Part shown: piece by piece, positions 1 through 64,000 of the stretch
Layout of the letters: each line of letters starts with the position of its first letter
How positions within the stretch are numbered: the first letter of the stretch is position 1
NCBI GenBank assembly: GCA_023091735.1
Contig: JALKBU010000073.1
Location: 29,783-93,782 of the forward strand
Length of the DNA: 64,000 nt
Origin: Trichomonas tenax
Taxonomy: Eukaryota > Parabasalia > Trichomonadida > Trichomonadidae
Reading direction: 5' to 3'
Notes under the pieces: generated by a model
Databases searched by the model: none
What the model was told of the DNA's origin: nothing
What the model saw: the letters and a program-made list of their open reading frames with translations, nothing else
Translations under genes and position numbers: made by a program

Positions 1-994
1 GACCAGAAATTGTAGCGTTCATGCAAATATTGAAAGCAACAGAGAGGCCATAGTATTCTGTGAAGTAAGCCTTCAAGAATAAGCAGAGAAGTGGAGAAAG
101 ATTGAGACCGATCAATGAGTGCAAATCTAATAACAAAGACCAGTTGCATTGGCCATCATTATAGCCCAAAAGACCGATGACTTCAGCAATAGCGACGAGA
201 ACGAGAATTTCCAAAGCGGAAGTTGTGATTTGTGTTGTTTCTCCGTATCCGAAAATTCCATAAATAGCATAAAGAACAGCAATTCCGGCTCCAATGAATG
301 GTGTGTATTGAGTAACTGGATTCTGTGAGATGAGGTGGTATTTCAAGTGGTTAAACGTAATGAAAATAACAATTCCAATCATAATTCTGAAAGCCATGAG
401 CTGAAACTGGTATGTGAATGGAGAGAACGAAACGAAGAAAAGAACTAAGCAGAGAGCAACAATTGGTGTTTTGAAAGCGTAAACAGCTAAAGCGAGAGCA
501 ACAAATGGAATCAATGTTGTTGTCAAAGGCGGCTGTACTTTGAGTGTTGACTTGACTGTGATAGAAGTGATTGAGCTGACCGGGAATTTAACGAGAATTT
601 CGAGATCTGTACGATTTAATTGAGGATATACACCGTCATAGAAAACGTGGTTCTTGATAGCGAGATCAGTGATGTTGAAGCTGTGGCTGTATGTTTCGGA
701 TGTTTTGGCTCCATTTGTCGTAGAGGCAACTTGGAAGCGAACATTTACGTTCGAAACTGTGTAAGATTGGTTAAATTCGAATGACGCTGCAAGCGCAAGG
801 CCAACTGGTAATTTAGATAGCTGTGAGAGATTGTAGATATGAATGATTGAAGTATTTTCGGGTTTGATAATATAAGAAGTTTCCTCGGTGTGATAATAAA
901 CACTCAAAAGGATGGACTCGAACAAAAGGAAAATGGAGATGACGGACATTGTTATGAAAACATAACGTGGGTGATTGCTCGCGAGTCTGATCAT
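1..994 (-). CDS. multipass membrane protein, C-terminus outside the window
   Basis: An open frame begins at the ATG at 992-994 (protein starts MIRLASNHPR) and runs off the left edge after 331 codons. The first hydrophobic segment lies at about residues 10-32. It is followed by a roughly 125-residue polar, probably lumenal or extracellular segment (about 33-157) with beta-like composition and N-glycosylation sequons. From about residue 158 on come at least five or six hydrophobic helices (for example FVALALAVYAF, ALCLVLFFVSF, IMIGIVIFITF). One N-terminal helix, a soluble domain and a block of helices is the layout of Wntless/TMEM181-type proteins with a GOLD-like domain; that is a layout analogy only and I see no diagnostic motif. 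No clear initiator motif lies just upstream. Confidence is high that this is a gene and low on its function. Confidence 0.75.
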   Translation of the reverse strand, partial: MIRLASNHPRYVFITMSVISIFLLFESILLSVYYHTEETSYIIKPENTSIIHIYNLSQLSKLPVGLALAASFEFNQSYTVSNVNVRFQVASTTNGAKTSETYSHSFNITDLAIKNHVFYDGVYPQLNRTDLEILVKFPVSSITSITVKSTLKVQPPLTTTLIPFVALALAVYAFKTPIVALCLVLFFVSFSPFTYQFQLMAFRIMIGIVIFITFNHLKYHLISQNPVTQYTPFIGAGIAVLYAIYGIFGYGETTQITTSALEILVLVAIAEVIGLLGYNDGQCNWSLLLDLHSLIGLNLSPLLCLFLKAYFTEYYGLSVAFNICMNATISG

Positions 995-1061
995 TTTTTT
1001 ATCGTCAAGTTTTCACTTTTTTGATTTTTTTTCTATTTTGAAATTGTGTTTTTTGGATATG

Positions 1062-1277
1062 CTATGGTATGTCAATTGGAAAATGAACTGGAGGAAGATG
1101 GGCGAGCTTATTCAGTGCTAATGTGAATCCTAAGTTCGCTGCGTTGTGAGATTGAACTAATCTTTTGTTGTTGAGCCACATTCTGAGCCTGAAGTGGTAC
1201 TCTTCGCCCGTGAATACGTTTCCTGTCTCCCTCATCCAACTTAGGAACGATTTTTCTTCGTGTTGTTGAATCAACAT
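1062..1277 (-). CDS. stand-alone I29 (cathepsin pro-region) protein or 5' fragment of a papain-family peptidase gene
   Basis: The 71-residue protein reads as a cathepsin L-like pro-region of the trichomonad type. EEKSFLSWM is at residues 7-15. The ERFNIN signature (E-x3-R-x3-F/W-x2-N-x3-I/V-x3-N) is complete, with E26, R30, W34, N37, V41 and N45, followed by LNKLAHL at 55-61. The protein then ends after ten residues, so the mature peptidase with its Cys/His/Asn residues is missing. There is no signal peptide. A good initiator lies 16 nt upstream of the ATG. I29 domains normally keep the parent peptidase inactive and guide folding; single-domain forms (CTLA-2, crammer) act as inhibitors in other eukaryotes. 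This could be such an inhibitor or simply a truncated gene whose promoter survived. The family call is firm; whether it functions is open. Confidence 0.65.
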   Translation of the reverse strand: MLIQQHEEKSFLSWMRETGNVFTGEEYHFRLRMWLNNKRLVQSHNAANLGFTLALNKLAHLPPVHFPIDIP

Positions 1278-1285
1278 TGATAAAA

Positions 1286-1295
1286 AATGAAGTGA
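1286..1295 (-). promoter_or_regulatory. initiator (Inr) of the I29 gene
   Basis: Read on the minus strand the sequence is TCACTTCATT, matching the trichomonad initiator TCA+1 Y (T/A). The predicted +1 base (1293) is 16 nt before the ATG, the short 5' UTR typical of these organisms. Confidence 0.55.
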
Positions 1296-1299
1296 ATTT

Positions 1300-3292
1300 T
1301 ATTCAAACATTTCAATGAATATAGGATCTCCATGACCTACAATATACAAAAATCGAACAAAAGTGAGATTAGTTGATTTTATGTCACTTTTGGAATTTTG
1401 ATTTTGATTGGCAAAGTCATTATATATTGGATATCTGATAATTTGGAATTTATGCATCAAATATGTTTTTATTGGGGGTGTTTATATATGAATATGAATC
1501 AATAATATTAGGTCAAACAATCATAATGAAAAATTTCGGGTCTCAGCAGAATTTTGATTGATTCAGATTTAAAAGACACCGGTGGAACTAAATATACCTC
1601 AAAATCGAGGTACGCCGGATTTTTTCCTATCGTCGCGAAAAATCAGGATTTTATTACGATAGAGAACATTAAACACTCTTTTTTGGAAAATAATGATTAT
1701 CTGATCCTTGCAATGTGCGCAAATATCAGAAAGCCCCGAGCCCAAAAGCTGATATTCTTTACAAAGGTCTTTCACATATATATATAGAATTGTATTTTGT
1801 TGATATTTTGATAATGTGTTTAGTATATGTACTGCTTGTAGTTTCAATGATAATTCACGCTATATAATGTATTTTTTTCTAAAAATGAAATTGAACATTT
1901 TTATATAGCGAATATATATGTGTGTATGGCATTGTAAGATGTACTATTCAGTGATATAAACATGTTTCCAATGTGTTTTAAAAAAAGAAGTGAGTTCAAG
2001 CAATTAAGATTTACAAAATTCATCTCAATTTAGATAATATTGGTTTATCAATTGTGTATCTTGAATTTTGATATTATATAAAGTGATTTGTAGAAGTAAA
2101 CTCAATATATATGAATTTCTTGACGATTCAATATGTGATTTGGGAGATAAAACGTTGCTAATAATGTTTAAGTTCACATTTCAATATTCACATCTGTTGG
2201 ATGATAATACTATTAAAATATTTTATGCAAATAGTCATTGCAATGTCATGATGTGCTATGATTAAAAGTGACACGTCTTCAATGTTAAAACATCATCATA
2301 GAAAGCCCCATGATTGATATCCATCCATATTAACAATGTGTAATGTATTCTATTATATGTGCATAATCTATTCAATATACTTGCGTATTATTCTATCATC
2401 TATACGGATATATATATGCATTGCAAAATTTGTCGACAAATTGTGGGACTTTTTGAACAATGTAAAGTGAATACGTCAGAATGTCAAAAAAATAAAATTG
2501 GTTTATTAACATATTTATATGTAGACATTCAAATTTGACTTGATTCATCGAAGAAATAGACATTTTTATTAAGTTTCCAATATAGATCATTTCAAAATTA
2601 ACGCAATATATTAAGAAATACAGTATCTGATACATAAAAACATACTTTTATTGTTAAACTCCTATCAAATGCGTCAAAACGATATTTCAATATTATCAAG
2701 CTAATGAAAAAAGAATATGAACGACTGCATTTAAGTTCACTTTGTTATGTTGTGCATATATCAGAATAATATGAATTGGAATATAGATGTTTATGATAAA
2801 ATAGAGCAGATTTAGGCAATTATATCATTTGTCAGTGATTTGAAGATCCATAAATGAATGATTGTTTATTCAACTGCATAGCAATCAAAAAATGCTGTAA
2901 AATCGCTATGAAAACTTAGAATATATAAAGAATACTTATATCTTTGAAAATAGCATTCTTCTTATCTCCCTCACATATTACATCAATTTTATATAGGTAT
3001 TAGGCAAAATTCATGCTTTTCTCAATAATACGCGATCTTGTAATATAGATTAACGCAAGGATCAGTATATATTGTGCGTATCTAATGTATTTATACTTTA
3101 TACATAATTTTCATGTTTGCTACGATCAGAAGTCGATAATTTTTATAAAAAAATAAAATATCATCAAAAACGAGTAATTTATAGCACAACCTCTCCAGAA
3201 TTGTGAATATATGGAGAATTTGTACCAGAAATTGATCGTTTTTGATGATATTTAATAACGGATAATTAGAGATAGTAGATAGCTTCATTTAT
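1300..3292. other. gene-free AT-rich DNA
   Basis: No convincing coding sequence. Short overlapping open frames on both strands at 1554-1847 look unlike any family I know and have no initiator. The rest is low-complexity A/T sequence. Confidence 0.5.
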
Positions 3293-3712
3293 CTAATAGA
3301 ATGGCAAACTGATGTTCATGGATTATCTGTTTGTCATGCTATTAGACCGCTAAAGCAGTAAATGGAGAACGATAAGTGAAAGATTTCGATTTGTCGCATT
3401 TTCTACGATTCTACAAAGTTGCCGCTTCATCTGGTGTCTCAGAAACTTCAGATAGTCGTAGAAAATGTAGGTTTGTAAATGGAAGCCGAATAATTTAACT
3501 CTGATCGAGCCTCAATAGCATCAACAGTCAACAACCATCTGGAGCGAAGTGCAGCTTCGAATTTCTGGCTTGCTGACCGTTGAGGCTTTGTGGGTGATTG
3601 CATTGCAAGAAAATTGAAGAATTTGTACATCCTTGAACGACAAAACACTCGCGTGGCATTGATTAGAGGGATATCTCCATTGATAACTCTAAAAATCATT
3701 GAAAAACGAGTG
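3293..3712. repeat. multi-hairpin element, copy 1
   Basis: At least three imperfect inverted repeats follow each other: 3293-3345 (arms starting CTAATAG and ending CTATTAG), 3397-3467 (CATTTTCTACG against CGTAGAAAATG) and 3648-3712 (CACTCG... against ...CGAGTG, with an inner GATTAGAG/CTCTAAAAATC pairing). Between the second and third is a weaker self-complementary block (3505-3590). The order, the arm sequences and the linker resemble those at 5406-5823, so the two stretches look like diverged copies of one element. No coding potential and no target duplication could be defined. Confidence 0.6.
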
Positions 3713-5267
3713 TCGAAAGAATGAACATTAAAAATTAACGTGTATTTTTCACAGAAATGTTTTAATCCCTCTTAAGCTATTCCATTCAGATCCATATTTA
3801 AATTCGGATCTAATGACTGATTTAAAATCGTAAAATTATTCGTAAATTCTTGAATTTTTGCAATACTTTATAATTATGATAAAAATGTGAATAAAACTGA
3901 TTAAGCATTTTTTAGATACAAGCAAATTTGGAAAGTGGAAATGATAGCATTAAACTTGCTTAGTGTAGTAAGTTCAATTGTATAATTTATTTGAAAACTA
4001 CTCAGTTGTACGTTATAATTGGTTATCGTTTTTTACGGCCAGGAACAGCCTTGACAGTTATTTTACATCGATATTGAATTGAAAATGATCGTTCAGGCTG
4101 TTACTGTCCGAAGCTAAAGCAGGGGGATGCCGACGATTATTTTTAAACGTAAGCTCATTGTAACTTGTTACGCCATCATTTTCTGCGGTAGTTCACCTAA
4201 CATAAAATGATGTGCAGTAACTTTGCAGTCAGCTTACATACACTGCATGCAACAGTTTCACACATTACATTCCACGAATAAGATATCTTCGAAAAAAAAA
4301 TTGGATTGAGCACAAAACTCAATTCAAACCATAGCATTCGCATCATCAAATACCAAATGCACAAGTAAATACGAAACAATGTTCTAATAATTATATTTCG
4401 AAATTTAGGTAACATGCATTTACACAGTATGAATACAATGATATTCATTGCTGGCTTGTATTTAGCCAGGATGAGACATTTGTTCGATGTCATACTCGAT
4501 ATTTAATATCAAAAATTGATAAACGTACACTCATTTTGGCCATAAAGTTCAATTCTCTATCTAACGCGGCACACGCATGTATGCTATCAAGAGAAATTAT
4601 ACTATTCTGCATCTATTTCTCGTATTTAATAAGTTGCGATATCTGAAGTTTGTCTATAAGCAATTTAAATCATTTTCTGCGCGTTCCATGGTTTAGCCTT
4701 ACATTCCTTTTGTATCTTTTGTATGAATAAAGCATAATTTTCCTTAATTTGTTTTTTCAAGTATTTTCAATATTCACAAATACTGTTGTGAATGCAACCA
4801 ATATATATATATGATCATAGTTGTCGTTTTCTAGCATGCATAGTTCATAAAACTGTAGATAAATATAAATGAAAAAATAAAACCTAATATATTCTTATTT
4901 TATTGGCATGTATATGTTATAATATGATTATATATACTATATCTCAGGTAGTTCCTATTATATAAATGTGTATACTACTGAATGCAACATTATCAAAATA
5001 AATACTAATTCTACTGGTTAAATATTTTACAGAGCTCAGTTTATCCTTAGCCTGTAGGGTGTTCTCAATGAAAACAATGTAATGCACAAAACATGTTATA
5101 ATATGAATATTTCCTGTGTAAAAGATATAATATATTTGCACTTTGATCATGAAATATAGCTGCACACTATATTTCATTTAGTAGAGTAGCTGCTTGATAA
5201 TTCGAGACTCTGGATGTAAATGTCACAGCTATCGATTTCAAAAGCCGAGATTTGATTCATAGAACGC
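3713..5267. other. gene-free AT-rich DNA with an isolated hairpin
   Basis: No supported gene. A 78-nt imperfect hairpin lies at about 4035-4112 (GGCCAGGAACAGCC against GGCTGTTACTGTCC). The open frame at 4197-4493 on the minus strand has no recognisable family and low-complexity composition. Confidence 0.45.
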
Positions 5268-5823
5268 AAATCTCGACAGAAATGAACCGTTTCGAGAACA
5301 AGCCCTCTAGGAAGTTGTTGTCCTAGAAGACTTGTGCTCGAAACTGTTCATTTCTGTCGAGATTTACGGATCAGAGTATTAGATGTCGTAAATAACTCTT
5401 GCTGCCTAATAGAACGACAAGCAGGTACCAATCGGCTATCTTCCTGTCATGTTATTAGACAACAAAAGTGCGTAATTCTGATCGATGAACGAAATGTTTG
5501 TATCGGTCGTATTTTCTACTACTCTCTTAGGTTCGTATGGCATGAAATGTCATAGAAGATACAGAGAGTAATAGAAAATGTAAGTTTAAATTATAACATC
5601 GAATTAGCTAGTATGAGCGAATTTCGAAGACATCAAAGGCCAACATATGACTAGATAAGAAGCTTTTCTTCTTATTTAGCCATTTGTGGGCCTTTGATGT
5701 CTTGATTGTGACGAAATTTGAAGAGAATGGATGAATTCGTGTGCGTTCTCCACTAGTTTTTCATTGGTTGAAGGGATGTCTGTACTGATAGACCCTCAAA
5801 ATCAATGAAAAATTGGTGGAGAA
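5268..5823. repeat. multi-hairpin element, copy 2 (five consecutive hairpins)
   Basis: Five inverted repeats follow in series. 5268-5365: AAATCTCGACAGAAATGAAC against GTTCATTTCTGTCGAGATTT, with further pairing inward to a loop near 5318. 5406-5458: CTAATAGAACGACA against TGTCATGTTATTAG. 5511-5579: ATTTTCTACTACTCTCT against AGAGAGTAATAGAAAAT. 5617-5719: GACATCAAAGGCC against GGCCTTTGATGTC, with an inner GATAAGAAG/CTTCTTATT. 5746-5823: TTCTCCACTAGTTTTTCATTG against CAATGAAAAATTGGTGGAGAA. Loops are short to moderate and the arms are imperfect. The second, third and fifth hairpins align with those of 3293-3712. Confidence 0.7.
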
Positions 5824-6125
5824 AAAACAATAATTATAATAATGTACAAAATATTAAAAATCTCAAAATAACATCTATTATCGATTAGTGTTCTGTATTT
5901 ATCAATTTACTATCAATAACTTCTTATTTCAAATGTCTTTTAGAGTAATTTTTTTAAAAATAGTTTGAGCAATTAAGAGAAATTCACAAATTCAATTATT
6001 TATGGATATTGGCGATATTTAAAATCAATAATTAAGCATTAATTTAAATATAGCAGCTATTTTGATGATTTGGTCTGATTTTTAAAGTTTTGTAAGTTAT
6101 AAAAATTTCAAATGCGTTCTCTACG

Positions 6126-6184
6126 AGTTCTTCACTGATTTTGAGGGATATCAATGAAGATTTCCCTCTAGCCAGTGAAGAACT
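6126..6184. repeat. single hairpin related to the last hairpin of the array
   Basis: AGTTCTTCACTG at 6126-6137 pairs perfectly with CAGTGAAGAACT at 6173-6184. The preceding GCGTTCTC and inner TTTGAGGG/CCCTC blocks echo the hairpin at 5746-5823. Confidence 0.55.
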
Positions 6185-6253
6185 ATTTGTTTCTCGTTAT
6201 AAAATTAATTAATTCTTCGAGATTCTCAAATTTAGCGTGCAAAGAATCATCAT

Positions 6254-6617
6254 TATTTTTGGGAGAATAACACACAGAGCTTATGTGTGAACACTTGGAA
6301 TACTTTTTTTGTCAAAAAAAGCTAAAAAAAAGCAAAAAGCAGATTTGTGATTAGATTTACCTATTTATCATCGACAACAACATATTTTACGTTAAAAGAA
6401 TGCTATACAATGGAAATATAATATATTATAATGAGTAAAGCACATCATGGAAAATCAATGTTTTTGATGCAAGATATATCTAATATTTTAATGAAATATA
6501 GACTTTGTTAGCTAATTCTTTAATATATCATGCACAACAGGATTATGTACATTGAGGTTCAATAACTTCGCAAAAAGTTAATCCAGTGAGCTAAAAAACG
6601 AGTTTCGCCGACTTTGC
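6254..6617. mobile_element. half copy of a foldback (palindromic) element
   Basis: From GTATTTTTGGGAGAATAACAC-like sequence at the left to CGCCGACTTTGC at 6606-6617 this stretch is nearly identical to the loop plus right arm of the palindrome at 47397-48046. Shared landmarks include ACACACAGAGCTTATGTGTG, TTAGATTTACCTATTTATCA and GCACAACAGGAT. The left arm is absent here, so this is a one-sided copy. No coding capacity; mobility is inferred from the dispersed copies. Confidence 0.75.
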
Positions 6618-8643
6618 AGATCAATTTTAGACAAGCCTTTTCTTCATTCTGTTGATTTTAGCGGAATTACTTGATTTAGATCCAGTTTTTCAGAGTGAAT
6701 ACAGAAGTTAATCACTTGAATTGAAGTGTAGCTGTTTTTACTTATTTTTAAAGATTGATTTTCCAGATTTACTTTTTAAAGTGTGCAGAATACATCTAAT
6801 AGCGCAATATCACCAATGAATGTACAAAGCAAATAGTTATTAAGTGTAAAAAGCACACAGACACTTCTATGTCGTGAGAAATTGACATAATGTTAATTTA
6901 TATCCGAAATATTGATCACGTTTCATTCGATGCAGAAAGGTGTTCTATGTATCAAGTATTATATTATCACATGCATCACAAGGATAATATGTATTGTTAC
7001 CTAATTGAAATCTAATTAAACATAGGTTTAGGCCTGTAGATTCAGGTTAATGCTCTCATTCTTCTTGACATTTTATATAAAAAGTTTAATTTTTATTTGA
7101 ATATCGAGCGTTTAGAAATACAACACAAGCACAATACGAACATAAAAGATATAGAAATAATGATTATATGTAAAATCAAGTCATATCACAGCTTTAGATT
7201 CTAGACTTCAATCAAATCACTTAAAGCATATGACATTCCATCCAATTCCTAGACAATGCATCATATCCACATATACGCATTAATAATATACTAATTCTAT
7301 TTGCGTTTTACTAAATAATGAATCAATAAATAATTTATATCCTTCTCACTTGTTTTAAATTCATCTATCTCTTTTGATTATGTTTATAAATATGATGTAC
7401 ACAGTTATATACTATTCAGGATCTCAATATATCTGCTTCGCAATCATTTGATAATTCTCATTAAACTCGACTTGATTTGTTAATGAAGAACACAGTGAAT
7501 AACAATAGCTACATTTGTAAGCTAGCTTATCACCTATTTATACATTCAAATCACAAGGTTCTAGCTTGATATTCTTCACAAATCATATTAAAAATATACA
7601 ATTGATACTGATATTCAAATATGCTGCGCCTTCCTCAAAAAGAAACAATTGTCAAAAAAATATTTTGACATTTTGTCAAATAATTTAGTTACATGACATT
7701 TTGTTCGAGAAAACGACAAAATTTTGTCAAATAGGTTGTTATTTTTGTATTTTTGCTATAGAGGTATAATTATGCATTCAATAATCAACAATATGAAATT
7801 GAAAAAGTTTGTACCGTCCTTTTCAATAGAAAAACCGAAAACGTAATTTTTGTTTCATATAAATGTTACTTTTGAGAACCACAATTTCGATTTTCTCAAC
7901 ACCCAAACAAAAATGTAAACAACAAGAATTCAACATTTTTGAGAAGACAATAGTCGTTATTTCATTGTGAGGTTTACACGCAAATTTCAATTTAACCATT
8001 CAAAATTTTTTGACCTTTGATAATGATTTTCTCAATATTTGTAATCGATTAAACTCAATTTTTTTTTCGCGACCGATTTTCAGAATTATTCTCTCATACT
8101 TTATCTGCAGATATGGCTCCAATACCGTATTCTAATATTAAGATATCTAAGGAAATCATTTTATGAATTGTAGTAATTTTGAATTTAGTGTATCTCTGAT
8201 CTCTACATCACATAAATGTTGTAGATTAAATTTTAAGGGAGTACTGAAATGACGAAATAATTTGAGAGAATCTCACAGAATAATTCAATGAGTTATCTCA
8301 AATTTCAGTACTTCCTTTTACTCAGCAGTTTACAATTTTTCATATTCATTTTTCCCGTAAATTGCTTTAATATTTTTTTTTCATCCAAACCTCCATTTCA
8401 TAAAACAGTATATTTATCATATAATTTTATGAAAATATTTTTCAGAGTTCGAACAAATTTTTCTTTAATAAACACTCAAAATATATGATTTGAGCATATT
8501 TCAAAAATACAATTCAATCGATTTCATCCGGTAGAATTATTCAATTTTAAATCTTTCTCATATGTTCCGATTACTTTGCTGATCTATTTTCTCAGTTTTT
8601 GAAAAATTTTGTAAACTTATCAAAATATTTCTTAATATAATCA
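6618..8643. other. gene-free AT-rich DNA upstream of the surface-protein gene
   Basis: No supported gene. Two self-complementary spots are visible: repeated TTTTGACA/TGTCAAAA blocks at about 7645-7730, and a hairpin at 8235-8318 (AGTACTGAAAT against ATTTCAGTACT). No clear initiator precedes the gene at 8644. Confidence 0.45.
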
Positions 8644-10689
8644 ATGTTTTCTTTATTAGTTTCTTTCGCAGCTGGAGTTATAAACGGAGCGACATCTGGA
8701 ACTCTGACTGTGACAAATACCTATTTCGTTAACCAAACAGACAGATGCATAAATACGGACCAATCTGCGGCATTAACGATTTCAGAAGTTACGTTTTTCC
8801 AATGCACATATAACTACGCACCATGTATTAACTCCCTTGGATCCGGATATACTAATATTCAGAAAGTTTGTGCTTCATTTTGCTTCGCTTCGAACGGAAT
8901 TAGCTTTATGAGGCAATTAAACAGCCAATTGTACATGGCATACAGTTCCTGCACACTCTGCGGTAACGGTGGCGGCTCAGCGGACCAAATTATACTTGAA
9001 TCTTCAAGTGGTTCAAATATGCAATATTTAAACTGCTCCAGCTGCAAACCGATGTACGCCGTTACGAACGCCATGTATACGTCACAGTCAGTTAAGTATT
9101 CCAATTTCATCAACAACACACACACAACACAAGCATTATTCGTTAAGGGAGGAAATACAGAGTGCAACTATAATATCTTCCATAAGAACAAAGGTATCGG
9201 CTTATTTATTGAAGGATTTGGAAGTTTCTACGTTAGAAATTGCTATTTCACAATTAACGAAGCAAACGACATTTTCGCGAAATCCTCTACGGTATACTTA
9301 GAAGGATGCAACTTCTGGGACATGAAAACGGCAGTAGAATCAGCTTCTATCATACTTAACGGAAATGAAAATTATATTTACGGCTCAGGATACCCAGTTG
9401 ACAATTTTGGATCAAATCCAAACTGGGGTAACATCAATAACAGGTGTGCTTATGTTCCTTTCACAGCACCAACATGGCAAGGTTTACCAATCCCAACAAC
9501 ACCTCCAAAGTCTGCAAACCCAACGCCATATGACACACCTTCCACAACACCTTCCACAACACCAGTCATAACTCCATCTACAACACCGTCGACAACTCCG
9601 TCAACTACTCCAAGTACAACACCATCAACAACACCATGTGATACACCATCAGATACTCCTTCAACAACACCATCGACGACTCCATATGACACTCCATCTA
9701 CCACTCCAAGTACTACGCCGTCTACTACACCCAGCACTACTCCTAGTACCACTCCATTGATTACTCCTTTCGATACTCCATCAACAACCCCATCGACTAC
9801 ACCAAGTACAACACCGTCAACGACTCCAGTAGACACTCCATCCACAACTCCTTCTACTACTCCATCTACAACACCTTTTCAGACACCAGTAGACACACCC
9901 TCTACAACACCATCCACAACGCCGTCCACAACCCCTTCAACAACGCCATCGACGACGCCATCCACAACACCGTCGACAACGCCTTCTACAACACCAGTTG
10001 ATACACCAATGACAACACCATCAACTACTCCATACATAACACCATCAGAGACACCTTCCACAACACCAGAAACTACGCCATTTGAATCTCCAGTTAACAC
10101 CCCACAAACAACTCTTGCAACAACACCTCTCGATACACCAAAGACTACGCCAGCAACAACACCGGCTGTTACACCAGTTGAGACACCGGTCACAACATTG
10201 CACGCGACAATGACTCCAGGAACAACACCACATTTCACACCATATCAGACTCCTTCTGATACATTGAATGCAAAGCTTCTTGGATGGGAAGATCCAAAGA
10301 ATGACATTTCTCCATTATCATGGGTCGGAGTTGGCGCTTTAATCATTGCTATTTTCGCTATTGTTGCAACGGTTTTCATTTGCTTGAGGAGAAGACCAAA
10401 AATTGTCGTCCACAATATCGAAGGTGAAGATGACAATGACTCAACAATTTATGAGTACGAAGAAGAGGAAGAGGAAACACACGAAGTCAATGAAGAGAAT
10501 GAAGAATTTGTTTTATTCAGTGATAGAGAAGAGTTCGAACAAGAACCAAATGAAGTTTATGTTGGCCAATATAGCCACGAAAAAACTCCCGACATCGTCT
10601 TTTCAGATGATGACCAAATCAACTTAGCTAACTTCTCTGCTCGTTGCCAAGAGCTAAAGAAGAGCAGCATTAGTAACTTTATAATTTAA
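8644..10689 (+). CDS. surface protein: beta-helix ectodomain, Thr/Pro mucin-like stalk, TM helix, acidic tail
   Basis: The 681-residue protein starts with a short hydrophobic stretch that may be a signal peptide (MFSLLVSFAAG). Residues about 20-285 are a Cys-, Asn- and Tyr-rich repeat region of short beta strands (FYVRNCYF, VYLEGCNFW), as in right-handed beta-helix/Pmp-like surface proteins of trichomonads. About 294-538 is a stalk of S-T-T-P tetrapeptides interrupted by D/V/Y/F-containing units, a likely O-glycosylation scaffold. Residues about 559-582 form a single TM helix (ALIIAIFAIVATVFICL) with an RRR stop-transfer. The last ~100 residues are strongly acidic (EYEEEEEETHE). The stop overlaps TAAATAAA, fitting the trichomonad poly(A) signal. 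The layout suggests a plasma-membrane adhesin or coat protein. Domain order is seen; the adhesion role is inferred. Confidence 0.88.
   Translation: MFSLLVSFAAGVINGATSGTLTVTNTYFVNQTDRCINTDQSAALTISEVTFFQCTYNYAPCINSLGSGYTNIQKVCASFCFASNGISFMRQLNSQLYMAYSSCTLCGNGGGSADQIILESSSGSNMQYLNCSSCKPMYAVTNAMYTSQSVKYSNFINNTHTTQALFVKGGNTECNYNIFHKNKGIGLFIEGFGSFYVRNCYFTINEANDIFAKSSTVYLEGCNFWDMKTAVESASIILNGNENYIYGSGYPVDNFGSNPNWGNINNRCAYVPFTAPTWQGLPIPTTPPKSANPTPYDTPSTTPSTTPVITPSTTPSTTPSTTPSTTPSTTPCDTPSDTPSTTPSTTPYDTPSTTPSTTPSTTPSTTPSTTPLITPFDTPSTTPSTTPSTTPSTTPVDTPSTTPSTTPSTTPFQTPVDTPSTTPSTTPSTTPSTTPSTTPSTTPSTTPSTTPVDTPMTTPSTTPYITPSETPSTTPETTPFESPVNTPQTTLATTPLDTPKTTPATTPAVTPVETPVTTLHATMTPGTTPHFTPYQTPSDTLNAKLLGWEDPKNDISPLSWVGVGALIIAIFAIVATVFICLRRRPKIVVHNIEGEDDNDSTIYEYEEEEEETHEVNEENEEFVLFSDREEFEQEPNEVYVGQYSHEKTPDIVFSDDDQINLANFSARCQELKKSSISNFII
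9523..10260 (+). repeat. coding tandem repeat encoding S-T-T-P units
   Basis: About 60 tetrapeptide units in 740 bp, mostly STTP with variants such as YDTP, VDTP, FQTP and ETTP. Codons for Ser, Thr and Pro vary freely between units, so the DNA is less regular than the protein. Antisense frames opened by this periodicity (Gly-Val-Val-Asp type) are artefacts. Confidence 0.85.
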
Positions 10690-10774
10690 ATAAATATTAT
10701 GTTTGTATTGTTCATGCAAATACATTTTTCTTAAAAATAAAAAAAAAAGTTTAAATGGAAAGAATCAAAACAAA

Positions 10775-12133
10775 TTATGGTTGAGCAAGATCTAAAGCTG
10801 TGCAGCCGTATTCATCTTTGATGTCAGGATTGACTCCTGGAGACTTTAATAATCTTCGAACAATCTCAATATGTCCAAATTCAGCAGCAAGATGAAGAGG
10901 TGTTCTTCCTCTAATATCTTGAGGATTCAAGTTGATTCCTGGCTGTTCTAACAAGACTTCGCAGATCATTGTGTTTCCATTCTCTGCTGCTTTGTGTAAA
11001 CAAGTCTGATGATCGATGCTATCAGTTACTTCAATGTTCGCACCGTTTTTGATGCAATATTGAAGTGCGTAAAGATTATTGTATTCGGCAGCTGTATAAA
11101 GAACTTGATCGAGGTCTTGAACAGCACTCTGTTGAACAATGAAGTCAAACATAACCTCCTGACGCGCGAGTGTTGCTGGAATCAATGTATTATCCCAATT
11201 ATCACGATGAATTAATAACCATTTTTTTGCAGCATTGCAAACGCCAGCAGCTGTAAACTGTTGGATAGTAGTTCCCAATAAGTCTGGTTTGCGAACTTGA
11301 GCTTTCTGTTTTACCAGATAATTGAAAATATTTTCTGAATTGTAAAGCGCTGCGAAAGAAATAAGTGATGGTTCATGATGAGCAAGTTCTATTGGCTCGA
11401 ATAAACTTGGTTTGATCGTATCATTGAAATCAATTGGATTTCTATAACAATATTCTTCGAATTTATCAATTAAATCATACTTAATCATGTAAGGAACAGT
11501 TCCCTCAAGAAATCCGTGACGAACAAGTTGACAAATCGGCGCATAACGGTCTTGATTATATTGATATTTTCCTTTCCAGTATTCTTTTAGTGTTTTATCG
11601 AAGAATTCACGTGATGCTGGTGATAAAAAATTCATTTTATCGCATTCAGCGAGAAGTTTGTTTCCTTGTTCACGATTATCGTTGAATAATTCTTGAATGA
11701 ATGAAACAATGAGTAAGAAGTATTGATTTTCGTATTTCTTTGGGAATTTGGAGATATAAGCCTTAAGTTCATCAAGAGAAAAGAAATTAAGATAATATAA
11801 TTCTAAAAGAAGCTTGTAATTCGAAATTTTGTCTGCATTTCTTCTCGCAGGATGGAAGAGTTTACTGAGAAGAACATTTTTGAAAGCTGTTGAATGAAAA
11901 TTGAGTTCGCAACATAATTTAGCGATTTCTGTAAATTTCTTTGGCCTCATCATGAACAATTCAGTGATTTCCTTAACTAAACTGCGTAATCCAGCCATAC
12001 TTCGCAAGAATTTAGTTTGATTTATTGCATCGATTGTTTCTTCGACGTTCTTTTCAGTGTAGTTCAATAGAATCGTCTGAAGAGGAACAATTTCGTTCTT
12101 TGGAATATAAGATCGATCATCTGTTGGCTGCAT
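10775..12133 (-). CDS. ankyrin-repeat protein (DUF3447-like trichomonad family)
   Basis: Starting from the first ATG (12131-12133) the protein has 452 residues. The N-terminal half is helical and lacks repeats, as in the large trichomonad ankyrin/DUF3447 family. From about residue 255 ankyrin-type helix pairs appear, and the last three repeats are canonical (TCLHKAAENG, TPLHLAAEFGHIEIVRRLL, TALDLAQP). The chain ends right after the last repeat, with no TM or signal sequence, so a cytoplasmic scaffold is likely. The gene converges with the surface-protein gene; the two stop codons are about 85 bp apart. An in-frame GTG 18 nt upstream is not needed. The reading frame is intact, unlike the ankyrin fragments at 38.7-40.9 kb. 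Partners cannot be read from sequence. Confidence 0.85.
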   Translation of the reverse strand: MQPTDDRSYIPKNEIVPLQTILLNYTEKNVEETIDAINQTKFLRSMAGLRSLVKEITELFMMRPKKFTEIAKLCCELNFHSTAFKNVLLSKLFHPARRNADKISNYKLLLELYYLNFFSLDELKAYISKFPKKYENQYFLLIVSFIQELFNDNREQGNKLLAECDKMNFLSPASREFFDKTLKEYWKGKYQYNQDRYAPICQLVRHGFLEGTVPYMIKYDLIDKFEEYCYRNPIDFNDTIKPSLFEPIELAHHEPSLISFAALYNSENIFNYLVKQKAQVRKPDLLGTTIQQFTAAGVCNAAKKWLLIHRDNWDNTLIPATLARQEVMFDFIVQQSAVQDLDQVLYTAAEYNNLYALQYCIKNGANIEVTDSIDHQTCLHKAAENGNTMICEVLLEQPGINLNPQDIRGRTPLHLAAEFGHIEIVRRLLKSPGVNPDIKDEYGCTALDLAQP

Positions 12134-12172
12134 TTTTTTATATTTTGACACTTTTATTTTTATATTGTAAAA

Positions 12173-12180
12173 AAGTGAGA
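12173..12180 (-). promoter_or_regulatory. possible initiator of the ankyrin gene
   Basis: Minus-strand TCTCACTT contains TCACTT; the +1 base (12176) is 43 nt upstream of the ATG, longer than usual. Confidence 0.35.
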
Positions 12181-12672
12181 ATGAGGCAATATTAAATTTA
12201 AATTCAGTTTTAAGTGCGATAATCGAAATAGCTGTTTATAACAGATGGCCACATTTTAAACTTGGACGGAGAAATGGTACGAGAAATGCTTATCATTTGA
12301 ATTTCCCAATATATTTTTCATTTTTGAGCTTCAACAGCTTCAAAACAACATATTTTTTCAGTTCATGAATAAACATATATTCAAGAAAATCATTGTTCAA
12401 TATTTTTTATGTTCGATTTTCAAATTTCCGATTGAGACTTTATAATTAAAAATTTGAAATCAAATACTTTATGCAAATATATGGGTAAGATTAAATTATG
12501 ATATAATCAATTTTGATTTTGATATTTCTTTGACTTATTTGTAATTTTATGATATTTTATTGTGATATTTGATGTTGTTTCTATTTGCACCGAAATTGGA
12601 AAAATCTTTTTGTCGAATATTTTTATATTGCGCTGTTTTTCTTTGATATTTAATCGCTATTAATGACAAAAA
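12181..12672. other. intergenic DNA between divergent genes
   Basis: About 490 bp of AT-rich sequence between the starts of the ankyrin and LRR genes. I see nothing else in it. Confidence 0.5.
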
Positions 12673-12678
12673 TCACTT
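12673..12678 (+). promoter_or_regulatory. possible initiator of the LRR gene
   Basis: TCACTT matches the trichomonad initiator; its +1 base (12675) is 56 nt upstream of the ATG at 12731, at the long end of the expected range. Confidence 0.35.
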
Positions 12679-12730
12679 TTGCAGAATCAAAAACTTAATT
12701 TAAAAATCGTTATTTTTTATTACAAAATAA

Positions 12731-15700
12731 ATGAACAAAACTTCAGCTGCAAAGTTTCGACAGAAGCTCAAAAACATGCAAAAAGAGTTAAACGAGAATG
12801 AAATGAATGCAGTTGGAGATTTATTCAATGAATTGAACGAATTTATGCAAATTTCAATAATTGATTTAAGTTCTGAAGAGAAACAAATATATGCATTATC
12901 ACAACATTTCATTTCTAAATTCATTATTGACAATAAAACAGGCCAAATTCAACTAGAAACGAATATAAATTTGCTCGAAGTCCAAGAAATCAACTTAAAT
13001 CAAGATTCGTTGAAAGTTATTGCAGAAAATACAGAGTTTGCTATTAATTCAACAAAAATAATCGATTTTGCTAAAATTTTATATCGCAATCTTTCAATTA
13101 TTCATTTTGCGCACTCTCAAAAGCAGAAACCACAAGTCTACAGTTACAATAAAACATTGCTACCGCCTTTTAATCCACCATTGTCGCTTGCACAAATATT
13201 TCAATTTTTCTATTCTTCGTTTTTATGCTATGAAAACCTGGTTTACACTCATCATCCGGTTCAGTACTTTCATTATTTGCTTTCAAATTCGATTCCTATT
13301 TTTGATTGTTCGAGATTGCCACAATTTGTGTCAAAATGTCTTCCAAGTGCATTATTCTCAATGATGTCATTTCCGAACATCAAAGGTGTTGTGTGTCATG
13401 ATACACCATTTCAATTAATTTATATTGCAATTTTACAAATGCTTTCTATTGCTCCAAAGAACCTTGGGCTGCTTCACGTCAATAACTGTGATGCAGACAC
13501 ATCAAAATTTGAAGATTTTTGTCAAGTTTTGAGTTCTCAAAAATTTCCATCTCTCGAATATATTGATATCTCTGACAACATCATTGATTCAATTCAGCCA
13601 TTTGTTGAGTTGATAGGATCAATTTCTAGTCCATTGGTTCATCTTGGACTCTCCAATTGCTGCTTGAATGAACAAACAACAACAATTCTCATTAAATCAC
13701 TGAAAAGCAACGAAAACTTGGAAAATATCAAAGAGCTCAAAATCGGAGGCGCAGTTTTCAACAAAGTATCATTAAATGAATTCTCACAATTCTGTTCGAA
13801 AGCTAAGCTCTCGTATATTGATATCTCTAATACTAATTTCACAGATCAACTCTTGAACATAATATTAAACACAAAACAACCAATCGAAAAACTTCAAATG
13901 TCGAATTGCAAAATCAATGAATATTGTTATTCCAATATCCTCAAATTGATTCATTCCTCAACCACATTAAATTTCTTGGATATCAGCAACTGCCAGTTTT
14001 CAGGATCTCGCTTAGGAGACATTATTTCAGCGATGGGACAACACAAAGATTCAACACTTATTATGGATGAAATCTTAATGGATGATTCTGCTGCTGTTGA
14101 AATTGCACGAGGATTCATTTCGACACCTGCTGGAAATATCAAAAGGATTTCCCTCAAGAGATCGAATTTCACAAAAAGTTTGCAGAAACTTATAATAAGC
14201 ATTGCTAAAACATTCCAACTCGAAGAATTATATATCGATAATCCTTCTGAAGACTGTCAGCAGTTCGTTATTGATTTGTTGAACAGTGGTGTCAAGAGAT
14301 TAAGTGCACAAAATACAATATCGACTTATTCGATGAACGTTATTGATTCTTTAGTAACATGCAAATGCCAGTTTGTTGATCTTTCATTTAACAACATGAC
14401 AGATGAAGAAGTCGTAAAGATAGTATCAGCAATCCAAACAAATCATAATTTGAGATCTGTAAAGATTTCTGGAAGTGTAATTGAAGAGAAGGAGACATTT
14501 GAGAAAATCGTGAATTTGTTCAACAAATATCCAAAGTGCACTGAAATGATGTTCAAAGGCAGTGATGACTTCGGTTTTGATAATTATCAGTACTTCTTGC
14601 AGATGTCTGAAGCAACTGATTCTAATCGTGCTAAGAATGGTTTGAGTTTCGAGATATCAATCGATTCTAACTTTGATGAATTCATTAAGATCTCAAATTC
14701 ATATTTAATGAATCAAAACATTCACAAGCACTCTATTCTTGGTGATTCACTTGATCTTCCATATCCATTCAAGGAAGTGATTGAGAAGCAAAAACGTGGA
14801 TCAAACGCAGATATAGTTTATGGACTTCCAGTTAGTCAGATCGATGATGAAAAGAATGAGGATCCATCACAATTGGTTTATCTCCAAAAGAAGAACATCA
14901 AGGTCGAAAAACTTGTTTATAATGAGAATGATGGTCCATATTATGCAGTTTCTCCACTTGTCCAAGATATCAATGCTCAAGAACCAAAACAAAACTTCAT
15001 CAATAATGAACTCAAAACAGATGATGACGAAAATTACTCAACAGAAAAGATCGAACCTACACCAGCTAAAAAGAAACTTCCAGCGTTTGACTCATCGAGC
15101 GATGATGATTATAATGAAGCTGAAAACTTACATCAACTTCCTCAGTTCGATGATTCGAGTGAAACACATCCTCCAACAGCACAAACAGATGACTTAAAGA
15201 ATGTTGCAAGATTAGAATCAGATTACGATGACTCTGACATTGATGAATTCTTGAATACCAATGCAATGCCCGATTTCACTCCTGATATGTTTTCTAACTT
15301 GATTAATAATCCAAAACCAATTCAGCCATTATCAGATGATGAAATCAAGATGATTACAATTAATGATGAACCTAAAGAACAGTTCTTACCAACTCCAAAG
15401 TCATCAACAGCATCAGAAAAGCCAAAAAAGTCATCAACAGCTTCAGATAAGCAACCAAAGTCATCATCAGCGAGAAAGTCTTATCGTGCTTATAAATCTC
15501 TTGACGAAGAAGTCAATCTTTCAAGCGGAATTGCAGATGTTCCTCCACCTGATGATTCATCAGCAAACATTTCGAGTGGATACAAGAGACCAATGATGTA
15601 TGAACGATTCTCTTTCTTGTATGATGAAGTAAAGAAGGAAAAGAAAGAAGAATTGTCACCTCAGATCAAAATAAAGAGCAGTGATGATGATTCGCCAAAA

Positions 15701-15895
15701 CCATCTCCAGCAAAGCAAAAATCAAATATCAAGTCCCCAGCAGACAGAAAGCCACAGCCTTCCTCTAAAGTCACATTAAAGAAGCCATCGCCAGCAAGTA
15801 ATAAGAATCAAATCAAACCAAACAAAAGGAACGATAAAGATTTTTTGGCAATGGCCCTTTCTTCTCCAATCATTCTTAGTTCAGATGATGAATAA
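12731..15895 (+). CDS. leucine-rich repeat (RI-like) protein with long acidic, disordered C-terminus
   Basis: The 1054-residue protein starts MNKTSAAKFRQKLKNMQKEL. Residues about 1-210 form a non-repetitive, PH-sized N-terminal region. About 210-640 consist of ribonuclease-inhibitor-type LRRs (SLEYIDISDNIID, LVHLGLSNCCLNE, LSYIDISNTNFTD, LNFLDISNCQFSG). From about 700 the chain is low-complexity and highly charged, with many acidic phosphorylation-type sites (SSDDDYNEAE, DSDIDEFL) and Lys/Ser/Pro blocks near the end. An N-terminal domain, RI-type LRRs and a disordered tail is the plan of CARMIL-type actin regulators; I do not see a CARMIL capping-protein-binding motif with certainty. No signal or TM sequence, so probably cytoplasmic. 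The stop is within TAAATG, compatible with the TAAA poly(A) signal. Confidence 0.85.
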   Translation: MNKTSAAKFRQKLKNMQKELNENEMNAVGDLFNELNEFMQISIIDLSSEEKQIYALSQHFISKFIIDNKTGQIQLETNINLLEVQEINLNQDSLKVIAENTEFAINSTKIIDFAKILYRNLSIIHFAHSQKQKPQVYSYNKTLLPPFNPPLSLAQIFQFFYSSFLCYENLVYTHHPVQYFHYLLSNSIPIFDCSRLPQFVSKCLPSALFSMMSFPNIKGVVCHDTPFQLIYIAILQMLSIAPKNLGLLHVNNCDADTSKFEDFCQVLSSQKFPSLEYIDISDNIIDSIQPFVELIGSISSPLVHLGLSNCCLNEQTTTILIKSLKSNENLENIKELKIGGAVFNKVSLNEFSQFCSKAKLSYIDISNTNFTDQLLNIILNTKQPIEKLQMSNCKINEYCYSNILKLIHSSTTLNFLDISNCQFSGSRLGDIISAMGQHKDSTLIMDEILMDDSAAVEIARGFISTPAGNIKRISLKRSNFTKSLQKLIISIAKTFQLEELYIDNPSEDCQQFVIDLLNSGVKRLSAQNTISTYSMNVIDSLVTCKCQFVDLSFNNMTDEEVVKIVSAIQTNHNLRSVKISGSVIEEKETFEKIVNLFNKYPKCTEMMFKGSDDFGFDNYQYFLQMSEATDSNRAKNGLSFEISIDSNFDEFIKISNSYLMNQNIHKHSILGDSLDLPYPFKEVIEKQKRGSNADIVYGLPVSQIDDEKNEDPSQLVYLQKKNIKVEKLVYNENDGPYYAVSPLVQDINAQEPKQNFINNELKTDDDENYSTEKIEPTPAKKKLPAFDSSSDDDYNEAENLHQLPQFDDSSETHPPTAQTDDLKNVARLESDYDDSDIDEFLNTNAMPDFTPDMFSNLINNPKPIQPLSDDEIKMITINDEPKEQFLPTPKSSTASEKPKKSSTASDKQPKSSSARKSYRAYKSLDEEVNLSSGIADVPPPDDSSANISSGYKRPMMYERFSFLYDEVKKEKKEELSPQIKIKSSDDDSPKPSPAKQKSNIKSPADRKPQPSSKVTLKKPSPASNKNQIKPNKRNDKDFLAMALSSPIILSSDDE

Positions 15896-15931
15896 ATGTT
15901 CCATTGTTTTTGTAATTAAAACTTTCTACTT

Positions 15932-16978
15932 TTATATACTGAATGTAGTATTTAATATCAAAATTAACGTATTCAATCTAAGATTTGTTCGACAAACACT
16001 ACAAACAATAAAATCGGAAGCTAATGTGATTTTGACAAATCCATTCCCATATTGTGTGGATGTGTTACCTTTCAGCAAAATAGTATCAAAGAAAACATAT
16101 CCGGAATAGTGATTTGGTTGTCCTGTGTGGATGATATTATTCGATTGAGATTGTTTTGAAATTGCATCACATTGAGGATGTCCTGATATGAATGAAGAAG
16201 CGGAACTTCCAACACTAACTCTACAATCTATAGAAGAGCCACCTCCACCACCATAATATCCTCCGCCGGATGCTGATCCCCAACAATCTATTTCAGAACT
16301 TGGAGAACCTCCAATTCCAAATTTTCCATTTTCACCATTCTTTAGTGAACTGTCACTTGAAGTCGAACCAATTCCTGGCTGAGTCTGTTTTGCACCAATA
16401 GAATTTGTAAGAGTTCCAGTTGGTGTGCATGTTGGATTATCCCCATATGTTCCATTATCGCCTATGATTGCGCCTCCATGTGGACCTTGAATGAATCCCA
16501 TATGGTATTGAGATCCAGTCCCACCTGCAGCAACCATTATTCGCGACATAAGAGATGCAAAATTATCCCATTCACCAGAAATAGTTCTCATATCTGTTGC
16601 TCCACCACCGGAGCCCGCATAATTTCTTTGGCAATTGCTACCGTGGCCTCCTCCATTAAAAGTTCGAGGCCCATTTGCATCACCTTTCTCGCCTAAATAA
16701 AAGAAGAATGTTTCAGAATGAGCAATGCCAATTGCACCGCTTGAGTAGGCGCCACGGCCGCCGTTGTTTGAACCTATTACAATTCCGCCGCCTGATGCAC
16801 CAATCATCTCAATGCGATATATTTCCGGCTTAAAAATAACTTTGTAAGGACTACATTGAGAGCCTAAAGTGCAAGGATAATCTAATGTAACGCTCCTTCC
16901 ATCACTACTCCACATGATACTTGTATTACCACGAGATGGATATAGTAAATCGATTGATACAAATTTCTTAATATTCAT
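15932..16978 (-). CDS. glycine-rich protein resembling the ALK/LTK glycine-rich domain
   Basis: 348 residues from the ATG at 16976-16978. DYPCTLGSQCSPYKV (residues about 33-47) is the usual opening of this trichomonad family. Then come EMIGASGGG (about 57-65) and glycine clusters GGRGAYSSGAIG, YLGEKGD, GGGHGSN, AGSGGGATDMR, VAAGGTG and GGGYYGGGGGSSIDCR, ending in GNGFVKIT. This is the order of motifs in the glycine-rich domain of ALK/LTK-type receptors. I see no clear signal peptide or TM helix, and the last 30 residues are moderately hydrophobic, so localisation is unclear; the conserved Cys residues suggest an extracellular fold. The gene converges on the LRR gene with only 36 bp between stops, and its own stop overlaps TAAA. 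A broken relative lies at 26.9-27.7 kb. Function unknown. Confidence 0.8.
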   Translation of the reverse strand: MNIKKFVSIDLLYPSRGNTSIMWSSDGRSVTLDYPCTLGSQCSPYKVIFKPEIYRIEMIGASGGGIVIGSNNGGRGAYSSGAIGIAHSETFFFYLGEKGDANGPRTFNGGGHGSNCQRNYAGSGGGATDMRTISGEWDNFASLMSRIMVAAGGTGSQYHMGFIQGPHGGAIIGDNGTYGDNPTCTPTGTLTNSIGAKQTQPGIGSTSSDSSLKNGENGKFGIGGSPSSEIDCWGSASGGGYYGGGGGSSIDCRVSVGSSASSFISGHPQCDAISKQSQSNNIIHTGQPNHYSGYVFFDTILLKGNTSTQYGNGFVKITLASDFIVCSVCRTNLRLNTLILILNTTFSI

Positions 16979-17130
16979 TCATTTAAACACTTATCGTACA
17001 GATGAACGTATATCACTATTTATATAATAGATGTGATTAAGTCACAAAAGCAATTGCTTTCATGATTTTAAGATGATGGGCATCAAAAATGCACTTTTCA
17101 AAAATACCTTGTTGTTGCTTACCGAAATTT

Positions 17131-17720
17131 GTCACGAAAAAGTGACATTATCTGACATGTAAACACAAATATTTGACAAATAAATATTTACGTGGCGTGT
17201 GATTATAAATGATTATTGGAAGAATGATATCCTATATTTGTTTAAATTTACTTTGAAAAGAAAAATTAAGTGCTTGATTGGCACTGGTATCCAAAATGCT
17301 AGCAATCCAGTCCACAGTTCTTCCTTTCAGAAGCATTCTGTAAAGTAAATCGCTGATTATTTCGAAAATCGAGTCTGAAAGGAAGAACTGTGGACCGGAT
17401 TGCTAGTACCTTGGCTACAAGTCCCAATCAAGCATTTAATTTTGCTCTTCAGAGGCATTCTGAAGTGGAAATCTTTGATTTCTTAATGATGGCGTATGAA
17501 AGGAAGATCGGTGAGTTTAGCTACTAACATGCGTGGTTCCTGTGTCAATGCAGTCCCCAGTTCTTCCCGTCAGACGCGATTTTGAAATAAAAACTAATAC
17601 ATAATTTGAACGATTATAGGACTTTACATGTCAAAATATTAATATTTTGACAAATAAACGGGAGATCACAATAACTTTACATGTCAGATAAAATTACTTT
17701 TTATGTCACTTTTTCATTGT
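17131..17720. mobile_element. inverted-repeat-bounded non-coding element containing a long hairpin
   Basis: Left flank (17138-17185) reads GAAAAAGTGACATTATCTGACATGTAAA. On the opposite strand at 17660-17720 the same blocks recur in the same order (GAAAAAGTGACAT, then TATCTGACATGTAAA) with a short insertion between them; TTTGACAAATAAA blocks follow inside both flanks. The interior has no open frame but contains the 182-nt hairpin at 17262-17443 and a degenerate further copy of its pieces up to about 17580. This fits a non-autonomous foldback/MITE-like element. Relatives of the flank (TGTCATGTAA) are seen near 55.1-55.25 kb. Boundaries are approximate and no target duplication was identified. 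Confidence 0.55.
17262..17443. repeat. 182-nt long imperfect hairpin
   Basis: Left arm 17262-17332 and right arm 17373-17443 are about 71 nt each and pair along almost their whole length with scattered mismatches. Outer ends are AAAATTAAGTGCTTGATTGG against CCAATCAAGCATTTAATTTT; inner parts are CCACAGTTCTTCCTTTCAGA against TCTGAAAGGAAGAACTGTGG. The loop is about 40 nt. CAGTCCCCAGTTCTTCCCGTCAGA-like sequence near 17549-17573 is a diverged direct copy of the inner arm. Confidence 0.8.
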
Positions 17721-17956
17721 AACTTTCAGTACGTGAGAATTGGAAATGTGTCTAAATTAAGCTTCATTTCAAAATGTTCAAAGCAATTTTTCGCGAGGTA
17801 GGCAACTAATTCCAACATTTGCCTGTGATTCACCGAAATTGTTTGTGTAAAATGGGTCATTCTAAATGATTTTTTTTGAAAGATCTCAGTGTTTTTTCCA
17901 TCAGTTTTTATTTAGGCCATTAAATTTTGTTGTCAATAGTCATATGACTAAACTTC

Positions 17957-18046
17957 TTTTTTTAATCTAGGTACTCCTCTCAATTTTTTCAAGGGGTCCC
18001 CTCAATATTGTGAGGAACACGCCCGTAGAGTGCCTAGATTAAAAAA
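17957..18046. mobile_element. 90-bp MITE-like foldback
   Basis: TTTTTTAATCTAGGTACTC near 17957-17975 is inverted as GAGTGCCTAGATTAAAAAA at 18028-18046 with one mismatch. The inside (GGGGTCCCCTC) also folds. No coding capacity. It lies just upstream of the lipase pseudogene. Confidence 0.6.
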
Positions 18047-18139
18047 TGTAGTTTATGAATATTATTCAGCGAATTGTTTTGCCTTTAATGTGTCAATTTT
18101 TTATAACCGCTGTCAGATCTAATTATACAAAGTACTGTA

Positions 18140-19251
18140 ATGTTTTTAGTCAACGAATTAACTTTCGCACTGCTAAACAGGACGATAGATATGTGCGATT
18201 GGGCCAGTAGCGGTGCTTTTCCACCAGGCGGAATCATTTACAATTACGAAGATAATAAATTATATTATCCAAGTCATTACCTATTCAACGATACAGATGT
18301 CCTCTATGTTATCACTCGTGCAACATTTTCAGCTGTCGATTGGCAAATTGATTTTGCAATCCAAGAAGTTGATGGAATATTCGGAAACAGAACATTTAAA
18401 TCTCATAGAGGATTCTATTACTCCGCAACACATATTAAAAACTTTAACGGAAAAACTATTTCACAGGAGCAAGTCTCGGATGAACATGCGCCGCAGTTTT
18501 AGCTCATCTTGCTCTCGCAGACCAGGATTTAGCTGGAAAAGACATCATGGCTATTGGATTCGCTAGTGCTCCATGCATGGAATACATTCCACCAGAAATA
18601 CAAGAGAGAACATTGTTATTTGTAAATCAAGATGATATTATCACAACTGTCTCTATTCCAAACATTTATGATTTGTATATTAACTCAATCGAACGTAACA
18701 ACTTCTCAGACCAATTGTTGCAGGATATTGACGATATCAATTCGACATCTAATCTTTTGCGTGCTGCTAAGAACTTGGCCCATCAATACATAGATATAAT
18801 TGCAGGTTTTGTTAACAACTATCATCAAGACAAAAATCAAGTCAAAGTTAGATGCTTATGAGGCAAAATCATGAGATTAACGGTCAACAGCACAAGCTGC
18901 TATTTCAATGAAATTATGATAAACGCTACATCATTGAATACAGTTCATTTGTTGGGAATTGCGTTCGATGATCATCCATTGAGTGGATATAGAGCAAAAA
19001 CTTGGATTCTCGAATTTTGCAACAATATTGATGATGGAGGAAATGATGACGATAATCCAGGCAATCAAACAACTAATCATGATATGATTAAGCGTACGAT
19101 ATATTATGAAACTGTTGCTGCCCATGGGCTTTGTAATTGTAGCCCTTGTAATAGTATTAATAATTGTAATCGTCAAAAACCAACATCATTTTCCTAGTGC
19201 AGCAAGTGTTCCTTTCAGTGAAGAACCTCAATATAACTATTTAGAATAAAG
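18140..19251 (+). pseudogene. decayed membrane-anchored class 3 lipase
   Basis: Three open segments read as one lipase_3 protein. 18140-18465 encodes DVLYVITRATFSAVDWQIDF and FKSHRGFYYSA, the strand and HxGFY region before the active site. After a frameshift the nucleophile elbow reads F-T-G-A-S-L-G (18460-18480) and is followed at 18481 by TGA where the family has glycine. The same frame then continues AAVLAHLALAD and IMAIGFASAPCM. A second in-frame TGA lies at 18859-18861. The frame goes on to an Asn-rich spacer, and after a shift near 19130 encodes a TM helix (GFVIVALVIVLIIVIV) and a short tail ending NYLE at 19251. At least two stops and two frameshifts make it non-functional. I saw no trichomonad intron motifs at the breaks. 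The intact ancestor would have been a cell-surface lipase or phospholipase with a C-terminal anchor. Confidence 0.8.
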
Positions 19252-19352
19252 ATATTCATAATTAGACCTATATTTTCACCTAAATTTTGATGATATGTAG
19301 AAATGTTTCTCAAAGGACGTCAATATGATTATATAAAATAAAATAAATGTAT

Positions 19353-22300
19353 TTACTTATCATAATTAAATTCGGATATATTAAAAGAAAGCTTTTCGTT
19401 GATCTTCAAAATTGCAGATTTGAAATATCTGTAAACTTTCGAACCAACAACATTAGAAATTATTGAGCCAGTTTTGCTGACTTCGATAATATCAACACTT
19501 TCGAGTGGAGACTGCTGGATTGATTCTATTTCTTGTCCTGTAATCCTGTAAACCTTAACTGCAAACTGATATGTTGAAGGAACGCCAATAGCGACGCATT
19601 CGATGCAAGAAACCAAAACGCATTTTCGTGCCGAGATGATTTTTTCTGTTTGAATCTCAGAGATAACTGTGCCAATGGAATCATAAACGACAATCTTCGA
19701 TTCTCCGACGCATGCAACACATCCACTCTTGTAGACAAACAATCCATTTGTAACATCAACAGATCTGATCGATGTTATAAAGTCTCCTTCAATAGTTGCA
19801 AAAATAAGAGTGTTATCAACATCAACACTGCAAATAAGTCCGGAATCAACTGACATTGAGAGTTTCTTGATCTCGCAGGTATGATATGTCATTGTCTTAA
19901 TAAATGCACATTCTGGTAATGACCAAATATGGACATCGCCAATATCGCCACCAGTCAATAAGATCCTGTTTCCAGCGATCGAAGCTGCTGTAACATATGA
20001 AGTTCTGTGTTGAACATATGTTAATCTGTTCTCTACGAAGTTCTGAACAACAACGAATGGCTCTGGATAATGCGCATCCTTTTCTGACAGATACACTGCG
20101 ATATTTAATGGTTGGGAAACGCCGACAATCTTCCTTGAAACCAAAAATCCGCTATATATGCGTTTCTTGTAAAATCCTTGTCCATTTAATGTTATTCCGA
20201 ATTGCTTCTTGAAATAAATGATCTGGAAGATGCCACTATTCATATTATTGCGTTCTGTTGAATCAAGAATTTTCTCTCTTGACTTGTGGCTGCTGTTGAA
20301 AAGCCTTGGAATCGGGCACCAAACTGTTTCAAAAGCATGCAAAGAATCATCATTATCATGCAAAAATTCTCCGTACATTTCTTTGTTGCCTCTTGCTGTG
20401 CCGTACATCATGTCAAACCATTTGTGGATCGACTTGCTTGAATTGAGCTCTAAGAATAGCTTGTGTATCTCAACAAAGTTAACAGCATTACAATACTTGT
20501 TTGAAGGATCGATGTAAGCCCAATCAGGAAGTTTAACGTCTGCATTCTCGCTAGGATCATAGTGTTTCCATAATGGCTTTTGATATCTATTTAACAAGAA
20601 TTGATAAAATGAGAAATATTCTGGTAGGCATTCGGTCTTATTTTGAGTACTATTATGAACATGCTGGAAAATTCTTTCCTTTACTTCAAAATCTCTTTGG
20701 AATGCAAGATATGATTCATAAAATGGAGTCAATCTTATGAATGTAACAAGAACTTGGTAAATACTCATATATCCATAATTATCAATCGTTCCGTGATCAA
20801 GGAAATTTTTAACTCTGTTTTGATCTATGTTTGCATAACCAAGATTTCTTGGTCGCAATTTATTGAAATCATCAAATATCCATGGGAAGAACGGATAAGC
20901 TGAAAAGTTGTTGTATGATCTGCCACACAACATATTGAGATAAGTTAAATACTCAAATGTTGATATTTCTCCATTGGTCCATTTGTCCATAATCTTTAGA
21001 TCATCAACGAGTTTTGTAATATCATTGAGATATTTTCCTTGAAGAATAACTGTTTCTTTGTTTTCATATTCACGCGAATTAAGATTTCTGAGACTTCGGA
21101 ATAAATCAAATTTGTTATTTATGACAGGAATTCGATCGTGTGATTGATGAGACCAGATTTCATTGATATACCAAACAAATGAATCACGCTGCTCCTTGCT
21201 TGGATGAATAATAAATAAGGAAGGCTTGAAAGCACTGTAAATTTCGCAGGCTAAATCTTGATTGAAATATTTAACATTCATAATGAATTCAATCTCATCA
21301 ATACGAAGATCTTCATAAAAATGACAATTTGTATTAGAAACGCCTTCAAACGTAATTGTGAATTTATCGAAGTTAATATTTTGGTCACCAAAGAATGGAT
21401 CGGCGAAGATTCCTTTAATTGTGCATACGTATGCACCCTGTTTTGGAATTGGAGGATTTGTCTCAACTGAAGCAATAAATTTTGAATAATCCACTTCATT
21501 GATGGATCTTCCACCTTTGCGATTTGTTAATGATGAAACTGAAAATGTTGGCTTGATATTGAAATCATGCATGCATGAACCATTGGTCTTCATGATTAAC
21601 TCAACATCATTGATTTGGCTTCGATGGAATTCTTGACCTCTTGAAGACTTTGAAGCAGTATATTCATTATGGTATTTATCGTAGGCATTATAAAATTGTT
21701 GTTGTAGATATGATTCAGCTATTGGTTTATCACTTCCTAATGAATGATCAATCGTTAAATTCGGCTTTGCCTTATTAATCTCTTGCGATAATTCATTGAT
21801 GTATTTTTCTTCATTCATCAATGTATTAAATACAGCAAATGGTTCGAAGTTTGGATTGTAATATCTCGATAATTTTGTAGGTAATTCTAAATCGATAATT
21901 CTTGTGAAATTAGAAATGCACTGCAATTGAATGCCTCTTGTACAAAACTGCATTTTCTCAACAATTATATCACGATATACAGCAACTTCTTCAATTCTAG
22001 TTGAGATTTGTGAAAATTCATAAAGGAGATCAATACACAAATAGATCATTTCGAAAGATTGATTGAAAATCATGACCTGTTTGCCATCATATAAATCGAT
22101 ACTATCAAGAAGCAATTTGATCAAAGATTCATCTCTTGTGGAATACTTTTTAATTGTAACCTGAATGTCGAAATTTTGGACCTCAAGGAAGGGATTGGTT
22201 AAAAACTTCTTAATCGGTTTGCCAGAAAGCTGAGTATTGCGCATTATCAATGGAATAGCAACGGATAATAATTTATCAAGATGTCCCTTTATCGATTCTT

Positions 22301-25300
22301 TTGGAATGTTCTTGAGTATCTCAACTTCAAAATTATACCAATCAAGTGATAACTCTTTGTTATTTTCAGCAATGCTGAATAGCTCAATGCACCTAAAGAC
22401 TTTGATAATTGAATCAATCTTGTACTTCAAAATCTCAATGAAAGGCTTTGTTGTATAATATCTCGAAACTTTCATGAAATTGAGTAAGAAGTAATACCAA
22501 TTATCACATTTGCTGAAGTTCTCGAGAATTAAATCATCCTTGAGATATTGGCAAATCCAATCAATTGCAGTTCTTGGATCCTCTCTATTCATGAATGTCT
22601 TTAATAGAAGAGGAATTGTAAGAGGAGACCTAATCAATCTGTCTTTGTAGGCATCATCAATAAACTTTCCATCTGGAGCATATGACATGATTAATGCAGT
22701 TGTGATACAGATTTGTGACAACTCTCTCTGATACTTGTATTCATTAAATTTAGCGAAAAGATCAATAAAGTTCTTTAAGCAAATGTTTTGCACATCAGTA
22801 TCCTCGAAAGTAATTAAGAACATCCATGGCAAAAAGCATAATTGGATGTTGTCCGTGAATTTCGTGTACAGGCTAAATTCTAATTGGAAATTATCTGTGA
22901 ATGCATGTGTGTTCATTAATATTGGTTGAATTTCTTGCAATTTGATATTACTGTACCACATTGGATATGTAATAATGAATGATTTGTCGACATCAAAACT
23001 TGGATCAACGATCAATAATGTTGCAAAATCTATTGCTTTTTCTAACTTTTTCTCTAAAGCTCCAGCAAAATATGTTATCACTGCCTCTCTGTTGAAGAAC
23101 AGACGCTTATTTTTGTTATAAGCAACTATAACATAATTCTCAAAGAAATTTGGGAAATCTTTGGCAATCATTTCATATGTGAAATCAATGTTCAAGAAGA
23201 AAGCAATTGCAAATTTATCGGCAACTTTTGTATCCAATAAAGCAAGAGCAGCATCCAAAAAGTCTTCATTGACGAACTCTAATTTGAGTGTTGTCAAATA
23301 CGATGCATAATAATTGATGTAGTCTTTTCTGTTGAAATCAATGCAAAGGTCTTCAAGATTGTCTAAAAGTAATTTGAAGATCTTCAATAAAATTACTGCG
23401 ATGTTTTCCTTGTCTTTTAATAGAAATGCATCATCTCTTTGACAATATTCTTGAACCATTGGTACCAAAGTGAATAAATTATTTGCGCTCCTGAGAATGT
23501 CGATGATCGAATTTTGGGCAGCAGAAACGGTTCCATTAAACTCAGCTGTAGCTCCGTTATCAAGAGGATCAGTGTGGATGATCTTTTCTCCATACACGAA
23601 AAGCGGAGAATAGTTCTTAACAATGGCTTCATTTTTTGTGATTTTGATCTCTGAGATAAAGCCATCTAAAGATGCATCAAGGAAGTTTGTGGCGAATCCA
23701 ATTTTTTGCTGTGATTTTCCAACTTTAAAATCAAAAACTGCCATGTAACCATCAATAGTCAAGCTGAAATTATCATTTGCGAAATCAATTGATACATCAA
23801 GCCATTTGCCAATGCACATTGGAGAAATAAGAAATGTTTCTTTATCGCTTGGTGGTATGAACTGTGCTTCGAATTCAGTTGAGTTGATCTTGACTATTGC
23901 TTTGATATCATATGTTTTCGGAGATTTCTGGAGCTTAATGCTAAGAGATTGAGAATCAGATATCTGTAAGTAGAAAAATGGATCCATGAACTTTTCGTTA
24001 ACTTGATTGAACTTGATGCTGAATTTAATCGATGTATCTGGCGCGATTATTGGTTTATTAACATCATTGCTTTCATCAATGATTCCTGTTCTGAATTTAG
24101 ACATTGCAAAAGACCATCTATCTGATTCCATTAACTGGCATGCAATCATGTTTTTGAACATTTCGAAAATTCTATGTGTAAACCTATATTGAGCTTTTTC
24201 GAGAGTTTTGAACAGATTATGGAACATTGCTGTAGTAAATTGTGCTGTACAAAGCCGTTCCATGAAAGATAATGTTTCTTCAAGAAGAGGGTCAGAACCA
24301 TCTTTGCATGACAGAAAATTATCAAGAGCAAATTTGAAGCCGCCATGAACGATCAACTTTTCCGCGTTTGCTTTGTTTTGAGCAAGCTTATTAAATTCTT
24401 TTGTGACAAGAAATTCTTTGTGTGTATCTTGAGCTCTTTGAGCAAGAAGCTGAATAACAGCTGGAACGTAAATAATTGGAGCTGTATTTTTTTCAAGCGA
24501 AACTTCAGCACAAAGGAACTTAAGTAAGGGCTCAACAAGATCGATTTGTTGACTACAGTTGATTAGTTCCTTGATATCATCTGAAGTAAGCTTCCTAACA
24601 TAGATGCAATACTGAGATCCATTCATTGCCCATTTCGTCAAAAGCTGAATGATTTCCAGCTCTATATTCTTCTTGCGAGCTTGTTCAATAGCAACCTTTA
24701 CAACGATTTCTTGATTGAATGTGACATTATAGCTATCCTGGATTATAGATATCATATTGTTTGTGATCTGCATATCTTCACACTGAAATCCTTTGATGAT
24801 TGTATCATTCATGATGTTGTTTAGAGCAAAAGACTTCTTGACTATATTTATGAATGTCGCTGGATTGTCCATCATTCTTTTTTCAACAAGTTGAACAATT
24901 GGATATTCATTAGATGGTGAATTAAGCGGAATTACGATTTCTGGATAAGAAAGTATAATATATCTAATGTAGTCGAATATGCAGTCGTTCGTTTTAGCTA
25001 ATTCTGCCATTTTCATCAAAAGAGTTCCTGAAGATCGAACAAATTCGATGATTTTACCATTGCTTGGATTTATGTAATCGAACAGAAGTGGAGATAAATG
25101 ATAGAAAACAATCTCGTCATCTAAGATTGAAGCGATCTTGTTTGGTATACCTGAACGAGGATCTAAATAGAAATTATTGATTAAATACAGCAAATAATCG
25201 TGTGCAGATGTGTTGTATGTATTGGAGAAAAAGTTTTTGTTAATCAATGAACTGATTCCATCATACAATATAAGATTTTCCGATTTTGATGGCCAAATCA

Positions 25301-26423
25301 AGTATGAAAACATCAAAATGGCCTTGTTCAAATGGAGCAATGAATTTTCTCTTGATATCAAGAATTCATCGAAATAGAGACGATAATTGATCAGCTTTGC
25401 GAATTGCCTGAAAACTATTACGAATTCACTAGTTAATTCATTAGCAAATGGTTTTGTGGGTTCCTTAATATTATTTGATACATGAGAATTGATATAATTT
25501 TCGAAGTTAGGATTTTCTAATTTATAAGTTGCAATTGGTATATTAAGTGTACCATCTAGTTGAATATCAGGTAAAAATTGGTCCCAAAGATGGAAAATTA
25601 ATGAGATAAGATCTGAATTTGGAAATCTGTAACCAATTTTGTTAAGTTTATCGAGTGCAAACAATATAACTTTCATTTTGGTTTCTGTAATCTCTGTGTT
25701 TTCAGTTAACTTAGCAAAATTAAATATAATTTCAGAAAAAACTTTATCTTCCTGTGTCTTTGGATAAGAATTTGAACTTAAAACGCTGTGTAACTGGACA
25801 AGGAAACTATCAGATAACACCTTTGCATCAGAATTCAAATATTTCAACATAAATTCTGTAGTAACAGAAAACATATCATTCTGATCTGTTTTTTGTGTAG
25901 GCTGGTCTAAAATTTTGTAGAATTCTTCAAGAATTGTCACGATAAATTCTTGGTATTTTGGAACTTCTTCCATTTTCTCCATAAGGAAGCGGATTATTGA
26001 AGCAAATGGCTTAAAGTATCTTGGCTGGCTTTGTGAACCTGTTTTTGGTAGAATTTTGTAAAAAGAGAAATATTTTGCAAAAATGTTGTCAATTCCAAAA
26101 ACTCGTACCTTGAGTTCATTATTTTTGAGTATTTCGTGTATATTTTGGTCAATTTTAATGATTTCACGATTTAAAATTGAAAATATTTCACTTTCATTGG
26201 TGTTGTTTCTGTAATTTGTTGGCAAATCGAAGACAAAGAGCTCATCCATGATATTTCCTTCCTGCAATTTGAACGCGTTTAGAATAATATCTTCATTACT
26301 CGATGACGGACGATCGAATTGCTTTTTTAGAAAGTCAGGGAGTTTGCTGAGGATCTCTTCATCCAATTTCTTGTACTTTTGTGTGTAACAAGAAATTGTA
26401 AAACTGAGATATTCGTCATCCAT
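19353..26423 (-). CDS. giant BEACH-domain protein (ConA-like, PH-BEACH, BEACH, WD40), BEACH-1
   Basis: 2356 residues from the ATG at 26421-26423. The first ~790 residues are helical (armadillo-like). About 795-935 look like the ConA-like lectin fold found in large BEACH proteins (IKFSIKFNQVNEKF to LDGFISEIKI). More helical repeats follow, then a PH-BEACH domain (about 1645-1760) and the BEACH domain (about 1800-2020) with WTNGEISTFEYLTYLNMLCG, RSYNNFSAYPFFPWIF, LTPFYESYLAFQ and PLWKHYDPSENADVKLPDWAY. The C-terminal ~220 residues contain WD40-type repeats (VHIWSLPECAFIKTMTYHTC). Such proteins (LYST, neurobeachin, LRBA, LvsA families) act as scaffolds in lysosome/vacuole size control, membrane fusion and autophagy; which subtype this is cannot be decided. 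The stop overlaps TAAATA. The frame is intact for over 7 kb. Confidence 0.93.
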   Translation of the reverse strand: MDDEYLSFTISCYTQKYKKLDEEILSKLPDFLKKQFDRPSSSNEDIILNAFKLQEGNIMDELFVFDLPTNYRNNTNESEIFSILNREIIKIDQNIHEILKNNELKVRVFGIDNIFAKYFSFYKILPKTGSQSQPRYFKPFASIIRFLMEKMEEVPKYQEFIVTILEEFYKILDQPTQKTDQNDMFSVTTEFMLKYLNSDAKVLSDSFLVQLHSVLSSNSYPKTQEDKVFSEIIFNFAKLTENTEITETKMKVILFALDKLNKIGYRFPNSDLISLIFHLWDQFLPDIQLDGTLNIPIATYKLENPNFENYINSHVSNNIKEPTKPFANELTSEFVIVFRQFAKLINYRLYFDEFLISRENSLLHLNKAILMFSYLIWPSKSENLILYDGISSLINKNFFSNTYNTSAHDYLLYLINNFYLDPRSGIPNKIASILDDEIVFYHLSPLLFDYINPSNGKIIEFVRSSGTLLMKMAELAKTNDCIFDYIRYIILSYPEIVIPLNSPSNEYPIVQLVEKRMMDNPATFINIVKKSFALNNIMNDTIIKGFQCEDMQITNNMISIIQDSYNVTFNQEIVVKVAIEQARKKNIELEIIQLLTKWAMNGSQYCIYVRKLTSDDIKELINCSQQIDLVEPLLKFLCAEVSLEKNTAPIIYVPAVIQLLAQRAQDTHKEFLVTKEFNKLAQNKANAEKLIVHGGFKFALDNFLSCKDGSDPLLEETLSFMERLCTAQFTTAMFHNLFKTLEKAQYRFTHRIFEMFKNMIACQLMESDRWSFAMSKFRTGIIDESNDVNKPIIAPDTSIKFSIKFNQVNEKFMDPFFYLQISDSQSLSIKLQKSPKTYDIKAIVKINSTEFEAQFIPPSDKETFLISPMCIGKWLDVSIDFANDNFSLTIDGYMAVFDFKVGKSQQKIGFATNFLDASLDGFISEIKITKNEAIVKNYSPLFVYGEKIIHTDPLDNGATAEFNGTVSAAQNSIIDILRSANNLFTLVPMVQEYCQRDDAFLLKDKENIAVILLKIFKLLLDNLEDLCIDFNRKDYINYYASYLTTLKLEFVNEDFLDAALALLDTKVADKFAIAFFLNIDFTYEMIAKDFPNFFENYVIVAYNKNKRLFFNREAVITYFAGALEKKLEKAIDFATLLIVDPSFDVDKSFIITYPMWYSNIKLQEIQPILMNTHAFTDNFQLEFSLYTKFTDNIQLCFLPWMFLITFEDTDVQNICLKNFIDLFAKFNEYKYQRELSQICITTALIMSYAPDGKFIDDAYKDRLIRSPLTIPLLLKTFMNREDPRTAIDWICQYLKDDLILENFSKCDNWYYFLLNFMKVSRYYTTKPFIEILKYKIDSIIKVFRCIELFSIAENNKELSLDWYNFEVEILKNIPKESIKGHLDKLLSVAIPLIMRNTQLSGKPIKKFLTNPFLEVQNFDIQVTIKKYSTRDESLIKLLLDSIDLYDGKQVMIFNQSFEMIYLCIDLLYEFSQISTRIEEVAVYRDIIVEKMQFCTRGIQLQCISNFTRIIDLELPTKLSRYYNPNFEPFAVFNTLMNEEKYINELSQEINKAKPNLTIDHSLGSDKPIAESYLQQQFYNAYDKYHNEYTASKSSRGQEFHRSQINDVELIMKTNGSCMHDFNIKPTFSVSSLTNRKGGRSINEVDYSKFIASVETNPPIPKQGAYVCTIKGIFADPFFGDQNINFDKFTITFEGVSNTNCHFYEDLRIDEIEFIMNVKYFNQDLACEIYSAFKPSLFIIHPSKEQRDSFVWYINEIWSHQSHDRIPVINNKFDLFRSLRNLNSREYENKETVILQGKYLNDITKLVDDLKIMDKWTNGEISTFEYLTYLNMLCGRSYNNFSAYPFFPWIFDDFNKLRPRNLGYANIDQNRVKNFLDHGTIDNYGYMSIYQVLVTFIRLTPFYESYLAFQRDFEVKERIFQHVHNSTQNKTECLPEYFSFYQFLLNRYQKPLWKHYDPSENADVKLPDWAYIDPSNKYCNAVNFVEIHKLFLELNSSKSIHKWFDMMYGTARGNKEMYGEFLHDNDDSLHAFETVWCPIPRLFNSSHKSREKILDSTERNNMNSGIFQIIYFKKQFGITLNGQGFYKKRIYSGFLVSRKIVGVSQPLNIAVYLSEKDAHYPEPFVVVQNFVENRLTYVQHRTSYVTAASIAGNRILLTGGDIGDVHIWSLPECAFIKTMTYHTCEIKKLSMSVDSGLICSVDVDNTLIFATIEGDFITSIRSVDVTNGLFVYKSGCVACVGESKIVVYDSIGTVISEIQTEKIISARKCVLVSCIECVAIGVPSTYQFAVKVYRITGQEIESIQQSPLESVDIIEVSKTGSIISNVVGSKVYRYFKSAILKINEKLSFNISEFNYDK

Positions 26424-26890
26424 TATAATTTTGCTGGAAAATTATGCATGAAAAATTTCATAAGCTTGTTTCACTCCGTTGTCTTTCCTTGGTTCAGAAA
26501 TTTATTATTTTCTGTCAATGATTAAAAAAACGGATTATTCAATATATCAAACACCGAATAGAAATGTATTATATCTTGAAATGTAAATGATGTTGTTTCG
26601 AATTTTTCACAAATATTTTTCATTTCTAAAATAAAACATTAATTTTCAACTAAACATATATCAAAAATAGCTCTCCCTTTGTATTTCCATTAATGATTAA
26701 GTTAAATGAGGATATTGTTCGAAAACACAACTTGTTCAATTGTGATTGTTAATTTGCTGAATGTATTATTGCGTCATGAATTTTCATATCCAAAAATGAA
26801 TTCCTTTCTTTAGCAGTGATAACATTTTGAGAAATGAAACCATCTTTCAAATTATTCATTCAATTTTGATGCGTAACTAATGATTGGAAA
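26424..26890. other. intergenic DNA
   Basis: About 470 bp of AT-rich sequence between the start of BEACH-1 and the glycine-rich pseudogene. Nothing recognisable in it. Confidence 0.45.
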
Positions 26891-27737
26891 TAAAGAGTGT
26901 ATAACCTCTCACACACTGAAGAGCTTGCGCCAATACATGTTGTACCTGGATATTATCGAATTTAGCTATGGGGAGCACAAGGAGGCAATCGAAATGTCTC
27001 AAACTCAATGAATGCGAATGGAACATATTCAGAGATAATTTATGAATCAACAAAAGAAGGATCACTATTTGCCTATGTTGAAAAAATGAGAAAATGTTCC
27101 AATGAATTTAATCTCACCACCCAAATGTATCGAAGGTGGTAGCAATAGCCTTGGTATCGAAAAGCCTATGTCATGCATTGTTGGAGAAGCAACTTTTGTT
27201 TTACAATCAAACAATACAGAAGATGTTCTCGTTGTTGCAAATGCAGGTGGTGGGTCAGGTTATTATTCATCAGGCTTGGTTCATAGAATGGGATTTGGTG
27301 CAACAAAGATATCTCCTGGTAAAGTAGGAGGTTATTTTGATGAAGAAAACCATAAATACCAATCATGTAATGCTTCAGATGGATCAAGATTTAAAGGAGG
27401 CAATGCATGTTCTACTGCATACGGATCATCGGGCGGGGTTGGATATGAGTATTTTGGTGGTGGCGGTGGAACGAATTCGATTGGTGGGTGTGATGGAAGT
27501 AGTTACGCAAAGCCTCCATATGCTTATAAACTCCTCAACCGAAACGAAGAATTTTTATCTCCTGAAGGTTTCGCGGAAGTTGAGCACCCAGGAGATGGAT
27601 ACATTCGAATTACTTACTCCATGACATCTGAAATGTTTGGTATCCTGTTCAAAAACAAATGCACTGTATGTTATCATGCTTCAAAAACTTACAAAAACAT
27701 CATTTTATTTTCCGTTTTCATATCGATAGGAAAATAG
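26890..27737 (+). pseudogene. broken glycine-rich (ALK-GRD-like) protein gene
   Basis: A frame opened near 26890 encodes HVVPGYYRI, then an in-frame TAG at 26963-26965 exactly where the family has E in the ELWGAQGG motif, then LWGAQGGNRNVSNS and EGSLFAYVEK. A frameshift near 27100 moves the rest into the frame of 27102-27737: VVANAGGGSGYYSSG, GRFKGG-like blocks, YFGGGGGTNSIGGCDGSSY, GDGYIRITYS, ending in a hydrophobic segment (NIILFSVFIS) that may be a TM remnant. With a nonsense codon and a frameshift the gene is dead, though 211 codons stay open. It is related to, but not a close copy of, the gene at 15932-16978. The family call is good; the original start was not found. Confidence 0.75.
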
Positions 27738-27978
27738 CTTTTTCTTTAGGTAATAATGAATAGCACTATCAAGTATTGACTTTATAAGAGAGTGAATGCC
27801 TTATATATGTCAAACTTATTACAGAATAAAAAATCTTTCATATTGGAAGAATAGAATTAAGCTGACACCTTTTTTCAAGATAATAAGATTTGCATTGATG
27901 CGTTGTAAATGATGCAAACAGTCAAAGTTAGCAACATCAAATCAAAATGTTCAAAAAATTAATAAAATGGTAAACTTA

Positions 27979-27984
27979 TCATTT
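27979..27984 (+). promoter_or_regulatory. initiator of the kinesin gene
   Basis: TCATTT matches TCA+1 Y (T/A). The +1 base (27981) is 24 nt before the ATG at 28005, which supports that start over the later ATG at 28089. Confidence 0.45.
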
Positions 27985-28004
27985 TGACTCAGTTTTATTT
28001 AAAC

Positions 28005-29669
28005 ATGGCCACTCTCTGTCAGTTAATATGCAGATTTGGGATAAAATCTTGTTTTACGATTTTCAATGAATGTACGTTTAACAAACAAATGAATTCACGA
28101 AAATCACCGAGAAAAGCAAAAAATCTTCGCGAAAATCAAAATCCCAACAACAGTGTTACGCACACTAAGAAGACTCCTCTTAAAGAAACGAAAGAAGAGC
28201 AATCACAAAACGCAGAATTAAATAAAAATGAGTCAGATGATGATAAAATCAAAGTATATTTACGTGTACGACCTCTCATCAATGATGAAAATCCAATTGA
28301 CTTAACATTGGACGATAATACAATCACAATTCGCCCTCCAAAATCGAAAAACTCTTCATACTTCTGTGTTGACAAATCTTTTAAATTCAGAGGAATTCTA
28401 AACTCACATGCAAATCAGCAACAAGTGTTTGAGCTTGTTGCTGCAGATTTACTCGAAAATTTCTTAACTGGATCCGATGTTCACATTTTTTGCTACGGGA
28501 GTACAAACGCTGGTAAAACATATACGATAAACGGTAATGAGGAAGAGCCTGGTTTGCTTTATCGCGTCTTAAACCAAATTGTTCCAAGTATCTTAGAAAA
28601 TAATTCAGAAACAGCCAAACTTTATGCATCATTCAACGAAATCTACAATGAGAGAATCTATGATCTCCTTTCTGATAAGAAAGAGTCACTCTCAATCGGT
28701 TTTAATGTTATGGGCGACACAGAAATTAAAGGTTGTATCGAAATACCGATAGAAACTGTCGATGACATCAAAACAGTAGTTCAGAAAGGAATCGAATGTA
28801 GACACAAAGGAACAACAGAGTTTAATCTTGATTCATCAAGATCACACTCAATTTTCAGATTAAAGCTGGCAACAGAGAATGGGTACTCATGGCTATCGAT
28901 TGTTGACCTAGCTGGCTCTGAGCGCCTTTCTGTTATGAATTCCTGTTTCGGCTCATTCAAGGAAGCGTGTAACATCAACAAAGGAATGTTAGTTCTCGGT
29001 AAATGCATTCGCTGCTTGAAAGAACAAGGAAAAACCTCACAGAAAATTCCAATTCCTTACCGCGAATCAAAACTCACTCATATCTTCAAAAATTTGTTCG
29101 AACCAACAAAGAGGCAGGCGAAGGCTGCAATCATCATCAACATTTCTCCCAATATCACTCAGATCGAAGATACAATCTTTTCTCTACAATTCGCAGCAGA
29201 AGCCTCTGAGTGCTCCATCAGACAGATTTCTCGTCCGCAGGACATTCCGGGTGCAAACGATTCGAGCCAAAACATTCTCCGTGAGTCCAGCACAGTTTTA
29301 TTTTTCGATGACAGCCCTGAAACGATTGAACGCAGAATCAGGCTCGAAATCGGTAAAAATATGGAAGAGACACTCCTTCAGCAAAAGATGCAGTACGAGT
29401 TTGATATTCAACAAAAATTGCAGCTTATTGAGAAATTGCCAACGAAAGACAGCATGATCAAGGAATCCCCTGAGATCATGAAAACGTACCTCAATCGGCT
29501 GCAGTCCATCACCGATCAAAATGCCGCAATCGAAAAGCAAATAGCGGAAATATCGAGTGAACAGGACCTCATCAAGCAGCAGCACGCGCAGAGTCTATCT
29601 GAAATCCATGAAATCGAAGCCCAGATTCAAGAATTGAAATTAACCTTAGATGTGATGTCAAATTTATAA
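28005..29669 (+). CDS. kinesin motor protein, kinesin-6-like
   Basis: 554 residues if the ATG at 28005 is used; a second ATG at 28089 (MNSRKSPRKAK) would remove 28 residues and gives a more usual basic N-terminus, so the start is uncertain. The motor domain is complete: KVYLRVRPL (first strand), P-loop YGSTNAGKTYT (about 163-173), switch I LDSSRSHSIF (about 275-284), switch II DLAGSERLS (about 300-308), and the microtubule-binding PYRESKLTHIFKNLF. Asn in the P-loop (TNAGKT), the form of the ACNINKGMLVLGKCIRCL helix and the short insertless motor resemble kinesin-6 (KIF20/KIF23, cytokinesis motors) more than kinesin-1. The last ~100 residues form a coiled coil (EKQIAEISSEQDLIKQQHAQ). It would use ATP to move on microtubules; a division role is inferred from the subfamily. 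The stop overlaps TAAA. The DENN gene follows after 52 bp. Confidence 0.9.
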   Translation: MATLCQLICRFGIKSCFTIFNECTFNKQMNSRKSPRKAKNLRENQNPNNSVTHTKKTPLKETKEEQSQNAELNKNESDDDKIKVYLRVRPLINDENPIDLTLDDNTITIRPPKSKNSSYFCVDKSFKFRGILNSHANQQQVFELVAADLLENFLTGSDVHIFCYGSTNAGKTYTINGNEEEPGLLYRVLNQIVPSILENNSETAKLYASFNEIYNERIYDLLSDKKESLSIGFNVMGDTEIKGCIEIPIETVDDIKTVVQKGIECRHKGTTEFNLDSSRSHSIFRLKLATENGYSWLSIVDLAGSERLSVMNSCFGSFKEACNINKGMLVLGKCIRCLKEQGKTSQKIPIPYRESKLTHIFKNLFEPTKRQAKAAIIINISPNITQIEDTIFSLQFAAEASECSIRQISRPQDIPGANDSSQNILRESSTVLFFDDSPETIERRIRLEIGKNMEETLLQQKMQYEFDIQQKLQLIEKLPTKDSMIKESPEIMKTYLNRLQSITDQNAAIEKQIAEISSEQDLIKQQHAQSLSEIHEIEAQIQELKLTLDVMSNL

Positions 29670-29721
29670 ATTTTATGTTTATTTTTTGTAAACGATTGAA
29701 TTTTTGATTCTATAATTTTTG

Positions 29722-31242
29722 ATGGATTCCCCGCTCACTGGGGGTCTTAGTCGCATGGATAGGACCCTTACAACGTCTGTTGCTGAGCTGAACAGCATCC
29801 TCACCATCGAAAATTATGAGCAATTCTTTTTAATTGGGATTCAACCTGATAAAACTCCAAATGATTCTCCACAGGTTTTAATTGCATATCCTTCCTATCA
29901 GATAGCAGAACTGAACCAAAAGCAAATCATAGAGCACGCGCTTCCGTATGGCACAAATAAACGTAAAACTAAGTCTGGAAATTTTGTTATACAAGAAGAA
30001 TTCTCATTCATGCTGCGCTTCAGGGAGAGCGAAGTATACGGCATAACAGTAACATTTTACTCAAACTCGTCAGATTTGCCTTTTTTTATGAGCAAAAACA
30101 CAAAAAATACACTATTTTCATTCGTTGTATTATCGAGAGTTCCTACACTGTCTACACACTTCTCTTTTCTTACATATCTCGTTCTCGTTGTTACAGGAGG
30201 AATTCCAAAGTTTAAGTTAAGCAACGAAGTCACATTTGTACCAAATTTTCCTGGCCTGCCGATCCCAGACTTAAAAGTTACGAACTCGATAGCGCATTAT
30301 GAAACATTCGAAGTTCCCGAAAATATTGCAAAATTCATCGAAGTATATCACGAATGCTCACCAGGAATGCCATCAATGAACATAACTGATAAACTACAGC
30401 TGCATTTTCAGCCAAACGATGATTCACAGTCGATTTTAAATACAGCATTAGATACTGTGTGTTCGATATTAGAGCCCAATCTGATCCTTGACGTCATATC
30501 TGCGATATACTTAGATTACCAAGTGCTCGTTATTGGGTCTTGTCTTGAAGAAGTCTCGTTATCAGTTCTTGCATTTGTGCACCTCATCGATCCGATGAAG
30601 TACTCGGGAATAGTTATGCCCCTGCTACCGCAATCCGGGAAGTATTTTGATATCCTTCAGGCACCAACACCGTACATAATTGGAACGATGCCAAGCGACC
30701 GATTGCTCGATGTCGAGTTTATCAACACCACAGTCTTTGTAAATCTGGATACAAAGACAGTGGAAACAGATGATGAGATGCCACACTATCCAGACGCAGA
30801 AAATATCACAAAAGAACTCAAAAAAATATTCTCGACAAAATCAAAGACGCCATATCCATATGTATTCCCTACAGAGTATAAATCGCATCTTAAACACAAA
30901 TACTCATTCACACCTATCACCATCAATCAAATTATGTCGGCAATTCGCAAGCCTCTTGAAAATATTACAACAGATTTCATCTTTTCTTTCTTCGTTACTG
31001 ATATAGATCACGAAGGATCTTCCCCTGTTTTCAATAGAGAATTATTCTTAATGGTAATGCCTCAAGAATCTTTCTTCCAGGATATACTTAACTCGCAAAC
31101 GTTTGAGCAGTGGACATCCCAGAAACTGGATGAGTTCATGATTTATAAGGGTATTGATATCAAGAAGCGTAAGAAGAGTGTCAGGCGCAGCACGATGGGC
31201 AACCGGCCAAGGAAAATGTCGGTGAAAGTCCTTGGTCTTTAA
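29722..31242 (+). CDS. DENN-domain protein (putative Rab guanine-nucleotide exchange factor)
   Basis: 506 residues from the ATG at 29722 (MDSPLTGGLSRMDRTL). The upstream DENN segment is in the first ~160 residues (FFLIGIQPDKT, VLIAYPSYQ, FSFMLRFRESEVYGITVTF, FSFVVLSRVPTLSTHFSFL). The central DENN core follows at about 230-350 (LDVISAIYLDYQVLVIGSCL, YSGIVMPLLPQSGKYFDILQ, PTPYIIGTMPSD), with the pattern of hydrophobic strands and the P-x-P-Y-I-I-G signature typical of the family. The C-terminal ~130 residues may be a downstream DENN segment, ending in a basic tail. DENN proteins activate Rab GTPases on endosomes and other membranes; the target Rab cannot be told. Same strand as the kinesin gene, 52 bp downstream, and upstream of the second BEACH gene. 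Confidence 0.85.
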   Translation: MDSPLTGGLSRMDRTLTTSVAELNSILTIENYEQFFLIGIQPDKTPNDSPQVLIAYPSYQIAELNQKQIIEHALPYGTNKRKTKSGNFVIQEEFSFMLRFRESEVYGITVTFYSNSSDLPFFMSKNTKNTLFSFVVLSRVPTLSTHFSFLTYLVLVVTGGIPKFKLSNEVTFVPNFPGLPIPDLKVTNSIAHYETFEVPENIAKFIEVYHECSPGMPSMNITDKLQLHFQPNDDSQSILNTALDTVCSILEPNLILDVISAIYLDYQVLVIGSCLEEVSLSVLAFVHLIDPMKYSGIVMPLLPQSGKYFDILQAPTPYIIGTMPSDRLLDVEFINTTVFVNLDTKTVETDDEMPHYPDAENITKELKKIFSTKSKTPYPYVFPTEYKSHLKHKYSFTPITINQIMSAIRKPLENITTDFIFSFFVTDIDHEGSSPVFNRELFLMVMPQESFFQDILNSQTFEQWTSQKLDEFMIYKGIDIKKRKKSVRRSTMGNRPRKMSVKVLGL

Positions 31243-31794
31243 GTTTTGTTTGTTGTTTTTATTTTCTAATTTTATTGTAATTAAATTCATGTATTGTTTG
31301 TTATATTTTAAGATCTTTTCTTCCTCCGTTGAAATATTAAAGGTGTTTGCACTTCTTACGCCCGGCCAATTTGTCCCCTGCTCATAGGGTAGATACTAGG
31401 CATCATATGCAGTGTCCCTACCGAGAGAAAATTAAAATATATTTTATGAAAAACTCAAATCTAGATGATTTGATCAAAGAAATAGAATACCCATAAAGAG
31501 CAGGAATAATATAACATGCCGGTGATTTTGGAATTAATTATACTTAATTAGATGAATACTAAAATAAATTTTAGAATACGCTATTAACATGTTATTTCGA
31601 AGAAGAAAAATTTATAGATATCCGACCACTCAGTTTTTGTTGCCCTAGGATACACTTTTCTGGATATCTATAAAAAAATTTTAGGGGAGAATGTTAAACC
31701 ACAAAACGCATGTTTTTGACTTTGATTTCGGGTTCTCGATATCAAGCGACTGATAATTTACCACAAATTTAGGAGATTTTATATTATTATTTTG
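31243..31794. other. intergenic DNA with a MITE-like hairpin
   Basis: About 550 bp. Besides the inverted repeat at 31608-31682 there is a weak fold near 31385-31425 (GGGTAGATAC against GTGTCCCTACC). No coding signal. Confidence 0.45.
31608..31682. repeat. 75-bp inverted repeat (MITE-like)
   Basis: AAATTTATAGATATCC at 31608-31623 is matched by GGATATCTATAAAAAAATTT at 31662-31681. The inner 38 bp is unique. It lies about 130 bp upstream of the BEACH-2 initiator. Confidence 0.55.
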
Positions 31795-31800
31795 TCACTT
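31795..31800 (+). promoter_or_regulatory. initiator of the second BEACH gene
   Basis: TCACTT preceded by TTTTG; its +1 base (31797) is 17 nt before the ATG at 31814. This is the best initiator in the window and decides that start over the in-frame TTG at 31802. Confidence 0.65.
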
Positions 31801-31813
31801 TTTGTTATCATCA

Positions 31814-34800
31814 ATGCTTTTTCATCGCTCAAATTCCGCTGGAGAACCTTTTTCTTTTGACAACGAGAAGTACATGAAACTTCAGAACATTGATGATAAA
31901 ATAAACATGTTATCTCAAGGTATAAACACATTTGTCACGAATTATAAGAAAAATCCACCGAATCCGAAAGTGAAAGACAAACATAACGACACGGGTGCGT
32001 TTTATAGTGTTTTTATTAATGATTATTCGCTTATTTTACATAATAATTTAAGTAATTTAATTGTTGCAATTCCATTTTTTCGACAAATTCTCAATGGATT
32101 ACCAAATTGCGAGAAATTGGCGGAATTGAGTCAAATAATCATCAATGATATTAAGACAAAAGGCGCCAATTACGAAAATTCTTTCAAAGCATTACAATCT
32201 CTTTGCACTGTTGAGTCATTTTGCATCAATTTCCTTTCTTCAGGAAGGTTTACCGAAATTTTTGTCGATTTTATCAAAGATTTGCACTTCGATGAGTTAT
32301 GTGGAATTTTACTCTCTTTTCAAACAGATCAATTCATTAACACGATGAAAACAATGAATGCCATTACAACTCTATTTCCAATTTTGAATTATGTCGTTGG
32401 AATACAAGAAGCCCAAAATATTATTCCTGAAGCAAACTTTATTCAAATAATTACTTTCGTTTTCAACATGTTCCAACTTTGCTACACAATAAACGATTTG
32501 CCAATGATAGATGTCGACAACTTCCTGTTTAGACAAAATAAATTACTTTTGAGTTATCCAATTTTCAAAATAACAAGGATATACGAATCTCTAAGCAAAC
32601 AGGATCCACATTACGTTATTCATCCGAGCATATTGCGAATATACGAAGATTTATATTTAAATTACGGTGAAGATTACGAAAAGAAGTCTGATTTAATAAA
32701 TTACATCGCAGGGATATCAACAGAATATTCAATCGAGTACGCAAATGAATTTAAGCTGATAAAATGGTTTGATCCAGAAATATGTCGAAGATATCCACTA
32801 TTGAGTGGATTTTCACAAATCATTCGATCAATAGCGCACGTTAAACCTGATGATATCACGCAAATATTGAAATTAATTTTCAAACAAATTACTTTACCGT
32901 TAAAACCAGAAATACTGTTCAATGATATTCTTGGATTGTTTAGCAGACTCATCACCGAAGATAAAATAACTCCGGCTCAATTTGGTGATGCATATTTCAT
33001 AAAACTCTTGATTTTAGACGCTGATCCAAAGGATCTTGCAGTAAAACTTCTTCAAAATCCGGAATTCCAAACAATGCTTAAGTTAGTATTCGATTCTAAA
33101 AGAATTGGAAGTTATACTTTTAAATTACTCGAACAAATCATCAAAACAGCTGAAATCAACAAAAAATACTCATTTACAGACTATGTAATCCAACTACTGC
33201 ATGAAAACTATAATGATACAATATTGACGTATTTTATTGAAAATTTAGATTATCAATGCGTTCCAGACATATTTTACCAAGTGCTATCATTTGATCACAT
33301 TCTAGACACCATAAGAATGTTCCATGCAGCAGATTGTTTCTCGATTGTAACGAGAAAACTAAGTTTAGGAAATAAATGGGTCATTCCATTCTTAACATTC
33401 ATAAATACCATCGTTATGCATGAGAATGACCATTTCTTCGATGAATGGGTTATCATTCAACCAATTTCTTCTCCAATCTTCAAATTAGAAAAAGAATCAA
33501 TTCAAGAGTTTGTTTTACCACTAATTCCAAACGATCCAATACCAATACCAAGTTTAGCACCACTGTGCGATGAATTTCTAACAACATCAAATTATAATCT
33601 TTATCTTTTAGGCGCTTATGCACTTCCAATCTATACAAAGCTCGGATTCCAAATAGACAAGGTTTTGAACATCAAAATGATCACAAACAGATTCGTTCGA
33701 TTAACAGACTTCGAAACAATTCTCGAAAAAAATGTTCGTTGTGTCAGCGAATGTTTGATGCAGCCTGTTGACAATTTCCCGATTTTCGAGTTCTTCCCAG
33801 GCCACGGCGCAGGATGGCTCGAGACATCTGATCAAATTATTTATTCCATGGTGACATTAAATATCAGATTCGATCAACCATCGCATGAATTATATAGTTT
33901 CCTTAATTTTAACAATTTAAGTGTTGGAATACAAGGAAACCAACTTGTTGCCCCTGATGGCAAAATATTGGTGGAAATAGAAATCAGCAAATGGCACAAC
34001 ATAATTTTATTATTCACAAGATCACCAAACATTATCTCTTTTTATTTAGATCAGCAACAAATTTTCTCTGTTCCTTCACAAGAAAAAGGTGTTTTATTGC
34101 AAACAATCGGTAACAAACTTTATCCAACAATGGCGATGTCTGTTGTTAACAATGTCAATGGCTTAACAAAGCCAATGACCGAAAATGAAGCATTACAATA
34201 TAAATTACCAGAAACATCAAACATCAATTTGAAGCCAATGAAATCTGTTGGCCTGGCTCTATACAATGCTGTTTCAACACTGTATTCATCGGATCAAAAC
34301 ATAATGAGGCTTTTCGAGAAACTCGGCAACTTCAATGAAGAAATGAAAGATGATTACATCAGAGTTATTGCTATGATTCCTGACATTTGTTCGATTGACT
34401 ATGCATTGTTCTTCAAGCATTTCATCACTATGCTAAAAGAACAATCACTATATTGCACATCGGGATGGACAAAAGAGTTCGCTTTGTCAATATTGTGGGT
34501 GAAAGATACAAATCTAAGAAGCGACATTTTCATGTCAGTCTTCAATGATTTCGAGTTTTGGTCATCAATGCCATCAATTGCTTTAATCGAGTTCATAGAA
34601 ACAGTTCAGAACTTCACTGCTCAACACAAAGATATTCTTAACTTCGAGAAGTTGATAAATTCCAATATTTTCAGGCAATTAATTTATTTGATTTATGCAG
34701 TTCAATCGGATCAGTTGTGGAAAACTTTGATAACATTTTATGTTTTCCTTCTCCAGTTCTCCAATAACTTAGCGAACAAACAAACAGCACAAATCGTGAG

Positions 34801-37800
34801 ATCTTCTAATGTTTGGTCTTTCATCAACTCAATGGATTTAGAAGATAATCCTCTCGAACCTTTCGTTCTTAACTTCAGTCACACATCAGATCGTCAAAGT
34901 CACTTCATTTCATGTTTACTTGATTACGAAGAGAAAAGCAAAGTTCGCATTTTCTCTTCTCGAGATTTATTCGCTTGTGCATTTATTGCAACGCCTGAAT
35001 GCACTCTGAAAATCATTTCAAATGCTTTATCTAGGAACTTAGATAACTTGTTCATGGAGCAGAATTTGCCACTTCTTAATTGCTCAGTTCAAAGATTCCC
35101 GCTCGAAATTGGTTTATGGAATTTCTTGTACACAAAAATGTGCGATGTTAATGTCAATATCGTGAATCTCACAGGAAAACTTACCATCAAGAAACCATTT
35201 TATATCTCATCAATTATCGCAATGATTATTGCATTGTTCAAATATGATATTGATGAAAATAGAGATTTCTTCGAAATTGCAACGAAAGCATTTAAATCTA
35301 TATTCACTTCCGCTTTGAATTTCTTCACACAGAACTTTATGCATTGCTTCATTGATCTTATTGCTGGTGGAAGCACAATAATTCCGGCTATTCAAGTTGA
35401 AGAAGTGAAAATACCAAAGTCAATCAAGTTGCTGAAAACAGAAATGACTTTGGTCAAATCACAGATCAACAACGTTTACAAGAGATGGATTCTCAATGTT
35501 AACAGAATTTTGGAGGAAAGGTCTTTAGCAACCTCTATCCCTGATGGTTTTGTTCAATTTGTTTCTTCATTCTTAGTCAACTTGATCAAAGAACAATGTG
35601 GCGATTGGTCCACAAAGAGTCCCCGTGGTATTGCTATCATTACTGCTTATGCACATCCAGCAATCAAGAAGTCCTTCTTTATCAATTACTTAAGTGATAT
35701 CGGAAAATCATCGAAGAAGACAATGACAGCGATTGCTGATTCACTTTATTATTTAGCAGAAAACCAAACCGCTTTGTTTGATGATAAAGACATCACAAGC
35801 AAAGTCATTGAGTTCTGCAAAGCCAACGAGAAACTTGCAAGTTTGTTCGTTAAATTCATCACCGTTGTCTTCCCAACTGTTGATGATTCACTCCTTGAAA
35901 CAGCTATTGATTTAATTACACCAACAATTAGTTCTCTTTCTATGTCAAACGTTATAATAATTTTAAGCAGCATAGTTAAGAGAGAAGCAACTGATAAAGT
36001 TAATATATTTACAGCCAGTATCATGAAGAGAGCAAAGCGTGTTGTTTCATTTAGCGGAAATGTTACTGAAGAGCAAACACAGCTTGAAAACACAATCAAG
36101 ACAACTGACAATATCAGAGCAGTTGAAAACATCTCAGATTTGCTTCAGAAGCATATTACTTATGAATCTGTTGAGTTATATGAAAAGTTGGATCCTGATT
36201 TCCATGATACCAAGAAATTAATTACAAATATGTTCAGAATCGCTTCAAGGAATGCGATTTTTGTTTGGTACAACTTAAGGACTTTCTATATGAACTTGAA
36301 TTTCTTCTTGAAGGATCAAGAGAAGTTCATCTGCTTGAAGAGAATGTATTCATGGCCATCAATATCACAAACGATTAAGGCAGAGTCTTACAGAATGAGT
36401 CCATTCATTACACCAATGCACATTCCTATATCTGTTTTCACATCTCCATTCCCAATTTATACACCAAGTGATGAACCGCCAAAAGTCGTCACTCCTAATA
36501 CAACGATGTTTGGGTATTTGGCTGATTTCGATGTCAACATTGAGCTATTCGAGTATTTGCCGCAGAAAATGTTCAGATGTGCTGGTTTATTCTACACCAG
36601 AGAAAGCGACTTATTAGACTTGTTCATGAGCGTTTATGGCGAATATACAAACATGACAAACTCGAGGTTGATAAGATTGGATACAAAAGTTCCTTGTGTC
36701 ACATTTACTTCTCCAAAAGCAATTACAATTTTAACCGGTGCTCAGATTATCAACGAAAGCATTTTGTCTTTGGTTCAAGTCACACCTCAGGCATACACAA
36801 CATTATTGGAATCTGCATTCTTGAGCGAATATGGAGAATACGGAATGTTCTGCGGAAGGATTGTTTTAACAATTAATCTTTCAACAGTTTTGTACATCAG
36901 GCCAACAATTTACTGCTGCCATCAATTCTGCTTCGAATTCTTCTCAGCGACAGCAGGAAACTTCATTATTGAGTTGAATTCAAATCAGTTACCAATTCTT
37001 CCTAAACTCAATAACATCGATCTTCTACCACTTGAAGAACTAACGAACAAATGGATCGAAGGTGGTCTTTCAACATTCGATTATCTTTTGGGAGTCAATT
37101 ACTACGCAGGTAGAAGTTTAGTTGATTTATCAGCATATCCTGTTTTCCCAAGAATCGTTCAAAGCTTCAAGGGAACTAAGAACGAACCAATATCGATTCG
37201 TGACTTATCTCTTCCGGTTCAAATAACTGCTGATAAAGAGAACAGCCAGAACAAGTTGAAGAGCAAATATGCTATGCAGAAATTCTATCATGCAGAGAAC
37301 GTTTCAAATCCAATGATTGTTTCATCTCTTTTAGTTAGAATCATTCCTTTCTGCCGTTACCAATGGTTCATCAATGATGGATGGGATGCTGGCGACAGGA
37401 ACTTCTTGTCTATTCCATTCCACTTAACAATCACAGCCAAAACTATGTATGAATTGATTCCAGATCATTTTGTCACTCCAGAAGTTTTCATTAATGTCAA
37501 CAACTTCCAACTCAAAAATGGAATCAAGTTTGACACATTAATGCCAGAATGGTGCAACACTCCAACAGAATTCGTTGAGAAGCACCGCTCATTGCTTGAA
37601 TCAGCAAGAACAAGATTGGAGCTCAATAAGTGGCTTGATTTAATTTTCGGTGTCAAACAGACATCAAAAGAGGATTACAATGTCTTCAATCCACTTTCAT
37701 ATTCAGAAAACTCACAGACATCAAATGATCAAAAGACAATTATACAACAACAAAACTGGACTGAACTTTGTGGCCAAGTTCCAAGAAAAGTTTTCTCCAC

Positions 37801-38557
37801 TCCTCACGAAGAGTCCAAATTCCTTGCGAAGCAAGACTTTGTCAGCCTTGTCTTCAACTTGAATCCTGCACTTAATGTTCTCTTCTCTATCAACACTCAA
37901 ACATGCAGACTCTTTGTTAAAGATCAAGTTCTCTTAACATCGCCAGAGCTTGCAAATGCGACATCGATCAACATGTCACGGCCAAATGAATACATTGTTG
38001 TTATCACATATTCTATTTCACTTGTTAGATCGTATCTCTATGTCAACAACACAATTTATCCTCTCGCAAACTTGAGAATTTCATCTCCTCTGAAGACAGT
38101 CGTTCATGAATCATCTATGGTTTGCATCACATCATGCGATGACAAGATTGTTTTCTGGTCGGCATCATCTGGATCCATCATCAAGATGATTGAAATGAGT
38201 GACATTTCAGCAATGTATGTTGATAACTCAATTGACTCGGTTTTCGTTGCAAGTTCATCAAACATCTCTCAGTTCACTCTTAGTGGAACATTAATTAGAA
38301 GGTTCAGCAACACAAGCACAGTTTCATGCATCACCGTCTTTGGATGCGGCTACGGCATCTCAGACCGAAACATTTCAGTTGGAAACACGGATGGCACTGT
38401 TGGTCTCTTCTATATCGATGATTCGACTAATGAGATTGTTGATGCTCGCGAAACTAAGATTTCGAATTCTCCGATCATGCATATTGTTCCAGATCAAAGC
38501 GGCTCTCAGCTTAATGTATATGATATCACATCTGAATATACATCATTATCATGTTAG
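31814..38557 (+). CDS. giant BEACH-domain protein (ConA-like, PH-BEACH, BEACH, WD40), BEACH-2
   Basis: 2247 residues from the ATG at 31814 (MLFHRSNSAGEPFSFDNEKY). Helical N-terminal region to about 650, then a ConA-like lectin segment at about 660-785 (GAGWLETSDQIIYSMVTLNI, KWHNIILLFTRSPNIISFYL). A long helical stretch follows, then a divergent PH-BEACH region (about 1560-1725) and BEACH at about 1739-1960: ELTNKWIEGGLSTFDYLLGV, YYAGRSLVDLSAYPVFPRI, FCRYQWFINDGWDAGDRNFL, ELIPDHFVTPEVFIN and LMPEWCNTPTEFVEKHRSLL. C-terminal WD40-type repeats (about 2015-2247) include KIVFWSASSGSIIKMIE. The FPRI and GWDAGDRNFLSIP variants make it clearly distinct from BEACH-1, so this is an old paralogue, not a recent duplicate. 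Role in membrane traffic or lysosome/phagosome biology is inferred from the family. Confidence 0.93.
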   Translation: MLFHRSNSAGEPFSFDNEKYMKLQNIDDKINMLSQGINTFVTNYKKNPPNPKVKDKHNDTGAFYSVFINDYSLILHNNLSNLIVAIPFFRQILNGLPNCEKLAELSQIIINDIKTKGANYENSFKALQSLCTVESFCINFLSSGRFTEIFVDFIKDLHFDELCGILLSFQTDQFINTMKTMNAITTLFPILNYVVGIQEAQNIIPEANFIQIITFVFNMFQLCYTINDLPMIDVDNFLFRQNKLLLSYPIFKITRIYESLSKQDPHYVIHPSILRIYEDLYLNYGEDYEKKSDLINYIAGISTEYSIEYANEFKLIKWFDPEICRRYPLLSGFSQIIRSIAHVKPDDITQILKLIFKQITLPLKPEILFNDILGLFSRLITEDKITPAQFGDAYFIKLLILDADPKDLAVKLLQNPEFQTMLKLVFDSKRIGSYTFKLLEQIIKTAEINKKYSFTDYVIQLLHENYNDTILTYFIENLDYQCVPDIFYQVLSFDHILDTIRMFHAADCFSIVTRKLSLGNKWVIPFLTFINTIVMHENDHFFDEWVIIQPISSPIFKLEKESIQEFVLPLIPNDPIPIPSLAPLCDEFLTTSNYNLYLLGAYALPIYTKLGFQIDKVLNIKMITNRFVRLTDFETILEKNVRCVSECLMQPVDNFPIFEFFPGHGAGWLETSDQIIYSMVTLNIRFDQPSHELYSFLNFNNLSVGIQGNQLVAPDGKILVEIEISKWHNIILLFTRSPNIISFYLDQQQIFSVPSQEKGVLLQTIGNKLYPTMAMSVVNNVNGLTKPMTENEALQYKLPETSNINLKPMKSVGLALYNAVSTLYSSDQNIMRLFEKLGNFNEEMKDDYIRVIAMIPDICSIDYALFFKHFITMLKEQSLYCTSGWTKEFALSILWVKDTNLRSDIFMSVFNDFEFWSSMPSIALIEFIETVQNFTAQHKDILNFEKLINSNIFRQLIYLIYAVQSDQLWKTLITFYVFLLQFSNNLANKQTAQIVRSSNVWSFINSMDLEDNPLEPFVLNFSHTSDRQSHFISCLLDYEEKSKVRIFSSRDLFACAFIATPECTLKIISNALSRNLDNLFMEQNLPLLNCSVQRFPLEIGLWNFLYTKMCDVNVNIVNLTGKLTIKKPFYISSIIAMIIALFKYDIDENRDFFEIATKAFKSIFTSALNFFTQNFMHCFIDLIAGGSTIIPAIQVEEVKIPKSIKLLKTEMTLVKSQINNVYKRWILNVNRILEERSLATSIPDGFVQFVSSFLVNLIKEQCGDWSTKSPRGIAIITAYAHPAIKKSFFINYLSDIGKSSKKTMTAIADSLYYLAENQTALFDDKDITSKVIEFCKANEKLASLFVKFITVVFPTVDDSLLETAIDLITPTISSLSMSNVIIILSSIVKREATDKVNIFTASIMKRAKRVVSFSGNVTEEQTQLENTIKTTDNIRAVENISDLLQKHITYESVELYEKLDPDFHDTKKLITNMFRIASRNAIFVWYNLRTFYMNLNFFLKDQEKFICLKRMYSWPSISQTIKAESYRMSPFITPMHIPISVFTSPFPIYTPSDEPPKVVTPNTTMFGYLADFDVNIELFEYLPQKMFRCAGLFYTRESDLLDLFMSVYGEYTNMTNSRLIRLDTKVPCVTFTSPKAITILTGAQIINESILSLVQVTPQAYTTLLESAFLSEYGEYGMFCGRIVLTINLSTVLYIRPTIYCCHQFCFEFFSATAGNFIIELNSNQLPILPKLNNIDLLPLEELTNKWIEGGLSTFDYLLGVNYYAGRSLVDLSAYPVFPRIVQSFKGTKNEPISIRDLSLPVQITADKENSQNKLKSKYAMQKFYHAENVSNPMIVSSLLVRIIPFCRYQWFINDGWDAGDRNFLSIPFHLTITAKTMYELIPDHFVTPEVFINVNNFQLKNGIKFDTLMPEWCNTPTEFVEKHRSLLESARTRLELNKWLDLIFGVKQTSKEDYNVFNPLSYSENSQTSNDQKTIIQQQNWTELCGQVPRKVFSTPHEESKFLAKQDFVSLVFNLNPALNVLFSINTQTCRLFVKDQVLLTSPELANATSINMSRPNEYIVVITYSISLVRSYLYVNNTIYPLANLRISSPLKTVVHESSMVCITSCDDKIVFWSASSGSIIKMIEMSDISAMYVDNSIDSVFVASSSNISQFTLSGTLIRRFSNTSTVSCITVFGCGYGISDRNISVGNTDGTVGLFYIDDSTNEIVDARETKISNSPIMHIVPDQSGSQLNVYDITSEYTSLSC

Positions 38558-38679
38558 CTTGATATATTTCTTTGTTTTTTATGTTTAAAATATTTGTTTA
38601 TTTTTTAAATGATTTTTCATTTATGAATAATTATAATTGGTTAATAATAATTATTCAAGTCATTTCTGGTCACAATGGT

Positions 38680-39998
38680 TTACTCTACACCTGCCCTGAA
38701 AAGCATGCTTACCATCTTTTGTCTGACATCGCTAATTTCAAATAGTTTTGCAAAAGAAAGTGGTGTGCAATTATCATTGTTATGTATTGAAGGATTAGTT
38801 CCGATTGATATCAAATATTCAACAATATCTGCATGGCCTTTCATGGCTGCAAAATGAAGGCACGTTTCATTAGTATTTGTAACATCATTCTTATTGCAAT
38901 TGATAGAGATTAGATATTTGACAAGTTCAAGATGTCCTAGTGCTGATGCGATGATTATTGGAGAAAATCCCACATATTTTTAATATTAGGATTTGCTCCT
39001 TTTGAATATAAAAGTTTTACCGTTTCGGCTTTTCCATTTGCTGCAGCCAAGTAAATGCATCGAATATTTAATACATGAATTATATCTGATGCTCCAATAG
39101 AAATTAAATATTCGATGTATTCATTCGCTCCATATTGGGATGCTCTAATATGACATCAAATCCACGAAAATTGCGATAATTTTATCAAATCTTTCAGAAA
39201 TTAAATATTCAAAAAGCTTAGTATTATTTTTAGCAGCAGCATAAAATAGTGCATTAAAACCATCTGAACTGGCTGCATCTTTATTGCATCCACATTCTAG
39301 TAAATACTCAATCATGCTGTCATCTTCTTGTCTGCATGCAATTAAGAAAGCATTTGCATTTCTGCTTTCTTTTGAGGAAAAATCGCTTAGTCCAACATTT
39401 ATGACATATTATCTGGATTGAATGGCGTTTTGCTGTTGACATAGAAAAAAAATGTAATTTAATTTAATTAAAAGAAAGTCTTTCGTTTTAGCAAGTTCTC
39501 CAATTTCTTCAAGTTTTGATATAGAGATATGCTGTTCTTGGAGTATTCTATTTTCAATTATTCGAGATTTGAGAAGTGAAATTACATTTAACGATTCTTC
39601 GAGTTTAATTTTAAGTGATCCAAGTTCTTGTAATTTTTCGTGAAGAGATTCAAGTTTTTGTGATGTGTCAAATAAATAATCATTTACTTTATGAAGGAAA
39701 TCTTTTATAGATGTTAAAGCAATGCAATTCAAACATTTTTGACTAATATCTATGAATTTGATTATTTCAACAATATTGTCCTTGAAATCAATGTTTAAAC
39801 AACAGAATATATTAAAGCATTCATCAGCATTGAAGTATTTATTGCATTTTGACATGATTAAAGATGAGATTTGGACAAAATCTTAATAACAGTATCAATG
39901 TCATCGAATAAATCGAAAAAGCTGTCTTTCTCTATGAATGTTGTAATACCCTTTGCTGTTGTATCACAATCCAATTTTAAGTCAAAATGATCATTCAT
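38680..39998 (-). pseudogene. broken ankyrin-repeat (DUF3447-like) gene, copy 1
   Basis: Read on the minus strand, an ATG at 39998 starts MNDHFDLKLDCD, ending in a stop after FDDIDTVIKILSKSHL. In another frame 39855-39409 encodes the helical N-terminal domain (LKSRIIENRILQEQHISISK). A further frame encodes ankyrin-like NAFLIACRQEDDSMIEYLLE and NALFYAAAKNNTKLFEYLIS (about 39380-39190). After more breaks 38973-38680 encodes canonical repeats (PIIIASALGHLELVKYLISI, TCLHFAAMKGHADIVEYLIS). At least three or four frame changes make the gene non-functional. The fragments keep the order of an intact family member. Confidence 0.8.
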
Positions 39999-40205
39999 TT
40001 TCACAAATGTCAGCTTTTTATAGCATTTTTAAACTTATATTTGACTTAAATTAATTGATTACATGAAAATTTGTAATTTCTTATTATTATCAAAAATAAA
40101 TAAAATGGAGTTAACTCTCTATCTATTTTCAGCTTTTACATCTCTTATGATGCTACAGAGGCTGTGATCAATAATGATATACGATTATTAATATGTGATA
40201 ATAGT

Positions 40206-40860
40206 TTACTCGACACCTGCTTTAAGAAGTATTGCACAATCAAGTGGAGTTGCATTGTTGATGTCTCTTATTGAAAGATTTGCTCTAATTGATATAAAAT
40301 ATTCCACTAAATCAACATGACCATTTATCACTGCCAAATGCAAACATGTTCTATTGTTAACTGTGACATCATTTTTGTGGAAATTAATCGAAATTAGATA
40401 TTTGACAACAGCGAGATGATTTTCCTTTGAAGCAACATGAATTAGTGAAAATCCACCTTCAGATTTAATATTGGAGTCGGCGCCTTTTGAATATAAAAGT
40501 TTCACTGTTTCAAGAAATCTATTTTTGATGCAAGAAAAATACATGAACCATTATTATTTGATACAGAATTCACTGAAGCGCCAATAGAAATCAAATATTC
40601 AATGCTTTCATTCTCTCCAAAGGCTGATTCCATTAAAATTGCATTGAATCAGTTCGAGGCACGATAGTTTTTGTTAATTCCTTTATAAATCAAGAATTCT
40701 ACTAATTTTGGATTATTTCCAATAGCAGCATATAATAAAGAGTTAGCACCTCATTCAAGCAAATATTTCACTAAGTTTTCTTCTCTAAATTGAACAAGCA
40801 TGAAATAAAATTGTTTTGTTGACCTCACCATTTTGTTTAATTTCACAAAATCCGGCTTCA
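40206..40860 (-). pseudogene. broken ankyrin-repeat gene, copy 2
   Basis: 40544-40206 encodes three repeats (FSLIHVASKENHLAVVKYLI, TCLHLAVINGHVDLVEYFIS, then TPLDCAILLKAGVE) very similar to the end of copy 1 (TCLHFAAMKGHADIVEYLIS, ending FRAGVE). Further repeat remnants in other frames extend to about 40860 with several stops. This is a tandem, 5'-truncated duplicate of the gene at 38680-39998. Confidence 0.75.
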
Positions 40861-40873
40861 CATGCAAGTTTAA

Positions 40874-41182
40874 TTATTTTCATTATGCAATGGTGATATT
40901 AGCATTAAATATAATAATTATTCTGATCTTAATGCAGCTATTTCTTTTAATACTTTTAATTCAAATATTGCGGCATGGCACTCAATTTCACAATTCTTTA
41001 ATGCCAATGGAAATATAAGCTATTGTACATTTAGTAATAACAATTCAACTGCTGGAGGTTCTTCCCATGTTCAAGGAAAATCATTGGTCATTGTTGATCA
41101 ATGCATATTTTTGAATAACCAAATTCCATATATGTTTACTACGCATGATGATAATGGATTTTACGGATACGCGAATGTTTAA
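40874..41182 (+). pseudogene. beta-helix surface-protein fragment
   Basis: A frame without an initiating ATG encodes strand repeats typical of the beta-helix family: NAAISFNTFNSNIAAWHS, NGNISYCTFSNNNSTAGGSS, SLVIVDQCIFLNNQIP, then stops. Both ends of the protein are missing. It abuts ankyrin copy 2 on the opposite strand. Confidence 0.6.
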
Positions 41183-41523
41183 TGTTGTTATATATTAAAT
41201 ATTAAATATTGATAAATTACAAAACACAACATTAAAATTTTTCATGCTTTATAATCAATTTCCAATCAGATGCAAGCCTTTCATTGACTTATTACCTATG
41301 CTAAGAAGCAGTATATTCAGATTGTTTCCATCAATACGGCATATATACGGCATTGGAGATTTTTATGCCATATAATCAAGTTCTATTAGGATTCAAACAA
41401 TTTATTGATTTTCAGCCTGCTGTTTGTGCTAATTATTGCAATAAAATCAGCCTTAAGTTTTCAATGATGATATTTATTTATATGTAAAAAAGGAAGAATT
41501 AACATAAAAAATTAACATTTATA
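41183..41523. other. intergenic DNA
   Basis: About 340 bp of AT-rich DNA between the beta-helix fragment and the end of the large helical-repeat gene; nothing recognised. Confidence 0.45.
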
Positions 41524-44500
41524 TTATTTTGATGACAAAACAAGATGAAGTAAATCATTCCATTCACCACGCGCTATTCCCAAAAATGCATTTTCGCTGG
41601 ATTCATTGTTCAGAATTACTTTGATTTCTTCAATGGATTTGATATATTTCGAAATCATATCTTGGGAACAAAGAGACATGAATTTCTTCAAGAATACAAC
41701 ACAGAAGATATCAAAGTCAGGATTGATGCAAATCTGCCCAACAACAATAAACATTGGATCAAACGAAGGAGGTGAATTTGCAAGCACAGATGAGAGAAGA
41801 AGACTTGATTCGACAGTTCGATTTCTTCTAAATACTTCTTGAATAACTTTGATATATTCCACAATTGCGTCATTCTTGTCTCTAGAAAGACGACTGATAT
41901 ATTCATAATATGCAGACAAAAGCTTTGATGAACCAGAAACAAATGAGCGTTCAACTGAATCAATCATATCTTTTGTATCAAGTCGAATTGTTCCACTCTT
42001 AGATAATAATGAACAATTTGCATCAATATATTGAATGAAGTTTGGATGCCAGGCTTTAACCATTGTTATCTTCGAAAGCTTTGGCAAAAATTCACTTCGA
42101 ACATTATCAAACTTAAGATAATAACAAAGAGACTTTGTAAATTCTGCGATATATCGTGATGCTATTGGATTGTTTTGTAATGATTCAATTGCTGAATGAG
42201 ATTTCCATAAGCAATCATAAATAACCTCCCAGATGAAAATCTGGTAAGGAATGTTAAGTAAAAATGTAACACATTGTAATCCATGTAATTTCGATGATGG
42301 TAGTTCTAAACATAAAACATCAGCAAGATATCCTTTCTTAACACGAGTTCCTGTGTTAGAGAAAGCAAAGACTTCGCTCAAGCAGTAACTGAATGTTTCT
42401 ATGCGATAATTAACACGTTCGTGTTCATCCAAATCAGCCAAAAGATTATTTCCTGGACCACGAACGCGGAAGAAATATGAAAATATACCAGAAAGTTCGC
42501 GACGTGCTGTATCATTTGCGCGCATGAAAGGATGAAGAAGGCCAATGTATTCTGATCTATATAATTTAGAATCGCGGACTAAAGAGCCTGGATTCATTGA
42601 AAGAAAGTGACATCTGATCATTCTCAACAACGATGTAATCTTCTTTGATGAATAATTCTCATCAACTTGCTTAATCTGATTGAAGTTAAAGTCTGTTATA
42701 TCGTTTGAATCAACAGAGAATTTTGATAGAAATTTAGTGAGCTTAATGAAATTCCTGCTTTTGGCTTCGAAATTTTCTAAGAATTTCTTCAAGAAATGTG
42801 AAACATCAGAACGAATTAAAACATCAATGATGGTGAATTTATCTGTTAACTCATTGATTAAATTCCTGTCCTTATAATTAGGATATGCACTATTAAGTGT
42901 ATCCGAATCAATTTTGAGTAATTTCAAAACATCTTCGTTATTTGACGATAAATAATTCTTATAAGTTTCGTTTTTGATTGTTAATCCATTTCTTTCGGAA
43001 TATCTGCAAATATCAATGAAAAGGTTTTCATCAATATCATTAGATGTAAGTATTTTATCTAAGATATCTTGCGAAATTTTCTGCGTTGAGAATCTGAAGA
43101 ATGATCTGAGAAGTCCAATTTCGTTGGAGATTTCACCTTTAGGAAGTGAATCCGATATTGTGATTTTTGTTGAGCAATTTGTAACAACTGGTGTTTGCAT
43201 TGCGAATTTATTTTCTGGGAAAGAAAATGCAAATCTCGACATTCTCTTTGGATGTATTGATTTATATTCATTCATATTTTCAATTACAATGTTTGTATTT
43301 GAAAGCGCAAATTTAATATGTTCATCATCTGTGATTTCTGTAAAGCTGACTTTGATAGAACTCAAAGTTTTGATATAATCAACGAAGTTAATATCATAAA
43401 TTGGCCAATCATCGAAATTAATGTTTCTCGTGTTAATATCTGTGTTCTCTCCAATCTTAATTTGAAGAAGGAAAGATTGGATTTCATCAGTCATTGAAGA
43501 TTTAATTTTCTCAAAATTCTCCTTTGCTTGATCTTCATCAACTAATTTGGCAATATGATAAAATGTTGTTGCTTGTTCAGCTGTTAATGTTGGTTGGCTG
43601 AGAACTCCTAAAAAGTGTGGAGCAACATTCGATTTAAAATCAGGTCTTGTATTGCAAAAGAAACGAGCGCAAATAGACATTGTTGTTAATGAACTGCTTG
43701 ACATTAAAATGCTACAAACTGCTTTCGAGAAATTAACAAATGCTTCTGAATTAACATCGCTGTAAACTTTCATGCAAACTGGAATAATTTTATCTGGGAA
43801 CAATTTGAGCAAATTCTCCATGAAACTTGTGCATATTATTGGATTGATCTCCATCAAGAATAAGAAAGAACTGAGAAGTGGCGAAACTGCTTCATAATTG
43901 GAGAGATCTGTGGCAACAATATCAGTTTCAATAGTAGAAATCAATGCTGGAAGTTCATCGAATTTAAGAAGAGAATTAATTGGTGAATCATTTTGCGTGA
44001 CAGATTTATAAAGTCTGCAAACCCAATCTAAGCTGTAATACTTTAATTGCTTTGTTGGCTTGATTGGGTATTTCAACAAAAATGTAAATCCAAGATCAGC
44101 AACTTGTGGTGTCATTGTATGCAATTGAACTAATTCAGAAACAATATCAACATACTTCATAAGCATTTCATATGGAATAACGCTTGATACTGCATTTAAT
44201 ACATTCAAATATCTGATGCTTGAATCTGGATCAAATATATCAGCATTAGAAATATATTCATCGATAATTTTGAAGTTTTCGAATGTCACGAAATTCTTAA
44301 TTGCTGCTGTTGCTGTCTTCGATAAATCATCTTGTTGTGAGAAAGCATAATTGATAATTATCTTAATAACACGTGGCTCCAACTCTGGATCTAAATTATT
44401 AATTCCATCTAATGTTATTTTATCCAATAACTTCACTAAAGCATTTTGCTGAACCCAAGTCATATTTTGGACTGAAATTAGATAATTTATGATGTATTTA

Positions 44501-45678
44501 ACTGCTTCTTTGTCGTACTTAATTAGTTTGTCAACTGATTCGGATATTGAAATAATTAAAGCCGTTAATGCATCGCCAGTGGAGTTTAAGTTAACTTTGA
44601 ATTCATTTATTACATTTGAAATTATTTCATCATCATTCTCTGATTGCTGCAATAAGTTAGAAATGGCTTTAAATTTTATGCATCTAAGACTGCCTGGATC
44701 TTCTTCGTGAACTCTAAGATCCTCAAATGATGATGGAAGCATTAAAAGAAGTTTCATGAAATGTTTTGGATATTCTCTTGATTTTGTAATTGATTTGATT
44801 TTCTCAGCAAACTCTCTGTAATTATCACCTGAAAGTCTTAAAGCATATGCTGAAAGGATTCCTGTTGCTTGTTCAAACTCTGAAAGATTTACTCCATCTT
44901 TCTGTAAAATCGAAAATCCTTGATCGAGAATAATATTTCGATATTCATCGGTTAAAAGTGGATAAATGATATCATTTCCTATCAAATGTGGTCCAAATGC
45001 CAAAATTGACTGATCAAGTTTGTTTCCGATGCAAAATGACAATAAATCTCCAATTAATATTTTCGGATTTAGAAGAATAAGTTCTATTGTAGAATTAACG
45101 TAATAGTGATTTGGATTTCGACCAAAAGATATCAATAAACTACGTAAGAAGTTTTGATGGAACTGAATCGGTAATTTTTTCATCAATTTAACTAAATGTG
45201 GTACATGTTGAATGAAATCGCTCACATCGACGCTGAAGTGATGCAAAACTGGAGTATTGACTATGAACTTGTCTAAATCCAATGGATTTACGAATTTAAA
45301 TAAATAAATAAAACTTGAAATAATCGCTATTGATGTTGAAGGAGACTCAGCTTTAGCTGTCTGTATCGCAACAGATAATGCTCGTAATGTTTGTATCGGT
45401 GCAAACGGCGTAATTGTTAAAATAAATGCTCCAATTGCTGAATAAACGTTAATTTTAACATTTGGATCATTGTTATCTGCTAGCGTGAACAGCGTGAGTA
45501 ATATACTTGAAATACAGGCCTCTGCGTTCTCTTTTAACAATGGCTCGATCCAATGCAATGAGAATTTTGCCCTCAAAGACTGAAGAACGGAGATCAGTTC
45601 CAAGGGTTTCTCCGGTGGCTGCTGAATGAACTCGACAAGTTTGTAAAAGTGAAAATCGTGTTGTGTAACTTTTAACAT
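41524..45678 (-). CDS. large helical-repeat (HEAT/ARM-like) protein, unknown function
   Basis: 1384 residues from the ATG at 45676-45678 (MLKVTQHDFHFYKLVEFIQQ). The whole chain is predicted alpha-helical from its pattern: successive amphipathic helix pairs, for example SSILLTLFTLADNNDPNVKI, FLRSLLISFGRNPNH and AVCSILMSSSSLTTMSICAR, as in HEAT/ARM solenoids. No signal peptide, TM helix, catalytic motif or low-complexity tail is seen. I do not recognise a specific family; tubulin-folding, importin-like and other scaffold solenoids all share this look. The frame is intact for 4.1 kb with long synonymous-looking codon variation, so it is a real gene, probably conserved among trichomonads. Confidence 0.85.
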   Translation of the reverse strand: MLKVTQHDFHFYKLVEFIQQPPEKPLELISVLQSLRAKFSLHWIEPLLKENAEACISSILLTLFTLADNNDPNVKINVYSAIGAFILTITPFAPIQTLRALSVAIQTAKAESPSTSIAIISSFIYLFKFVNPLDLDKFIVNTPVLHHFSVDVSDFIQHVPHLVKLMKKLPIQFHQNFLRSLLISFGRNPNHYYVNSTIELILLNPKILIGDLLSFCIGNKLDQSILAFGPHLIGNDIIYPLLTDEYRNIILDQGFSILQKDGVNLSEFEQATGILSAYALRLSGDNYREFAEKIKSITKSREYPKHFMKLLLMLPSSFEDLRVHEEDPGSLRCIKFKAISNLLQQSENDDEIISNVINEFKVNLNSTGDALTALIISISESVDKLIKYDKEAVKYIINYLISVQNMTWVQQNALVKLLDKITLDGINNLDPELEPRVIKIIINYAFSQQDDLSKTATAAIKNFVTFENFKIIDEYISNADIFDPDSSIRYLNVLNAVSSVIPYEMLMKYVDIVSELVQLHTMTPQVADLGFTFLLKYPIKPTKQLKYYSLDWVCRLYKSVTQNDSPINSLLKFDELPALISTIETDIVATDLSNYEAVSPLLSSFLFLMEINPIICTSFMENLLKLFPDKIIPVCMKVYSDVNSEAFVNFSKAVCSILMSSSSLTTMSICARFFCNTRPDFKSNVAPHFLGVLSQPTLTAEQATTFYHIAKLVDEDQAKENFEKIKSSMTDEIQSFLLQIKIGENTDINTRNINFDDWPIYDINFVDYIKTLSSIKVSFTEITDDEHIKFALSNTNIVIENMNEYKSIHPKRMSRFAFSFPENKFAMQTPVVTNCSTKITISDSLPKGEISNEIGLLRSFFRFSTQKISQDILDKILTSNDIDENLFIDICRYSERNGLTIKNETYKNYLSSNNEDVLKLLKIDSDTLNSAYPNYKDRNLINELTDKFTIIDVLIRSDVSHFLKKFLENFEAKSRNFIKLTKFLSKFSVDSNDITDFNFNQIKQVDENYSSKKITSLLRMIRCHFLSMNPGSLVRDSKLYRSEYIGLLHPFMRANDTARRELSGIFSYFFRVRGPGNNLLADLDEHERVNYRIETFSYCLSEVFAFSNTGTRVKKGYLADVLCLELPSSKLHGLQCVTFLLNIPYQIFIWEVIYDCLWKSHSAIESLQNNPIASRYIAEFTKSLCYYLKFDNVRSEFLPKLSKITMVKAWHPNFIQYIDANCSLLSKSGTIRLDTKDMIDSVERSFVSGSSKLLSAYYEYISRLSRDKNDAIVEYIKVIQEVFRRNRTVESSLLLSSVLANSPPSFDPMFIVVGQICINPDFDIFCVVFLKKFMSLCSQDMISKYIKSIEEIKVILNNESSENAFLGIARGEWNDLLHLVLSSK

Positions 45679-45898
45679 AAATGGCAGTTTTCATGATTGA
45701 ATGTTTAAAATTAAAACCCAAAAATAATTTATGCGCATTCAATGAATCCAGAAAAAAAATCAATAAAATCTAATCGAATTTGAAAATCATCTATATTCCT
45801 TTTCTACTATTACTACGTTAAAATCAATCTTATTTATATAACTAAAATCTTATGAAATCATATGATTATTGATAAAAAATTATCAAAATATAGAATCT

Positions 45899-45918
45899 TT
45901 TTAAGGGTCCGCTATGGC
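45899..45918 (+). repeat. left member of a perfect 20-bp inverted repeat
   Basis: TTTTAAGGGTCCGCTATGGC is the exact reverse complement of 54965-54984. The two define a 9.1-kb interval and could be termini of a mobile element. Confidence 0.7.
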
Positions 45919-46452
45919 CAAACTTCCTGTATCGTCCTTCACTTTTTGGTACATTTTTAACTTATTTGGCTCTACATTGGTTCTAGGCTTTCGTCCGCGT
46001 GAATTGATAGCATAACTGTCTCCCCTTGCGTTATTTCGTGTAAATGCCCTAAAGCTTTCATATGTTTTTCAAAAATCGAGGAATTTGTGAGTAATAATTA
46101 ATTTATTTTTATGCTTAATATTCAATGTTTTGTTGTGAAATTCATATTTGTGTGAGATCATCTTCAAAAACATGTATTTTCAATTTATTTTGGCATTACA
46201 GCGATCTCAGTACTACAAATAATGCAAATTATACCTTGAAATCGAGAAATATACAAATTTTGCTGAGTTTTTTATTTTTTCTCCCTGTTAGTATTTTGCA
46301 AATTTATTACCAAAATACTGCTAAGTGATGATTGGCAAATGAATTAATGCAAGAAAAATGGTCCTGATTTTCACATCACTCGTGTTTATTGAAAAAATCA
46401 CATTCCTCTTTCAAAGTCCATGATTTTTAAGCGAGAGATATTAATGAATCTC

Positions 46453-46800
46453 CTCTAATATGAATTGAAAGGAATTGTTCCATTTGACTTCACAACATCA
46501 GAGCACAAATATATTTCAGTTAAACCTGTGAATTGGAATAAAGAACTTTCAAAATATGTTACAATCATCTGAAGAATAATTTTTCTAAGGTTTACATAAC
46601 TTCCAAATACACTGCCACCAAAAATTGTTATATTTGCGGATGGATGAAAATTTAATTCTACTAAATATCTCATATTCGAAAACGCAGAAAATTCCATATA
46701 TTTCACAACCAAAGGAATATCTATCTTCTTAATTGATGTCAAATAGATAGAATCTCTAGATAAGTTAATTGAAACTCATATCTTAAATCAATATTTTCAT
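46453..46800 (-). pseudogene. BspA-like leucine-rich repeat fragment
   Basis: The minus-strand frame 46742-46455 encodes BspA/TpLRR-type repeats: VVKYMEFSAFSNMRYLVELN, FGGSVFGSYVNLRKIILQ and FESSLFQFTGLTEIYLCSD. Similarity continues past the start in another frame to about 46800. BspA-like proteins are a huge trichomonad surface family. Only three repeats remain, with no signal or anchor, so this is a remnant. Confidence 0.7.
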
Positions 46801-46933
46801 TAAATTGTCCATCAGTTTGTGCAACAAATAATTTTCTGGTATAATTAATTATATTATGATGAATTGTTTCTACTAGAAAATATCAATATTTTTGCTTGTT
46901 GATAAGTTCAGAATTTTTATCTGTGTTTGTCAT

Positions 46934-46960
46934 GTGGCCGGAGGCAAAGCCTCCGACCAC
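46934..46960. repeat. GC-rich 27-nt hairpin
   Basis: GTGGCCGGAGGC, loop AAA, GCCTCCGACCAC: 11 of 12 pairs are Watson-Crick and one is a G-T wobble. Its GC content stands out sharply from the surroundings. Confidence 0.65.
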
Positions 46961-47396
46961 AATTTTTTTGGGTTCCCCAATGGTGGAAAAAAAATTAAAT
47001 AACGTACAAAAAGTTACCCGCAAACCAGATGGTTGTGCAAAATAGCGCGTGGATTCTTCATATGGATAATAACTTTCTATGGATTTTCAAGAAGATTTTT
47101 TTGCTGTAAACCAAAGAAGTTTGAAAAAAAATCAGATAGACTAAATCTGTGTGAATTGTGCTGAAATTAGAAGCTTGAGAAATGTTGTAATTGTTACCTG
47201 CAAAAATATAATTGTTTGAAAGAATGCAAATAAAACATCATCTGAAATTTACATTTTGTGAATGATTTCTGGATATTATAAAAATATAAACCATTTCAGA
47301 GAGTGCCAACTTGTACGCATTTTGATCACTGATCAGTCTCTTTTCTCTCTCTTAAGGCAGTCAATAATAAAAATTTGGCTTGTCTATAATTGATAC

Positions 47397-48046
47397 GCAA
47401 AGTCGGCGAAACTTGTTTTTAACTCACTGGATTAACTTTTTGCGAAGTTATTGAACCTCAATGTACAAAATCCTGTTGTGCATGATATATTAAAGAATTA
47501 GCTAACAAAGTCTATATTTCATTAAAATATTAGATATATCTTGCATCAAAAACATTGATTCTCCATGATGTGCTTTACTCATTATAATATATTATATTCA
47601 CATTGTATAGCATTTTCATAACGTAAAATATGTTGTTGTCGATGATAAATAGGTAAATCTAATCACAAATATGTTTTTTTTTGGAAAAAAGTATTATTTT
47701 TGGGAGAATAACACACAGAGCTTATGTGTGAATACTTGGAATACTTTTTTCCAAAAAAGCTAAAAAAGCATATTTGTGATTAGATTTACCTATTTATCAT
47801 CGACAATAACATATTTTACGTTATGAAAATGCTATACAATGTGAATATAATATATTATAATGAGTAAAGCACATCATGGAGAATCAATGTTTTTGATGCA
47901 AGATATATCTAATATTTTAATGAAATATAGACTTTGTTAGCTAATTCTTTAATATATCATGCACAACAGGATTTTGTACATTGAGGTTCAATAACTTCGC
48001 AAAAAGTTAATCCAGTGAGTTAAAAAACAAGTTTCGCCGACTTTGC
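47397..48046. mobile_element. 650-bp palindromic (foldback) element
   Basis: The left arm (47397 to about 47695) and right arm (about 47740-48046) are near-perfect reverse complements, starting GCAAAGTCGGCGAAACTTG and ending CAAGTTTCGCCGACTTTGC. Landmarks such as TTGAACCTCAATGTACAAAA and its complement, and TTGCATCAAAAACATTGATT and its complement, lie at mirrored positions. The roughly 45-bp centre (TGGGAGAATAACACACAGAG...) has its own small palindrome. No protein is encoded. A one-armed copy is at 6254-6617. It sits 10-15 bp from the beta-helix fragment at 48058, so insertion next to or into that gene is likely. Confidence 0.85.
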
Positions 48047-48057
48047 ATATAAAAATT

Positions 48058-48410
48058 TAATTGCCCATAAAAATTTATAAATTAAAAGAGACAAAAGCAT
48101 ATGGATCTTTCAGCAAATTTTCATTTTTATTGATAACGATGCAAATCAATCCCCTTTTGCACAAGAAGAGATTCATTTTGAAAAGTGTTACTTCGAAAAT
48201 AACAATTTCACATTCTCTGAATCAGCAACATTCGATAACAATATAACAACTCTTTCTATCATTTTTAATTTCCACGAAAATTGCTACAAAGAAGTCAATG
48301 ATAATCCAATAAAGATGATGAACAAAAATGTTGTGACAAAAACAAATTTTTATGTGGATGCTTTTTTTTTCTTCCAAGTCGAGACCTCTCTATCATTTCT
48401 CTAAATATTA
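48058..48410 (+). pseudogene. beta-helix surface-protein C-terminal fragment, copy A
   Basis: Frames encode KIYKLKETKAYGSFSKFSF, then after a shift DANQSPFAQEEIHFEKCYFE, FDNNITTLSIIFNFHENCYK and a second shift near 48305. The same segment, about four-fifths identical or better at DNA level, lies inverted at 53870-54190. No start codon or upstream exon is present; the left side is cut by the palindromic element. Confidence 0.7.
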
Positions 48411-49311
48411 TAAATCCCTTATTTGGTTACATCAAACATCATTTTGGTAATTTTTGATATTCAAATGATTATAACTTATTGTTGTCATGAACGGAGTAAA
48501 TATATCATTAACTTGACATATTAGAACTAATTGTTCTCGAATTCTCTTATAAATAAACAAAATAACAAAATTATTTAAATAATTTTGATTTTGTAATTAA
48601 TATGCCAATTTTAAGTTATTATTTAAATTTGACACTGCAATTATGTGTCATGTTACCAGAGTTTTTGAGTTAAATCGATTTATTTTTGGAAATTGATAAA
48701 TCTCGATTAATATCCGTAGAGAGTTAGTTGTTTCAATGCATTGTATCTATGCAATGAATATGCTATTCATTTTAGTGCGTATAATAAAGTTCCAAATATC
48801 GATTCATAAATTCTAAACGACAGCAATATTTGTTCTTTGGCTATCTTATAGGAATCTTGAATCCAATGCTATACATGAATATATAGCTTTGGTTAAGGAG
48901 ATATCTAATGAAACAAAAAGGATATCTCCAATTTTAGTTATCATATGAAAATGTTCTGAAAGAAATAAAATTATCGCATTAAGAAAATTCACTTTAGATT
49001 CTCAATTTCAATCAGATCTAAAACTTTACTAAAAATGCTTTCTAAGCATAACTCAGTAGGTCCGTGTTGGTCGAATGAACGCATTCTTAACACAAATTTT
49101 GAAAGAAATTATTGGCCTCTCACAAAAAAAATTAAAGATTTGGTCGTGAAAACCTGCTCACTGTGTCCTGCTGGTCGAATTGAATAGCGTGATCAACATT
49201 CCGATCAAAAAACTTTCATAATGATCTCAAAACGAAAGAGCTCGGAATTTTAAACGTTCATGAAAACGATTAATTTTGAGTCAAATCAAGCAGACGTTTA
49301 AAAAATCCAAA
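48411..49311. other. intergenic DNA
   Basis: About 900 bp. No gene. Two similar motifs (GTCCGTGTTGGTCGAATGAA near 49061 and GTCCTGCTGGTCGAATTGAA near 49164) form a loose direct repeat 100 bp apart, upstream of the small membrane-protein gene. Confidence 0.45.
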
Positions 49312-49599
49312 ATGTCTGCTGCACCATCAACAAACCCAACTCCAATGAAGACACCAGTCACACCAGCTAGCCAGGCCTGTGCCGCAAACGGCTGCATGTG
49401 CGGAGGCTGCTGCCCATTCGCTAAATTCGGAATGGTCAAAATCATCGCTCTCATCCTTTGTCTTGCTATGTTAGCCCTCTCCATCTTCAGATTTGTTGCA
49501 CATAAGGATAAGCTCAGCTTCGTTTTCGCCGTTGCAAGCGTTGTTGCCATGGCTGCACTTATTTTCTTCGGATGCCCGAAGAAGACAAAGTCTGACTAA
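49312..49599 (+). CDS. small two-TM membrane protein with Cys-rich segment
   Basis: 95 residues from the first ATG (MSAAPSTNPTPMKTPVTPAS). A Ser/Thr/Pro-rich N-terminus is followed by a Cys-rich stretch (CAANGCMCGGCC, residues 23-34), a first TM helix (about 41-63, IIALILCLAMLALSIF), a short charged turn HKDK, a second TM helix (about 69-88) and a basic tail KKTKSD. Codon choice is noticeably more GC-rich (ATC, CTC, GCC, AAG) than in neighbouring genes, which in trichomonads suggests a strongly expressed gene. The CxC/CC cluster could be palmitoylated or bind metal; that is inference. I do not recognise a named family; the organisation is that of tetraspan-like or hairpin membrane proteins. 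Confidence 0.75.
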   Translation: MSAAPSTNPTPMKTPVTPASQACAANGCMCGGCCPFAKFGMVKIIALILCLAMLALSIFRFVAHKDKLSFVFAVASVVAMAALIFFGCPKKTKSD

Positions 49600-50293
49600 G
49601 TAACCACGTATCAGATATACGACCTAGTCATCAGAGACTACTGATGTTATTATAATTCTTTATTTTAAACATTCATTCTTTAAATATTTATCCATACTCT
49701 CTTTAACATCATCTGTACACCAAATTATAGTGTTTGGTATAAAATTCCAAACAAAATCTATGAAACAATTAATTCCATAAAAATATTAATGCACAATATA
49801 TTTTTTAAATTAAAAAGAATTCATTTCTAGCTACTATATAACTTATTTTTGAAGTATCAATGGATATAGACATAGATTATAATATTTGGAAAATATACAA
49901 AACGTAACATACTAATTTATCAAAGCAGAACATCTATATATCTAAAATCTAAGCTGTTAAGAGTATTTTTTGCTTTAGATTCAAATTCTGAAAATATCAA
50001 AAAATATCAAATTAATGATGAGGCATATTGAAAACTCACCAGTAAATGATAATTTAGAAATTTAATCATCTCTTTTAATAGCAAGTCTATGATTTTTATG
50101 CAAATATCGAATATCTTAAATTTACAAATGAAATTGAACTGCATGATTGTAACTTTGTTGTTTAATTTATAAATGTATACTTTATATATTGGCAAATGTG
50201 TTATGTCTTTAAAATGAATTATTTGATATGATATTTAATTACCATTAAAACACTTGAAATAAAACACTCAAACTTAAAAGTTAAGATGAGCAG
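49600..50293. other. intergenic DNA
   Basis: About 690 bp of very AT-rich DNA with no supported gene or repeat. Confidence 0.45.
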
Positions 50294-51049
50294 ATGATGG
50301 ATGGTCTAAATATGCAAGAAAAGTTCGAAATTAAGGAGAAAGTTTATTTCAGAATGAATAAAGCCGCCAAAATCAAGCAATTGAAGAAAGAGAAGAAAGA
50401 AGCGAACGAGGAGCTGGATTTCGAGAGAGCAGCGAGAATAGACGCTGAGATCAAAAAATTATACATTAAAACTTACAGTCCGGACTATTCTGAAGTTATC
50501 AAAATACAGAGACAAAAAGACGAAATAAAACTCAAATCAGTTGGTGAGTCGAGTAAATTAGAAGAGAAAACGAAGGAATTAATACTCCAATACACAGATT
50601 TATTTGAACAATTGAAGAAAAAGCAAGATAAAGAAAGAAGAGCGTTACAAAAAGAGAAGAAAATGACGTTGAAGCGTGAAAAGGAGCGTCCTATACCTCA
50701 AGCACGTGAAAGAATCAAAAAAGCAATTTTAATTGGTAAAACCGGTGATTTTCAGTTAGCAGAACAGATCAAACAAGATGCAATCTGGATTATACAACAG
50801 GAATTACCTATCAGATTAGAAGCTTGTCGTCAAACGTATCATAATTTCGAAGAAAAAATGAATAGAAAGCACACAAGAGAAAATATCTCTTTGCTACAGA
50901 AAATGCACAATGACTTCCAAATGATTACATTGAAATCTCTTAAGAGACAAAATCAATTGCAAGCATCAATGAGAAACAAGGATGTTAAAGAGCAGGAGTT
51001 CTTCTGGAAGGCTACAAATGGATTTAGATACGTGCCAATGAACTTTTAA
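50294..51049 (+). CDS. highly charged coiled-coil protein, unknown function
   Basis: 251 residues (MMDGLNMQEKFEIKEK); later in-frame ATGs at 50297, 50312 and 50354 are also possible starts. The protein is almost wholly helical and Lys/Glu-rich. A UVR-like motif (EANEELDFERAARIDAEIKK) lies at about residues 36-55, and long heptads at 75-125 (KKKQDKERRALQKEKKMTLK). A second segment (KAILIGKTGDFQLAEQIKQD) follows the same 'xDFxxAexik' pattern, and the chain ends with an aromatic EQEFFWKATNGFRYVPMNF. Paired helical hairpins of this sort occur in cytoskeletal or flagellar proteins, but no family can be named. The gene is intact although it lies among broken surface genes. Confidence 0.75.
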   Translation: MMDGLNMQEKFEIKEKVYFRMNKAAKIKQLKKEKKEANEELDFERAARIDAEIKKLYIKTYSPDYSEVIKIQRQKDEIKLKSVGESSKLEEKTKELILQYTDLFEQLKKKQDKERRALQKEKKMTLKREKERPIPQARERIKKAILIGKTGDFQLAEQIKQDAIWIIQQELPIRLEACRQTYHNFEEKMNRKHTRENISLLQKMHNDFQMITLKSLKRQNQLQASMRNKDVKEQEFFWKATNGFRYVPMNF

Positions 51050-51229
51050 TATTGATTTTTTATTCAACGAAAAATGAAAGAATTGTAAGTTAAAATAAAC
51101 ATGCTGCATCTTAGTATATGATTTTTATTTCGCAAAAGTTTCATTATTCATTTTTGTTTGTGAAAATATTTGATCGAATAAACAAATATTGTGATTGTTA
51201 GACTGCATTGTACATACTTTTCTATATGG

Positions 51230-51950
51230 GACGATATATTTCATCCCCTGGTCATTACAGAGAACAGAATAATTACAACAATTGATTCAAATTTAATTTC
51301 TAATGTTATATTCAGCAAATGAGGAGATCAAGGTGTTATAAGGATAACCAATGGAGGTTATAATATGATAAGTGACTGTTTATTTATAGAATCCAAGATT
51401 GCAAACAGAAATGGTGGATCTATCTATATCGAAGGCTTAGGATGTGTTCAAAAGCGGCTATACTGTATAAGAGCCCAAACTTCAGATACAAATGGACGTG
51501 GAGCGCATTCCTATATTCAAATTCAGCCGAATTCTGGATCATTCAATATTATCATGATATCAGCCATATCAGAATGCTCTGTATTCTCTACTTGTAATTA
51601 CTTCACTCAAAGAAATATAATTCAGTCATATCTTAACAATTCAGGTCATAAATGTTATAGAAACTGTGCTTATGTCATTGAATCCCGACAATACATCGTA
51701 CACTAACTTTAGTACATTTTGGAACAATACTTCCATTGAAAGATCTTTACTTCATCAATACAAAAATCATTCACTAAGATATTCGATTATAACAAATACA
51801 CATCAAATGGATTTTCGCCAAATGGTGTCATTGGTGTTCGAAATGCCCGGCTCTTTATTGATTCGTGCATAATATTAGGTAATACTGGCGTATCATTGTT
51901 TAGAACAGATCAAGGTGGTATAATAACTGTTACAGAAACATATAACTGAC
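51230..51950 (+). pseudogene. broken beta-helix surface-protein gene
   Basis: A single protein can be followed through three frames: ITTIDSNLISNVIFSK then TGA (51326-51328), DQGVIRITNGGYNMISDCLF, NGGSIYIEGLGCVQKRLYC, SYIQIQPNSGSFNIIMIS and CYRNCAY. After a frameshift near 51690 it reads NTSYTNFSTFWNNTSIE, and after another near 51815 NGVIGVRNARLFIDSCIILG. These are the strand-turn repeats and Cys/Asn pattern of the trichomonad beta-helix family, related in style to the ectodomain at 8644. The signal peptide, anchor and tail are missing. Confidence 0.75.
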
Positions 51951-52039
51951 CCTTGTAATACTATCAGTAAAAATTTATTATAATTTAACCCTTGTAATAT
52001 TATCAGTAAAAAAAGAATGGTTGAATTCATTCTGTAGTA

Positions 52040-52930
52040 ACCTACATAGAATTAGTTGCAATACTTGTGATATCCATATAGCAGTTGTTAATTACTATTT
52101 TTCCATCGTCATCTGGACAGCCATTAACAAAGGCAAAATAATCGCCTTCGTTGTCTTTAAATGAACAAAATTCATAAATAGTATAACCAAATTGTAAAGA
52201 GATGAAAATATTTGGTCTGGGTTTACTGTTTCTATTTCCAATAAAATTTGAAAATTGTACCGTCACTCCATCATAATCAGTATACATTGTTATACCAACG
52301 AAACTAACCAAATAATAATTATTTCATGTGTTATTGATGATTGATTGGTGTATCATATAACTATTTTTAGTAAAAGTTGAAACCAATATGAGACTATTAA
52401 CATTGTTATTAGAAATGTTCACATTTGATTCGTAAGTTGGTTCATTGCAATCAAAATAATATAAGGAGGAAGGTTCATTACCAAATAAGCAAATATACTC
52501 AGGATATGAAGAATTATAGTTCCAGCAGGAGATTAAACTACTTGTTGTATTTACAATGCAAATCTTAATACAGATAAAACCTCCTGATGATGCAATATAA
52601 ATATAAATCACAGCTTTTCCATTATCGTTTTGATAGCAATTTATAAAATTTGTGGATGCACGGGCAATTTATTTTCATCCAATGTTGATGATTGGAATCA
52701 ATATTAATTACTGGTGATCTTAATTTGATAAATTCACATTTTTTTAACATAGATAGAGGAGTTGTAAGTAATATTAACATACTTTCCAGGTGATTTGTTT
52801 GATTGAACCTGATCAAATGTGGTGTTAAAATAGTCATACCACGAATTCTTCATAAATTGATCAATTCTGTAGGATTTCATTAAAACTATAGATTTCATCA
52901 CTGAACAAACCTGTGATAAGAAAATAATTT
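52040..52930 (-). pseudogene. second broken beta-helix surface-protein gene, opposite strand
   Basis: Minus-strand pieces in at least three frames: KYVNITYNSSIYVKK (about 52780), KCEFIKLRSPVINIDS, SSGGFICIKICIVNTTSSLI with SCWNYNSSYPEYICLFGN (52600-52480), and VQFSNFIGNRNSKPRPNIFI with YEFCSFKDNEGDYFAFVNG (52260-52120). The CxFxxN and S-G-G-F-I strand patterns match the same surface family. Internal stops and shifts mean it is not expressed as one protein. It is tail-to-tail with the copy at 51230-51950. Confidence 0.7.
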
Positions 52931-52969
52931 GTAAAGTGTCAAAAATAAATGTAAACTGACATATTTTTA

Positions 52970-53623
52970 ATGAGTACAGAAGAATTCGATAGCGAGAAGT
53001 TAAATGAGTCTTCAATTGTTGACAATGACGTAAAGTATATTCCTTTCTTTTCCAGTCCGGGACTAGCAGAGAAAGAAGAAAGAGAAGTGAAAATTAAAGC
53101 GAAGTTTTTGTTGGATTCAGAGGGTGATGGCGACACTGCGAAAGTCAGCAAGAAGCCTGAACCAGTTCGAAATCAAAGAATTCAAAAACAAAATCAAACA
53201 AAGCCGAAATCAGCAATAATTGACTCTCAGTCATCATTCATTACTAATTCTAAGTCTCTGGAAACTCATGAAGTACCTGTTAAGTGGTTTTCTTTTTATA
53301 ATGAAATACAAAATGCGAAATTAAAGGCTTTGTCTTTTCTAGATGCTGATCAAAAGGCGTCCTTTCTTCAAAAGAATCATATAACTTTCTATAATTACAC
53401 TCCTAACGCTCAAAGAAAAACTCCAATAATTCAAAATCAGCAAGAAGTGAACAATGATGATATTGATGAATCACCAATGCCAATGCAAATAGTTTTCAGC
53501 GACTCAGAAGATTCAGATGAAAGCAGTGGAATGATTTCAAGTATTTATAATAATTTAAAGCAACATTTTGATTCCAAAAACGAAGATGATGAATTGGTTT
53601 TCAATGTTCCGATTGCTGACTAA
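52970..53623 (+). CDS. acidic, largely disordered protein, unknown function
   Basis: 217 residues from the ATG at 52970 (MSTEEFDSEKLNESSIVDND). The first ~100 residues are charged and low in hydrophobics. A short conserved-looking aromatic block VKWFSFYNEIQNAKLKALSF (about 103-122) and ASFLQKNHITFYNYTP (about 127-142) may be a small fold or interaction motif. The rest is acidic with Ser-Asp repeats (SDSEDSDESSG) and ends DDELVFNVPIAD. No signal, TM or catalytic motif. The frame is intact between two decayed surface genes; either a real small gene or a survivor of a larger one. I do not recognise it. Confidence 0.6.
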   Translation: MSTEEFDSEKLNESSIVDNDVKYIPFFSSPGLAEKEEREVKIKAKFLLDSEGDGDTAKVSKKPEPVRNQRIQKQNQTKPKSAIIDSQSSFITNSKSLETHEVPVKWFSFYNEIQNAKLKALSFLDADQKASFLQKNHITFYNYTPNAQRKTPIIQNQQEVNNDDIDESPMPMQIVFSDSEDSDESSGMISSIYNNLKQHFDSKNEDDELVFNVPIAD

Positions 53624-53869
53624 TTGCATTGATCAATATTCAAAAAAAAAACGAAATTATTCTCTTTATTGAAAATATGATTTCATATTGATAGCACGAA
53701 ACACAGAACGAAATTTTGTGTTTATGTTCTTTGAATTATGATGTGTTCATTATATTGACAGAATAAGAATCAAATGATATCATTTCACGGTTTGTTTACA
53801 TCTGGAACTAAAGTGTTAAAAATAAAAACACCAATTTAAATAGTCATTTGTTTGAGTTATGTTCTAATA

Positions 53870-54190
53870 ATATTTAGAGAAATGATAGAGAGGTCTCGAC
53901 TTGGAAGAAAGAAAAAGCATCCACATGAAAATTTCTTTTTGTCATAACATTTTTGTTCATCGCCGTTTATTGGACTATCATTGACTTCTTTGTAGCAATT
54001 TTCATGGAAATTAAAAATGATAGAAAGAGTTGTTATATTGTTATCGAATGTTGTTGATTCAGAGAATGTGAAATTGTTACTCTCGAAGTAACACTTTTCA
54101 AAATGAATCTCTCCTTGTGCAAAAGGGGATTGATTTGCATCTATGGATGCGCCAAATACGCAAAATTCCAATGCGTATATATCCCCTTGT
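53870..54190 (-). pseudogene. beta-helix surface-protein C-terminal fragment, copy B
   Basis: The minus-strand frame encodes LEFCVFGASIDANQSPFAQ, EIHFEKCYFESNNFTFSEST, FDNNITTLSIIFNFHENCYK and EQKCYDKKKFSCGCFFFLP. It aligns with copy A (48058-48410) including its 3' flank (GAAAGAAAAAGCATCCACAT region against its complement). Copy B keeps the CYDKKKFSCGC segment in frame, where copy A is shifted. No start or signal sequence. Confidence 0.7.
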
Positions 54191-54964
54191 ACGCAGTTTA
54201 CATACGCATTTGCGTGTATTCAATTTTTGAGATATATTCGTTTTTTCTTGTTAACAACTAGAATCAGAGCAAAATTAAATCATACAATGAACATTATTAT
54301 TCAAATGCTATCTAATTCAATTAAAAAATTATCATTGAACGATGACCTAATTTAATTAGGGGATGGCAGGGTCAATAATAAAATGTAAAAATAAGAATTT
54401 ATTTTGAAAGCGGATGAATTAATGATATACTAATAATATAGATTATTATTATCAAGTAAAACCCAATGCTATCTCAATTTGAATTGGAATTGAGGATAAA
54501 GTAATTATGTTTCCAACTGCTTGTCGGTTATTCCAAAGTATTTTTGATTCCATTATTATCCATGATTCCTAATTCCAATATCGAAGTTGATTCCAAATTT
54601 TGAGAGCATTATGCGCATATCCAAATATTCGGCGATTCCAAATAATTCGGGTATTCCATTATTGTCACTTTTCGGTCTATTTTTGACATATGGAATAACC
54701 GTCATTATTTCAAATTGGCGGTTATTGCAAAATAGGGTCTGATTCCAAATTCACTTTATTCGCATAAAGTCACCTTTATTCCAATAAAGTTTTTTATTCT
54801 ATTAAACTCCAATTTCTAGGAAACCATTAATAAATCCCTACCATAGGAATTTTAATTATTAATTAAACAATATATTTTAATCACAAATTATAAGAATTTA
54901 TTATGATTTCGATATAAATTATAAGAAAATTGTTTATTTTATATATATTAGGAAAATATTCTAT
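54191..54964. other. non-coding DNA with an ATTCCA-rich stretch
   Basis: At 54490-54790 the words ATTCCA/ATTCCAA and their complement TGGAAT recur about a dozen times at irregular spacing, including a local fold (GGTTATTCCA/TGGAATAACC at about 54514 and 54693). No open frame of note. Confidence 0.45.
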
Positions 54965-54984
54965 GCCATAGCGGACCCTTAAAA
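54965..54984 (-). repeat. right member of the perfect 20-bp inverted repeat
   Basis: GCCATAGCGGACCCTTAAAA is the exact reverse complement of 45899-45918. A weaker relative (CTCTGTAGCGGCCCTTAGC) occurs near 56421-56439 in the same orientation. Confidence 0.7.
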
Positions 54985-57012
54985 TACACAATAACAAATA
55001 AATTTTTTAAGCTTTTGTCATTCTGAATGCATTGAAATATTGTTCGATTTTAATTGATCAAATTGACATTACAACATATATAGAATAAAAAAGTTTTCAA
55101 ATATATGTTTGACATGTAATTATTATTCTGACAATAAATATTATTTATTAGTCGAAATCAGTCATCTATCATTTTATCTGTCATGTAAGTTTATTTTATT
55201 GTCATAATGAAAAAATATAACAGCTTTACATGCCAGATGTGCACGTTTAAGTTTTTAGAAAAATATGTGTATCTTGCATTCTGAGTCAGTGCTTCCTTCT
55301 TCCCAGGCAGAGTTCTGATGCAATATTCATTGATACATTCTAATGGATTGCCTAGCTTCAACAAGTTTACAAATAGTTGTATTTCGACTAATTTATTGAG
55401 TTAGAAAATCAACATCAATCGATCTAACTCAGAGCCTATATGAGTAATACCTCATTGATCAATTATTGGCACCCTGCCACATTTCATCAAAAGATCATAT
55501 ATTTGCAACCATTCTTAGAATATTTCGTTGATTCATCAGTACATTAATCACATCAAATAAGCTGCTCCTTACTTGAGATGGTGTCTTGAGTTTGAGTAAT
55601 TATTAATCACTATTTTTAGCCACACGCTATTCAGCCCACCCAAGCATGCATTTATCGAGTCCATGCAGCCTAGAATTACTGTTTGTTTCAATCAATTTTG
55701 TCTATATACACGAGAACTGAAAAGAATTGTCACTTTTAATCATTGAATACTAGAAAACATCAAAGACATCATAATATTGATATGCAGATGGAGCTTAGTC
55801 ATTTGAACATGTTTTTAATGAAAAAAATCGCTGTTTTGAAAAAAACAGTTGAAAATTTAAAATAGTTCCAAACCTCAGAATATCAATCAATGGTATATTC
55901 TGATCTATTTTAATTGGTTTTTAATCGACAAAATAAGGAATTTAATTTTTCCAAAAAAAATTAATAAATATTAATATATGGTATGCAATCTACAATCTAT
56001 TTTTCTTAATACAGCACGTTTTATAGAGGAAAAATTGAAAGGCGCAAAATTAGTGTAGAGAGGTTTACAAAATTCCCCTCAAAAGTCATTTAGAGATGGC
56101 TCAAAAGTCAAGCACAGTGTTGCACTAATTTTGCGGCAAGTATACAGCGCTTAAATATTTCAACATCTTCAAAAAAGTGATAATTATCATAAAATGAATT
56201 GATAAGCTAGTTATAGATATGATTATAAAGGTAGAAGTATTTACTCAGTGAAAAAGAACAGAATTTTATAAAAACATTATAAATGAAATCTTAAATAGAG
56301 ATATTGATATTTATATATCTGTAATTGAACCGAACTACTGATGTAAATTACACAGATTTCTATAAATATGCATAAACCTTCGTTAAATATGGAGATAATA
56401 ATCGGATCTCAAAAACCCTCTGTAGCGGCCCTTAGCAAATTTGTCAGTAATCAACGAAATGTTAGTATCAGCTGTGTGTAGAAGATGGAGCCAAAAAATC
56501 GGCAAAATTTTGTGGTACAAAATTCGAATTGTAACATGTAGGTTTCAAGACGGATTCAGACGCCAGATACTCTTGTAGAAAGCCACTGGTAACGCCAAGG
56601 CTAGAAACCAACAAAGTTTAAAAATCGCAATATCATAGCAATGACTTTAGTCCAGAGCAACTAAATAGGTTCTATGATAAATTCGCTGAGTTACATTTTT
56701 GATTGTGCCATATAGAAAAGTCGAGTTTTGAATCCTCATCGAGACACCAAAACTAAACTTCGACCGAGGCCAAAAAAGTGAGATTTTTAATAACGTACAT
56801 TCTGCCACAGGACCTTTTGCTGCTTCAGCCACAAGTTTTGAGGATTGCAGTATTCAAAATTTATTTGTTTCAATGTAATCATAAAACCAAAAGAAGTGCT
56901 TTTTCATTCATCATTTTTGTAGTAAAAAAAACATTATAGTTATATGCGTTCAATAAAGATCTATATATAGTACATAACAACATTTAAACATAAATAAACA
57001 AAATAAAGTAAA
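54985..57012. other. 2-kb non-coding region before the kinase gene
   Basis: No supported gene. It contains TGACATGTAA/TTACATG blocks at 55100-55240 related to the flanks of the 17.1-kb element, the MITE-like repeat at 56041-56137, and a TIR-like sequence near 56430. A 61-codon minus-strand frame (56647-56832) with mixed composition is not recognisable and is probably a remnant of unknown origin. Confidence 0.45.
56041..56137. mobile_element. 97-bp MITE-like inverted repeat
   Basis: GGCGCAAAATTAGTG at 56041-56055 is inverted as CACTAATTTTGCGGC at 56123-56137 (14 of 15 positions). The interior also contains CTCAAAAGTCA twice. No coding capacity. Confidence 0.55.
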
Positions 57013-58179
57013 TCAGATTGTGTAAACGAGAGAACGAGGCATCTTCTTTCTCTTTGAGGACGGACATGGAGAGTTTCCTGGAATGATGGCAGGGCGCGGT
57101 TTGAATGAGCTGGATTGGTCCTTTGGATTCAGTGGAGGAAGTTTGTCGGATCCCTTCGAAGAGAAACGACGTCCAAGTTTATAAATGTTGAGCATCGATT
57201 GTCTAAAATCGTGAATTTGGTTCTCTCTGCACATCATTTGGTACGTAATAGTGTCCTGGTCAATGACACCATTATCCATCTTTTTCATTACGTCGTCAAT
57301 GCTCAGATTGAACGACTGAAGGCGTCTTAAAATAAAATCAAAATTATATTTGAAGTTATTGACATCATTAAGGACGTATTCGTATCTATCCTTAACCCAC
57401 TTGTGTTTTATTATCTCCTCGAGTGTTATTCTTTCAACCGGGCTCTTTAATAACATTTTCCTGATTAGGTCCCTGCATTCCGCTGACAGCGTCTGAGGCA
57501 GAATAAAGTCCTTGAAAACTATCTTCTGTGCGAGTTTGGAGAAGTTTGGGTCCTGAAAAGGCAAATATCCACAAACCATGCCGAAAAGAACGACTCCCAT
57601 GCTCCATATATCGGTGGCAAAAGTGTATTTTTGGCCGAGAATCATTTCTGGCGCCGCATATGATATCGATCCGCATTGAGTTACCATTAAATTGTCTTCA
57701 TCAGGCGAATTTGAAAGTCCAAAGTCCAATATTCTGATGTTTCTATTAGAATCAAACACAATGTTTTCTGCCTTTATGTCCCTGTGCGCTATATTGCACT
57801 CTTTGTGTAAATATTGAATTGCAACTAACAATTGAGCGAAAATTATCGATGCGTCATCTTCTGATAGTATTCCTCTGGACTTAATTGTGTCCAAAAGCGT
57901 TCCATTTGGGGCAAATTCCAAGATCAAATAAACATTATTTTCAGTTTCTATGACTTCGTACAAATCTGTGATGAAATGGTGCTTCAATCGCCTCATTATG
58001 TTGATCTCCCTGCGAATTAAGACTTTATGTCGTTCACAATCTTGGCAATTGTTATTCGGGATCATTTTGATGCAAACCTTCGTCCCTGTCTTGTTATGGA
58101 CAGCTAGATACACAGAACTGAAAGTTCCGGTCCCAATGACGAACTGAATGTTATAGTTTAACAATACTTCATGTTCCAT
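57013..58179 (-). CDS. Ser/Thr protein kinase, CAMK/SNF1-like
   Basis: 388 residues from the ATG at 58177-58179. The kinase domain spans about residues 10-270 with all key elements: glycine loop GTGTFSSV (16-23), Lys38 in VCIKM, catalytic loop HRDIKAEN (132-139), DFGLSN (152-157), APE (176-178), and DIWSMGVVLFGMVCGYLPF in the C-lobe. The LDFGLSN motif and the short activation loop (MVTQCGSISYAAPE) are typical of the CAMK group (AMPK/SNF1, MARK), a group very expanded in trichomonads. The C-terminal ~120 residues carry a UBA-like position segment (FNLSIDDVMKKMDNGVIDQD) and a basic Pro/Ser tail. It should be an active cytoplasmic kinase; substrate unknown. A broken paralogue lies upstream on the same strand. 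Confidence 0.9.
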   Translation of the reverse strand: MEHEVLLNYNIQFVIGTGTFSSVYLAVHNKTGTKVCIKMIPNNNCQDCERHKVLIRREINIMRRLKHHFITDLYEVIETENNVYLILEFAPNGTLLDTIKSRGILSEDDASIIFAQLLVAIQYLHKECNIAHRDIKAENIVFDSNRNIRILDFGLSNSPDEDNLMVTQCGSISYAAPEMILGQKYTFATDIWSMGVVLFGMVCGYLPFQDPNFSKLAQKIVFKDFILPQTLSAECRDLIRKMLLKSPVERITLEEIIKHKWVKDRYEYVLNDVNNFKYNFDFILRRLQSFNLSIDDVMKKMDNGVIDQDTITYQMMCRENQIHDFRQSMLNIYKLGRRFSSKGSDKLPPLNPKDQSSSFKPRPAIIPGNSPCPSSKRKKMPRSLVYTI

Positions 58180-59237
58180 TATTAAAATAAAATAATTTAC
58201 TTTTATTTCTCCTTTCAGAGATTAAAAACATTTTTAAATTTTCTGCGAAATCTTTCATCATTTTGGTAATATATCATTTGACAAAAGTTAGTTTTGAGAG
58301 ATGTTATGAAAACTCCTCTCAAAACTATAATCATTGAAAACAAAAAAAAAATTGTTCTTTTTGCCCAAAAACATGATATTTGGATCCCATACATTAGATC
58401 AATGCCAGAGATCAATTATCAGCGGAAAATATTAGATATGAATGTTAATTGAAAATTGTTGCTTTTTCGAGTATATTGTGAGCTGCAAATATCATATTTA
58501 AAGTTAGAATTGAATTAAATTTTTCTGGTCAGAAAAACTTCACAAGTTGACCATTTTTGTTTTTCATATTTAAAGGTATATATTTTGATTGATTTTTTGA
58601 ATGAATTTAATTAGCCATTAATTATTTGACATTAATTGTTGTATGCAATCTATGTCATATTTCACTTTGTTTTGCTTCAAAATTACCGATAAATTCTCAA
58701 TTTATAATTATTCCTCAAATTTCGTGAACAACAATCGGTATAGATATTGACCCTAATCTTTATATTTTCACCAAATTAGCTCAAATCCAAAAGATGTAGC
58801 GATGGATATTAAATCATCAATGAAAAAATTAATTGTAATCTACAGAGCCTTATCGCCGCTATGAAAAAATTATTAATTGTAGGTGTTATCGGTGAGCTAA
58901 TGTAGGGGCATCTCCTGAAGAGTTCAACAACAATGTACTATCAAAATAAACAGATTATGATGTATTTGAATTACTGCATTCAATATTGATGCTAAGTATA
59001 TGTCTTTGATTGGATAAATCCATGCTCTTAAATGTAATTTAAACAAATGAAAGGTTATTGACAATCGTTCCTTTCTAATATGAATTCAGCGAAGATAAAG
59101 TCTACGATAATAATATCATTTGACAATATAAACAATCATTCATTAGCCTAAAAAACTGAAGCATAGTTAAATAATCGAAATTAATTCTTTATACAATGGA
59201 AAGATAAAAATTAAATGAACAAAACGAACACGAAAAG
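58180..59237. other. intergenic DNA between the two kinase copies
   Basis: About 1.06 kb, no gene. 58833-58860 (TTGTAATCTACAGAGCCTTA...) matches the reverse complement of 59271-59298, inside the 3' end of the kinase pseudogene, at 27 of 28 positions. It is flanked by a near-direct repeat (ATGAAAAAATTAATTGTA at 58820 and ATGAAAAAATTATTAATTGTA at 58861). Confidence 0.5.
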
Positions 59238-60308
59238 TTAGTTAAGACGGAAATATGGACACCTTCTCTTAGTGGCGATAAGGCTCTGTAGATTACAAGT
59301 GATTGTGAGTGATCTACGCCTCGCTGGAGCGCATTTATCGAACTTAGAGAGTCTCGGGAGTGCATCAAGCTTAATAATTGAGCCATACCTCGGAGGATAG
59401 TTAATTTGGGAACTCTTGATCTGGTGAATCGAATACATTAAAAATTCACGCTTGATAATCGTGTAAGAAACAGTTCCTTGGTTAACAATTCCAGCCTTAA
59501 CATCAGCGTCAACCTGTTGCTTCTCAAGACCGAACAATTGGAGACTTTCTGCTTTTCCATGATATTGTGGTATACCCATGGGTGGTTCATTATTTCTTCT
59601 AACGTAATCCTGTCTGTAGCCTTCTTAGTGAGCAATTTCTTAAGCAAATCAGAGCACATTGGTGATAATGTGCTAGGATAGCATGGCTCGGCGTATACAA
59701 TCTTCTGGGCCAACCTGGAGATGTTTTCGTCGTAGAAAGGTAACTTACCTCAGCACATGGGGTAAAGAACGCATCCAGCGGACCAAATGTTGGAACTGAA
59801 GGTGCACTGTTGTCCAAGGATCATCTCTGGTGAAGCATAGGCCGGTGTGTTCATAAATTACCGGGGCAAATATTACTAAGACCGAAATCGATAACTCTGA
59901 TATTTAAGTTCATATCTAAGAGAACGTTTTCAGCCTTGCTAAGACCGAGTCATTTGTGCGAAAATGCTCCCAGCTTCGGCCTCCTTCAGCGATGCCTTCT
60001 CGTTGATGTAGTTCAGGAGCGTTCCGTTTTGCACAAACTCCATTACAACGAAATAATAATCATCGTTTTCAATAATTGAGTTTCAAAAAGGTGAGCGATG
60101 AATAGATGATTGACCATTCTAAGGATCTGAAGCTCCCTTTGTATGGACAGTTGGTAATTTTCTTCAGCGTTAGGAGATTGCTTTGGAATTAGTTTGATTG
60201 AAACTCTAGCTCCTGTTTTCTTGTGAATAGCCAGGAAAACCTGAGCGAAGGAGATTTCGCCAACATTGGTCTGTATAACGTAATTCTCGAGAGCGAACGC
60301 ATATATTT
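59238..60308 (-). pseudogene. broken CAMK-like kinase gene, paralogue of 57013-58179
   Basis: On the minus strand the copy reads LENYVIQTNVGEISFAQVFL (degenerate glycine loop), GARVSIKLIPKQ (Lys kept) and RELQILRMVNHLFIAHLFE. A shift follows, then DDYYFVVMEFVQNGTLLNYI and SIFAQM. The catalytic-loop segment with HRD is deleted: the next readable piece is KAENVLLDMNLNIRVIDFGL. Part of the activation loop is also lost, then PAYASPEMILGQQCTF and IWSAGCVLYPMC, a break, and LAQKIVYAEPCYPSTLSPMC to TDRITLEEIMNHPWVY. After another shift the tail (59579-59238) aligns with the paralogue's C-terminus. The start ATG is lost. It cannot give a kinase; it arose by tandem duplication of this subfamily. Confidence 0.85.
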
Positions 60309-60723
60309 TTTTATTAATAAAAATAATTTTGAGAATAACGTTGAATTGAAATTGTTAATAAAACCGTTTTTTCTTTCACAGAATAAATGATTATATATAA
60401 CTTGACATTAAATGTATGAACAATTTATATTTTGAATAGTGCTATCAAAATTGAAATAATTTTTTGTGGTATTCAAATTTAATTTTGATTTATTTTGATT
60501 TTTACCTATAGATTAATATTTTAACGATTTTGTTTTTCAATTATTAACTACAATATTTGATAATCATGTAGATGCTTGAAATATAACTCGAAAGCGTTTT
60601 GAATCAGATTGAAAATCATGAACAAATAAAATCAAAACATTAATCTAATCATATACCTTCCCACGGAAATATCAACAAAGTAGAAAAATTGCAAATTTCA
60701 TATAAAACAAATACCACAACATT
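60309..60723. other. intergenic DNA
   Basis: About 415 bp of AT-rich DNA; nothing recognised. Confidence 0.45.
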
Positions 60724-61152
60724 TCAGGAGATCAAAAGAATGTAAATGTAAGTTTTTTGAGAGTTAGACAAAGTTGTGTTTTCTGTTCCATAGTGGAAAA
60801 TGATATTAGACTTGTCCGGAATATATTCCAAATGAATGAGATCATCTGAATTACTTTCATGTATTGATTCGACGATGATTTCAAGAGATACGAAGGAATC
60901 TCTTGAAAATCGACGCTTACCTTCAATGCGAATGCGATAAGCATACTTTCTGAGGGCTTCATCCGACTGGCAGAGTATTAAAGGGTATATTGATGAATCT
61001 TGAGAAATTTGGAATTCTCTCATGAAGCTGTTCTGTGCATACTCGACACTTCCACCTGCTCGAAAAAAGCAATCGAGATAATTTCCGTAAAATAGGGAAG
61101 GGGAATTTGGTTGTTTGAACTCGCCATTATGTGTATGTTCTTGGACACATGA
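60724..61152 (-). pseudogene. unidentified reading frame, probably a gene fragment
   Basis: A 142-codon open stretch whose first in-frame ATG is only at 61023, with natural-looking protein before it (FKQPNSPSLFYGNYLDCFFR, AGGSVEYAQNSF). A different frame offers a plausible start (MASSNNQIPLPYF, ATG at about 61129) that runs into a stop, so a single frameshift near 61080-61100 would connect the two. The rest reads REFQISQDSSIYPLILCQSD, YAYRIRIEGKRRFSRDSFVS and SNSDDLIHLEYIPDKSNIIF. No family recognised; I call it a fragment with low confidence. Confidence 0.4.
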
Positions 61153-62122
61153 TTATATATGTTCTATTTTTAAGTTCAAAAACAATAAAATCTGCACCAC
61201 ATCTTGTCTTCTGTATTTTTGAGCGTTCTTCGGTGGTAGAACTATCCACCATTAAGCTCTTGCGTGAGCCCGAACTTAATAAAGTCATGAGCCATAATTA
61301 AAATTATAAACGCAAAAAATTCAACATTAATATTTTTAATAAAAAATTAATTAACCATAACAAAAGAATTTCTTTCCAATTTTCAAACGAAAATCTTATT
61401 TTAATTAAGGGGAACTCTATTATATTAGACACAGATTACTTATGACTAAGAATAAACAAAAAAGAAATATATATTTAGAAAAAATAATATTAAATATGTA
61501 AATATTAAGTAACAAACATTTAAGTGTGACATCAATGGGTTTTGTACTGTGAATCGGACAGTAGGAACAACTATTGTGTGCATTTCGAGATTCTCTAGTT
61601 GTTTTTGTCCAGTGCAGCATTGGGACATGACAACGAAACAGCCAGTCCTAGCGCTGCACTGATCTATCTTAATGAGTGATCACTCATCCAATAATTAATA
61701 TTAATTTTCATTATCACCTTCAAAACTATCCATATATGTTTAATACTCCATACAAACATGTAGCAAGATGTCTAGATACTAATCAAGTACTAAACACACA
61801 TATATAAACTTTTTGTTTTTAATCTCCATAACTAGAAGAAGAACAGTACATAGCACAGCTATCATTCTCAAGCATACCAATATAAAAACTGATTCCATAC
61901 AATTGAATCTCAAAAATACCATTCTAAAAATATTACATTATCAAATCAAAAACAAAAGTACGTTTATGATACATAAACACATCACAAACATATAAAGAGC
62001 GATAATCTGCATATGAGACAACTGGAAAATCATACAATATACCTTTTTTAACAATGGGATTATCTAAATCAAAAGTGACTTATTTGCAAATTGAAGAATT
62101 TCAACGACAAACATATGCGCAT
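61153..62122. other. intergenic DNA with a perfect 16-bp palindrome
   Basis: About 970 bp without a supported gene. ATGAGTGATCACTCAT at 61672-61687 is perfectly self-complementary. Small overlapping frames at 61420-61628 have no known relatives and no initiator. Confidence 0.45.
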
Positions 62123-63477
62123 TCATACATGGTATATGTGTGCACAACTCATAGAGTCTAATAATACCTCATTAATAAGTAAAATGCTAAAACCCAAATT
62201 TAACATGTAAATTTGGGTAAAGCTCACTTTTCGATCGCGTGTTACTTTTGTGCGAAGGATTTGGTCATCTTTTACACGAACATTTTTGTCAACAGTTTCG
62301 TTCTCAGAAAAAAGAGTGTCGTAAAGGAAACTCTCCATATTTTCTGCTGGATCCGTATCCAGGAGTTTATGGAGATGAAAATACTTCAAGTAGTCCTTCT
62401 CTGGAGCAGCATCTCCTGTGATGAATGTATCATGAAAATACTTCCATCCTGGAGGTGTTAGAGCATAAGTCAAACACCAAATACCTCCTTGGTCAGAATC
62501 CAAAGTGTACATGTCAAGGGAGGTTGCAAATACAGTTGCAAATTCATTCTCACGTTTCTCTTCGATTGACTGGAGAGCAAAGATAGCCCTTTTGAGCCAA
62601 ACGTACGCAGCGGAAATGGGCGTCTTCTCTGTCTCAAAAATCAAAATGAGTTTCTTAAGGACTGCAAGGGCATAGCGCAGCTTTCCCAGGAGATCGAGGT
62701 TAAGTTCTTTGAACTTACAAATTGCGTCCTTGTGCTTGAAGATGAATTCAACTATATCATAATCATACAGACAGTGTGTGGATACATGAGCTGGGCATAA
62801 AGCTTTGATATCCTCATAGTGCTGACGACACTCATCACTGAGAGAATGGAGATAAACGACAATTTTCATTGCCTGGTGGCTGTAGCAATTGTGAATACGA
62901 TGAGCAAGACAAGGAATGTGAAGAATCCGAGAGAGTTCTGCATCTGTCATATTGACAAAGCTAATGGCCAATCGCTCTTAAAACATTTGAGTTGAGCTTT
63001 GTTACCATCTGTAATGATTAATCCTATGTGTAAATTCCTTATCCTTAAGGCATCGATTCCTTCAAGAAGGCTGTCCTTGCAGTCCATTACCTTACCTCCT
63101 TTCATATGGACTGTTTCTGCTGGATAGTGATCAGCTCCTTGTAAAACATTGTGAAGAATAAAGTTGAGGCATTGATAATTTCCGACTTTTCCTTCATTGA
63201 CAGCAACATTGACAAACTTAAATGATCCAAATTCATCTATCTTCGTGATATGAATCTTTCTCGCTTCTTCTATCATCTTGCTTCTTAAGGCTTCATCAGA
63301 AATAGATGTGTAAAACTTCCGAGAAAGTATAGCAGCGTTAATGTTCTTGGTTCCGAGCTCTTTAGGATATCGAGCAACAATTTGTTGAATTGCATACTGA
63401 ATAATGAACTCAAATAAATTGGAGAATTGATCTGATAAACGAGATTTCACATATTTCTCTTCGCTCTCCTTTATATA
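62123..63477 (-). pseudogene. frameshifted, truncated transposase-like gene (possibly hAT type)
   Basis: Minus-strand frame 63477-62947 encodes LFEFIIQYAIQQIVARYPKE, VNVAVNEGKVGNYQCLNFIL and HIGLIITDGNKAQLKCFKSD; the frame changes at DWP (about 62960) and continues as FVNMTDAELSRILHIPCLAH, RIHNCYSHQ and on to 62123. The order 'I-I-T-D-G-N-K-A' then 'I-P-C-L-A-H-R-I-H-N' is the pattern of hAT-type RNase H-fold transposases (second catalytic Asp, then the Cys-x2-His motif). No BED finger is present upstream and the C-terminal dimerisation motif is not evident, so both ends appear truncated. No flanking terminal repeats were found. A host gene domesticated from a transposase is a less likely alternative given the frameshift. 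Confidence 0.55.
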
Positions 63478-64000
63478 TCACTTAGGAAAGCCATAACTTT
63501 GCAATTATGATTATTAGGCATATTAGATCATTATTGTTAATTTTGATATCGCTTTATAAAACTGTTATTAGTTAGGCCAAAACTTTTAAATCATATTAAT
63601 TATTGTATTTAAAACATGTCTATAAAATTTCATAAATTAAGTCACATTTTCGGAGATAAGAATCCCTATCCCGAGCAATAATTGTTATTTGTAAATTATT
63701 CAATTTTTCAAAAAAAAAAAAAAAACTAAACGAAGCAAACACAATGAACAGCTTTCTAATATGCTTTATAATGCACGTTTTATTTTTCTAATTTCATTAT
63801 TCGTCATACGTCCACAGAGAAAACCCCTTTTCACTCCAATAATGGTACTTTATATTCAAATATTGGGCAGTAATTTTCCTTCTGCGGTGTAGTCCCGCGA
63901 CCTTCATAACTTTTTATCTGATCAATATTTTTTCGATTTGAAAGTACTTTCATGTACTTATTGATAGTTGTCTATCCAGTGGTATAAGTGGCACAGTCTA
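63478..64000. other. non-coding DNA to the window edge
   Basis: No supported gene. It contains a run of 16 A at 63710-63725. Confidence 0.45.

Follow-up and report, generated by a model that had tools for sequence, protein, structure and literature searches.

A dispersed noncoding repeat of Trichomonas tenax built on a chain of five hairpins, with arms that are probably recopied at the DNA level

Results

The window analysed here, a stretch of 64,000 nucleotides of a Trichomonas tenax contig, contains two noncoding arrays of hairpins, which we refer to as array A and array B (Table 1). Both consist of five hairpins, H1 to H5, in the same order. The window also contains very long open reading frames (ORFs), one of 2356 codons on the minus strand (19353-26423) and one of 2251 codons on the plus strand (31802-38557), as well as an ORF of 681 codons (8644-10689) that has no Pfam match and contains tandem repeats based on a 12-nt unit at 9535-10068. 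An ALK/LTK glycine-rich domain is found in two ORFs, at 15932-16978 on the minus strand and at 27102-27737 on the plus strand. A protein kinase encoded in the window shows 65% identity to a Trichomonas vaginalis kinase and 39% to a Tritrichomonas foetus kinase, in keeping with a trichomonad origin; its best match, at 84%, is an unnamed protein.

Table 1 Features of the hairpin arrays in the window
Feature	Position	Strand	Evidence and details
Array B, diverged sister, same five hairpins in the same order	3126..3732	+	nhmmer match, alignment; fold z -5.2
Left flank of array A	4036..5142	+	About 90% in common with L017, L023, L025 and L030; further hairpins at 4028-4115 and 4119-4247
Array A, noncoding, with hairpins H1 to H5 in order	5228..5849	+	nhmmer profile match, 51-copy alignment, fold z -15
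H1	5265..5368	+	Arms 5265-5312/5321-5368, 48 nt, 90% complementary, 8-nt loop; z -14.9/-16.7 (two strands)
H2, imperfect stem	5395..5469 (about)	+	From fold, A1 columns 187-264, limits by eye; z -2.7/-5.9
H3	5510..5580 (about)	+	From fold, A1 columns 305-375, limits by eye; z -5.5/-6.9
H4, orientation reversed relative to most other subfamilies	5627..5703	+	Arms 5627-5662/5668-5703, 36 nt, 89%; z -9.5/-11.2
H5	5734..5835	+	Arms 5734-5769/5800-5835, 36 nt, 78%; z -9.3/-6.2
Inverted partner, truncated to the H5 end of a second array that converges on array A	6113..6234	-	nhmmer minus-strand match, 42.7 bits; inverted repeat 5793-5823/6117-6147, 84%

The initial annotation of this DNA had described five inverted repeats at 5268..5823 with almost no spacer between them. 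The repeat listing and the computed fold together bear out the five hairpins at the positions given (note that H2 and H3 were missed by the inverted-repeat listing and are visible in the fold). The spacers, however, are about 20-45 nt long, and the conserved unit reaches beyond the coordinates first given for the array, to about 5142-5863. Folding on both strands, which the initial annotation had left to be computed, proved to be far from weak: the plus strand of 5240-5850 (611 nt) folds at -235.3 kcal/mol, compared to -135.7 ± 6.6 kcal/mol for 20 shuffles (z -15, reached by 0/20), and the minus strand gives a z of -16.7 (0/20). Moreover, none of 100 dinucleotide shuffles matched the folding of any one of the five hairpins of array A on either strand (z from -2.7 to -16.7). 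Since the array as a whole and each of its hairpins outdo the shuffles on both strands, chance folding can be rejected. A small putative hairpin upstream of array A (5114-5229) was not significant when compared to dinucleotide shuffles. At the sensitivity of the inverted- and direct-repeat search, no direct-repeat family links H1 to H5, and there is no tandem array at the site.

A scan of the 64-kb window for long hairpins found six, three of which lie within arrays A and B, and none in either of two Markov-shuffled windows. The strongest single hairpin of the window, with 78-nt arms and about -74 kcal/mol in a 150-nt segment, is at 17254-17451, where there is no array. Isolated long hairpins are also present at 17949-18055 and 47677-47758, and the two shuffled windows had none.

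Searches of the organism's own genome (53.4 Mb in 1528 contigs) established that the arrays are dispersed and present in many copies. With the 611-nt sequence of array A as the query, we found at least 41 array-like stretches at 70-100% identity, at no fewer than 40 places including the window (a lower bound, as 40 of 79 candidate places were scored). Array B has at least about 40 places of its own, likewise a lower bound, 40 of 212 candidate places having been scored. Further copies, which the initial annotation had suggested looking for, are thus present at about 40 scored places for each array. In the retrieved loci (denoted L followed by a number) and the window there are 74 profile hits above 150 bits; of these, the 51 with coverage of 88% or more of the model went into the alignment. 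The 51 copies split into nine subfamilies of at least three members, one pair and two singletons. (Pattern scans of IMG/VR gave no match to the array and are uninformative with respect to other trichomonads.)

The order and spacing of H1 to H5 are maintained throughout the 51 aligned copies. The mean distances between successive hairpin axes, from H1 through H5, are 112, 114, 120 and 124 nt, and the standard deviation of the H2-H3 distance is 0.34 nt. In array B, H4 is weak on the plus strand, where 6 of 100 dinucleotide shuffles match it. Note that the arrays of the G3 subfamily (L017, L018, L023, L025 and L030) appear mosaic when compared by eye, with H1 and H2 like those of array A and an H4 nearer to that of the other branch (G11); hairpins therefore seem to have been exchanged between subfamilies.

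The array family is a noncoding dispersed repeat. There is no stop-free frame of 110 codons or more across an array in the 13 loci checked, and a protein-coding origin was rejected on the basis that the longest stop-free stretch among the 51 copies is 94 codons (median 70). At gathering cut-offs no Rfam family matches in the window, and a snoRNA or other Rfam RNA was rejected for that reason.

Several loci reveal a larger anatomy. Convergent inverted pairs of arrays, about 110-375 nt apart, are present in L009, L011, L012, L013, L041 and the L014 group. In the window, the partner of array A is reduced to its first hairpin (Table 1). The L013 locus matches the window at 5395-6226; beyond this match come inverted pieces of array, which jointly account for most of the model, and at its far side the L013 element ends in an inverted copy of the sequence at window positions 4036-4326. 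The two inverted array arms at L041:2444-3728 are 99.5% identical, indicating that inverted pairs keep arising. (The left of these arms begins inside H1, as if it came from a fold-back event at the hairpin.) Beside the arrays of L012, at 5335-5606 of that locus, are two more extreme hairpins, of -66.8 and -71.6 kcal/mol.

The members of the L014 group have about 4.2 kb in common at about 89-94%, and elements of this type have imperfect inverted repeats at their termini. On either side of L014 is the target duplication TAGGATATT, exact over 9 bp, and L033 has one that matches at 8 of 9 positions (both read by eye from the end sequences); a clear target duplication was found only in these two copies of one subfamily. 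In L027 the ends are placed differently and show a 7-bp repeat, and no clear target duplication was found at L015, L024, L029 or L042. Arrays also occur in other terminal-repeat contexts, such as those of L023 (342 bp at 99%), L025, L017 and L041, and terminal repeats of these types had no clear target duplication. No one pair of ends common to the whole family was found, given this variety of terminal-repeat contexts, so that single MITE ends were rejected, and the window copy itself lacks a complete pair of ends and has no terminal repeat with target duplication. A genome search with the terminal repeats gave 17 matches. The 9-bp duplication is compatible with the Mutator-like (MULE) superfamily, MULE domains occur at 11 places in the genome, and none of the four MULE loci examined (about 3.3 kb each) contains an array. 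Together, the terminal inverted repeats of the L014-type elements and the exact 9-bp duplication in one copy argue that some members of the family were probably mobilised as non-autonomous DNA transposons. The family as a whole has the many copies and the noncoding character of MITE-like elements, with terminal repeats plus duplication in L014-type members only; its convergent pairs provide the long inverted arms of foldback elements, whereas arms made of short tandem direct repeats were not found for H1 to H5. The suggestion, made in the initial annotation, of a composite foldback element thus comes close to what was found: a dispersed repeat with inverted pairs, terminal inverted repeats and, in one copy, an exact 9-bp duplication.

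The two arms of each hairpin evolve together. In the 51-copy alignment 87.3% of the pairs are standard, compared to 81.2% when shuffled and 37-43% with slid partners. Changes on both sides of a pair were counted in 568 cells, a number that none of 500 shuffles reached (219 ± 18). The number of further pair types (164) is no higher than the shuffled mean (164.4), so that the covariation rests on few ancestral changes common to many copies. Between the consensuses of subfamilies W and B, to which arrays A and B belong, we counted 25 double Watson-Crick changes where about 5.7 were expected. Double Watson-Crick changes exceeded the independent expectation in all 36 pairs of the nine subfamily consensuses, by 2- to 14-fold (note that these pairs are not independent and that the smallest case is 1 versus 0.5).

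In resting copies, mutations in stems (0.028 per site) are about as frequent as at unpaired sites (0.031 per site), and thus no maintenance of pairing is visible there. An excess of mismatch repairs was counted in these copies and may reflect wrong polarity. Mismatches cluster weakly along the stems (38 versus 27.9 ± 4.4, p 0.014), and stems and spacers diverge about equally between subfamilies. Fixed indels are fewer than private ones, at 0.015 versus 0.029 per substitution, which lends weak support to constraint, the difference being based on 21 private events and non-independent pairs.

If a plus-strand RNA were selected, G.T mispairs should outnumber A.C mispairs, and selection on a minus-strand RNA should give the reverse. 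Mispairs in the arrays are close to symmetric: with pairs predicted from both strands, there are 340 G.T and 380 A.C among 6926 cells, and 54 G.T and 66 A.C among 1302 cells in the nine consensuses (binomial p 0.3). The G.T to A.C ratios for H1 to H5 are 74:87, 53:67, 124:110, 45:48 and 39:64; H5 alone leans, toward A.C (p 0.018, uncorrected, with five hairpins tested). The lack of an overall strand bias argues against a single transcribed RNA strand. Transcription from both strands into double-stranded RNA would also be expected to give symmetric mispairs.

Hairpins have been flipped or had an arm rewritten. When each copy was compared to the consensus of its sisters, the differences in 5 of 226 hairpins were explained by one reverse-complement copy about the hairpin's own axis (threshold gain of at least 4; all five reach at least 9), compared to 0.05 in simulation; 9 of 235 hairpin tests were skipped on account of indels. 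In the control, in which the axis was centred on spacers, 0 of 183 windows were flipped and none reached a gain of 3. The flip removes all 13 differences in H2 of L033, 11 of 13 in H1 of L030 (where the entire 5' arm has been rewritten from the 3' arm), 10 of 16 in H1 of L016, all nine in H3 of L012 (where the stem is now perfect over 34 bp) and 9 of 10 in H2 of L020. Comparisons of orientation within subfamilies likewise found 25 of 555 hairpin pairs inverted, compared to 0 of 448 spacer pairs. H1 of L016 is reversed relative to all eight of its sisters; G1 favours the L016 orientation as the older one, and W, G3 and G4 slightly favour that of the sisters.

One flip is shared by a whole clade. 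H4 is flipped, with the same loop, in the window copy (W) and in L009, L010, L011 and L012. That these five copies lie on five contigs argues against an assembly error at this hairpin (flips seen in single copies could be such errors). When H4 of W was compared to 11 other groups, the reverse complement scored higher with eight and equally with two, and the forward orientation was favoured only with G4; the score differences were 2 to 8, with at most 3 for spacers. Some further consensus pairs also score higher with the reverse complement, namely H1 of S12 with W, G3 and G1, and H4 of G6 with S12. (A count of flips between subfamilies was dropped because spacers scored too, at 116 of 4652, and was replaced by comparisons of consensuses, for which a separate spacer control was run.) Clustered differences are thus accounted for, beyond chance, by a single copy centred on the hairpin axis. 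These flips are most probably the product of template switching or arm conversion at the level of DNA.

Simulation indicates that template switching at the observed rate is too rare to maintain the pairing of the stems. At 0.67 events per hairpin per substitution per site (5/226 divided by the private divergence, and a lower bound because small corrections leave no trace), simulated stems retained 62-70% pairing with 2.1% double changes, compared to about 85% and 17% observed. Raising the rate to 12 in the same units still gave only 73-77% pairing and 8-9% double changes. With no repair at all, pairing was 61-70%, so passive decay is insufficient to account for the stems. Given that switching is too slow and that stems in resting copies mutate like unpaired sites, pairing must be kept in the source lineages: either the DNA structure is under selection in active elements, or arms are recopied in connection with transposition.

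Discussion

In our judgement, the array is probably a foldback-like DNA repeat, at least in part a non-autonomous DNA transposon, that has a chain of five hairpins as its core and whose arms are recopied at the DNA level. That judgement covers the DNA-level reading overall and leaves the shares of selection and recopying undivided. While the DNA is single-stranded or supercoiled in the course of replication or transposition, the hairpins would extrude, and one arm would then be copied from the other by template switching or by conversion between the arms. Such recopying would be rare in resting copies, and more frequent in active source elements, or joined there with selection. Somewhat speculatively, the repeat may even be a mobile element that renews itself, with every move passing through a hairpin stage at which one arm is recopied, such that the chain of palindromes would stay self-matching, even as sequences diverge widely, in the absence of any RNA function.

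Selection may instead act on the DNA structure, with cruciforms or single-strand hairpins being read by a transposase or a replication factor, compensatory changes being selected in active elements and flips being a by-product. This is possible, and the symmetric mispairs, the order and near-constant spacing of H1 to H5, the deficit of fixed indels and the slowness of template switching by itself would all fit it. The indel difference, however, comes from few and non-independent observations, the constant spacing is largely explained by low indel rates, and selection of this kind sits uneasily with the roughly equal divergence of stems and spacers between subfamilies. Far less probable is that an old palindromic segment is carried passively by unrelated transposons, its pairing merely ancestral. 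The several different terminal-repeat contexts, the neutral decay of resting copies and the small number of distinct pair types are what a passenger would show, but the double Watson-Crick excess in every (non-independent) subfamily pair and the low pairing reached in the simulation without repair are not, and covariation already disfavours this explanation.

We also considered the possibility that the arrays are hairpin-RNA loci (hpRNA or a pre-miRNA cluster), in which the chain would be transcribed, cut by a Dicer-like enzyme and loaded onto Argonaute so as to silence transposons or genes, with selection acting on the RNA. The very strong folding on both strands, the strong covariation and the pairing of source lineages beyond what the observed flips explain are consistent with such loci. 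Furthermore, the genome has an Argonaute domain (PF02171) at one place, in an 838-codon frame, and a pair of neighbouring RNase III domains, both of them in a frame of 832 codons and hence apparently in one ORF. The presence of Piwi and RNase III domains, which is what the evidence for Dicer and Argonaute consists of, makes a role for double-stranded RNA possible. We nevertheless regard hairpin-RNA loci as unlikely, given that G.U pairs are not in excess over A.C, that strand-specific pairing was not found, and that the arrays tolerate changes in the orientation of hairpins; because hairpins flip between copies, any strand-specific product would be swapped. In addition, genome searches with H1 and H4 reached array places and no recognised target gene, and gene targets of these two hairpins were rejected at the sensitivity of that search (29 and 37 candidate places, respectively, in a search blind to matches of 20-35 nt; the statement excludes one H1 place, on C773, and four H4 places, on C557, C928, C1172 and C587). 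The chain of pre-miRNA-like or snoRNA-host-like stem-loops envisaged in the initial annotation therefore finds no support in the Rfam search, the mispairs or the flips between copies.

Loci with tandem hairpins that give rise to hpRNAs in Drosophila are transcribed on a single strand and have target genes to which they match. The trichomonad arrays resemble them in having long hairpins placed head to tail, and differ in that they carry no one-strand pairing signature and that H1 and H4 have no recognised target gene.

Template-switch mutations in hairpins have been described in genes for rRNA and microRNA, among them 69 inversions of loops that are typically 4 nt long; a compensatory change accompanied by a loop inversion is regarded there as the strongest support possible, and six such cases were found (Monttinen and Loytynoja 2022, PMC8794818). 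As far as the excerpted text of that study goes, the events in the arrays are of the same kind, in that loops are inverted or one arm is rewritten by a single reverse-complement copy centred on the axis, and one event yields compensatory changes. Unlike the cases in that excerpt, those reported here are in a noncoding repeat with long stems, with five events within subfamilies and one clade-shared flip in 51 copies, and the observed rate falls short of explaining the pairing.

The nearest type of element that we found, judging by the excerpted description, is the Mutator/Foldback element Tm1 of root-knot nematodes (PMC3169594), which likewise has noncoding members, 9-bp target duplications and structurally complex inverted termini. 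The Tm1 termini described in that excerpt are mostly tandem repeats of 13-15 bp, whereas the arms here are chains of five distinct hairpins for which no transposase is known. TvMULE elements of Trichomonas vaginalis (PMC2725143, also in excerpt) are Mutator-like elements in a trichomonad, comparable in this respect to the MULE domains in the present genome. In the excerpt, TvMULEs encode a transposase, are without long terminal repeats and have duplications of 10-14 bp in the table rows given; no array was found in the four MULE loci examined here. Among the titles and beginnings of abstracts listed from the open-licence literature, we found neither hairpin chains of this kind in trichomonads nor loop flips in a transposon.

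An RNA stem is usually judged functional from its compensatory changes. In the arrays, which are noncoding, such changes coincide with mispairs that are symmetric and with flips that are visible, and may arise from DNA events. Were the repeat indeed an element that renews its own hairpins, its covariation would naturally be mistaken for evidence of RNA structure. The family provides a natural system, with many copies, for telling selection on structure apart from recopying at the DNA level, and it adds an unusual repeat, made of a chain of hairpins, to the known mobile DNA of trichomonads.
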